Of a stretch of DNA of 41,523 nucleotides, positions 1-41,523 are shown one piece after another. How positions within the stretch are numbered: the stretch's first letter is position 1; the number at the start of each line of letters is the position of its first letter. The position numbers and the translations under genes were made by a program. This DNA comes from Lysobacterales bacterium (GTDB lineage Bacteria > Pseudomonadota > Gammaproteobacteria > Xanthomonadales > SZUA-5). The notes beneath the pieces were generated by a model that did no database searches, was not told where the DNA came from, and saw nothing but the letters and a program-made list of their open reading frames with translations. Location of the stretch: assembly GCA_022844135.1 (NCBI GenBank), contig JALHMG010000005.1, positions 155,691-197,213 of the forward strand, in the 5' to 3' direction.

Positions 1-995
1 TTGGCGTGTTGTTCCGGGATGCGGAGGCCATCGAGCGTTTGCGTACGATCGATACCGTGATCGTCGATAAGACCGGAACACTGACCGAGGGCCGACCGGC
101 CTTCCGCGAGGCGCTGCCGGCCGGCGAATGGTCGGCGACCGAAGTGTTGCGGCTGGCAGCGAGCCTTGATGCAGGCAGCGAGCATCCGCTGGCAGATGCG
201 ATCGTCACCGAAGCGCGGCGGCAACACTTATCGCTGGAAGATGCTGCGGATTTCGAGTCGGCGACTGGTATTGGCGTTCGCGGGCGCGTCGGCAAGCATG
301 CATTGGCTTTCGGCAACACTGCGTTGATGAAGGAGAACGGCGTCCCGACCGATGCCCTGCACGCCGACGCCGAGCGCCTGCGTACTGATGGCGCCAGCGT
401 GATGTATCTCGCTGTCGACGGCACGCTCGCGGGCTTGGTGGCCGTCGCAGATCCGATCAAGGCAAGCACCCCCGAGGCCATCGACGCATTGCATCGTGCC
501 GGACTGCACATCGTGATGGCCACCGGAGACGGCCACACCACCGCACAGGCGGTCGCGCGTCAGCTGCGCATCGACGAAGTCCACGGCGAAATTCGCCCGC
601 AGGACAAGGCGGCACTGGTTGCGCGCCTGCAGGCGCAAGGGCGGCGCGTGGCGATGGCTGGCGATGGCATCAACGACGCACCGGCGCTCGCCGCGGCCGA
701 TGTCGGCATCGCAATGGGCACCGGCACCGATGTCGCGATGTCCAGCGCGCAGCTCACGCTGGTCAAGGGCGACCTGCGCGGCATCGTCCGCGCCCGGGAA
801 ATTTCATCCTCGACGGTCCGCAACATGCGCCAGAACCTGACCTTCGCCCTTGCCTACAACGCGCTCGGCGTGCCGATCGCCGCCGGCCTCTTGTACCCGG
901 CTTTCGGCCTGCTGCTGAGCCCGATGATCGCGGCGCTGGCGATGAGCCTGTCGTCGGTATCCGTCGTCGTCAACGCGCTGAGGCTGCGCAGATGA
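1..995 (+). CDS. Copper-type P1B ATPase, C-terminal part (5' truncated by window edge)
   Basis: This is the cytoplasmic and C-terminal membrane part of a P-type ATPase that exports a soft metal across the inner membrane. The phosphorylation motif DKTGTLTEG lies near the start of the visible part, followed by the SEHPLADAI His-Pro motif of heavy-metal ATPases, the ATGDG nucleotide-site motif and the GDGINDAPAL hinge. The last two membrane segments carry YN (AYNALGVP) and MSLSS, the residues that define the Cu(+)-exporting P1B-1 group, so copper or silver is the most likely substrate. The metal-binding N-terminus and the CPC segment lie outside the window. It is on the opposite strand to the czc operon and shares its metal-resistance theme. 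Family call is secure; substrate is inferred from the motifs. Confidence 0.93.
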   Translation, partial: GVLFRDAEAIERLRTIDTVIVDKTGTLTEGRPAFREALPAGEWSATEVLRLAASLDAGSEHPLADAIVTEARRQHLSLEDAADFESATGIGVRGRVGKHALAFGNTALMKENGVPTDALHADAERLRTDGASVMYLAVDGTLAGLVAVADPIKASTPEAIDALHRAGLHIVMATGDGHTTAQAVARQLRIDEVHGEIRPQDKAALVARLQAQGRRVAMAGDGINDAPALAAADVGIAMGTGTDVAMSSAQLTLVKGDLRGIVRAREISSSTVRNMRQNLTFALAYNALGVPIAAGLLYPAFGLLLSPMIAALAMSLSSVSVVVNALRLRR

Positions 996-1122
996 ATCCA
1001 AGAGCCCTGACGACGTTAACGAACGCTCCCGTCGCCGACCAGCTCGACGGGTGGTCGCAACCGAATAGCCGGTCGCGTGAGCCCGCCGCATGCGGGTATG
1101 TGGTGTCCAATCGGAGAACGAT

Positions 1123-1506
1123 ATGAACGTACGAACGAACGATCGACTAGCGCTGCCGAAGCTCCGTATCCGGCTGCTGCTGACCTCAATGTTGCTGGTC
1201 CTCTTGACCGCTTGTGCGAGCAACGGTCCCACGCGCCACTATTTCATGCAGGGCCAGGTGCTGTCGGTACAGGACCAGAACGTGGTGCTATGCGTCGGCG
1301 CGGCTCACGGCGCCGAATTCGGTCAAGTCTTGAGCATCTTCCGCAATGAACCGGTCACAACCGCGCCAAAGTCGCTGCCAGCGGGCTTCAAGCGCGTGCC
1401 GATGGGTCAGGTGCGCATCGTCGAGGTATTCGATGAGCACTATGCGCGGGCAGAGGTGGTCTCCGGCGAGGTTCACGTGAACGACACGGCGGAGCTGCAG
1501 CGCTGA
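1123..1506 (+). CDS. Small predicted lipoprotein, unknown function
   Basis: A 127-residue protein. I chose the ATG at 1123 because GGAGA lies about 6 bases upstream and a hydrophobic stretch then ends in a lipobox, LLTACAS, so the mature protein should be anchored by a lipidated cysteine. The rest (VLSVQDQNVVLCVGAAHGA, then QVRIVEVFDEHYARAEVVSG) looks like a small beta-rich domain, similar in style to lipoproteins found beside metal transporters. It follows the P-type ATPase by about 130 bases on the same strand and converges on czcA. An upstream in-frame start at 1090 would put 11 residues before the signal peptide and is less likely. No specific family recognised. Confidence 0.7.
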   Translation: MNVRTNDRLALPKLRIRLLLTSMLLVLLTACASNGPTRHYFMQGQVLSVQDQNVVLCVGAAHGAEFGQVLSIFRNEPVTTAPKSLPAGFKRVPMGQVRIVEVFDEHYARAEVVSGEVHVNDTAELQR

Positions 1507-1596
1507 CCGGCGTGTTTCTTGCGGCGAAGTATGTCGTGCACGCAGCGTGCGCCGTATGTTCCGACTCATAAATGACAGCGTTGGGAGCGGTCAGTT

Positions 1597-1624
1597 GGCG
1601 CTGCCTGCAGAAGCAAGCAGCGCC
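1597..1624. terminator. Possible bidirectional hairpin between lipoprotein and czcA
   Basis: GGCGCTGC at 1597-1604 pairs with GCAGCGCC at 1617-1624 across a short loop. It lies between two convergent genes. No clear T-run follows on either strand, so an intrinsic terminator is only a possibility. Confidence 0.3.
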
Positions 1625-1674
1625 GGATCAATCACCGAACGACATCTACGTGTCAGGAGGCAAAATCATGGTGG

Positions 1675-6136
<4,462 letters not shown>

Positions 6137-6140
<4 letters not shown>

Positions 6141-7408
6141 TCGGCGTCTCCTTCGCGTGCGCTATCAACCGTCCAGTGGTCGGCAGTAAGGCGCTGCAGT
6201 TCGATAAGGGCGCGCTGCGTGGCCACACGGGCCTCCAGCAGCGCAAGGCGTGAAGCAGTGATATCGGTTTGCACAGCGGCCCATTCGAGGTAACTGAGCG
6301 CGCCGGCACGGTAGGCCCGCTCCGATAGCGCTGCAGCACGCTCAAGGCGCGGCAGCACCTCGTTACGCAGTCGGCTGGCGTGTAGAGCGCCCGTCTGAAT
6401 TTGCGACCATGCGTCGACGGCCACCGCTTCGAGTTGCAGCGATGTCGATTCGCGCGACATAGCGAGTGCCTCGCGCTCGGCGCGTTCGGCAGCAATGGCA
6501 GGCTCGGCGCGTGCGCGGGTGCCCAACGGAATGCTGACGCCTCCAACCAAGCCAAGATCGCCGCCTTCCTGCAGACGGCGCACGCCGATACTCCAACTCG
6601 CGTCGGAATAGGCATCGGTTTCCGCAAGGCGCAAGCGCGCTTCGCGGATGCGCGCTTCGTCGGCAAACGCGAGGAGCTCAGGCGTTTGCGCGATCCGCGC
6701 AGTGAGCTCGCTAAGTGGCGGTAGCTCTGGCATAGCCTCGGGCACCGGCGCAACCTCCGGTACATCGGCATCGACCGATCCGCCCCAGAGGATCGAGAGT
6801 CGGCGCCATGCAGCGACCTGCTGCGCGTCCAATGCAGCGACCCGGACTTCGGCCTGCGCAACTTGTGCCTCAGCGGCAAGCGCCGAGGCTTCCGGCGCGG
6901 CCCTCGCGGCGAAGCGCTGCCGGGCTGCGCTGGCGATTCGTTTTCGCTGCGCCAAGTCCTCGTCCAACAGGGGGCGCTGCGTCTGCAGCGTGGCCAAATC
7001 CAGATAGCGCCGGGTAGTTTCTGCGAGCAAATCAAGCTGCGTGGCGGCACGCTGCACGCCGAGCGCATCGATACGGGCGGCCGCCAGTGCGCGGCGCGCC
7101 TCGCGCTTGCCGCCGCGCTCCAGTACGCCGGCAAGACTGAGAGTCAGCTCGGCGGAGCGGATGCCTTGGAGAGGCCCGGAACCGAGCACGTTCTCAAGCT
7201 CCGCTTGGACGGTCAAGGCCGGCTTGAGGGCCGCAGCCCGCTCAGCGGCCTCCAAGCCCTCGCGGCGGGGTACAAACAGCCGAAGGTCGGGATGGGACTG
7301 GGCGACGCGCTCGTGTGCGTCCTCCAGTGTGAATGATTGCGTGGCGACGCGCGGGGCGACGGCAAGCAGCGACAGCCCGGCCGCGATCGCGGCTAGACGA
7401 AAAGACAT
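6137..7408 (-). CDS. czcC: TolC-family outer-membrane channel, CzcC-like
   Basis: A 423-residue outer-membrane efflux protein with a signal peptide (MSFRLAAIAAGLSLLAVAPRV). Two helical OEP-type repeats with long alanine/glutamate/arginine-rich coiled coils follow, for example AAARIDALGVQRAATQLDLL and ERAAALSERAYRAGALSYLE. This is typical of the CzcC subgroup, which forms the outer-membrane exit of the CzcCBA pump. It is the third-last gene of the operon, 55 bases after the small membrane protein and overlapping czcB. No catalytic residues are expected. Family call rests on length, signal, repeat layout and operon order. Confidence 0.9.
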
Positions 7409-7463
7409 AGGAAACTCCGTTGATCCGTGGAATGGAGAGCCGCACAGCGGCGCGTTCGGTGGA

Positions 7464-7817
7464 TCAGCGGTTCGGTGGGCGGAAGTGACGTTGCAACATT
7501 GGCGCTACTGCCGCAAGCACGTCGAGATTCGGAGGCCCAATGGACGGGAGCTGCAGCAGCTTCGCAACTGGCATCGGAAGCACGGCCATGACCACACCAC
7601 AAGTGTGCCAAGCGTGCGCGAGATCATAGAAAAGGCTACCCAGCCCGGGGGGCTGCGGGGCTTCGTGAACGCATGCGACTACCGCATGTTCGTTGTCGTG
7701 GGTCGGCGCATGACTGCGGGCGATTGCATCAAGCACCGATGTGACGAGCAACAGGGCAACCAAGGCCCACGAGAGGCCTTCTCTGAATCTTCCCGTCCAC
7801 TGTAGAAAACGCCTCAT
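7464..7817 (-). CDS. Small membrane or periplasmic protein at the czcI position
   Basis: A 117-residue protein with a hydrophobic segment at about residues 13-33 (LSWALVALLLVTSVLDAIA). A short region with His and Cys follows (HAPTHDNEHAVVACVHE). Many czcCBA operons carry a small exported protein of this size directly upstream of czcC (CzcI-like), and this gene has that position. I see no firm sequence motif proving the relationship. A metal-sensing or accessory role is inferred from position and from the His/Cys residues. It lies 18 bases after the transglutaminase-DUF3703 gene. Confidence 0.65.
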   Translation of the reverse strand: MRRFLQWTGRFREGLSWALVALLLVTSVLDAIARSHAPTHDNEHAVVACVHEAPQPPGLGSLFYDLAHAWHTCGVVMAVLPMPVAKLLQLPSIGPPNLDVLAAVAPMLQRHFRPPNR

Positions 7818-7835
7818 GCTCGTAAGCTTAGCGGA

Positions 7836-8879
7836 TCATCGGGACATGAGGTCGCGAAGGTCGTCTGGAATGGGCATCGTGCGGAAGGCGCTCACGTTGG
7901 CGCCCCCGGTGTTTCCTTCAGGCACCCAAATCCGGCTGAACATCGCAGCGGCAAGAATCCGGATGCTTTGGCCTGTAAGCTCTCGCCAGTGTCGTTGCCG
8001 CCACGCCCATGCCCACATCCGGAGGTGACTTCGAACGTGTGCGATTGTGTACCGCTGAGACAAGATGTGCGCCCGCTCGAGATGACCAAATGCCGCGATA
8101 GGCTGACCGTCGGTCTCTTTGGCCTCGGCCAGTCGATACTCGGCCTCGATGGCTTCTCCTAACAATCGCGGCATCAACTTTCCTCGTCGAATTGCGGCAA
8201 CACGACGGTTCATCCAGTGACGCACCACCCATTCAAAGAGGAAGCGGCGAATCGGACTGAGCGCCTGCCGGTGACGCGCATATAGATCGTCTGGCATATC
8301 GAAGGTTCCGATCTCCTCGACGATGGCAGTGTGCTGGATGTGTGTATCGCTGCCACGCCATTCTATGGGTGGGTCGTCAAGTCTCGGGGTTGCAATGGCC
8401 AGTCCGCAGAACGCCCCTTGGCATCCCTCATTCGCGGATTGCACGGACGTGAGAAACGGACGGTCGACGACCACACCTTCAAGTCCGATCCAACGAGAGT
8501 CATGTTGGATCTCCACCCAGGTGTGGAGAATTCGCGCCGGCGAGAACGCATAGACCAGTGGGGGAATAACGCCTGCCTGAAGTCGCTTATCCACCCATGC
8601 GGCCTTAAGGCGGCAAAGGTGTCCGGTGGCGCGAAAGAGCGTCATGAGCAAGATCGCCTTCGTGTTGCACTGGCCGTACCCATCCGCAAGGACGACCGAC
8701 GCTTGAAGGTCATCGCGAACGTTGTAGCCGAGCACGATCTCGTCTCGCACGAAATTGTAGACCGCCTTGATCTGCGCCGAACCGTTCAACAAGCGCCATT
8801 GCCTCTTTTCGATTAGGCGCTGGATTTCTGGGTGCCCGACGTCAAGGAGCGGGCTCGCCTGAAGGTATTGGGACATCAT
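7836..8879 (-). CDS. Transglutaminase-like domain fused to DUF3703
   Basis: A 347-residue cytoplasmic-looking protein with two parts. The N-terminal half has the transglutaminase/papain-like triad pattern: C71 in GYGQCNTKA, H119 in ILHTWVEI and an acidic residue near 133-139. The C-terminal part from about residue 225 matches DUF3703 (FGHLERAHILSQRYTIAHV, then PEGNTGGANVS and FRTMPIPDDL), a small family commonly found next to metal-resistance genes. No signal peptide is evident. It lies between the CDF gene (29 bases upstream) and the small membrane protein. Joining of the two domains in one chain is unusual to my knowledge. A peptide-cleaving or crosslinking role tied to metal stress is speculation. 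Confidence 0.8.
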   Translation of the reverse strand: MMSQYLQASPLLDVGHPEIQRLIEKRQWRLLNGSAQIKAVYNFVRDEIVLGYNVRDDLQASVVLADGYGQCNTKAILLMTLFRATGHLCRLKAAWVDKRLQAGVIPPLVYAFSPARILHTWVEIQHDSRWIGLEGVVVDRPFLTSVQSANEGCQGAFCGLAIATPRLDDPPIEWRGSDTHIQHTAIVEEIGTFDMPDDLYARHRQALSPIRRFLFEWVVRHWMNRRVAAIRRGKLMPRLLGEAIEAEYRLAEAKETDGQPIAAFGHLERAHILSQRYTIAHVRSHLRMWAWAWRQRHWRELTGQSIRILAAAMFSRIWVPEGNTGGANVSAFRTMPIPDDLRDLMSR

Positions 8880-8908
8880 GATCGCTCCGATAAGCGTAAT
8901 GGCAAATG

Positions 8909-9589
8909 TCAGTTTTGAGAACTCGACGGAACGTCCATCTTGTGCTCATGTTCGTCGAACTTGGTTCGAACACCGGTCGTCCACTCTATCCATGCGGCCC
9001 GCAGAACCGTCACGGAGGTATGGAGGAAAAGCGTGGCCACCAGTAGCCCGACCGCCAAGTCGGGCCACCGCGTCCCTGTCCACGCGACCAACCCGGCGGC
9101 CAGCAGCACACCGAGGTTGTTGGCTAGATCATTGCGCGAGCAGAGCCACACGGATCGAAGATTCAGGTCTTCGTTGCGGAACCGCGTGAGAAGGACGAAT
9201 GCAGTCATGTTGACGGTGAGTGCTACAAGCGACATCACAGTCATGAGGCCGGCATCCGGGAGATCTCCCTCGATAGCACGGCGTATCACCTCGACGATGA
9301 CAAACAGGCCAAACGCCCCCTGCAGCACGCCCTTCAGCATCGATGCGCCGGCCCGCTGGCGGATAGAGCCCGCCATCACAACAAGCGTCAGGAAGTAAAT
9401 CCCCGCGTCGCCCAGCGCATCGAGAGAGTCCGCCATTAATGCACTGCTGTCTGCCCACAAGCCGACGCCAAACTCGGCGATAAACAATGCAGCGTTCAGC
9501 CCCATGACAAGCCACAACACACGTCGCAAGGCACGGTCACCCGATGTCGCGCATGCGCTCGCGGTGTCTTGGCAGGAACAGTCGGACAT
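8909..9589 (-). CDS. Cation diffusion facilitator family transporter
   Basis: A 226-residue inner-membrane transporter, the first gene of the metal operon. It has a Cys-containing N-terminus (MSDCSCQDTASAC) and about six membrane segments. Segment 2 carries ADSLDALGD and segment 5 carries CSRNDLANNLGV, where CDF proteins place their metal site. The usual HxxxD of zinc CDFs is replaced by D/S/N-containing versions, so the metal preference may differ from CzcD. It has no long cytoplasmic C-terminal domain, only a short acidic/His tail (FDEHEHKMD). An AGAGG ribosome-binding site lies about 8 bases before the ATG. The MerR-type promoter lies just upstream. Confidence 0.88.
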   Translation of the reverse strand: MSDCSCQDTASACATSGDRALRRVLWLVMGLNAALFIAEFGVGLWADSSALMADSLDALGDAGIYFLTLVVMAGSIRQRAGASMLKGVLQGAFGLFVIVEVIRRAIEGDLPDAGLMTVMSLVALTVNMTAFVLLTRFRNEDLNLRSVWLCSRNDLANNLGVLLAAGLVAWTGTRWPDLAVGLLVATLFLHTSVTVLRAAWIEWTTGVRTKFDEHEHKMDVPSSSQN

Positions 9590-9612
9590 GGTCTTGGCCT
9601 CTTGATGGCGCT

Positions 9613-9643
9613 ATCGTAAACCCCGGAGTCGCTACAGGGTCAA
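9613..9643 (-). promoter_or_regulatory. MerR-family promoter/operator with 19-bp spacer
   Basis: Reading the minus strand, TTGACC (9638-9643) is the -35 and TACGAT (9613-9618) is the -10, separated by exactly 19 bp, the overlong spacer that MerR-type activators untwist. Inside lies a near-dyad (ACCCTGTAG, CGA, CTCCGGGGT; 9620-9640) of the kind bound by ZntR/CadR/PbrR-like proteins. It should drive the CDF-to-czcA operon. The divergent merR gene begins at 9647, only 7 bases away, so the regulator probably also controls its own expression from this site. Confidence 0.85.
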
Positions 9644-9646
9644 GCT

Positions 9647-10081
9647 ATGAAAATTGGAGAGTTGGCGGCGGCCACCGGGTGCCACCTGGAGACGGTTCGC
9701 TACTACGAAAAAATAGGTCTACTTCCGAAGCCCCCACGCACAGGCTCGGGGTACCGGGCATACCGCCCAAGCGACGTGGCTCGTGTCCGCTTCATCGCCC
9801 GAGGGCGATCACTCGGCTTCAGCCTCGACGAGATCCGTAGTTTGCTTCGCCTTTCCGAAAGCCCTGACCTCGCCTGCGGCGACGTCGATGCCCTGGCTCG
9901 TCAGCACCTAACGGAGGTGCGCCTAAAGCTCACACAATTGCAGCGCATGGAGGCGGAACTGATGGCCACCGTGGAGCGATGCCGTGGTGGCCAGCGCGCC
10001 ACATGCGCAGTGCTCCAAAGTCTCGGCGAACCTGATTTACCCACCTCACCCGCAATCTCCATCCACGCGCCAATGGGCTGA
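9647..10081 (+). CDS. MerR-family heavy-metal-responsive regulator
   Basis: A 144-residue transcription factor. Residues 1-70 form the winged-helix MerR DNA-binding domain (MKIGELAAATGCHLETVRYY, then GYRAYRPSDVARV). A dimerisation helix follows (residues 83-110), with cysteines at C77, C112 and C120, close to where ZntR/CadR/PbrR bind metal. It is divergent from the CDF-czc operon and overlaps its promoter region, so it is very probably the metal-sensing activator of the pump operon. The metal cannot be assigned, because the C-terminal loop (CRGGQRATC) differs from the standard zinc and lead versions. The segment 10082-10317 after it holds no gene I can support. Confidence 0.92.
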   Translation: MKIGELAAATGCHLETVRYYEKIGLLPKPPRTGSGYRAYRPSDVARVRFIARGRSLGFSLDEIRSLLRLSESPDLACGDVDALARQHLTEVRLKLTQLQRMEAELMATVERCRGGQRATCAVLQSLGEPDLPTSPAISIHAPMG

Positions 10082-10317
10082 ACCAAACTGTGTCGGTCTA
10101 ATCGTTTCGGAGACTTCGATAGATTCACTCACTGGCTGGAGGAGAATCTTGATGAACGCGACGCGACAAGCGTTTCGAGTGGCGCGAAGCTTATAAGGGT
10201 GGCGATTGATGAAATCCCGAATCCCGGTATCCAGCCGCTCGCTGGGAGCGACTTGCAGTTGTGCTACCGGTCCGATTCGAACCCCTAACCCCGACGCATG
10301 AAGTGTCGCAAGTGCGC

Positions 10318-11530
10318 TCATTCAGCGTCGGCCCAGTCGTCGTGTTCCATTGGCGCCTTCGTTTCACCAGTCGCGCCATCGACGCTACTGTTTGAATGCT
10401 GGCGCGAATGGCGCGACTGAAGAGAACTTGGCTCGATATGCGTCGCTGGTGGCCTGTTGTCCCCCTTGATCCGCCACACTGCTTGCTGCCCGAATCCTGT
10501 CTTTTGGCTTTCGATGCCAGCCGGTCGCATTGCCCGCTGCAGCGTCCGCCACGAGTAGCCGGCGCCGTCGCCCTGCATTTGTACTTCCTTCTTCGACAGC
10601 GGGCCGTCGGTCAGCAGTTCGCGCAAGAACGTCTGAGCATCACGCGCTTCGTTGTTGCCGTTTTCCGGCGGCGCCTCAGCGATGCCGAGTAGTTCACGAG
10701 CCGAGCCGGTGACCGCTTCGCCCCAGCGTATTCGCGACGCGATAATGTCCGGATAGTTCGGCACCTCGGCGAGGTCGACGGTGTACTTGAATCCTCCATC
10801 ATCGGCACCGATATTCGATTTGGTGCGAGCAAGGATGCGCCAGCCGTCCTCACTCTTCGCGGTGGCCATAACGACTCGCGCCAACGCAGCGAATGCGATG
10901 CTGCCCGTCACGCGCTCCGTTGGATCGCGGCCAGCCGTGCCCTTTGAAAAGTGAGAGATGCCGAGCACAGCGCACTTAATTCTTGCCCCAAGATCGACCA
11001 GTGGCTGTAGTGACCGTCGTACCTCGGTGTTTTTGTGGCTGTCGCCAGTCACTGCTGACACAATCGGATCGGCGACCAGCAGATGCACTTCGGAGAGTTG
11101 CAGTGCCTTATCGCGCAGCGCATCCATGTCGCCCGAAGGATCGAATGGCCGATGCTCCCCCCCCATGGTCCGTGCCGGCAACGATATGGACTCGGCGCGG
11201 ATCGGCGCCGGCTGCCAGCAGTCGCGGCAAGATGGTATCGGCGGGGTCATCCTCACCGGACCAAATGAGTACATTTCCGTGAGGCGCTCGGGTTCCATCT
11301 GGCCAATTGCGGCCAGCGGTGATCGCCGCTGCCAATGCGAAGGCTATGGTGCTCTTTCCGGTGCCGGGCGCGCCCGCGAGAACGTGCAGCTTGCCTCGTG
11401 CAAGCCAGCCATTCCACAACCATGAAATGGGTTCGGGTCGAATTGCGTCGCCGCGCAGAAGCCGAACCTCGGCCGGTGGCTCCTGGTCGGGTGGCGCGGG
11501 TCGGCGCGGAGTGTGCAACAGCTCCGTCAT
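10318..11530 (-). pseudogene. RepA/DnaB-like AAA ATPase of an integrative element, split by a frameshift
   Basis: Two overlapping reading frames together encode one RecA-fold ATPase of about 403 residues. Frame one (start 11530) has Walker A GAPGTGKST at residues 53-61 and a following LIWSGEDDPADT. Frame two resumes with HRPFDPSGDM, LLVADPIVSAVTGDSHKN and HFSKGTAGRDP, all typical of island-borne RepA-like ATPases. The break is at a G8 run on the coding strand (11157-11164). Removing one G joins the frames cleanly, giving DHGGEHRPFDP. It may be a true mutation, a slippery site or a sequencing error. Its start overlaps the stop of the upstream gene (ATGA). The usual role is replication or maintenance of an excised element. 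Confidence 0.8.
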
Positions 11531-12018
11531 CGCGCTGCCCTCCTCACGGTGAGCCCACCTCGCAAGCGCTCTCCGACTAGCATCACCACGCTCGCGCCGG
11601 CATCGATCAAATCGCGCGCAAGCTCGATGGCGTCGACTGCCGGCAAACTCCCGGTGTCACCGATCCAATAGCGAACACGCGGCCAAGCCATTGCATCGGC
11701 CGCCTGGCCAGGCGGCAACAAGGTAGCGGCTCGACATCCGCGCTGCCGGTGTGGGTGTACTCGATCCCAGGCGTCGGCTCCAGCGAAAATCAGCGCCGTG
11801 TTACGCCAGCCCGTCGCGTATCCACCGCGCGGATTTGCGGCAAGCGCAACAACATCGGCGTACCACGGACAGCGTTTGCGGCATTGCGCCAACGCAGTAG
11901 TACGCTGGTGCGCTAGCGGGTTGTTGGTGCTAGCATCGTCATGCGCCTGACCAGTCGCATGCTTCATCGCAAAGCCCCGCCTGCCAGCGGGGCTTTTCGT
12001 TTGGGGGCTAAGGTGCAT
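11527..12018 (-). CDS. Unknown small element protein
   Basis: A 163-residue protein of no family I recognise. I chose the ATG at 12018 because GAGGAGGG lies four bases before it. An internal ATG at 11967 is the alternative. It contains a Cys-rich stretch (LAQCRKRCPWYADV) and a C-terminal part with GDTGSLPAVDAIELARDLID, which reads like a Toprim- or primase-related nucleotide-handling fragment, but this is uncertain. It sits between the 87-residue protein (11-base overlap) and the RepA-like ATPase (4-base overlap), so it is part of one tightly packed element operon. A strong hairpin (11971-11996) lies inside its early coding region. Confidence 0.6.
   Translation of the reverse strand: MHLSPQTKSPAGRRGFAMKHATGQAHDDASTNNPLAHQRTTALAQCRKRCPWYADVVALAANPRGGYATGWRNTALIFAGADAWDRVHPHRQRGCRAATLLPPGQAADAMAWPRVRYWIGDTGSLPAVDAIELARDLIDAGASVVMLVGERLRGGLTVRRAAR
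11971..11996. other. GC-rich terminator-like hairpin inside coding sequence
   Basis: AAAGCCCCGC and GCGGGGCTTT form a perfect 10-bp stem with a 6-base loop. On the plus strand it continues with TCG and TTT. On the minus strand, where transcription is expected, only a short T-run follows. It lies about 16 codons into the gene starting at 12018 and just before an alternative ATG. It could be a terminator for antisense transcripts or affect translation. The function is unproven. Confidence 0.45.
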
Positions 12019-12271
12019 GGCGCCCTCCTCGATGCAGCGCGAGCAAGGCTGATCGCACTCGACCGCGCTCGCTGTCGGAGAGTGTTTCCAGTCCCGGAGT
12101 GTCGGCGGTCGTCGCACGAATGTAGGCAAGCGTACCGTCAGGTAACGCAAGACTCACCAGAAGCGCTCCGCTAGACGAACGGCAACCCATGAGGCGCGAT
12201 CGCGGCTCACGAGCGTAGAGCGCAGCGAGGTGTGCTCTGTGACGGTCATTATCGGTGATCGTGGCGATCAT
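12008..12271 (-). CDS. Small hypothetical element protein (87 aa)
   Basis: An 87-residue protein (MIATITDNDRHRAHLAALYA...) with no recognised domain. Its ATG overlaps the stop of the AlpA-like gene (ATGA, 12268-12271), and its end overlaps the next gene by 11 bases, so it is translated as part of the same transcript. The middle reads as a small beta-rich segment (ALLVSLALPDGTLAYIRAT), followed by a basic helical tail. Real coding is supported by the tight overlaps on both sides and by position in an integrative-element operon. Confidence 0.6.
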   Translation of the reverse strand: MIATITDNDRHRAHLAALYAREPRSRLMGCRSSSGALLVSLALPDGTLAYIRATTADTPGLETLSDSERGRVRSALLALHRGGRHAP

Positions 12272-12510
12272 GCGACCGCCTTTCGCGCTTTTGCAGCGGC
12301 AATCCAGCTATCGGCGAGAGCGTTGACTTCGGCTAGGTCATAGCGCGTCATCTTGCTGGATAGCTGAATCCTCGTGACGTCGCCTCGTTGGGCGAGCTGC
12401 CAAAGCTTGGTTTCGCCACAGCCCAGTATTTGGCACGCCTCTTGGCCGGTGATAAGGCGTCGTTGCACCGTTTGGCGTTGGTCGGTCGCAGGTGTTGGCG
12501 TCGAGGGCAT
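12268..12510 (-). CDS. AlpA-like helix-turn-helix regulator/excisionase
   Basis: An 80-residue winged-helix protein: RRLITGQEACQILGCGETK, then LWQLAQRGDVTRIQLSSKMT and RYDLAEVNALADSWI. This matches the AlpA/excisionase group, small DNA-binding proteins that control integrase genes or act as directionality factors in P4-like islands. The first 17 residues are a disordered Thr/Pro/Gln tail. It leads a run of overlapping genes ending in the RepA-like ATPase. It fits with the P4-type integrase at 14638-15939 as part of one element. Confidence 0.82.
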   Translation of the reverse strand: MPSTPTPATDQRQTVQRRLITGQEACQILGCGETKLWQLAQRGDVTRIQLSSKMTRYDLAEVNALADSWIAAAKARKAVA

Positions 12511-12569
12511 TGGACGGTCTCCGTGGTTTGAACGAAGACGACAATGCCTTGCTGCGAGAGACGCCGCGA

Positions 12570-13397
12570 CTACATATCTCGCTCGTTTCGGGCGACTTGT
12601 GTTCTGATCATTCGTGAAACTTGCGCCGGAGGCACGTCCTCATTGAGTACAACGCTGGCGACTTCAGCGATCAGTGATGGCGAAGGATTTGAGCAATCGT
12701 GATGCGCTCGAACGTGCTCAATCATCTTGCGCAGGACATACGTTCGTTTTGCTCGTAACGGTCGTGAAGTTTCGGTTCCTTCAGACAACTTCCTAAGATA
12801 TTGCTTAGCCAACTGGTTGAGAATGTACGGAATTGAGGGAGGACCGACGGACAAGCTAACAGCGAGTAGTTTTAGCGCCCGATCAATGTCTTCGCCAACG
12901 GCCACGCCTTGACCAATTATCGCTTGCTTGACCGCAGCACCCAGATAGCGTTTGTCCAGCCAGCGGAGGGCAGATAGCTCAATTCCCAGCCCGCCAAACC
13001 TGTCCTCGGCCACCAGCTTACGAGCCAGTTCTCGGCATAGTTCGACAAGCGTCTCGTAGTGAGCGCGGTGTTCTGTCGGATTGCGTTTAGGGGTCTTCGA
13101 GAACTCGTGCTCCGCTCCCACAGCGACACGAACGACGTCATAAGGCGTTTTCCGAACCAAAGACTTTGCGTCACGAATGGTCTGCGTTTCAATCTTCTTG
13201 CAAAGGCCCCGATCCATTGCAATGCGTTCAAGCGCGGAGAGAAATCGAAGCTCATCGTCCCGTGGCTTCAGCCTTCTCCCTGCAAACTCGGTACCGTTAG
13301 CCCTTGAGCGAAGCCTTGAAATCAGCGCGTCGATCAACATGCCTTCACGCCGAGTCGGAATTGATCGGCTGAGTGTTGGCGGGCGACGGTTTTTCAC
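12570..13397 (-). CDS. Unknown 275-residue protein coupled to an HTH antitoxin
   Basis: A mostly helical, basic protein (start GTG at 13397, overlapping the stop of the antitoxin gene by four bases, GTGA). A second possible start is the ATG at 13340 (MLIDALISRLR). No enzymatic motif is obvious; visible segments include LRFLSALERIAMDRGLCKK, KSLVRKTPYDVVRVAVGAEH and LIAEVASVVLNEDVPPAQVS. Base composition is lower in GC than neighbouring genes, suggesting separate acquisition. The overlap with a HigA/HI1420-like antitoxin that has no ordinary toxin beside it makes it a candidate partner, but that is inference only. Confidence 0.65.
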   Translation of the reverse strand: MKNRRPPTLSRSIPTRREGMLIDALISRLRSRANGTEFAGRRLKPRDDELRFLSALERIAMDRGLCKKIETQTIRDAKSLVRKTPYDVVRVAVGAEHEFSKTPKRNPTEHRAHYETLVELCRELARKLVAEDRFGGLGIELSALRWLDKRYLGAAVKQAIIGQGVAVGEDIDRALKLLAVSLSVGPPSIPYILNQLAKQYLRKLSEGTETSRPLRAKRTYVLRKMIEHVRAHHDCSNPSPSLIAEVASVVLNEDVPPAQVSRMIRTQVARNERDM

Positions 13398-13708
13398 ACC
13401 GCCTTCTTCACCTTCGCCACCGCCAACCGCAACCCAAACGCACGCAGGATCGCGGCCAGCGTGTCCAGGCGCGGGTTTCCTTTCTCGGACAGGGTTCGAT
13501 AGAGGGTTTCGCGGCTCAGGCCCGTGCGTGCGGCCAGTTCGGTCATGCCGAGCACATCGGCAACGGTGCGCAGGGCGAGCGGCAACACGCGGTGATCGCC
13601 GTCCTTGAGCGCTTCGGCTAGGTAGCCGGGAACGTCGCTGGCGGTCAGGTACTCGGCCGGTTGGAACGGCACGCTAGCCGTTCGCTTGGCAGTTGTTCCA
13701 ATAGTCAT
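13394..13708 (-). CDS. HTH addiction-module antitoxin (HI1420/HigA-like), without a standard toxin
   Basis: A 104-residue protein from the ATG at 13708. An N-terminal segment FQPAEYLTASDVPGYLAEAL is followed by a helix-turn-helix (DVLGMTELAARTGLSRETLY, RTLSEKGNPRLDTLAAIL) characteristic of the HI1420-type 'probable addiction module antidote' family. Such antitoxins normally follow a RelE/ParE-like toxin gene of about 100 codons. Here only 31 bases separate it from the next upstream gene, and no toxin is present. Instead its stop overlaps the GTG of the 275-residue unknown gene. It probably represses its own transcript. Confidence 0.85.
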   Translation of the reverse strand: MTIGTTAKRTASVPFQPAEYLTASDVPGYLAEALKDGDHRVLPLALRTVADVLGMTELAARTGLSRETLYRTLSEKGNPRLDTLAAILRAFGLRLAVAKVKKAV

Positions 13709-13739
13709 GAGCGTCCGATCCAAAGCGAACCCATGTTGT

Positions 13740-14591
13740 TCAGAGAAAAGCAATCGCCGACGTGGTGGCAACAGCGGTTGCGCCAAGCATGAGCGCACCG
13801 ACAAAAATGGCGCATCCACTCGATCTTTGAGAAATCTTTTGTCTGGTATCCGCGATCTGACGACGTGTTTCAGCCAGCGCGGCGTCGGCGTGCTTTTCAA
13901 AGAGTTTCGCAAGCGAATCTTCGGCAGACGCGAGCGTCCGCCATCCAGTTTGCAGCGATACTTCAGTACTTAGCGTGCCGTCATCTGTCAGCAGTCGCAC
14001 CTCCCCGGTAAGCGAATCCGAACTGGGCAGCGGAAAGGCAACTACTCCCACTCCATCGATATCCGGACTGTCGATAGTTCCTTCAATCGCACGGTAGTTG
14101 ACGTCTCCGACTGTGAGATACAGCCGGTTGCGTGTTGGCTCCGACCTAAACAAAAGCTTCGGCCGTTTATTCGACCCGCTGACCTCGCACTTGAAGGCAA
14201 CAAAAACTCCATACGCGCTCACAGCAATCGCGCAAGGCGCCAACGACAGCGCTCCAAGCACAATTGGTTTCGACCAAGTCGCTCGATCACTGCTCAGCGC
14301 TACATTCAAGGTCCAGCGCATCGCGCCGGTGTCATCGGAGATTTGTTTGAAGGCCCACCGATCAGCTTTGGGATCGTACGTAAGGCCACCGGCAGTGATT
14401 GGTCGTGCGGTTGTCTTTGCTTCGAACTGCTCAACTCTCGCTCGATCTCTGGCGAGTTCAACTTCTAGCCGATCCTCGATACGGTCAATCTGCGTACTTG
14501 CCTTTTCGCGAGTTCGCGCAGCCCGTTCTTGTGCTCGCTTGGCGCGATTGTTGGCAGCGGAAATCGAACGTAAGGCTCCCTTCCATCCCAT
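13740..14591 (-). CDS. Unknown protein with coiled-coil N-terminus and C-terminal membrane anchor
   Basis: A 283-residue protein. Residues about 8-60 are a charged coiled coil (NNRAKRAQERAARTREKAS, then QIDRIEDRLEVELARDRARV). A beta-rich centre follows (LTYDPKADRWAFKQISDD, MRWTLNVALSSDRATW). The end has a short helix (LAETRRQIADTRQKISQ) and a final hydrophobic segment (CAIFVGALMLGATAVATTSA), consistent with a tail-anchored membrane protein. No known domain recognised. It lies between the integrase (46 bases) and the antitoxin (31 bases) on the same strand and is probably cargo of the element. Confidence 0.65.
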   Translation of the reverse strand: MGWKGALRSISAANNRAKRAQERAARTREKASTQIDRIEDRLEVELARDRARVEQFEAKTTARPITAGGLTYDPKADRWAFKQISDDTGAMRWTLNVALSSDRATWSKPIVLGALSLAPCAIAVSAYGVFVAFKCEVSGSNKRPKLLFRSEPTRNRLYLTVGDVNYRAIEGTIDSPDIDGVGVVAFPLPSSDSLTGEVRLLTDDGTLSTEVSLQTGWRTLASAEDSLAKLFEKHADAALAETRRQIADTRQKISQRSSGCAIFVGALMLGATAVATTSAIAFL

Positions 14592-14637
14592 GGCGCACTC
14601 CCCAATACGCGGACCTGGATATCAGCCGCAGTGTAGC

Positions 14638-15939
14638 TCACACGCTACGCCGACGCGATGCGGCCGGCGCGTTGATGGGCGCAACCGAAGCGGCGGATTT
14701 CCGCTGGCTTAAGTAGTCGTCCCACGCCTGCATGAGCTTCGCGCGCTTGGCGAAAAGATCGCCGCGACGGTAGGCGGCTTCGACTTTGTTCTTGACGGTG
14801 TGCGCGAGCGCCATTTCGACAACTTCGCTGCCGAAGCCGGTGGTTTCTGCGGCCCAATCGCGGAAGGAGGAGCGGAAGCCATGAGCGGTGATGCCGGTCT
14901 TTCCTAGATCGCGCTGCAAGAATGCGCGCGGCGATTCGGCGTTGAAGTGCGTGCGCGGTTTGCTCCCAGGCAACACGAAGTCGCTCTCACGCGGTAGTTG
15001 GCGCAACAGCTTCACGGCTCGCGCGCAGAGCGCCACGCGGTGTTCGCGCCCCGCTTTCATGCGCGCAGCGGGAACGGTCCAAACGGCGCCGTCCAGGTCG
15101 AACTCGTCCCACGTTGCGGCCACCAGTTCGCTCACGCGGCATGCGGTGAGGACGATCAATTCAAGCGCGATGGCGCTCAGGCTATTGCGCTCGCGAAGCT
15201 CTGCCATGAAAGCCGGCATGTCCTGCCACGGAATCGCCGCATGGTGTTGCGCTTTGGCGATCTTCGATGGCGCCGGCAACAGCTCGCTCAAATGGCCGTG
15301 CCATCGCGCGGGATTGTCGCCCTTGCGAAAGTGCCGAACCGTGGCCCAATCGAGCACGGCTTCGATGCGCTGGCGAACGCGGCTCGCGGTCTCGGTACGC
15401 GTGCGCCAGATTCGCTCCAGAACCCGCACCACGCTATCGGTTTCAATCTCCCCCACCGGGAGATCGTAAAGCAACGCTGCGTGCGTTTTGAGCGTGTTTC
15501 GCCACTGGTTTACGTGCTTGTCGTTGCGCCAGCCTGCGCGGTGCGCCTCGATGTAGCTTTCGGCGCATTCGCCGAAGGTCAACCGCTTGGCCTTTTCCAG
15601 CGCGAGCGCTTGCTTCTCTTTGGCGCGCTCGGTGAGCGGATCGCGCCCGGCGTGCAGAATTTTGCGCATCTCTAGCGCGAGGTTTCGCGCCTCTTTGAGC
15701 GAAATCGTCGCGACGCTGCCGAGCCCCATATCGATCAGGCGCAACTTCGGTGCGCCGCGCTCGGCATAGCGAAATATCCAGGATCGCCCCGCGTCGCCCG
15801 ACACCCGCAGATAGAGCCCGCCACCATCGGCATGCATGCCCCGCCCCAGGCTTTTGACCTGAACCGGCGCAAGTCGATTCAGCGCCCGTGGACGCTTGCG
15901 CTTGGACGGATCAAGGTCACCGCTTTGCGACGTCGCCAT
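14638..15939 (-). CDS. P4-type tyrosine integrase
   Basis: A 433-residue site-specific recombinase that inserts and excises the element. The N-terminus has the arm-binding DUF4102-like domain (LGRGMHADGGGLYLRVSGDA). A SAM-like core-binding domain follows, and the C-terminal catalytic domain carries the expected residues: Arg in TACRVSELVAAT, HGFRSSFRDW (H-x-x-R), the LAHT histidine, and the tyrosine nucleophile in AAYRRGDLF. It appears intact. The final 24 codons are duplicated at 24641-24714. P4-like integrases usually target tRNA genes, but no tRNA gene is visible in the window, so the attachment site is unknown. Confidence 0.95.
   Translation of the reverse strand: MATSQSGDLDPSKRKRPRALNRLAPVQVKSLGRGMHADGGGLYLRVSGDAGRSWIFRYAERGAPKLRLIDMGLGSVATISLKEARNLALEMRKILHAGRDPLTERAKEKQALALEKAKRLTFGECAESYIEAHRAGWRNDKHVNQWRNTLKTHAALLYDLPVGEIETDSVVRVLERIWRTRTETASRVRQRIEAVLDWATVRHFRKGDNPARWHGHLSELLPAPSKIAKAQHHAAIPWQDMPAFMAELRERNSLSAIALELIVLTACRVSELVAATWDEFDLDGAVWTVPAARMKAGREHRVALCARAVKLLRQLPRESDFVLPGSKPRTHFNAESPRAFLQRDLGKTGITAHGFRSSFRDWAAETTGFGSEVVEMALAHTVKNKVEAAYRRGDLFAKRAKLMQAWDDYLSQRKSAASVAPINAPAASRRRSV
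14668..14741. repeat. 74-bp direct repeat, copy 1 (within integrase 3' end)
   Basis: This stretch encodes KLMQAWDDYLSQRKSAASVA on the minus strand. It recurs in the same orientation at 24641-24714, about 10 kb away, with five mismatches over 74 bases (roughly 93% identity). Most mismatches are synonymous or conservative, so the second copy derives from a closely related integrase gene rather than a recent exact duplication. Confidence 0.9.
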
Positions 15940-16110
15940 GGTTTCGCCCCGGCCTTCCTGCGATATCCGTTACCATATATTTGCAGGCGGTGACGTGCAA
16001 GTGCATACGATGGCTTGCGAGCGATGCGACCCTAACATATTGATTAATATGTCAAATTTCGATGCTTGAAAAATGGCGTGCGATGGCATAAGAGCCAATG
16101 TTCGGCGGAC

Positions 16111-16168
16111 ACCCTCTCCGCCACGAACAGGCCGCCCACCGGGCGGCCTTTTTCGTGGCGGAGAGGGT
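16111..16168. repeat. 58-bp near-perfect hairpin
   Basis: A 17-bp arm at 16111-16127 (ACCCTCTCCGCCACGAA) pairs with 16152-16168. Inside it, GGCCGCCC (16130-16137) pairs with GGGCGGCC (16141-16148) around an ACC loop, and a T5 run follows the inner stem. It can act as an intrinsic terminator on the plus strand, and with the outer arms closed it is a cruciform-prone repeat. Its core (16119-16175, 57 bp) recurs exactly at 16431-16487. Confidence 0.85.
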
Positions 16169-16315
16169 GGGATGAAGAACCCATCGGGTTCGACCCGGAG
16201 GCAGGATGCCGAGAGGGCGCGAGCGAATGCGAGTCCCGAAGGGCGAAGGCGGTTTGCTCGCGCGCCAAAGGCGCGCAACCGCCTGAGCGCCAGGCAGCTA
16301 CGCTGACTGGCCGGA

Positions 16316-16429
16316 CCGCGGGCCATGGGTGAGGACCGGTCGCGCGTAGCGCGAGGCGGCGCATGCGCCGCCAGGGACGAACGCCCGCAAGCTGCGCTTG
16401 CGGGCCGGACTGGCCCGCGCAATCCCACC
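16316..16429. repeat. 114-bp perfect direct repeat, copy 1
   Basis: Identical to 16570-16683 (offset 254). It is dense in small palindromes: GCGCGTAGCGCG, the perfect 18-mer GGCGGCGCATGCGCCGCC, and CCCGCAAG/CTTGCGGG around CTGCG. No convincing gene reads through it in any frame. The segment before it (16176-16315) also holds short hairpins such as GCGCGCCAAAGGCGCGC. Confidence 0.9.
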
Positions 16430-16430
16430 C

Positions 16431-16487
16431 CGCCACGAACAGGCCGCCCACCGGGCGGCCTTTTTCGTGGCGGAGAGGGTGGGATGA
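16431..16487. repeat. 57-bp direct repeat, copy 2 (hairpin)
   Basis: Exact copy of 16119-16175. It contains CGCCACGAA/TTCGTGGCG outer arms and the GGCCGCCC/GGGCGGCC inner stem followed by T5. With the 114-bp repeats it makes two units of the layout hairpin, degenerate spacer, structured repeat. Confidence 0.9.
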
Positions 16488-16569
16488 GTATCCCAACAGG
16501 TTCGACTCGGAGCGCAGGATGCGCGGAGAGCGCGAGCACGACGCGAAGCGGCGCGCGCAGGCCGTCAGG

Positions 16570-16683
16570 CCGCGGGCCATGGGTGAGGACCGGTCGCGCG
16601 TAGCGCGAGGCGGCGCATGCGCCGCCAGGGACGAACGCCCGCAAGCTGCGCTTGCGGGCCGGACTGGCCCGCGCAATCCCACC
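16570..16683. repeat. 114-bp perfect direct repeat, copy 2
   Basis: Exact copy of 16316-16429 with the same palindromes. The ArdC relic begins shortly after it. The whole stretch 15940-16750 holds these repeats, the AT-richer integrase upstream region (with ATATTGATTAATAT near 16039-16052) and no gene I can support. Confidence 0.9.
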
Positions 16684-16750
16684 TTCTCCGCCTCGCTTCG
16701 CGAAACGCTGGAATTGGCGAAGACCCTCGACGTTGTCGATGCCGATTTAG

Positions 16751-16870
16751 TCGGACTCTACGAATGCAGCGAGCTTTCGGGATTCGGAGAGTTACGCCGC
16801 GACCAAAGCCCATGAGCTGGTGCACTGGACCAGTACGCGGATATGCGGACTCGACCTCACACGGCGCTGC
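16751..16870 (+). pseudogene. ArdC-type antirestriction protein relic
   Basis: After an in-frame stop at 16748, the frame encodes ASFRDSESYAATKAHELVHW followed by TSTRICGLDLTRR. This is the signature zinc-metalloprotease-like segment of ArdC/TraC antirestriction proteins, which normally has YATLAHELxHWT followed by R-L-x-R. The HELVH metal motif is at 16811-16825. The rest of the roughly 300-residue protein is absent: upstream is repeat sequence, and downstream the frame runs into an unrelated protein. It is a remnant of a plasmid or conjugative-element gene. Only about 30 codons are recognisable. Confidence 0.7.
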
Positions 16871-16909
16871 GCGCACGATGGGTCTTTCTGCGTTTGGAGT
16901 TTTGCTGCG

Positions 16910-17665
16910 TTGAGAAACATCTACTGCCGCGGCAGCCGACTATCGTCGCTGTGCCTGCGGATACTGATCGAGCGCTACGTCGCCAGCGATACGGCGACCG
17001 ATGCGCAGCGGCGCATCACCGGCGAAGCGCCGACAACCAACGGTGCGCAGGGCAATCGCCACCGAAATCAGAGCGGCGCGCTTGATAGGCCAGCGACACC
17101 GTTGCTGGAACCTGACGACGAAGAAGCCGACGAGCTGGTCGATAGGTTTCTTTCGATCAACCCCAGCTCATTCACCCAAGTCATGAGCTTCGTACGCGCG
17201 CGCATGCAAGCCTGCCCTGAACGCTACCACCCCATCGCGATCAGCCAGCAAACAGTCAAGGCGTACTTTCTGCGCCTCGGCCGCTACTGCTGGCAGCACG
17301 CCGCCGAGCCGTACCTGGCCGATCAAGCGCGGCGCGTCGTTTTAATGTTCGATGAAATCAACGAAGAGCTTGGCCTGATCGGCGATGACCTCACCGATCT
17401 GCTCGTGCGCAACATCGCCGCGCGCTACGTCAAGCAAGTCAACGGCACACTGTTCAATGATCGCGATGTGCGTCTACGCTACGGCCGCACCATCGAATAC
17501 CTGACCGAGCGCGCGAGGCGATACCAAGGCCTTAGTCTGAACACCAGCCGCGAGCACATGGCCTGGGCGTTCATGCTGAATTCCGTGCAAAACGCGCGCG
17601 GCTTCGACGATCGCAGCTACGGCGCGCGGTATCTGGCGAGCTTGTTGATGAAAAGGCCGATGTAG
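16910..17665 (+). CDS. Unknown helical protein (about 250 aa, start uncertain)
   Basis: The frame is open from the ArdC relic onward. I place the start tentatively at TTG 16910, with GGAG about 12 bases upstream; later starts are possible. The convincing part is a helical protein: DEEADELVDRFLSINPSSF, AISQQTVKAYFLRLGRYCW, RVVLMFDEINEELGLIGDDL and EYLTERARRYQGLSLNTSRE. I recognise no domain. It lies just before the lower-GC nucleotide cassette and has host-like GC, so it is more likely to belong to the old mobile element than to the cassette. Confidence 0.55.
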   Translation: MRNIYCRGSRLSSLCLRILIERYVASDTATDAQRRITGEAPTTNGAQGNRHRNQSGALDRPATPLLEPDDEEADELVDRFLSINPSSFTQVMSFVRARMQACPERYHPIAISQQTVKAYFLRLGRYCWQHAAEPYLADQARRVVLMFDEINEELGLIGDDLTDLLVRNIAARYVKQVNGTLFNDRDVRLRYGRTIEYLTERARRYQGLSLNTSREHMAWAFMLNSVQNARGFDDRSYGARYLASLLMKRPM

Positions 17666-17759
17666 CGGTCTACTCAGCTCGACTACCGTGATAACATGAC
17701 GCAGCTGGCGCGCTACCATCGCGCAGAGCGATGACTTTTGCGCTGGAGCCACCGGCAAT

Positions 17760-18242
17760 ATGAGAGTTTACTTCGCTTGCGGGTTCAAGCACGTGCCGTC
17801 GGACGAAACCGACGCGTATCGTACTCTAGATCTTGGTGCCGCGACTGAGATCAAGGCAATAACTGGTTTTGAAGTGAGGGACCCAATACGAGCAACTCAA
17901 CCGCTCCTCATGAAAGGAGGTCTCCAGAAACGAGCTAAGCGCTGCTACGAGCTTGATCGAAGCATGGTTGATTGGGCGGACGCCATGGTGGCCGAAGTAA
18001 CCTATCCCTCGTTTTGGATAGGTATAGAATTGCAGATGGCCGTCGAAGCTGGTAAGCCGGTGATCGTCGCATCTCGAAGATCTAGGCACAACGCAGATCC
18101 AATATCACTAATGGTCCGCGGATCGCTGGTTGCCGAAATCCCCTACGATGTAGCTTCCGATCTGGCTGACAGCGCGAATAAAATACTTGCGAAGTACGCG
18201 TTTCTGTCTAAGGCTGACCATTTGGCCGAGAAAGCACGCTAG
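17760..18242 (+). CDS. DNPH1-like nucleoside 2-deoxyribosyltransferase-fold N-glycosidase
   Basis: A 160-residue Rossmann-like protein of the NDT superfamily. It begins MRVYFACGF, has ELDRSMVDWADAMVAEVT at residues 64-81, then PSFWIGIELQMAVEAGKPV and a late MVRGS. The pattern closely follows human DNPH1 (RCL), which cleaves the N-glycosidic bond of 2'-deoxynucleoside 5'-monophosphates. The matching catalytic acids are D66 and E90. The predicted reaction is hydrolysis or transfer of the base of a (modified) deoxynucleotide. It is the first gene of a five-gene plus-strand operon, with weak GGAG spacing before the ATG. Fold assignment is strong; the substrate is inferred. Confidence 0.82.
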   Translation: MRVYFACGFKHVPSDETDAYRTLDLGAATEIKAITGFEVRDPIRATQPLLMKGGLQKRAKRCYELDRSMVDWADAMVAEVTYPSFWIGIELQMAVEAGKPVIVASRRSRHNADPISLMVRGSLVAEIPYDVASDLADSANKILAKYAFLSKADHLAEKAR

Positions 18243-18278
18243 CGTCGAGCTAAATAATTGGATGAGGTCGTCGAGCGC

Positions 18279-19220
18279 ATGAACGTCACGGTATCTGGCA
18301 GCTTCCGCCGCCACATGGCCAGCGTCGCGGCCGCAGTTTCGGCTTTCAAGTCTATCGGCGCCGCCGTCCTGTCTCCGTCGGACCCAGAAATCGTTGATCA
18401 GGTGGGTGGCTTCGTGTTCGTCGCTAGCGACAACTATCGAAGCATAAGAGCTGTTCAAGATCGGCATTTCTATGCAATTGAGCATAGTGATTTCCTGTGG
18501 CTGGAGACACCCAATGGTTACGTCGGCAATTCCGCAACACTTGAGATTGGCTTTGCAAAAGCCGTCAAATGCCCCGTCTATTCTAATTGTGGCAACATAT
18601 CGCTCCATGTTCGCGATCTAGTAACGGTCACCCCGTCACTACCGCAAATGCGCGACAGGGTAAAACCATCCAATCGTCGCTTTTTCAGAAATCAACGTAG
18701 TTTTCTCAAGTCAGAGCTAGAAAATTTACTCCTAAGTGGGCGCGGCTTTGTGCATCCCATTTCTTTGGCGCGAGCAGTAACGTTAGCAATGACCGCGTCG
18801 CATGTTCCAACGGTTGAGAATATACCTTCGCCGCCATTTGTAATCCAGGACGCGCCGCTCTCTGACGACGCGATTTGTGAAATCGCTCGCAGTTCATTTG
18901 TCTGGCTTGACCAATTTGACATCGATCCAAGTCCGCACCAGATTCTCCAACTCGGCGCTGCTATTGCGCTTAGGAAGGTGATTTTTGCAGCAAAAAGACC
19001 GCTTGACCTGACATTAAGCGAATATGTACCGCATATGGCATCAACTCGTGACAGAGCAGTAGACGCGTTTATCCAAATCGCTAACATGCGTGATCCCAAA
19101 CCACCATCCGAAACCGCTGAGGTAATCCTCAGCGCATTTGATGCAAGCACTATTCAGAACCCGATGTCTTCAATACAGAAGCTAACATGCCGCCAACCAA
19201 CACAAACGCGACCTCACTGA
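18279..19220 (+). CDS. Double NDT-like domain protein
   Basis: I chose the ATG at 18279 because it starts directly at the first predicted strand (MNVTVSGSF), with GAGG upstream; a TTG at 18258 is the alternative. The protein has 313 residues. Residues 1-105 form an NDT-like domain: AVQDRHFYAIEHSDFLWLET, then GYVGNSATLEIGFAKAV with the expected acid at E89. Residues about 190-245 repeat the pattern in degenerate form (SSFVWLDQFDIDP, then HQILQLGAAIALRKVIFAA) with Q224 in place of the acid. It lies 36 bases after the DNPH1-like gene and overlaps the next gene by 34 bases. It may form mixed oligomers with its neighbours. Enzyme activity is not established. Confidence 0.7.
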   Translation: MNVTVSGSFRRHMASVAAAVSAFKSIGAAVLSPSDPEIVDQVGGFVFVASDNYRSIRAVQDRHFYAIEHSDFLWLETPNGYVGNSATLEIGFAKAVKCPVYSNCGNISLHVRDLVTVTPSLPQMRDRVKPSNRRFFRNQRSFLKSELENLLLSGRGFVHPISLARAVTLAMTASHVPTVENIPSPPFVIQDAPLSDDAICEIARSSFVWLDQFDIDPSPHQILQLGAAIALRKVIFAAKRPLDLTLSEYVPHMASTRDRAVDAFIQIANMRDPKPPSETAEVILSAFDASTIQNPMSSIQKLTCRQPTQTRPH

Positions 19221-20407
19221 TCATTGCTGGAGTGGACGTCCCCGATTCCAGAATCGACGACACAGCGCACATCCTGCGCTCATACGGCCTAGAGGTACAT
19301 ATACCGGCCCGATCTGATGTCGGATGCAACCTTACCAACGGGGCGATCCTCGTGCACCTGCAGCGTTGCGCGGAGCGAAGCGAATTTGTAGTTGAATTGT
19401 CCGGGAAGGACGGTGGCAAAGTTCGATTCGGTAAGCAAGTTGCGGATGTCCGGCACATTAATCAGATATTATCTGAGCGCCTTTCGCTCAGGGAGCCAAA
19501 TTTTACCCGGCGAGCCGTCATAGATATTGGTTCGCAAACCGCGAAGCTCAAGATATTCGACATATTCACGGAAGGCGCTCGACTCTTCCATGAAGAGAAA
19601 TCGTCAACGTCGATAATCGAAGGCGTTCAGAAATATGGTGAAATTTCCCCGATTAACGTTGATTCTCTTTGCAATCTTATTGACACTTGGTTGGCAAAAG
19701 CAAAATCAAAACAGTGTGAGGATATCGCGATTTGCGCTACGGCCGCGTTCAGGAGTGCCAGAAACGCACCCTCAGTGATTGAGCGCGTGCGTTCAGAAAC
19801 CAAATGCCTAATAACAATCCTAGACCAGGAAGCGGAAGCTAGAGCAATACGTGCCGCACTTTCCGATGAGCTTCAGAGAAACGATGCTGTTGCCTTGAAT
19901 CTCGGCGGCGGATCGGTGCAATTGGTCTCGCATGACTCGTCCTTTCTCGTAGACAAGGGCGTCCGATCTATTATCGCGGAGCATCCCTGGCACGAGCCAT
20001 TATCAGATGAATCCTATGGCGCCGTTAAAGGGATGGTGCGCCAGTGGTTTAGCAATGCGAGTCGCGTCCTGCCGCGCTTTACAACGGTGTTTCATACGGG
20101 AGGGGAGCTCCAGTTTTTGCTCAGGACCGATGCGAAGTTGGAAACATGCCTCGACCAGCCCCGACATTTCGCCGAAATATCCGTTCGCGACATGTCTATT
20201 TTTTCCGATAACATGCGAAAAATGCCAATTTCCAGTGTACATTCGTCTTCGCAGCTCGACGGCGCGTGGCTGGCCGGCGCAATCGCTTCAAATGAGATCG
20301 CAATTGCGGCGGCCGAGGCAACTGGTGCTACGCGGCTTATCCCATCTAATATAAACATTACCGACGGCCTTTTATCGGGGAGCGTCCTCAGCTATGTTCG
20401 GATCTGA
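19187..20407 (+). CDS. Ppx/GppA-fold protein with an NDT-like N-terminal domain
   Basis: A 406-residue protein. Residues 1-100 look like another degenerate NDT-like domain (SLIIAGVDVPD, HLQRCAERSEFVVELSG, then GGKVRFGKQVADV) lacking the catalytic acid. Residues about 108-406 are an actin-like Ppx/GppA domain: VIDIGSQTAKL (112-121), ICATAAFRSARNA, DQEAEARAI with E217 conserved, LNLGGGSVQLV (237-247) and a C-terminal TDGLLSG. In active exopolyphosphatases the glycine loop reads DIGGGSTE; here the aspartate is N238 and the glutamate Q245, so metal-dependent hydrolysis may be lost or changed. Such proteins bind polyphosphate or (p)ppGpp. It overlaps the AAA gene by 14 bases. Confidence 0.8.
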   Translation: MPPTNTNATSLIIAGVDVPDSRIDDTAHILRSYGLEVHIPARSDVGCNLTNGAILVHLQRCAERSEFVVELSGKDGGKVRFGKQVADVRHINQILSERLSLREPNFTRRAVIDIGSQTAKLKIFDIFTEGARLFHEEKSSTSIIEGVQKYGEISPINVDSLCNLIDTWLAKAKSKQCEDIAICATAAFRSARNAPSVIERVRSETKCLITILDQEAEARAIRAALSDELQRNDAVALNLGGGSVQLVSHDSSFLVDKGVRSIIAEHPWHEPLSDESYGAVKGMVRQWFSNASRVLPRFTTVFHTGGELQFLLRTDAKLETCLDQPRHFAEISVRDMSIFSDNMRKMPISSVHSSSQLDGAWLAGAIASNEIAIAAAEATGATRLIPSNINITDGLLSGSVLSYVRI

Positions 20408-22382
20408 CGAAACCCTGGACCAAGTACGTTCTCTCCGCAGACGAATAGAGTCACTTGAAGGGGCAGGACTGAGAGAATCTTTGGAGGATTTTCAGTTATT
20501 ATCGCCCGATGGAGCCCTTGTCGGATATACCTACCTCCCAAGAACAGACCAGCACGTTCGCCAATCAATAGCTAGTACTGCAACCTGCCTCAAGGCACGC
20601 GAGCGGATTGAAGGTGTGGGGGCGAACAATAAACTCTACAGTGATTGGCGATCTGTATCAAATAATTGGTTGTCGCGAATCAACGAGCGCTGGTTCGCTT
20701 CGGGAGCAAAGAAAGGAGAGCGGCCAATTGAAGAATCGGACACGTTTACTGTCGCCCATGCACTCCTAGCCTTGAAAATAATGGGTCCGGCCGAATGTAA
20801 TCTGGAGGTCTTACGCGATGAAGGCGCCAAGCGAATTAGCAAGATCCTCGAAGCCAAAAAGAACGACGAGCGGGGCGATCCTGATTCTGGTTACACGAGA
20901 TACCTTCTGGCGCGGTCGCTGAACCAAGATGGCTCTAATGGTGCGCAGAAGGTAAAATTGCGCGAACAGAGTAGTGAGGTTGTAAACCGTCAAATCCGAT
21001 ACGCGGCTAGGAAGCATGAAGAGAGGTTTGAGCCATTCGAGCTGGGTTACCACCTGATCGTTTTGTCAATACTGGGCGAGGACACCAGCAGCCTGACACA
21101 ATCTGCGCTCGGGGCGATATTTGATTCCCAACTGGAACGCGGTGTCTGGGAGAAAAAAGTTCCGGTCGTTTATTTTGAACTAGGCAAGCCAGATGCTTAT
21201 TGTTTTGCTTTCGAGTTTCTGGCGGCACTCTTGACAGAGTATCAAGACAAAGACCGACTGTTCGAATTGCTCCCCTTTGCTAATGGGCTCGAGCGAGCAT
21301 TCAACTGGGCTGAGCGGAATGTGATTATAAGCGGCACGCGCCGCCAATGGTGCGCCAACTACGTCAATCTTATCGGTGTCGATCCTCGCCCAGAGTCCTG
21401 GGCGACGGCTGAGGTTCACCTCTTTCTTCGATGCTATAAGGCATTTTTAGCGAAAGTTGCTTCCCGAGCTTTTGATAGAATGGGTGTTTTGGTCAACCCA
21501 ATTCCGCGAAAGCGGGAAGCGTCGTGCTGGACTTTTGCGAGGTCCGAGGTAGACCTCGAGAATGTGATTTCAACGGTCGCGAAGAGTAGGCACGGATCGG
21601 GGATTTTATTTGGCCCGCCAGGAACAGGTAAGACATTCTTGGTGGGCACTCTGGCAGCTGAGCTCAACTGGCCGCTGGTTACGATTACGCCCGCGGAGTT
21701 CGCCGCACGAGGGATGGATAACGTTGCAAGTGAAGCAGCCAAGTGCTTTCGAGCTTTGGGTGAGCTGGATGAGGCCGTCATTTTATTCGACGAAATGGAT
21801 GTCTTGATTAACGACCGGACGGGCGGTTTCCAGTCGTTTGCGGCGCGTTTCCTTACGAATGCGATGCTACCATTGTTGCAGAATCTCAATGAGCGAAAGC
21901 GATGTATCGTAATTCTTGCGACGAATTTCGCTCGCTCGCTGGATAGTGCGGCAACTCGCGAAGGAAGATTCGATTTCTGCGTCCCGGTTCTTCCCACGCA
22001 CCCTCAATGTAAGCTCGCCCAAGTAGAAGGGCTAGTAGCAGAGGGGAAGTGGACCCACGATCAATTGGATGCGTTCTTGAAAGCGGTTGATGCAAGGAGC
22101 GACCGGTTTCTAGAATCAGTTTGTGATTCGATCGAACGGCTGAAAGAAGCGAACAAGGAATCGAATTACTTTTCAGACGTCAGGATCGAGCTCGCGGACG
22201 CCTATTGGAGGGGCGCGGCATGGCTAGGTTGGCTTCCAAGGTCGAAGTGGGAACCCTTAAAGCGGAGCTCATTTGACGACGAGAGGAGTTTCGATTTTGC
22301 GCACCAAGCGGCGGTGGAGTGCTGCGCCGACTTTCTATTTAACAGAGTTCCAACTAGAATCCCCCAATCTATTAATTTGTGA
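20394..22382 (+). CDS. AAA+ ATPase with a large helical N-terminal domain
   Basis: A 662-residue protein with a good start: GGGGAG about 9 bases before the ATG. Residues about 1-380 are helical with spaced aromatic/leucine repeats (TFTVAHALLALKIMG, GYTRYLLARSLN, FELGYHLIVLSILGED, WATAEVHLFLRCYKAFL), possibly an alpha/alpha toroid; I recognise no named family. Residues 390-560 form a classical AAA+ module: GPPGTGKT (407-414), VILFDEMD with D466/E467, sensor ILATN (507-511) and the arginine-finger region TREGRFD. It resembles FtsH/Cdc48-type remodelling ATPases without the protease. It is probably the effector or remodeller of the cassette, translationally coupled to the Ppx/GppA-like gene. Confidence 0.85.
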   Translation: MFGSDETLDQVRSLRRRIESLEGAGLRESLEDFQLLSPDGALVGYTYLPRTDQHVRQSIASTATCLKARERIEGVGANNKLYSDWRSVSNNWLSRINERWFASGAKKGERPIEESDTFTVAHALLALKIMGPAECNLEVLRDEGAKRISKILEAKKNDERGDPDSGYTRYLLARSLNQDGSNGAQKVKLREQSSEVVNRQIRYAARKHEERFEPFELGYHLIVLSILGEDTSSLTQSALGAIFDSQLERGVWEKKVPVVYFELGKPDAYCFAFEFLAALLTEYQDKDRLFELLPFANGLERAFNWAERNVIISGTRRQWCANYVNLIGVDPRPESWATAEVHLFLRCYKAFLAKVASRAFDRMGVLVNPIPRKREASCWTFARSEVDLENVISTVAKSRHGSGILFGPPGTGKTFLVGTLAAELNWPLVTITPAEFAARGMDNVASEAAKCFRALGELDEAVILFDEMDVLINDRTGGFQSFAARFLTNAMLPLLQNLNERKRCIVILATNFARSLDSAATREGRFDFCVPVLPTHPQCKLAQVEGLVAEGKWTHDQLDAFLKAVDARSDRFLESVCDSIERLKEANKESNYFSDVRIELADAYWRGAAWLGWLPRSKWEPLKRSSFDDERSFDFAHQAAVECCADFLFNRVPTRIPQSINL

Positions 22383-22391
22383 GGTGATATT

Positions 22392-22856
22392 ATGCAAAGA
22401 ACGCTTGTGATATTGAAACCCGACTCGTATGAGCGGCGCCTTTTTGGCCAGATTACAGCAAGGTTTGAAGCCAAGGGCCTGAAGCTCGTCGGTTGCAAGT
22501 TGTCAAAGCTGTCTGAGGATATTTTGGCGGAACATTATGCGCATTTGGCATCGAGACCGTTTTATCCTCGAATTTCGCAGTTCATGAGAAGTCGTCCAGT
22601 TTTGTTGCAAGTTTGGGAGGGCAAAGACGCTGTGGCCGTGGGGCGACTTTTGGCGGGACCTACGAACGGTAGGGAGGCCGCACCAGGTACAATTCGAGGG
22701 GATTTTTCTGTTAGCGTGCAGTGTAATCTACTCCACGCTTCCGACTCAGTTGATGCAGCTGATTCAGAAATTCGCCGATTTTTTCGCGATGAGGAAGTTG
22801 TTGCTCCCGCAAATGAGTTCGATGCATTTCTTTATTCTGGCGACGAAGTTAGTTAA
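22392..22856 (+). CDS. Nucleoside diphosphate kinase, accessory copy
   Basis: A 154-residue NDP kinase, which transfers the gamma-phosphate of NTPs to NDPs through a phospho-histidine. It starts TLVILKPDSYERR with K9. It has R85 in VGRLLAGPTN, REAAPGTIRGDF with R102, and the active-site segment NLLHASDS with N112 and H115. The usual HGSDS glycine is Ala116. All other key residues are present, so it should be active. GAGGTGAT lies directly before the start. It is the last gene of the plus operon. A standard ndk would be expected elsewhere in the genome, so this is a system-specific copy. Confidence 0.9.
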   Translation: MQRTLVILKPDSYERRLFGQITARFEAKGLKLVGCKLSKLSEDILAEHYAHLASRPFYPRISQFMRSRPVLLQVWEGKDAVAVGRLLAGPTNGREAAPGTIRGDFSVSVQCNLLHASDSVDAADSEIRRFFRDEEVVAPANEFDAFLYSGDEVS

Positions 22857-22876
22857 TTGTCGCAAGACGGAACTCG

Positions 22877-22898
22877 CGTCGATTTTGGTAGATCGACG
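22877..22898. terminator. Hairpin between convergent NDK and NUDIX genes
   Basis: CGTCGAT (22877-22883) and ATCGACG (22892-22898) form a 7-bp stem with an 8-base loop in the 58-base gap between the convergent operons. No strong T-run follows, so a bidirectional terminator role is only probable from position. Confidence 0.4.
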
Positions 22899-22914
22899 CT
22901 GGGTCGTCGGCTTT

Positions 22915-23526
22915 CTACTTTGAGAGAGGTAGCAGCTTTCGTGCAACGCGCGCGCGGCCGGAGCAAAAATCGTAAGGTTCTCGCTCAAGTGAGCGGAGCC
23001 AGTCTTTGACCGGCACCCAATTCGCTATCTCACTGGTTGGGATGGCGAGCTGCTTGGTGTTTATCAAGAAGCGAACATCGAAATGCAGGTGAGCTAACTC
23101 AGATTTTTCTTTATCGGCTGGTACTACATGTACATCTATGTCGATCGGAACAGTGTCTATCTGCAGGTGCGCCGGATCGATATGTTGTCCTGTTAACTCG
23201 CAGATCTCTTCTCGGCATTCTCTCTGGCAACCTTCTTGCAGTGTTTCACCAGGGTAAACATGTCCCCCGAGGGGCAGAAGGCCGTGGACTTGGTGGAAAT
23301 GGAGATATATCGCACAGACATCGGCGTCGAACAAAATTGCCGTTGAAGAGAAGTGTGCTGGAGATTTTCGGTCGAAGCACACTCCATTGACCAGGGCTGA
23401 TAACATTTGAAAGCGATAGTTTCGCTCGTTTCGAGTCGGTGGATAGTAACTTGCGAGTGTTCGGAATGCTTTCTGATTCTCGTTGATTGGACATGCTAGT
23501 TCGAATTCTTCGTGCTTTCGCTCCAT
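22915..23526 (-). CDS. NUDIX hydrolase
   Basis: A 203-residue protein from the ATG at 23526. The Nudix box lies at residues 88-110: GHVYPGETLQEGCQ followed by RECREEICE, fitting G-x5-E-x7-REUxEE with the late glycine replaced by C109. The catalytic metal-binding glutamates (E103, E106, E107) are present. It should cleave a nucleoside diphosphate linked to another group. Flanking strands STAILFDADVCAIYLHF and LAHLHFDVRFLI fit MutT/ADP-ribose-pyrophosphatase-like members. Its start overlaps the 3' end of the kinase-like gene by 31 bases. It converges on the NDK gene. The substrate is unknown. Confidence 0.9.
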   Translation of the reverse strand: MERKHEEFELACPINENQKAFRTLASYYPPTRNERNYRFQMLSALVNGVCFDRKSPAHFSSTAILFDADVCAIYLHFHQVHGLLPLGGHVYPGETLQEGCQRECREEICELTGQHIDPAHLQIDTVPIDIDVHVVPADKEKSELAHLHFDVRFLINTKQLAIPTSEIANWVPVKDWLRSLEREPYDFCSGRARVARKLLPLSK

Positions 23527-24194
23527 TTCGCATCTCCAACAAAACACTCTTGAACAAAATCTGCGATTCTGCTTGAGATCAACCGCAGGGCTTGGGAATC
23601 GCCTGAAACTCCCAGGCTCTTCAGGCAACTGTATGAGGCCTGTAGTGATTTGGTTGGTGGCACTGCCGTAGCGGGATCTCCCAGATCTTCGCCGAAGTCT
23701 ACTAAAACGGCGACGGCTCCCCGACACCAAAGGTCTGAAATTAAGTCCACGGGGCGATAACCCATGTCCACCAAGTCAACGACCATACTTGCGGCGCTTA
23801 GCGCGAGGTCGGACGCAAGGCCAGTTCCTTTCGCGGCAGTTAGCTTTGTCGGCAGCCGCTCTTCGAGCAATACGCAGTCCCCGACGGCGTAAAGATGGGG
23901 AGTTGCAATTCCGCGCTCGCTAACTGAACGCCGCCTTTGTAACCATTTCTGAAAACTTGATCGTACAGAGGCAACACCGAAGCCGGGCGTGCAGGCTTTG
24001 AGGATCATCGGCGCTTCTCGTGCACCTTCCACGAGATCGAACTCGTAGACGTAAGTCTCTGCGCCACCTCGGCGCCAGCCTGATCTCAGAGACGTGATTG
24101 ACGCCCGACGCGAGAACCCCAGCCGCTCCATTGCCTCGCCGATTTCATTTACGCCTATGAGATCCCGCAACTCATTTTCCAATGACCAGGCCAT
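23496..24194 (-). CDS. Divergent aminoglycoside-phosphotransferase-like kinase
   Basis: A 232-residue protein with a protein-kinase/APH-like layout: an N-lobe strand with K66 (APMILKAC), a hinge region (PHLYAVGDCVLLEERLP), a catalytic-loop equivalent GYRPVDLISDLW (D150/D154) and a DFG-type metal motif VLVDFGEDLG (D166). It is shorter than normal APH enzymes (about 260-300 residues), and the usual HxD is not clear. A small-molecule or nucleoside kinase is possible, as is a regulatory pseudokinase. It is the first gene of the minus operon and overlaps the NUDIX gene by 31 bases. Weak ribosome-binding site. Confidence 0.6.
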   Translation of the reverse strand: MAWSLENELRDLIGVNEIGEAMERLGFSRRASITSLRSGWRRGGAETYVYEFDLVEGAREAPMILKACTPGFGVASVRSSFQKWLQRRRSVSERGIATPHLYAVGDCVLLEERLPTKLTAAKGTGLASDLALSAASMVVDLVDMGYRPVDLISDLWCRGAVAVLVDFGEDLGDPATAVPPTKSLQASYSCLKSLGVSGDSQALRLISSRIADFVQECFVGDAKWSESTKNSN

Positions 24195-24253
24195 GGCTGA
24201 ACTCAGTTCCGTTCTATTGGGTCGAAATTAGCCGTGAAGTTTCCGGCGTCTCG

Positions 24254-24714
24254 TCATTGTATCGCTGGACCGCTCATTCTGGGGTCGTGCTGCAACGTTT
24301 GGCGAGCATGCTCGGGCAACAAGGCGGCTAAACGTTGGACTTTGGCTAGACCGTGTTGCCGGCGCGCGGTTCGTTGCTTGTCGATCTTGGCGCACTCCTG
24401 GATGTGCGCCCAGACCAGCTGATCGCGCTGCAATCGGTCGCGCTGCTGCGCTTGGAGGGCTTCAAGCTCGTTTCTTGCGCGTGTTTGCTTGGACTGGCCG
24501 GTGACCTTGTCCCACAGTCCGCTCCAGCCCTTGCGCAGTCTGGCGGAGCGTAGCTTGGCATCGGCAGCCCAGCGGGCTTCTTGTTGCTGGTGCAGGGCTT
24601 CGCGCTCGGCGCGCTGTTTTTCGATGAGGGTCTTTTTCAGCGCGTTGATCGGCGCAACCGATGCGGCGGATTTCCGCTGGCTCAAGTAATCGTCCCACGC
24701 TTGCATGAGCTTCG
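24254..24714 (-). pseudogene. Chimeric relic: integrase 3' end joined to a MobA/relaxase C-terminus
   Basis: Reading the minus strand, the first 24 codons (24641-24714) repeat the end of the integrase (KLMQAWDDYLSQRKSAASVA). They then run in frame into a charged coiled coil: LIEKQRAEREALHQQQEAR, RSARLRKGWSGLWDKVTGQS, RDRLQRDQLVWAHIQE. The segment with RKGxxGLWDKVTG is typical of the C-terminus of MobA/MobL plasmid relaxases. The nicking domain and most of the integrase are missing, so this is a deletion or recombination scar. It lies upstream of the kinase-NUDIX operon on the same strand and marks the right edge of the foreign cassette. Confidence 0.75.
24641..24714. repeat. 74-bp direct repeat, copy 2
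   Basis: About 93% identical to 14668-14741 and in the same orientation. Homologous recombination between the copies would delete or circularise about 10 kb including the whole nucleotide cassette. Sequence beyond 24714 no longer matches the integrase. Confidence 0.88.
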
Positions 24715-24779
24715 GACGCACTGCAGGCGCAATCCGGTGCTGCGGTATAGTGCCGGTGGGCTTAAAAAGACCAGCAACC

Positions 24780-25082
24780 ATGAAACAGTTCCGCCACGGC
24801 GACGTCATCATTCAACAGGTCGATGCACTGCCTAAGGATCCGGAGCCGTTGCCGCATTTGATCCTGGCGCACGGCGAACTGACGGGTCACGCGCATCGGA
24901 TCGCGCCGGCCAGCGGCGCCAAGCTCTTCCGGAGCGTCAAGGGTTTGTTTCTGGAAGTCGAATCCGAGGGCCTGGCGGTCGTCCACGAAGAGCACGCGAG
25001 CATTGCGCTGCCGCGGGGCATTTATCGTGTGTGGCGGCAGCGCGAGTACAGCCCGGAGGAGATCCGGATTGTTCGGGACTGA
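24780..25082 (+). CDS. Small conserved-type protein paired with an LRR protein
   Basis: A 100-residue protein from the ATG at 24780 (MKQFRHGDVIIQQVDALPKD). It reads as a compact beta-rich domain: LILAHGELTGHAHRIAP, FLEVESEGLAVVHEEHASIA, then IYRVWRQREYSPEEIR. I recall this pattern as a family of unknown function encoded next to DUF6745 leucine-rich-repeat proteins, and that is the case here: the LRR gene starts 14 bases before this stop. Several histidines (HGELTGHAH, HEEH) could bind a metal. No function assigned. Confidence 0.75.
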   Translation: MKQFRHGDVIIQQVDALPKDPEPLPHLILAHGELTGHAHRIAPASGAKLFRSVKGLFLEVESEGLAVVHEEHASIALPRGIYRVWRQREYSPEEIRIVRD

Positions 25083-25959
25083 CACGGGTCGCGGCGCGAA
25101 GATCGAGCTGCGCGATTGTTCGCAGCCGCTGCCGGCGAAACTGCGCTGCTTCGATCTCGACCTTACCGGCTACCAGCTCGATCGTCTGCCCGACGATCTG
25201 CACGTCGAGAGCCGTTTGATCCTGGACAATGCAACGCGCCTGCGTTCGCTACCGGCGAACCTCAAAGTCGGTTCCTTGAGCTTGCGCAATTGCGCCGTTC
25301 TCGACGCCTTGCCCGAAGGCCTTGAATGCTGGTTTCTGGACATGACCGGCTGCGAGCAGTTCAGCCGCTGGCCGCAGCGTGCGAACATCAGCACCGGCTC
25401 GGTGATCTTGCGGGATTGCAGGAGCCTTGCTTATTTGCCGCCATGGCTGACGCGCCTCGCGAATCTGGACCTGGCCGGCTGTCTGCAACTTCAGCAGCTC
25501 CCGCCCGATTTGATGCTGACCGGCTGGCTGGACCTCGCCGGTACCGCTATCGCCGCTTTGCCGCCGCATCTGGCCGATACGCGCTTGCGCTGGCGCGGGG
25601 TTCGGATCGATCGACGCATCGCCTTCGAGCCCGCGAGCATCTCTGCTATGGAGGCGCTCAGAGAACCCAACGCGGAATTGCGCCGGGTGATGATCGAGCG
25701 CATGGGTGCGCTTGAATTCGCCCAGCAGGCGAACGCTCAGGTACTCGATGAGGACACCGACGCGGGCGGGCGCCGGCGGCTTCTGCATATCCCGTTAGAG
25801 CAAGATGAGCCGCTCGTTGGCCTCAATTGTCGCTGCCCATCCACTGGGCGCGAGTACTTGCTGCGCGTGCCGCCGAAGACCAAGACCTGCCACCAAGCCG
25901 CGGCGTGGATCGCCGGATTCGACGACCCTCGCGACTACCACCCCGACTACGAAACTTGA
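25069..25959 (+). CDS. Leucine-rich-repeat protein with DUF6745-type C-terminus
   Basis: I place the start at TTG 25069, which follows GGAGGAG by 7 bases and overlaps the upstream stop; 296 residues. Residues about 15-175 are short leucine-rich repeats (CFDLDLTGYQLDRLPDDL, SLSLRNCAVLDALPEGL, LDLAGCLQLQQLPPDL). The C-terminus (RRVMIERMGALEFAQQA, DTDAGGRRRLLHIPLE, CRCPSTGREYLLRVPP, TCHQAAAWIAGF) matches DUF6745. LRRs suggest protein binding, with no enzyme motif. Translationally coupled to the 100-residue protein. Function of the pair is unknown to me. Confidence 0.8.
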   Translation: MFGTDTGRGAKIELRDCSQPLPAKLRCFDLDLTGYQLDRLPDDLHVESRLILDNATRLRSLPANLKVGSLSLRNCAVLDALPEGLECWFLDMTGCEQFSRWPQRANISTGSVILRDCRSLAYLPPWLTRLANLDLAGCLQLQQLPPDLMLTGWLDLAGTAIAALPPHLADTRLRWRGVRIDRRIAFEPASISAMEALREPNAELRRVMIERMGALEFAQQANAQVLDEDTDAGGRRRLLHIPLEQDEPLVGLNCRCPSTGREYLLRVPPKTKTCHQAAAWIAGFDDPRDYHPDYET

Positions 25960-26093
25960 GCCGCAGTGGGCGATCATGGCCAGAATCCGCCAAGAACGAA
26001 TGTGGCCATGATGACGCATCCCTCCGCCTCCCGGATAACCGCGAGGCGCAGGGGCTGGACCAACGCCAATCACCATTGATCGACGGAACCACC

Positions 26094-27272
26094 ATGATCG
26101 AACGCAAGCTGATTTACATGGATGCCAAATCCAGCAAGTTCTGGAACATTCGCCAGGACGGCGAGGCATTCACCGTGACTTATGGTCGTATCGGCACGTC
26201 GGGGCAGGAAACGGTCAAGACCTTTGCCAGCGAAGCCTTGGCGGTCAAAGAGGCCGAGAAGCTCATCAAAGAGAAGCTGGGCAAGGGTTATGTGGAAGCC
26301 TCGGCGCCGCCAGCGGAGGGCGCCCTTCCGCTCGCGGCATTCGCCAATATCAATCAACGCGACGATTTGTTCCGCAACGCCGGCACGTTCGTCGGGATGC
26401 GCGTGGTCGACTACGCGATGGACAAGCCGGCGCGCAGCGATGTGGCGTATCGATTTCGCAGCGACTGGGACGACGACCAGATCGTCCCTGCGCTTGAGCA
26501 CTTTCTGGCAACACCTGCTGCACTGGAAGCGACGGCGATCGTCATCGGCGCCTGGTTCGGCGACGAGTCGTCCAACACCCCGGACGAGGTGTTGGACGTG
26601 CTCATCCAAAACCGCGCCCGCGTGCCGAAGTTGACGGCGCTTTTCGTGGGCGATGTGACCAGCGAAGAGAACGAGATGTCGTGGATCACGCAAACCGATA
26701 TGGCGCCGCTGCTGACGGCGTTCCCGGATTTGCAGTTGCTACGCACGCGCGGCGGCACCGACCTTAAACTGACGCCGCTCAAGCACACGAATCTGCGCGC
26801 CCTGGCCATGGAAACCGGCGGCATGGATGCCAGCGTAGTGCGCAGCGTCTGCAGTTCCGACTTCGAGCGGCTCGAGCATCTGGAACTGTGGCTGGGCACG
26901 GACGAATACGGTGCCACCGTGCGCGTCGAGGACCTACAACCATTGTTATCCGGCAAACTGTTTCCGAACCTCAAGTACCTCGGCCTTCGCAACAGCCAGA
27001 TCGCCGACCAGATCGCCGTTGTTGTCGTCAACAGCCCGCTGGTGCAGCGACTCGAAACCCTGGACTTGTCGCTCGGCACGCTCAGCGACGAGGGCGGTGA
27101 GGCCTTGCTGCACCTCAAGGACAGCCAGCTCAAGAAACTTAACTTGCACTATCACTATATGTCGCCGGAGATGGTCAAGCGCCTTCGAGCCCTGCCCTTC
27201 CCGGTTGATGCGACAACGCCGCCGGATATGGAAGTCGACGAGGAGGACCGCTTTGTCGCGGTCGGGGAGTAG
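26094..27272 (+). CDS. WGR-domain protein with STM4015-type leucine-rich repeats
   Basis: A 392-residue protein from the ATG at 26094 (ACGGA upstream). Residues about 5-72 are a WGR domain (KLIYMDAKSSKFWNIRQDG, VTYGRIGTSGQETVKTF, AEKLIKEKLGKGY), a small nucleic-acid-associated fold also found in PARPs and MolR. The rest matches the STM4015 LRR family (VPKLTALFVGDVTSEENE, LQLLRTRGGTDLKL, YLGLRNSQIADQIAVV, KKLNLHYHYMSPEMVKRL). No enzymatic site. It follows the DUF6745 gene by 134 bases in the same direction. It may be an adaptor that senses DNA or protein damage, but this is inference. Confidence 0.85.
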   Translation: MIERKLIYMDAKSSKFWNIRQDGEAFTVTYGRIGTSGQETVKTFASEALAVKEAEKLIKEKLGKGYVEASAPPAEGALPLAAFANINQRDDLFRNAGTFVGMRVVDYAMDKPARSDVAYRFRSDWDDDQIVPALEHFLATPAALEATAIVIGAWFGDESSNTPDEVLDVLIQNRARVPKLTALFVGDVTSEENEMSWITQTDMAPLLTAFPDLQLLRTRGGTDLKLTPLKHTNLRALAMETGGMDASVVRSVCSSDFERLEHLELWLGTDEYGATVRVEDLQPLLSGKLFPNLKYLGLRNSQIADQIAVVVVNSPLVQRLETLDLSLGTLSDEGGEALLHLKDSQLKKLNLHYHYMSPEMVKRLRALPFPVDATTPPDMEVDEEDRFVAVGE

Positions 27273-27308
27273 CGCGTTGTATGCGACTGGCAACGGCCCG
27301 TTTCGCCA

Positions 27309-27473
27309 TCAGGCCGCCCGCCGCTCGAACTCCGGCAGACGCGGCGTGGGCGACGGCACTGGTTCGGCCGGCGGCAGTTTCAGGCCCACACGATAAGGCA
27401 CGAGCGCCTCGAAGCCGTAGCACTCGATAAAGGCGTACAACTCGTCGTCGCTGGCGGGAATAAAGTAGCGCAT
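27309..27473 (-). CDS. Small protein, 54 aa, unknown
   Basis: A short but gene-like frame: MRYFIPASDDELYAFIECYG, then FEALVPYRVGLKLPPAEP, ending in a Pro/Arg-rich tail (LPEFERRAA). Composition and the ordered N-terminal part look protein-like. It is convergent with the WGR gene and has no recognised domain. Part of a larger lost gene is possible. Confidence 0.45.
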   Translation of the reverse strand: MRYFIPASDDELYAFIECYGFEALVPYRVGLKLPPAEPVPSPTPRLPEFERRAA

Positions 27474-27647
27474 GGTCCTAAGCTCCAAAGCTCCGGCTTG
27501 TGTTCAGTCCATCACGCTCACGCGAAACCGCGGTGACGCGGGAAAGGCGAATCGCTGACAACAGCGTTGGTGAGTCCAATTTCGCATCAGATGCCGAGCG
27601 AAACTGAGCAGCAGTCCGTGAAACTCTGGTTCGATCCGGGAGCTGCG

Positions 27648-28283
27648 CTACTCCCGCGCCAGCAGACCTTGCCGCCACGCCCATACGGCCGCCTGCGTGC
27701 GATCGGTCAAACTCAGTTTCGCCAGCACATTGCCCACATGGGTCTTGACCGTGGCCTCGCCAATTCCAAGGCGGTCGGAAATTGCCTGGTTGGATAGCCC
27801 CTGCGCAATCAGCAGCAATACCTCGCGCTCGCGGGCGCTCAGCAAGCTCACTTGCGCACGATCTTCGCCGCGCAAGGCGCGGACCAGCCCCGGCGCAATC
27901 TTCGGGTGCAACACGGCTTCGCCGCGAGCGCTGCGGCGCACGGTGTCCACCAGCTCTGCGCCGCCGATTTCCTTGAGCTGGTAACCCGTCGCGCCGGCTT
28001 CGAGCGCTGGCCGGACTTGATCCTCATCGACGCTGGACGTCAGGATCACCACTCGCGTCGCCGGGCTTTCCGCGCAAATCATGCGCGTTGCATCGATTCC
28101 GCTGCCGCCGGGCATGAACATATCCACGAGCGCTACGTCGGGGCGGTGTTCGCGCGCCAGAACGGCGGCCTGGTCAGCGCTGCCGGCCTCGGCGCAGACG
28201 TCGATATCGGCGTGGAGCGACAGAAAGGCGCGCAAACCCTGGCGTACCACGGCATGGTCGTCGACTAACATTACGCGAATCAT
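27648..28283 (-). CDS. NarL/LuxR-family response regulator
   Basis: A 211-residue DNA-binding response regulator. Residues 1-120 are a receiver domain (MIRVMLVDDHAVVRQGL; phospho-acceptor D54 in ALVDMFMPGGSG; TSSVDEDQ; LKEIGG). Residues about 145-205 are a LuxR helix-turn-helix (LSAREREVLLLIAQGLSNQA, ISDRLGIGEATVKTHVGNVL). It pairs with the HisKA_3 sensor kinase encoded 236 bases upstream on the same strand. The layout is like LiaSR/VraSR or NarXL systems. Its target may include the divergent TonB receptor or itself; two perfect palindromes lie just upstream. Confidence 0.94.
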   Translation of the reverse strand: MIRVMLVDDHAVVRQGLRAFLSLHADIDVCAEAGSADQAAVLAREHRPDVALVDMFMPGGSGIDATRMICAESPATRVVILTSSVDEDQVRPALEAGATGYQLKEIGGAELVDTVRRSARGEAVLHPKIAPGLVRALRGEDRAQVSLLSAREREVLLLIAQGLSNQAISDRLGIGEATVKTHVGNVLAKLSLTDRTQAAVWAWRQGLLARE

Positions 28284-28351
28284 CCTAGAAACCTCAGTTG
28301 GACGTGGCAGAGTGTGCGGCTATGGGGGTGCAGGGCAAGGCGCAATGAGGA

Positions 28352-28369
28352 GGAATAGCTAGCTATTCC
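28352..28369. promoter_or_regulatory. 18-bp perfect palindrome upstream of the response regulator
   Basis: GGAATAGCTAGCTATTCC lies in the 236-base gap between the kinase and regulator genes. It could be an operator for the dimeric NarL-type regulator or part of a dispersed palindromic repeat. Only the symmetry is seen. Confidence 0.45.
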
Positions 28370-28425
28370 GACGAGTTGCAACGCCGCCATGCGCCGCCAG
28401 AGCCGTGCAATCTGCCGCGTAGCGC

Positions 28426-28444
28426 ACTCACCCAATGGGTGAGT
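28426..28444. promoter_or_regulatory. 9+9-bp perfect inverted repeat upstream of the response regulator
   Basis: ACTCACCCA, A, TGGGTGAGT. A second strong dyad in the same gap, 75 bases from the first. NarL/LuxR-type regulators bind inverted heptamers, so autoregulation is plausible but not shown. Confidence 0.45.
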
Positions 28445-28519
28445 CGTTCCGGCTGCCGAAATGCCAATAGGAACATGAGTGTACGAGTCTCGAAAAGCGG
28501 TCACCTGAGGATTCTAGGA

Positions 28520-29872
28520 TCATGTTTCTTCCTCGTATTGCAGCGTCACGGTCGTGCCCTGCCCATTCGGGCTATCGACCCGCAGCTCGCCGCCCAGGGC
28601 TGATGCGCGTTGGCGCAAATTGGACAAACCCATCCCAGGCGGCCGGGGCTGGGCCCCGCCGCGACCATCGTCGCTGATTCGGAGCGCAACCGTCTGCGCC
28701 GTGCGTTGCAGCTCGATCGTCGCCGTCGTTGCGCCGCTGTGGCGCCAGATGTTGGCCAGCGCCTCGTCGACGATGCGCAGCACACCATCGACTGCGCGCG
28801 GCCGCAGATAACATTCGGGTGGCAAGGCCATTTGCAGCGCGATGCCACTGCGCCTCGCGAAGTCCTCGCCGCGCTGGCGCAGCGCCGGCACCAGATCGTC
28901 GCGCTGATCGGCGTCGGCGCGCAGCTCGCGCAGCATATCGGATAGCTCGCGCTGAATTTCGCCGACGAGCAACGCGGCTTCGCCGAGCGCCTGGCCGGAG
29001 GCGCCTGCACGCGCCGCGTCGAGTTGCAGCGATAGCGCGAAGACTTTTTGCTTGACCGTGTCATGCAGATCGCGGGCCAGCCGGCGGCGCTCCTCGAGCG
29101 TTGCCAGTTGCGATCGGATTGCGAACTGCAGCTTGAGGTCTTGGGCCATTTGATTGAGCGCGCGCGCCAATTCGCCCAACTCATCGCCACTGGCATCGCT
29201 CAAGGCGCGGCTGAAATCGCCACGCGCCCAGGCGTTAGCAGCGCTACCCATTCTTGCCAGCCGATGCAACACGCGATAGCGCAAGAACGCGGCCGAGCCG
29301 ATCAGGAACAGCACCAGATAGGCGACCGCTATCGGCCATTCGAAACTCAGTCCGCGTTCGAAATGGCGCCACGGCGAAGGTACGCGCATCGTCAGTCGCA
29401 ATTCGTCGCCGCTGGGCAGCGGCGCATGCCAGCGGCGCTCGACGACGTGCGCTTGCGATGGCGGTGTCGGCGTTTGCGCCGCCACGATCTCGACGGCGAA
29501 GGGATGCTCGGTCAGCTCCAGCAGCACATAGGCAGCCTCGGTGCCAAGGCTTTCGCGCGGACGTTCAAGCTCAAGTACGAATCGGCGCAGGCGCTCCTGC
29601 AAATCGTCGGGATGAATTTGCCGCGCGAGCGCTGCCATCACGGCTTGCGCTTCACGATCCAGCACGCGCTGCACGCGGCCATCGTCCAACTCGCGCACGC
29701 AGCGCTGGAATTCGAAAGCTAGTATCGATTGCTCAATGAGCAAAAGCGCCGGTACGCTCAGCGCCAGATAGAACATCGCCAACTGCCACCGCAAGCCGCG
29801 CATTTCCGCCGTCGCACCGATCCCAAAGGTATCGCGACTATTCACCAGTTCGACTCCTCGCAACATCTCCAC
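28520..29872 (-). CDS. Sensor histidine kinase, HisKA_3 (NarX/LiaS-like)
   Basis: A 450-residue membrane sensor kinase. Membrane helix 1 is at about 29-50 (QLAMFYLALSVPALLLIEQS), a periplasmic sensor at 52-177, helix 2 at about 178-197 (AYLVLFLIGSAAFL), HAMP at 200-250, and a dimerisation domain with phospho-acceptor H270 in RRRLARDLHDTVKQK. An HATPase domain follows (VDGVLRIVDEALANIWRH, RISDDGRGG, GMGLSNLRQRA). It is divergent from the TonB-dependent receptor, starting 85 bases away, so ligand uptake and sensing may be linked. Its cognate regulator is the next gene downstream. Confidence 0.93.
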   Translation of the reverse strand: MEMLRGVELVNSRDTFGIGATAEMRGLRWQLAMFYLALSVPALLLIEQSILAFEFQRCVRELDDGRVQRVLDREAQAVMAALARQIHPDDLQERLRRFVLELERPRESLGTEAAYVLLELTEHPFAVEIVAAQTPTPPSQAHVVERRWHAPLPSGDELRLTMRVPSPWRHFERGLSFEWPIAVAYLVLFLIGSAAFLRYRVLHRLARMGSAANAWARGDFSRALSDASGDELGELARALNQMAQDLKLQFAIRSQLATLEERRRLARDLHDTVKQKVFALSLQLDAARAGASGQALGEAALLVGEIQRELSDMLRELRADADQRDDLVPALRQRGEDFARRSGIALQMALPPECYLRPRAVDGVLRIVDEALANIWRHSGATTATIELQRTAQTVALRISDDGRGGAQPRPPGMGLSNLRQRASALGGELRVDSPNGQGTTVTLQYEEET

Positions 29873-29956
29873 CTTAAGGCGTAGGCGCTACGACTTCGCG
29901 GCGATTCGATGCCGCTGTCCTGCTCCTATGCTTTGCCGCAGCCTGGATGCGGGAAA

Positions 29957-32032
29957 ATGCGGATGCGACTGCGTTGTTTGAGTGTGCTGATCGGATCGAC
30001 TTTGGCTGGCGCGGCGTCGGCGCAAACCAGCCCTGTGCCCACCGAACCCGACGCGCGGCTGCTGGATCGCATCCAGGTCACGGCAACGCGCCGCGCCGAA
30101 TCGAGTTTCGATGTCCCGGTGGCCGTCACTGTGATCGGTCAGGAGCAGATTTCGGCATCTGCTGCGCAAACCGCCATGGATCTGCTGCACGGCGAACCGG
30201 GCACCTTTGTGCAGCAAACCACGCCGGGGCAAGCGGTGGTCATCGTGCGCGGGCTGAAGGGCTCCGAAGTGCTGCATCTGGTGGACGGCTTTCGCCTCAA
30301 CACCGCCTTCTTCCGCAATGCGCCGAATCAATACATGGCGTTGGTCGACGGGCAAATGCTGGAGCGCATCGAAGTGGTGCGCGGCCCTTCGGGCACTTTG
30401 TACGGCAGCGATGCGATGGGCGGCGTGGTGCAATTGCTGAGTGCCTCACCGCGCTTCACCGATGGCGGCTGGCGTAGTCAGGGCCAGGTGCGCGGCATGT
30501 ACGCCAGCGCCGATGATTCGTTGGTCACCCGCGTATCCGCGCAGGGCGGCAACGATCGCTTCTGGTTCAGTGCCGGTGCGACCTACCAGGATGTCGACGA
30601 ACTCAAGGTTGGCGGCGGCACCACGCTGCCGTTCACTGCCTTCACAGCGCGCGCTGGCGATGCCAAAGCGGTGTTCAAGATCGGCGAGAGCTCCGATCTG
30701 ACGCTGCAATTCCAAACGCTGGAGCAACCGAAAACGCCACGCCACGACGAACTGGTTCCAGGCTTCGGCCAGACCCGACCGAATTCGGCGACGTTCTTTT
30801 TCGAGCCGCAAGCGCGCGACTTCGCGCAATTGGTGTGGCACTGGGATGCCAACCTGCAGGCGTTCGACAGCGCGACTATTCATCTCGGCCGGCAAGATAT
30901 CCAGGACGACCGCCGCACGCGCGACTTCGGCTCGAACAACGAAGAGCGCGAGCGCAATTCCAGCGAGCTCATCGGCACCACGGCGCAATTCGCCAAGAGC
31001 CTGGGCAGCCACTATCTGACCTACGGTATCGAGTTCTATCAGGACGAGATCGCATCCTTCCGCCAGCGTCGCAACGTCGCCACCGGCGCGATCAGCGCGC
31101 GCCCAAGCCGCTTTCCGGATGGCTCGACAATGGACACGCTGAGCGCCTACGTCGCCGACGACATTAAACTGAGCGATGCGCTCGACATCTACGGTGGCGT
31201 GCGCTGGAGCCGCAGCGACGTTGAGCTGCCGGCCGTCGGCGGCATCGGCGTCGATATCTCGCCGAGCGACTGGTCGGGACATTTTGGTGTGCGCTACAGC
31301 CTCACCGACACGCTCAATCTCGTCGGCAACTATGGACGCGGATTCCGCGCCCCGAACGTATTCGATCTGGGCACCTTTGGCGACCGACCCAGCAATCGCT
31401 TCAACATCCCGAACGCAGACCTGGATTCGGAAACGGTCGACACCATCGACGCCGGGTTGAAATGGGCGAGCGACAGCGTGGAGGCTGAGATCGTCGGCTA
31501 TGTGTCGCGCTACAACGACAAGATCACCTCGGTGCTGACGGGCGACACAACCTCAACCGGCCGCCTGATCACGCAAAGCCGCAACGTGACGGCGCTCGAC
31601 TTGTGGGGTTTCGAGGGCGGGCTGCGCTGGTTCGTGCGCGAGGATCTGGAAGCGTATGCGAGCGCCACCTACACGCGCGGCGATGAGGAATTCGACGGCG
31701 ACACGGTCGCCGCGGACCGCATCCCGCCGCTGTTCGGCAAGCTCGGTGCGCTGTGGCGGCCTGGACCGTGGACGTTCGAAGCGTATAGCTACTACGCCAC
31801 GAAGCAGGACCGCCTCAGCCCCCGCGATCGTATCGATCCGCGCATCAATCCAGAGGGCACCGCAGGCTGGATGACCTTAGGCGTGCGCGCCGCGTATTCC
31901 TTGAGCGATGCCTTCAGCGTATCGCTGCGCGCCGATAATCTTGCCGACAAACGTTATCGCGAGCACGGCACGGGCCTCGATGAGCCGGGGCGAAACCTCA
32001 TCCTGACGGTAGATTGGCGGCCGGGGCGCTGA
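29957..32032 (+). CDS. TonB-dependent outer-membrane receptor
   Basis: A 691-residue receptor from the ATG at 29957, chosen because it starts the signal peptide (MRMRLRCLSVLIGSTLAGA). It has a TonB-box-like DRIQVTATR, the plug domain (AAQTAMDLLHGEPGTFVQQT, VVIVRGLKGSEVLHLVDGFR, ERIEVVRGPSGTLYGSDAMG) and a 22-strand barrel ending with NLADKRYREHGTG and a final strand. The siderophore/vitamin-type plug is complete. The substrate (iron complex, cobalamin or other) cannot be read from sequence. It is divergent from the two-component system and followed by a non-coding stretch to 32244. Confidence 0.95.
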   Translation: MRMRLRCLSVLIGSTLAGAASAQTSPVPTEPDARLLDRIQVTATRRAESSFDVPVAVTVIGQEQISASAAQTAMDLLHGEPGTFVQQTTPGQAVVIVRGLKGSEVLHLVDGFRLNTAFFRNAPNQYMALVDGQMLERIEVVRGPSGTLYGSDAMGGVVQLLSASPRFTDGGWRSQGQVRGMYASADDSLVTRVSAQGGNDRFWFSAGATYQDVDELKVGGGTTLPFTAFTARAGDAKAVFKIGESSDLTLQFQTLEQPKTPRHDELVPGFGQTRPNSATFFFEPQARDFAQLVWHWDANLQAFDSATIHLGRQDIQDDRRTRDFGSNNEERERNSSELIGTTAQFAKSLGSHYLTYGIEFYQDEIASFRQRRNVATGAISARPSRFPDGSTMDTLSAYVADDIKLSDALDIYGGVRWSRSDVELPAVGGIGVDISPSDWSGHFGVRYSLTDTLNLVGNYGRGFRAPNVFDLGTFGDRPSNRFNIPNADLDSETVDTIDAGLKWASDSVEAEIVGYVSRYNDKITSVLTGDTTSTGRLITQSRNVTALDLWGFEGGLRWFVREDLEAYASATYTRGDEEFDGDTVAADRIPPLFGKLGALWRPGPWTFEAYSYYATKQDRLSPRDRIDPRINPEGTAGWMTLGVRAAYSLSDAFSVSLRADNLADKRYREHGTGLDEPGRNLILTVDWRPGR

Positions 32033-32196
32033 AAGCGCAAGTTGGGAGCCCGCGGGCTGATAGCGCGTTCTTATTCACACGAAGGCACGAAGCCATGAAG
32101 AAAGTCAGGCGTCGCAGTCCCCAGTGCCTGGCTACTTCGTTGTTTCGTGTCTTCGCGCTCTTCGCATGAAGTGCCTGCACTTGCCGCTGCAAACCG

Positions 32197-32223
32197 GCAG
32201 GTCGGCGCCGGAGCGCCGCCTGC
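32197..32223. terminator. GC-rich hairpin between convergent TonB receptor and M35 genes
   Basis: GCAGG-T-CGGCGC pairs with GCGCCG-CCTGC around CGGA (11 bp with one bulged T). Placed between convergent stops at 32032 and 32245. No clear T-run. The stretch 32060-32170 also has degenerate inverted copies of CACGAAGGCACGAAG and CTTCGTGTCTTCG, a common kind of intergenic repeat. Confidence 0.4.
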
Positions 32224-32244
32224 TTGCGGATGTTGGCTAGCCGA

Positions 32245-33315
32245 CTAGTTCAACGCCGGCGTGTTCTCGGCAAAGTACTCGTGGTTGTCGGCATTGTCGA
32301 TGGCCCGCTTGGGATTGGTGCGCGCCAGATTCTTCGCCGCGGTCTGACCATAGGCATGGTCGTCGGTGCCGCCATTGACCGTGAAATGGCTCATCTCATG
32401 GATGATGGTGCCGGCGCGCGAGTCGGTGCCGGTGTTGGCTGCACTCCAAAAAGCGTTGCACAAATGGATGATGTACGGCTGATTCGGATACACATACGCG
32501 AATGCGCTCGCCGCCGATGGCGTGCAATAGCAGTCGTAGGTGGTCGTCAGGTTCTGCAGCGCGTTGTTGATCGATGAGAAGTGACTCCTCACGGTCGAAT
32601 AGCGCGTTGCGGTGTAACTGCCGAACCAGGTCGTGTAGCGCGATCCGGTGGTGCCGGCGTTGAGATCGCCGAGCGAATTGCTGGAATAGGTCTTGGCCGC
32701 GCTATGAGCACTGGACAGTGCCGTTTGCTGCGACGATGAGCAGCTGGCGTATTGCACGCTGCCGGCCTTGGTCACTGCGCCGCTCAGGGCGCCGAGTCCC
32801 GCGTAATAGCCGGCGCTGCGGCCCGCCGAATAAAGACTCACCGAATCGGCATCGAGCTGCATCGCGCCGAGGTCGTCGACATGGCCTTTCAGTGTGTTTT
32901 CCGCGATCACATAGCTCAGCTGACCTTCGAAGGACACTTCGTACGTGGCCGCCTCGAGCATCTCGTAGGAGGCCGCAAGATTGACCTCAGCACTGATCGA
33001 CTCGCCTGGCCCGACGCGCACGAAATCGCTCGCCTCCGGATGCCCGAAATGCACGATCTTGTCCATGTAACGCACCGGCTTGCCGCCGTAACGCACTTCG
33101 AATATCGAGCGCGACAAACCATCCAGCGGCGTTTCCCAGCGCAGCACGTACACCGTCTCGTCGGAGCGATTCGTGAGTTGCCAGCGTACGGTTTCGCTCG
33201 GCGCGGACTTCTCGTTGCTGGCCTGCAGCTCAACACTCAACGGCACATCGGCGAATGCAAGCGCGCACGAACCCAACAACACCGCGGCAACCGCCGCACG
33301 AACACAATTGATCAT
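32245..33315 (-). CDS. Secreted M35-family zinc metallopeptidase (deuterolysin/peptidyl-Lys type)
   Basis: A 356-residue exported protease. It has a signal peptide (MINCVRAAVAAVLLGSCALA, cleavage after about AFA) and an N-terminal beta-rich domain of about residues 24-150. The catalytic domain carries HEMSH at 306-310 and GTDDHAYG at 316-323, the aspzincin signature (HExxH plus GTxDxxYG) of family M35. Substrates are probably extracellular proteins. The fold is best known from fungi and some bacteria. It is convergent with the TonB receptor. Start chosen for the signal peptide. Confidence 0.93.
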   Translation of the reverse strand: MINCVRAAVAAVLLGSCALAFADVPLSVELQASNEKSAPSETVRWQLTNRSDETVYVLRWETPLDGLSRSIFEVRYGGKPVRYMDKIVHFGHPEASDFVRVGPGESISAEVNLAASYEMLEAATYEVSFEGQLSYVIAENTLKGHVDDLGAMQLDADSVSLYSAGRSAGYYAGLGALSGAVTKAGSVQYASCSSSQQTALSSAHSAAKTYSSNSLGDLNAGTTGSRYTTWFGSYTATRYSTVRSHFSSINNALQNLTTTYDCYCTPSAASAFAYVYPNQPYIIHLCNAFWSAANTGTDSRAGTIIHEMSHFTVNGGTDDHAYGQTAAKNLARTNPKRAIDNADNHEYFAENTPALN

Positions 33316-33455
33316 GACTTCCCCTCAACGTAAGTGATCCGGCGCATCCCCATGCGCCAGTAACAGAACTGTCTCAGGATTTGTTCATGGATGTCAACGT
33401 TACGTGATAACAGGGTCGCGCGCTTTCACTTCGGCAGCTCGCTGGTCATACCTGA

Positions 33456-34175
33456 TTAGACGGGCGGTCTGGACTGTATTGGCCGAAGAATCGCATCGAC
33501 TTCGTTCGAGAACTGCTCCGCCAGAGTGCAGCATTGGCGAACGTCGGCCCATCGCGCAGTGATCGTTCGTTCGCGGACTCGGTATTCACGCTCAGTTTTT
33601 CTCATGCGCTGCGGCTTCGGTAGCGCCTGCAACCGGGCGTCCAGCCTGGGATTGCACTCAAGTCCAGTCAGCAACGAGTGGCCAGGTTCTAAGACGGCAG
33701 CGGCCAGCCAGGCATCGACGGACTTCGATGGCACGCAGAGCACGGTCTTGGGCCCGAGCACCGCCATCCCAGTCCATGCGCGAAGGCATGCGCGCATGAC
33801 ATCGGCGCTCTCAGAGGGTGGCGGGCACTGTTTTGGGTCAGGAAGCAAAGGCCAGCCGCGCTGCGCTGCCAAATCGGCGATCTTTTCGCTGACATCGGCG
33901 TAACGCTTGTCGGCTACGTCGGCATCGATGTGAACCACAAAGAGATCAAAGCCCGGCAAGATTGGATCATCCTCAAAACGGGCACTACCCCGCGTCGCGA
34001 AGTCCAGGCACCACCGAAGAACCCCGCCCCATCCTGTTCCCACTTTTGGCCGGGTCGGCTCCGGTTGGAGCGACGTGAGGACAAAGGGACGCGACAGCAG
34101 CGCCCTCAGGGCCGCCTCTATCACGATCAGATCGGTCGGTCCTTCTGCTACCACGGCCACGCGAAAATCAGACAT
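33456..34175 (-). CDS. TOPRIM-like protein paired with an AAA ATPase
   Basis: A 239-residue protein from the ATG at 34175. It begins VAVVAEGPTDLIVIEAAL (E11 and D15), then has FDLFVVHIDADVADKRYADV with a DxD-type acidic motif, the pattern of TOPRIM domains seen in DUF4276/OLD nucleases. Such domains bind a divalent metal and cleave nucleic acid. The last part is basic (RMRKTEREYRVRERTITAR). Its start overlaps the ATPase gene stop by 8 bases, so the two are made together. Together they resemble two-gene OLD-like defence systems such as PARIS (AAA15 + DUF4435). Family placement within the TOPRIM group is uncertain. Confidence 0.75.
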   Translation of the reverse strand: MSDFRVAVVAEGPTDLIVIEAALRALLSRPFVLTSLQPEPTRPKVGTGWGGVLRWCLDFATRGSARFEDDPILPGFDLFVVHIDADVADKRYADVSEKIADLAAQRGWPLLPDPKQCPPPSESADVMRACLRAWTGMAVLGPKTVLCVPSKSVDAWLAAAVLEPGHSLLTGLECNPRLDARLQALPKPQRMRKTEREYRVRERTITARWADVRQCCTLAEQFSNEVDAILRPIQSRPPV

Positions 34176-35361
34176 TGGGCACAGCCCCAAGATTGCCCAT
34201 GGCCCAAAGACGTGAGAGCGGGTAATCCTGATTGAGCGCGAGCAACCCTTCTGTCAGCGTAATGCGCCGCACGGTCGTGTGCCCTTCGCTATTGCGCTCG
34301 ACCGCAAACAGACGAATCTCCTCGTCTTTGAGGTCCAAACCGTCGAGCACCGTCGGGCTATGTGCCGTAAACAGAAGCTGTCGATCTGGATTCGTAGCCT
34401 TTAACCATGGCGCGAGGCATTCCACGAGCCTCGTCAGCAGGCGTGGATTAAGCGCCGAATCGAGGTTATCGATGGAAAACAGCGAAGGCGAGGACGGCAA
34501 CAGGCACAGGACTGCGGCGAACAGCACATAAAGTGCGCCTTCGCTTGCATCGGCTGCCGTCAGCGTGTTGCGCGACGGCGACATGAAGCGATCCGCGAAC
34601 TTGAGCACGTTTTTGGAGCGCGGAACAGACGGCGCAAGCAGATCGCCAACGACATTGGTGACACTGACATCGCTTACCCAATCGATGAGTCCAAGTATTT
34701 CGTCGAGGCGCTCGGCATCAATGCTGCGCTTCAGCGCCTCGAACCCCTCTGCAAGACCACCGCCAGCCAGACCGACCGGAAAGCGAGTTTGCGGGTCGGC
34801 CACGATGCCGCGAAGTGCTGGCGTATTCGGCGTGTAGATCGCGTAATCCTGTAGCGCCTTCAACAGTTGCGACGCTGGGTCGTCGGGCCGAAGGTCGACA
34901 ATCTTGAGTGCTGACAATCCCCTGTTCGCGTCGAGATTTCTGGTGACGTCTTTTTTTCTACGCTCGCCCCGAACACCCCGACTCACGATCTCGACCGACC
35001 CAGAAGAGAGGGACTCAGTCTTGAAGGACCAAGCAGGCTCGGGCCTGTCGAGCGGGTTCAGCAACGACACTCGGAACGTCGCATTGGGATCACCTTCTGC
35101 TTCGAGATTGATGTGGGGTGGAATCCGCGCTCCGGAAAAAGACGTCTTGAAAAGCCGCGGCAATCCGGCGCGCACACCGTTGCGCACGATGTGCTCATCA
35201 TCCACACGTCCATCTGCAGCCGCGCCCAGGACGCCGATAGCTTCCAGCACGTTGCTCTTGCCGACACCGTTCGCGCCGATAAAGCAGTTGACGCGGCCCA
35301 GCGAGATCGACTGGTCGACGATCGACTTGAAGCCCCGGATACGAATCGTGCGCAGCCTCAT
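34168..35361 (-). CDS. ABC-type AAA ATPase (AAA15/21-like) of a TOPRIM pair
   Basis: A 397-residue SMC/RecF-like ATPase. It starts MRLRTIRIRGFKSIVDQSI with Walker A GANGVGKSN (29-37). A middle region of mostly helices has a signature-like stretch (NTLTAADASEGALYVLFAAV). Walker B is FSIDNLDSALNPRLL and the H-loop LLFTAHSPTVLDGL. The Walker B region reads IDNLD where many relatives have IDEPE or IDEIE, so the usual catalytic glutamate is Asn. It is first in a two-gene unit with the TOPRIM-like protein. It is a likely DNA-end or invader sensor, by analogy to OLD/PARIS systems; function is inferred. Confidence 0.82.
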   Translation of the reverse strand: MRLRTIRIRGFKSIVDQSISLGRVNCFIGANGVGKSNVLEAIGVLGAAADGRVDDEHIVRNGVRAGLPRLFKTSFSGARIPPHINLEAEGDPNATFRVSLLNPLDRPEPAWSFKTESLSSGSVEIVSRGVRGERRKKDVTRNLDANRGLSALKIVDLRPDDPASQLLKALQDYAIYTPNTPALRGIVADPQTRFPVGLAGGGLAEGFEALKRSIDAERLDEILGLIDWVSDVSVTNVVGDLLAPSVPRSKNVLKFADRFMSPSRNTLTAADASEGALYVLFAAVLCLLPSSPSLFSIDNLDSALNPRLLTRLVECLAPWLKATNPDRQLLFTAHSPTVLDGLDLKDEEIRLFAVERNSEGHTTVRRITLTEGLLALNQDYPLSRLWAMGNLGAVPNV

Positions 35362-35438
35362 GTGTCTCTCTCCAAGTCCACCAACTCAGCTGTCGTCGCG
35401 AAGTCGCGCTTCAAGTCACAACACCTCAGTCATCACGG

Positions 35439-35633
35439 TCAGTGATTCCAACAACCAGGGCTGTTTGATTCGAAGAATTCTATATGCTGAACGCCGACGC
35501 TCTGCAGTCGACGTTTTACATGGCGCGCATATTGCCGATCTTCACTGTGGACTGAGACGGCGATGCGATCTGGCGGTTGTCGACCCAGTGCTTTGAGCAC
35601 GTGACCGGCGCATCGTCCGTTCGCTTTGATCAT
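35439..35633 (-). CDS. Possible small protein or gene fragment (64 aa)
   Basis: A short frame upstream of the ATPase gene with a protein-like core (DRIAVSVHSEDRQYARHVK, RRLQSVGVQHIEFF) that reads as one strand-helix-strand unit. No recognised family and no clear ribosome-binding site. It may be a fragment of a lost gene or spurious. Confidence 0.25.
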   Translation of the reverse strand: MIKANGRCAGHVLKALGRQPPDRIAVSVHSEDRQYARHVKRRLQSVGVQHIEFFESNSPGCWNH

Positions 35634-35683
35634 ATCCGTCGCTGGTGCATGCTTGGCCTCCGTTCTACGAGCGAGATCGATTC

Positions 35684-36505
35684 ATGCGCCTGCGGGTACT
35701 GATCACCGGCGCCGGCAGTGGATTGGGCCGGGCCTTCGCGGAGTTCTATGCGGCGCGCGGCGATCGCGTGGCTTGTGTCGATATCGATGGCGAGCGTGCC
35801 GAGGAAACGCGGCAACGGTTGGCTGGCGATGGTCATGTCGCGCTGCAGGCGGATGTGGGTTCGGATGCATCGATGGCGGCGCTGAAGAATGCCGTGCTCA
35901 GCGCCTTCGATGGCATCGATGTGTTGATCAATAACGCCGGCATTGCCTGCGGCGGCGAGATTGCGCACTCGCCGCTGGCCGATTGGCAGCGCTCGATCAA
36001 CATCAACTTGATGGGCGTGGTGCGCGGCGTACGCGAGTTCGTGCCGCTGCTGGAAGCGCAGGGGCGCGGTCGTGTGATCAATGTTGCGTCCTTCGCCGGA
36101 TTAGCCGGCGCGCCGGGTCTGGGCGCATACGGCGTCGCCAAGGCGGCCGTCGTTGCGCTGAGCGAGAGTTTGCGTGCAGAACTCCATCCCAAGAGCATTG
36201 CCGTCAGCGTGTTATGCCCGAGCTTTTTCAAGACCAACTTGATGAAATCCTACGATGGTGATCCCAACGGCATGCTCGTAAGAATGGCCAGCCATCTGAT
36301 GGAGAAAAGCGACATCAATGCCGCCGATGTCGCTCAGTTTGCGGTGTCGCAAGCCGAACGCGGCGTTTTCATGCTGCTGCCGCATAAAGACACGCGGCTG
36401 CGCTGGTGGCTCAAACGCTGGCTGCCCGAGGTGTACTTCCGCCAAATCCTGAAGTACGTCGAGAAACAGCAGCGACGCGCGGCGAGTGGCGGAAAGACGC
36501 GATGA
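35684..36505 (+). CDS. Short-chain dehydrogenase/reductase
   Basis: A 273-residue NAD(P)-dependent oxidoreductase from the ATG at 35684, the one that starts the first strand (MRLRVLITGAGSGLGRAF). The Rossmann cofactor motif TGAGSGLG is present, along with D after the second strand (VACVDIDGE, favouring NAD), LINNAGIACGG, the active-site Ser in VASFAGLAGAPG, and YGVAKAAVV (YxxxK). The C-terminal extension (LRWWLKRWLPEVYFRQILKY) is basic and aromatic, possibly membrane-associated. The substrate is unknown. It stands alone, 145 bases before the SulP gene. Confidence 0.93.
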   Translation: MRLRVLITGAGSGLGRAFAEFYAARGDRVACVDIDGERAEETRQRLAGDGHVALQADVGSDASMAALKNAVLSAFDGIDVLINNAGIACGGEIAHSPLADWQRSININLMGVVRGVREFVPLLEAQGRGRVINVASFAGLAGAPGLGAYGVAKAAVVALSESLRAELHPKSIAVSVLCPSFFKTNLMKSYDGDPNGMLVRMASHLMEKSDINAADVAQFAVSQAERGVFMLLPHKDTRLRWWLKRWLPEVYFRQILKYVEKQQRRAASGGKTR

Positions 36506-36650
36506 GTCAACCAAAGCGAGCGCGAGTCATTGAATCGATGCCATCAATCCCAACGCGCAGGGCTTGCGCAGGGCAACCTCGCACTCCACCAAAGGCGAAT
36601 GCCGCTCCTGGTCGTAACGCGCTAATGTAGTCGAAACCGCCCCTCAAGGC

Positions 36651-38342
36651 ATGCGCGTGACACGATCGGAGTTCGAACCCAAACTGCTGACGGTGTGGCG
36701 CGAAGGTTACGGCCTTGGCCAGTTGCGCCGCGATGCGGTGGCTGGGCTGACCGTAGCGATTGTCGCCTTGCCATTGGCGATGGCACTGGCGATCGCCTCT
36801 GGAGCCGCGCCGGAAAAGGGTTTGTACACAGCGATCATCGCCGGCTTTCTGATTTCGGCGCTGGGCGGCAGTCGCGTGCAGATCGGTGGGCCAACAGGCG
36901 CCTTCATCCCCGTGGTGTTCGTCGTCATCGAACGCCACGGCTACGATGGGCTGGTGCTCGCAACGCTGATGGCCGGTGTGATGCTGCTTTTCGCCGGCTG
37001 GGCGCGCCTCGGCGCTTTGATGCGCTACGTCCCGCAGCCGGTGGTGACCGGCTTTACGGCGGGCATCGCGGTGATCATCTTCAGCAGCCAGTTGCGCGAT
37101 CTTTTTGGCCTGCAGATGGCGGCGGTTCCGGCCGAATTCGGACCCAAGCTTGTGGCCTTGTGGCAGGCCTCGCCGACCATCAATCTCTCCGCCCTGGGCC
37201 TGGCCTTGACATGCATCGGTGTGATTGTGGCTCTGCGCACCTGGGCGCCCAAATGGCCGGCTTTTCTGATTGCGGTGTTGGTCGGGACGCTCGCCGCGAA
37301 CCTCATCGATCTGCCGGTAGAGACCATCGGCAGCCGTTTTGGCGAGCTGCCGGGCACGATGCCCACCATTGCCATGCCGATGGTGAGTCTCGAGCGTCTG
37401 CGTACGCTGCTCCCAGATGCGTTCACGATCGCGTTTCTGGCGGGTATCGAATCGCTGCTGTCGGCCGTGGTTGCCGACGGCATGACCGGTCGGCGCCATC
37501 GCTCCAACGCCGAACTCGTTGCGCAAGGCAGTGCCAATATCGCTTCAGCGCTGTTCGGCGGCCTGCCAGCAACCGGCGCCATCGCGCGCACCGCTACCAA
37601 CGTTCGTGCCGGCGCACAAACTCCCGTCGCTGGCATGCTGCATGCGCTGTTCGTACTGATCTTCATGCTGGCGCTGGCGCCTATGTTGAGCTACGTCCCG
37701 CTCGCAGCGTTAGCTGCGGTGTTGGTCATCGTTGCCTGGGGCATGAGCGAGATGGAGCGCTTCAAGCACTTGCTGCGCGCGCCTGTGGGCGACCGCGCGC
37801 TGTTGCTGGTGACGTTCGTACTGACGGTGACAGTCGATCTCACGGTGGCCATCGAAGTCGGCGTGGTGATGGCGGCTCTGCTGTTCATGCACCGCATGGC
37901 CAACACTGTGGAGGTGGAGAGCCATTCGAGCGCCACCGATGGCGAGGACGATGACCAGGACATGCGCGTGCGGCTGCCGCCGGATGTCGAGGCGTTTCGC
38001 ATCACCGGCCCCCTGTTCTTCGGCGCGACCAGTCATCTCGAAGATGCGCTCCGCAGCTTTCGCGATACCGGTTACCCCAAGGTTTTCATTCTGCGCACGC
38101 GTTTGATGCCGATGGTGGATGCCAGCGGCGTCAACACCCTGGAGGTGTTCACGGCGCAATTGCGCAAAGCCGGCACGCTGTTGATCTTGTCCGGCCTGCA
38201 AGCGCAACCGCAGCGCGTCCTGGCGCGCATGGGCATGACCGAGAAGCCGGGCGAACTGGTTTTCGCCAGGGACTTTGAGCACGCACTGGCCATGGCGCAA
38301 GCGCATTTGCAGCGACCAACGCCACGCCGGACGTCAACCTGA
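36651..38342 (+). CDS. SulP-family anion transporter with STAS domain
   Basis: A 563-residue inner-membrane transporter. It begins with LRRDAVAGLTVAIVALPLAM and the SulP signature region (GLYTAIIAGFLISALGGSRV, QIGGPTGAFIPVV). About 11-14 membrane segments run to residue 420. A cytoplasmic STAS domain follows at roughly 440-550 (FRITGPLFFGATSHLEDALR, LRTRLMPMVDASGVNTLE). Substrates of the family include sulfate, bicarbonate and C4-dicarboxylates; the actual one cannot be chosen here. A good match in length and order. Its end overlaps the convergent VIT gene by 9 bases. Confidence 0.94.
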   Translation: MRVTRSEFEPKLLTVWREGYGLGQLRRDAVAGLTVAIVALPLAMALAIASGAAPEKGLYTAIIAGFLISALGGSRVQIGGPTGAFIPVVFVVIERHGYDGLVLATLMAGVMLLFAGWARLGALMRYVPQPVVTGFTAGIAVIIFSSQLRDLFGLQMAAVPAEFGPKLVALWQASPTINLSALGLALTCIGVIVALRTWAPKWPAFLIAVLVGTLAANLIDLPVETIGSRFGELPGTMPTIAMPMVSLERLRTLLPDAFTIAFLAGIESLLSAVVADGMTGRRHRSNAELVAQGSANIASALFGGLPATGAIARTATNVRAGAQTPVAGMLHALFVLIFMLALAPMLSYVPLAALAAVLVIVAWGMSEMERFKHLLRAPVGDRALLLVTFVLTVTVDLTVAIEVGVVMAALLFMHRMANTVEVESHSSATDGEDDDQDMRVRLPPDVEAFRITGPLFFGATSHLEDALRSFRDTGYPKVFILRTRLMPMVDASGVNTLEVFTAQLRKAGTLLILSGLQAQPQRVLARMGMTEKPGELVFARDFEHALAMAQAHLQRPTPRRTST

Positions 38343-39023
38343 TACGCCAAACATCCATCCCACGGCCGCCGTCAGACCCATCGCCAGCGCGCCCCAAAAG
38401 GTCACGCGCAAAACCGACTTGACGATCGGCGCGCCGCCAGCGCGGGCTGCGAGAACGCCGAGAAACGCCAGGCTGGCGAGCGAGCCGAGCCCGAGGCCCC
38501 ACATCAAACCCGATGCCGGAAGCGCCAGCGCCAGCAACAGCGGCAGCAGCGCACCCACGGCGAAGGCGCCAGCGGAAGCCAGCGCCGCCTGGACGGGTCT
38601 GGCGGCGAGCGTATCGGAAATGCCCAGCTCGTCGCGACTGTGTGCCGCGAGCGCGTCGTGCGCCGTGAGTTGCGTCGCGACGCTGGCGGCCAGCGTACGG
38701 TCCAATCCCCGCTGCATGTATATCGAGACCAGCTCCTCGTACTCTTGCTCGGGGCTGGTGGCCAGTTCGGCTCGCTCGCGCTCCAGATCGGCGCGCTCGG
38801 TGTCGGACTGCGAACTCACCGATACGTATTCGCCAGCGGCCATGGACATGGCACCGGCGACCAGACTGGCCACACCTGCGACCAGAATCGCGCGCGTCTC
38901 TGCCCCTGCTGCGGCCACGCCCAGCAGCAGACTTGCCGTCGAGACGATGCCATCGTTCGCCCCCAGCACCGCCGCGCGCAGCCAGCCGCTTCGATGCGTT
39001 CGGTGCCTCTCGCCATGTCGCAT
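38334..39023 (-). CDS. VIT-family (Ccc1-like) metal transporter
   Basis: A 229-residue membrane protein. The ATG at 39023 is chosen because AGGAG lies 7 bases upstream. It carries the family hallmark LGANDGIVSTASLLLGV, GAMSMAAGEYVSVSSQSDTE and a cytoplasmic helical segment rich in acid residues (ERERAELATSPEQEYEEL), where VIT1-type proteins bind metal. Three further membrane helices follow. The family moves Fe(II)/Mn(II) out of the cytosol. It converges with SulP. Function in iron or manganese detoxification is inferred from the family. Confidence 0.92.
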   Translation of the reverse strand: MRHGERHRTHRSGWLRAAVLGANDGIVSTASLLLGVAAAGAETRAILVAGVASLVAGAMSMAAGEYVSVSSQSDTERADLERERAELATSPEQEYEELVSIYMQRGLDRTLAASVATQLTAHDALAAHSRDELGISDTLAARPVQAALASAGAFAVGALLPLLLALALPASGLMWGLGLGSLASLAFLGVLAARAGGAPIVKSVLRVTFWGALAMGLTAAVGWMFGVSG

Positions 39024-39773
39024 GGTTGTGCTCCTGGAGTGGCGCCATTTGGCCACTGCAGTCTACTCGTAAGCGCCCAAGGACTGCGTTTGGATTCAGT
39101 ATGACGATGGCCCATGGAACAACACGGAGGACATAAAGCGCTATGACGCCGCTACGGTGCGATGGTCGGCCTTGATGGCAAAGTGATTTTGGTGTTCGGC
39201 GAGTTCGACGCCCGCAACCTGGGTCATCTCCCAATGAATTCGGGGACGATCCACAAGATGACTCGCGTAGATGCACGAGAAGGTTCCCAGAACTAACTAC
39301 AGCAAGCCAGGCTTCAAGCAAGTTGCCTAGGAATTGATGTCCGGACCAGCCAAGCTCAGTCGGAATCGGGAATCGCACGTTGCGGTAGCGGCGGGGCTTC
39401 CTCCGTCGAGCATCAAGTGCCAATAAGCCCACGCCGATCAAGCGCGTCCGATGTACTCCCGCCGATTTGTCCGTACCCGAGTTATTCGCGCTCAAGGAAG
39501 CCGGCTACAAGTGCCTGAGCGCGATCGGCGTGGAGCGCAGCCTGAACGATTTGCGCGTCGTACAGGGGTCGCAACTGCAACTGATCTGCGACGAGCACAC
39601 CCTGGAGTGCGCCATCGGCGCGCTCGCGGCACGCGTACTCGCCGTCGCCTGGATCGGCGCCGAAAGCGCCTGTTCGCACCCGCACCAATCTACATAGCTC
39701 AAACCGCCGGCCTGAGCGCCGCGCCGCGTCCTGGTGTTTTCGGGCCAATCCGCTGTCGCTATCGCGCCAACGC
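39024..39773. other. 750-base stretch without a supported gene
   Basis: Several short frames exist (for example a 44-codon plus frame at 39162-39296 and a 76-codon plus frame at 39467-39697), but none has a convincing start, domain or neighbour support. I see no tRNA, CRISPR or strong palindrome. It may hold decayed gene fragments and the promoter of the VIT gene. Confidence 0.5.
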
Positions 39774-40340
39774 TCAGGCGCGCCCGGTGTACTCGCCGGT
39801 CTCGGTGTTGACGCGAATCCGCGTGCCGTTTTCGATGTACTCGGGCACGTGCACTTCAAGCCCGGTCGACAGCTTCGCCGGCTTGGCGCGCCCGGTGGCG
39901 CTGGCGCCTTTGACGTAGGGCGCGGTGTCCACGACCTCCAGTTCCACCGACTGCGGCAGTTGCAAACCGACCGGCTCGCCATCGATCAGCAGCAGCTTCA
40001 GATCCGGCAAATTGCCGTCCACCGAGTACTGCGGCAGATCGCCCACCATCGCTGGCGTGAGCGTGTATTGCGTGTAGTCCTCATTGTCCATGAACACGTA
40101 GTTTTCGCCGTCCATGTACGAGAACGCCGCCTCGCGCTTGCTGAGCTCAGCCTCGGTCATTTCATCGTCGGCGCGCAGGCTCAGATCGAGTTTGATGTCG
40201 GCGCCCACCTGGTACAGCCAGAAACGGAACGTGGTGTTGCCCCCGCGGCCCGTGGGCGCGCTGCGCTCGACCTCGCGGACCATCCAGAACTTGCCGAGGT
40301 GCTCGACAACCGTGCCGCGTTTGATGTCAGTGGCTTTCAT
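39774..40340 (-). CDS. efpL: Elongation factor P-like protein EfpL (YeiP)
   Basis: A 188-residue translation factor that helps ribosomes make difficult peptide bonds, such as at polyproline stretches. It has three beta-barrel domains as in EF-P: KOW-like MKATDIKRGTVVEHLGKFW, the central FSYMDGENYVFMDNEDYTQY, and the C-terminal VKGASATGRAKPAKLSTGL with EVHVPEYIENGTRIRVN. The tip of domain I (SAPTGRGGNTTF, R32) has arginine where EF-P carries a modified lysine, which marks the EfpL subgroup. The gene is followed downstream by the unassigned stretch and preceded by an SDR gene on the same strand. Confidence 0.94.
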   Translation of the reverse strand: MKATDIKRGTVVEHLGKFWMVREVERSAPTGRGGNTTFRFWLYQVGADIKLDLSLRADDEMTEAELSKREAAFSYMDGENYVFMDNEDYTQYTLTPAMVGDLPQYSVDGNLPDLKLLLIDGEPVGLQLPQSVELEVVDTAPYVKGASATGRAKPAKLSTGLEVHVPEYIENGTRIRVNTETGEYTGRA

Positions 40341-40399
40341 CCTTGAAACCTCAGTCGACTGCTCGTGGTTTGTTCAATGTGTTTGTTTTTTTTGCCGCA

Positions 40400-41167
40400 T
40401 CACTTGGGCTGCAAGCGCACGGCGCCATCGAGGCGCATCGTGGTGCCGTTGAGATAACGATTGCTCAGCGCAAAGCACACGGCATCGGCGAACTCCGCCG
40501 GTTCGCCAAGGCGCGACGGGAACGGCACCATCGCTTCGAGCGAGGCCTTCACGTCGGGCGGCATGCCGCCGGCCATCGGCGTCATGAAAATGCCAGGGGC
40601 GATCGTCACCACACGTACGCCAAAGCGCGCCAGCTCGCGCGCCATCGGCAGCGTCATGCCCACCACGCCGCCCTTGCTGGCGGAATAGGCCGCTTGCCCG
40701 ATCTGTCCTTCGAAGGCCGCCACCGAGGCGGTGTTGATGATCGCGCCGCGTTCGCCATCGCTCCCGGCGGCGTTGTGCTGCATCAGATGCGCACCGGCCT
40801 TGGCGACGTTGAAGCTGCCGATCAAGTTGACGCGAATGGTGGTTTCGAAATTGCTGAGCGCCATCGGGCCGGTTTTTCCGAGCACACGACCCGCGCCGAG
40901 GATGCCGGCGCAGTTGATCACCGCGTTCAGTCCACCCATCGCCGACTGCGCCGCCGCGAGCGCGGCAGTCACGCCTTCTTCGTTGGTGACATCGGTGCGG
41001 AAAAACCGCGCACGTTCACCCAATTGCGCCACCGCAGCCGCGCCTTTGTCGTCCTGCACATCGAGCAGCGCCACCGATGCGCCTTCGGCAATGAGCCGCT
41101 CGGCGACCGCAAAACCCAATCCGGAAGCGCCACCCGTAATTGCGGCGCACACTGATTTCAGTTCCAT
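40400..41167 (-). CDS. SDR oxidoreductase, 3-hydroxyacyl-CoA dehydrogenase type-2-like
   Basis: A 255-residue short-chain dehydrogenase. It has TGGASGLGFAV (cofactor loop), ALLDVQDDKG with an acid favouring NAD, VINCAGILGAGR (a variant of NNAG), NTASVAAFEGQIGQAAYSAS containing the active-site Ser and the YxxxK tyrosine/lysine, and IAPGIFMTPM. The overall pattern matches HSD17B10/3-hydroxy-2-methylbutyryl-CoA dehydrogenase-like proteins used in fatty-acid or isoleucine breakdown. Its end lies 59 bases before efpL. No other beta-oxidation genes are in the window. Confidence 0.92.
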   Translation of the reverse strand: MELKSVCAAITGGASGLGFAVAERLIAEGASVALLDVQDDKGAAAVAQLGERARFFRTDVTNEEGVTAALAAAQSAMGGLNAVINCAGILGAGRVLGKTGPMALSNFETTIRVNLIGSFNVAKAGAHLMQHNAAGSDGERGAIINTASVAAFEGQIGQAAYSASKGGVVGMTLPMARELARFGVRVVTIAPGIFMTPMAGGMPPDVKASLEAMVPFPSRLGEPAEFADAVCFALSNRYLNGTTMRLDGAVRLQPK

Positions 41168-41338
41168 TCGGGCGACTCCTGGCTATCGAGGGCGCGGAGA
41201 ATACGCCAGCCACCGCAACTTGCGCGCGCAGTGCGGCATTCGCTGGTGTGGTACAAAATTCGCGCTGGCTGTTCGCAATCCCTGCTCTTCGGCATTCCTT
41301 CTCTGCGCACAACAACGTGCTTATGCAAGGAATTCACG

Positions 41339-41523
41339 ATGAAGCGCATCGCGCTGCTGATCTCCGGGGTGCTCGCCAACGCGAGCGTATCTGCCGCAAC
41401 GTTCGTGGTGACGCAGTTCGGCGATCCGCCCGTCAACGGCTGCACTGCCAACGATTGCACGCTGCGCGAGGCGGTACTGGCCGCCAACGCTACCGCGGCG
41501 CCCGATGTGATCGTGCTGCAGAC
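41339..41523 (+). CDS. Secreted CSLREA-domain protein (3' truncated by window edge)
   Basis: The first 61 codons of an exported protein: signal peptide MKRIALLISGVLANASVSAA, then TFVVTQFGDPP, and NDCTLREAVLAANAT, which is the CSLREA motif (here CTLREA) that starts large secreted proteins with right-handed beta-helix or choice-of-anchor repeats. A plausible ribosome-binding site (AAGGAA) lies upstream. The remainder is outside the window. Confidence 0.82.
   Translation, partial: MKRIALLISGVLANASVSAATFVVTQFGDPPVNGCTANDCTLREAVLAANATAAPDVIVLQ

Follow-up and report, generated by a model that had tools for sequence, protein, structure and literature searches.

Human DNPH1, which has been termed a nucleotide pool sanitiser, uses D80 as the acid, E104 as the nucleophile and S98 and S128′ as phosphate serines, and its base-reading residues R30 and H56 are reported to be conserved (PMC10603095, whose numbering is used here). 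DNPH1 is a homodimer and hydrolyses hmdUMP. In MilB, the F17Y substitution switches the enzyme from CMP to dCMP, the 5-hydroxymethyl group is read through the positive residue at position 23, and R23K is described as the mildest mutant for the hydrolysis of hmCMP (PMC4081090). DmtZ of the Z-phages, a member of the NDT superfamily, acts on a dNMP; it is joined to a dUTPase domain, has a Tyr-Asn-Glu triad and works for the base change of the phage itself (PMC12884076). Retron operons, a defence setting, include NDT-like genes (PMC12548924), and NDT domains are fused to AbiJ-NTD1 (PMC3710099).

We analysed a window of 41,523 nucleotides, that is, the whole stretch from positions 155,691 to 197,213 of contig JALHMG010000005.1 of a Lysobacterales bacterium (GCA_022844135.1). 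Five plus-strand genes in this window, encoding a DNPH1-like protein, an NDT-like protein, a Ppx/GppA fusion, an AAA+ ATPase and a nucleoside diphosphate kinase (NDK), form an operon in which neighbouring genes overlap or are at most 36 nt apart (Table 1). The first of them, P0001, was read from an ATG start to a TAG stop and encodes 160 amino acid residues, at the same coordinates as in the earlier reading; the opposite strand, in its own frame, was interrupted by stops.

Table 1. Features of the operon and of the island that carries it (window coordinates)
Feature	Position	Strand	Basis
P0001 (NDT1), DNPH1/MilB-like, candidate dNMP N-glycosidase, NDT superfamily	17760..18242	+	sequence, fold model, conserved residues
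NDT2, N-terminal NDT-like domain, Asp61 and Glu89 kept, Tyr absent	18279..19220	+	3-sequence alignment A4
PPXF, N-terminal stretch of about 100 aa and Ppx/GppA phosphatase domain	19187..20407	+	PF02541 4.3e-18; exopolyphosphatase structures
AAA+ ATPase with long N-terminal region	20394..22382	+	PF00004 7e-23
Nucleoside diphosphate kinase (NDK)	22392..22856	+	PF00334 3.6e-45
Nudix hydrolase, convergent with the operon	22915..23526	-	PF00293 1.1e-6
ORF of 232 aa, no family match, kinase-like by eye	23496..24194	-	Pfam, PADLOC and NCBIfam scans empty
Tyrosine integrase, left island end	14638..15939	-	PF22022, PF13356, PF00589
Left direct repeat, 80 nt, inside the integrase gene (3′ end); may be an att end	14667..14746	.	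repeat search
Right direct repeat, 91% identical to the left, 9973 nt away	24640..24719	.	repeat search

The original prediction had likened P0001 to human DNPH1, and phmmer, profile, Foldseek and VIA searches all agreed with this. Thirteen sequences of solved structures matched in phmmer at E ≤ 1, of which 12 were Rcl/DNPH1 (E 7e-6 to 0.0057), with rat Rcl at 7e-6 and the human DNPH1 entries at 0.001 to 0.006; the remaining match was a TIR protein (E 0.047). The profile of 25 sequences gave an E-value of 1.7e-6 for the similarity to Rcl/DNPH1, which exceeds chance. The score of P0001 against Pfam PF05014 (Nuc_deoxyrib_tr) was 21.2 bits, under the curated gathering cut-off of 28.8, and the NCBIfam scan yielded no match; despite the sub-threshold PF05014 score, the predicted fold supports membership in the superfamily.

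The AlphaFold2 model of P0001, built from 24 sequences, had a mean pLDDT of 86.5 and a pTM of 0.84. Foldseek with this model retrieved 114 chains at E ≤ 0.001, among them human DNPH1 (8rpt), MilB and a cyanobacterial NDT with E-values of 8e-7, 1e-6 and 1.5e-6, respectively. In VIA, the model was aligned with MilB 4jem (Z 16.0, 2.6 Å, 140 residues), DNPH1 8rpt (Z 15.9, 2.4 Å, 138 residues), the Enterococcus structure 7m5h (Z 15.5) and BlsM (Z 14.8). The fold of P0001 is confidently predicted to be of the DNPH1/MilB type, and the previous assignment as an NDT-type protein is in line with the NDT-superfamily fold of the model.

D66 and E90, placed at the catalytic positions in the original prediction, were indeed paired with the Asp and Glu of DNPH1, and the spacings D66–S84 (18) and D66–E90 (24) are the same as those of D80–S98 and D80–E104 in the human enzyme. 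The phmmer alignment with Rcl/DNPH1 had no gaps across residues 62–108 and placed S84 on S98 and S116 on S128′. By this alignment, the counterpart of Ser128′ is S116 in ISLMVRG and not the serine of MVRGS; S84 and Y4 are further DNPH1-equivalent residues that the earlier reading did not list. The VIA ranges, in which residue 1 of the P0001 model corresponds to DNPH1 21 and MilB 14, gave an offset from which positions were derived by range and not by residue-level superposition. By this offset, Y4 corresponds to DNPH1 Y24 and MilB F17, K10 corresponds to DNPH1 R30 and MilB R23, and F9-K10 corresponds to MilB F22-R23.

Alignment A2 consisted of 25 rows (P0001 and the loci L011–L031, L003, L005 and L033), leaving out the partial L032 and the duplicates or near duplicates L004, L006, L034 and L035. 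Y4, H11, V12, P13, D66, S84, G88, E90, M118 and G121 were identical in 25 of 25 rows, and position 116 was S or T throughout (18 S and 7 T). F9, K10, D41, P42 and R120 were private to P0001 among these rows, and a loop of about 20 residues found in the relatives was absent from it. The pair F9-K10 is private to the window protein because 24 of the 24 aligned relatives carry L9-T10, and D41-P42 may fall near the DNPH1 element with the base-reading His56 and the catalytic-cycle Glu55, where the alignment is uncertain.

In its predicted fold, its Tyr/Asp/Glu triad and the serines that match S98 and S128, P0001 resembles DNPH1/Rcl, and it looks able to work like DNPH1. It differs in having about 20–24% identity to these proteins, in lacking the base-reading Arg30 (K10 by offset) and in having no recognisable H56/E55 element, H56 being without an evident counterpart in this uncertain part of the alignment; its gene also belongs to an operon, which lies on an island of a bacterial genome. 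Because Arg30 is replaced, P0001 was not filed as DNPH1. With MilB and BlsM it has in common the fold and, by offset, F9-K10 at F22-R23, whereas MilB has F17 in place of Y4, and the proteins scanned showed no antibiotic pathway. P0001 is probably a deoxynucleoside-monophosphate N-glycosidase, as far as the model indicates. Since Y4 occupies the site of MilB F17, P0001 should prefer deoxyribose, and this preference is predicted from Y4. As a positive residue at the place of MilB R23, K10 is a point for the reading of a hydroxymethyl group, whereas L9-T10 in the aligned relatives is a point against it; P0001 could, but need not, recognise a hydroxymethyl pyrimidine. As an enzyme P0001 is an ordinary member of the superfamily, and as a system component it is unusual.

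The other operon products were compared with protein families and with genes on plasmids. NDT2, for which an alternative TTG start exists at position 18258, had no Pfam or NCBIfam match. Its relatives in a tblastn search of plasmids were a Miltoncostaea and a Nostoc plasmid gene, which matched PF05014 weakly (0.0046 and 0.028), and D61 and E89 were identical in the three sequences of A4. The C-terminal half of NDT2 is perhaps a second, degenerate NDT-like domain. A comparison of the two halves as an internal repeat gave weak support (probability 7.5%). The N-terminal stretch of PPXF, which had been guessed by eye to be NDT-like, was not supported as such and had no match in plasmids. The AAA+ protein matched IetA in PADLOC (3.5e-13), and in NCBIfam CDC48 (1.7e-15) scored better than IteA (1.8e-11), with no NCBIfam model over its cut-off; the IetA match is therefore not specific. 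The histidine of the NxxH stretch of NDK aligned with that of an NDK3. The operon NDK and Ppx/GppA look extra, because a second copy of each is present elsewhere in the genome and both of these score better. Promoter scanning of the window found 4 candidates versus 4.8 expected from shuffles, and terminator scanning found 13 versus 8.9 in shuffles (sd 3.4).

NDT2 and Ppx genes are neighbours twice, because a Nostoc plasmid (L010, 6947–8418) repeats the arrangement of the window: a Ppx/GppA gene (PF02541 3.7e-12) comes about 200 nt after the NDT2 relative, and its product aligned with PPXF at 27%. The neighbour gene of the Miltoncostaea relative was not a Ppx. A Parabacteroides relative of the AAA+ protein (L007, 4379–9665) lies between ThyX and the HIT, PRA-PH and DHFR genes, and a Rhizobium relative (L008, 5609–8379) overlaps a DUF4406 gene, which we take to be NDT-like, about 4 kb from Ku genes. 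The AAA relatives at the two loci examined keep the company of nucleotide-metabolism genes.

Ten proteins around P0001 were scanned with PADLOC (2023), and as a set they matched no system. For the AAA+ protein, the models matched were IetA and TRIP13, followed by weaker ones; matches of the Nudix protein and of the WGR protein were weak, and the other seven gave nothing, including P0001, NDT2, PPXF and NDK. The operon resembles RADAR and IetAS in having an AAA+ ATPase with partners, the IetA match being non-specific, but the adenosine deaminase partner of RADAR and the subtilase of IetAS were both absent among the ten proteins; IetS, the partner of IetA, is a subtilase. Retrons likewise have an NDT-like gene in a defence setting and differ in their reverse transcriptase, none of which was found among the ten proteins. 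Kongming and defence by dCTP deaminase are other known systems.

The integrase and the direct repeats fit the ends of an integrated element. The right copy was the sole other match of the 80-nt repeat in the genome (E 0.001), and the GC content was 0.513 in the operon versus 0.62 in the flanks; the five-gene operon looks mobile. No empty site of the island was found; among the eight genomes that represent the rest of the family, two encode a relative of the right-flank protein and none has one of the left-flank ORF. No tRNA was found in the window, and no known defence gene stood beside the operon among the proteins scanned. Between the integrase and the operon (16105–16683), direct repeats of two families, one of 114 nt (100% identical) and one of 96 nt (89%), were accompanied by GC-rich palindromes. 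Just right of the island, the region 25827–27272 encodes a WGR domain with leucine-rich repeats, and the ORF at 25003–25959 also looked leucine-rich by eye. Farther left, the minus strand of 1675–7408 carries an RND efflux set consisting of an AcrB-type pump, a membrane fusion protein and an outer membrane efflux protein.

A second copy of the operon was not found in the searches of genomes, plasmids, phages and viral contigs, in which 2 of the 747 plasmid records matching the whole AAA protein were examined. P0001, the N-terminal region of AAA and profile A2 each matched 1 of 398 genomes of the phylum, NDT2 matched 1 of 369 genomes of the class and PPXF matched 1 of 9 genomes of the family, in each case the genome of origin; profile A4 matched 2 of 398, where the match besides its own was to a short NDT-like gene in a 13-kb stretch (L041) without operon partners. 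The 398-genome sets appear to be one draw, so these results are not independent. P0001 and NDT2 had no match among phages, and AAA, NDT2 and P0001 singly had none in viral contigs, where A4 matched another short NDT-like gene without operon partners (L038). In plasmids, the N-terminal region of AAA had no match, the Nostoc Ppx matched its own record alone, and PPXF gave partial Ppx matches in 17 records.

Genes similar to P0001 itself were found in 78 of 72,556 plasmid records and in 0 of 50,697 phage records (tblastn, E 1e-5). The pattern query A1, made of P0001 and three plasmid relatives and biased to YaaC pairs in that three of its four rows are YaaC-paired, found 22 loci in 84,980 species genomes and 3 in viral contigs, and a wider query found 6 viral loci, namely the 3 earlier contigs and 3 new ones, two of which had the same gene map. 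The best identity to P0001 was 42% over about 100 residues (L012, L020 and L054); L032 reached 55%, over 42 residues only. Of the 22 genome loci, 19 had YaaC directly upstream of the relative, overlapping it or at most 20 nt away; L017 had another partner, and L021 and L032 were at contig ends. YaaC was also present in all six distinct viral contigs, a set that includes two similar ones, and in the four plasmid loci examined; L004 and L031 are one record. YaaC was called by Pfam (PF14175) in L003 and L005 and by blastp to the L005 protein in the others. The relatives of P0001 form a separate two-gene module with YaaC. At the window locus, no ORF of the window matched the YaaC query, and the upstream ORF (16820–17665) had no Pfam match. 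In L017 (8009–9540), an upstream dCTP-deaminase-like (DCD-like) gene replaces YaaC and overlaps the start of the relative, a pairing that may be compared with the dUTPase domain of DmtZ; its product matched PF22769 (1.6e-26) and deaminase structures (E 6e-19) and, by eye, has a hydrophobic C-terminal stretch. PADLOC has no models for YaaC, its DNPH1-like partner or the DCD-like gene of L017.

A model of YaaC (L034, 6961–8001) was built from 21 sequences with a pLDDT of 86.7. Foldseek gave nothing significant (best E 0.19; HEPN proteins 2.0 and 2.4). In VIA, the HEPN protein 2hsb ranked first with a Z of 10.8 (2.6 Å, 119 of 126 residues), followed by HEPN 1wol at 7.8, three ANT(4″) rows at 5.5–5.6 and then 4.4, and a Z below about 13 can reflect a common helical-bundle arrangement. 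Because the aligned range was 44–336, an insert would interrupt a HEPN-like bundle in YaaC. The R-x4-6-H pattern, which we took as the HEPN motif, was not seen among the invariant columns of the YaaC alignment. On the basis of the model, YaaC is tentatively regarded as HEPN-like. The word YaaC does not occur in the available main text of the 2013 HEPN survey (PMC3710099); our literature search found no function for YaaC and no related paper linking it with deoxyribosyltransferase, and YaaC was absent among the HEPN/phage-defence matches listed.

Of 5,426 complete E. coli genomes, 109 matched the YaaC pair, 106 of them over at least 80% of its length, and plasmids accounted for 109 of the 112 places. 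Between mat and lxc, phage P1 (NC_005856) carries res and mod, the restriction-modification genes of EcoP1I; two P1-like plasmids of E. coli (L005 and L006, both 6961–8510) have the YaaC pair between the equivalents of mat and lxc-ulx. This slot is empty in phage RCS47, is occupied in 673R5 by several genes, one of them of the RelA/SpoT family, and contains two hypothetical genes in a P1 isolate whose label gives res and mod as deleted.

The 130 ORFs flanking 21 loci were scanned with PADLOC, and the best 25 of 326 families included GajA, GajB, HamB and REase_I with two matches each, as raw counts without a control set and with many families overlapping. Pfam matches of the same ORFs comprised helicases and restriction subunits and also ordinary metabolic families. 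Ten flank proteins were scanned singly, of which four matched at 1e-20 or better and six had no match: GajA (2e-227) and GajB of Gabija are directly downstream of the pair in L027, and HamB (E 0) in L028 and a type I REase (4e-242) in L018 are within 2 kb of it. Eight further proteins gave a TniQ model in L011 (1.7e-25), a candidate model in L012 (4e-15) and weak helicase-type or REase_III matches for large ORFs of L025, L029, L030 and L017, and two of the eight gave none. On a Bradyrhizobium plasmid (L003, 9897–11603), genes annotated as patatin-like and Mov34/MPN/PAD-1 are 6 kb from the YaaC pair; such genes occur in CBASS. On a viral contig (L054, 2402–5993), two genes upstream of the pair, with one ORF between, resemble AbiE on visual inspection. 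The settings of the P0001 relatives point to conflict with phages. Because these relatives ride phages and plasmids in places of anti-virus genes, P0001 is a candidate component of a defence that works through nucleotides.

Weighing these results, we lean slightly towards P0001 being a retaining dNMP N-glycosidase in a mobile, most likely anti-phage five-gene operon. The enzyme class proposed in the original prediction was upheld by the predicted fold and residues, and the link to phages that accompanied it is suggested by genomic context. We infer the anti-phage role together with the activity, the substrate, the dimer and the cooperation of the five products. In the proposed mechanism, E90 would attack C1′ of the deoxyribose while D66 would protonate the leaving base; Y4 would hold E90 and disfavour a 2′-OH, S84 and S116 of the partner subunit in a dimer would grip the 5′-phosphate, and water would release deoxyribose 5-phosphate from the enzyme. 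During infection, the operon would remove or alter deoxynucleotides and in this way act against the phage. In the simplest scheme, NDT1 would cleave dNMPs that derive from degraded host DNA or are made by the phage, so that the phage could not recharge them, NDT2 and AAA would sense or gate, and PPXF and NDK would move phosphates, either of a signal or of the pool. It would be bolder to assume that bases are exchanged, as by DmtZ (PMC12884076), and that NDK then produces an unusual dNTP.

The operon may instead shield the host from damaged or unwanted nucleotides by means of its DNPH1-like, Nudix and NDK functions, with no role against phages. The sanitising role ascribed to human DNPH1 (PMC10603095), the Nudix gene that adjoins the operon and the metabolic setting of the Parabacteroides AAA relative would suit such house-cleaning; we nevertheless consider it unlikely in view of the low-GC island with its integrase, the relatives that are found on phage-plasmids and close to defence genes, and the patchy spread, the gene occurring in just one of 398 genomes sampled from the phylum, namely the one it came from. 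It is quite improbable that the DNPH1-like enzyme exchanges the base on a dNMP and that kinases including NDK then produce an unusual dNTP, a signal or poison read by NDT2, PPXF or AAA. An NDK is indeed part of the same operon, DmtZ is reported to hydrolyse dAMP and transfer deoxyribose 5-phosphate to another base, proteins of the Gordonia phages Ghobes, a source of DmtZ (PMC12884076), and Archimedes appeared in the viral fold search, and ITP and dITP are the products of RADAR, which has an AAA+ partner (PMC9994260), but no gene for special-base synthesis was seen among the proteins scanned, and the nearest structures, DNPH1 and MilB, are hydrolases. Very unlikely is that the NDT domains act as NADases of a TIR-like kind or, by depleting dNMPs, as a suicide toxin, restrained by partner proteins and released on infection, as might be suggested by the NDT-like genes of retrons (PMC12548924), the AbiJ-NTD1 fusions (PMC3710099), the distant similarity of DUF4062 TIR-like NADases to NDT (PMC13174449) and the lack of Tyr in NDT2, NADase TIRs usually having Phe or Ala there (PMC11204291), because the Tyr of P0001, though not covering NDT2, goes with 2′-deoxy specificity and disfavours NAD as its substrate (PMC11204291, PMC4081090).

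Taking P0001 again as a candidate dNMP N-glycosidase of a probable defence operon, the literature search found no description of a DNPH1-like dNMP glycosidase as a defence among the matches listed and nothing on NDT, Ppx and AAA together; the available main text of DefensePredictor has none of the terms YaaC, deoxyribosyltransferase, Ppx, nucleoside and DNPH1. It is conceivable, if rather doubtful, that the locus represents an undescribed anti-phage system, in which a dNMP N-glycosidase or transglycosylase, an NDT-like sensor, a Ppx/GppA phosphatase and the extra NDK would produce or police an unusual deoxynucleotide on which the AAA+ protein would act; in a sister system, the enzyme family would be paired with YaaC, which would be a HEPN protein not recognised so far and would form a defence cassette in P1-like phages. 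The removal or alteration of nucleotides is a known route to stopping phages. The YaaC pair would be easy to test, being present in more than 100 sequenced E. coli and nearly always plasmid-borne. If the proposal is true, the family of the human enzyme DNPH1, a drug target, would be tied to bacterial immunity, YaaC would gain a role, and there would be a testable link between the base modification of phages and the counter-measures of their hosts.
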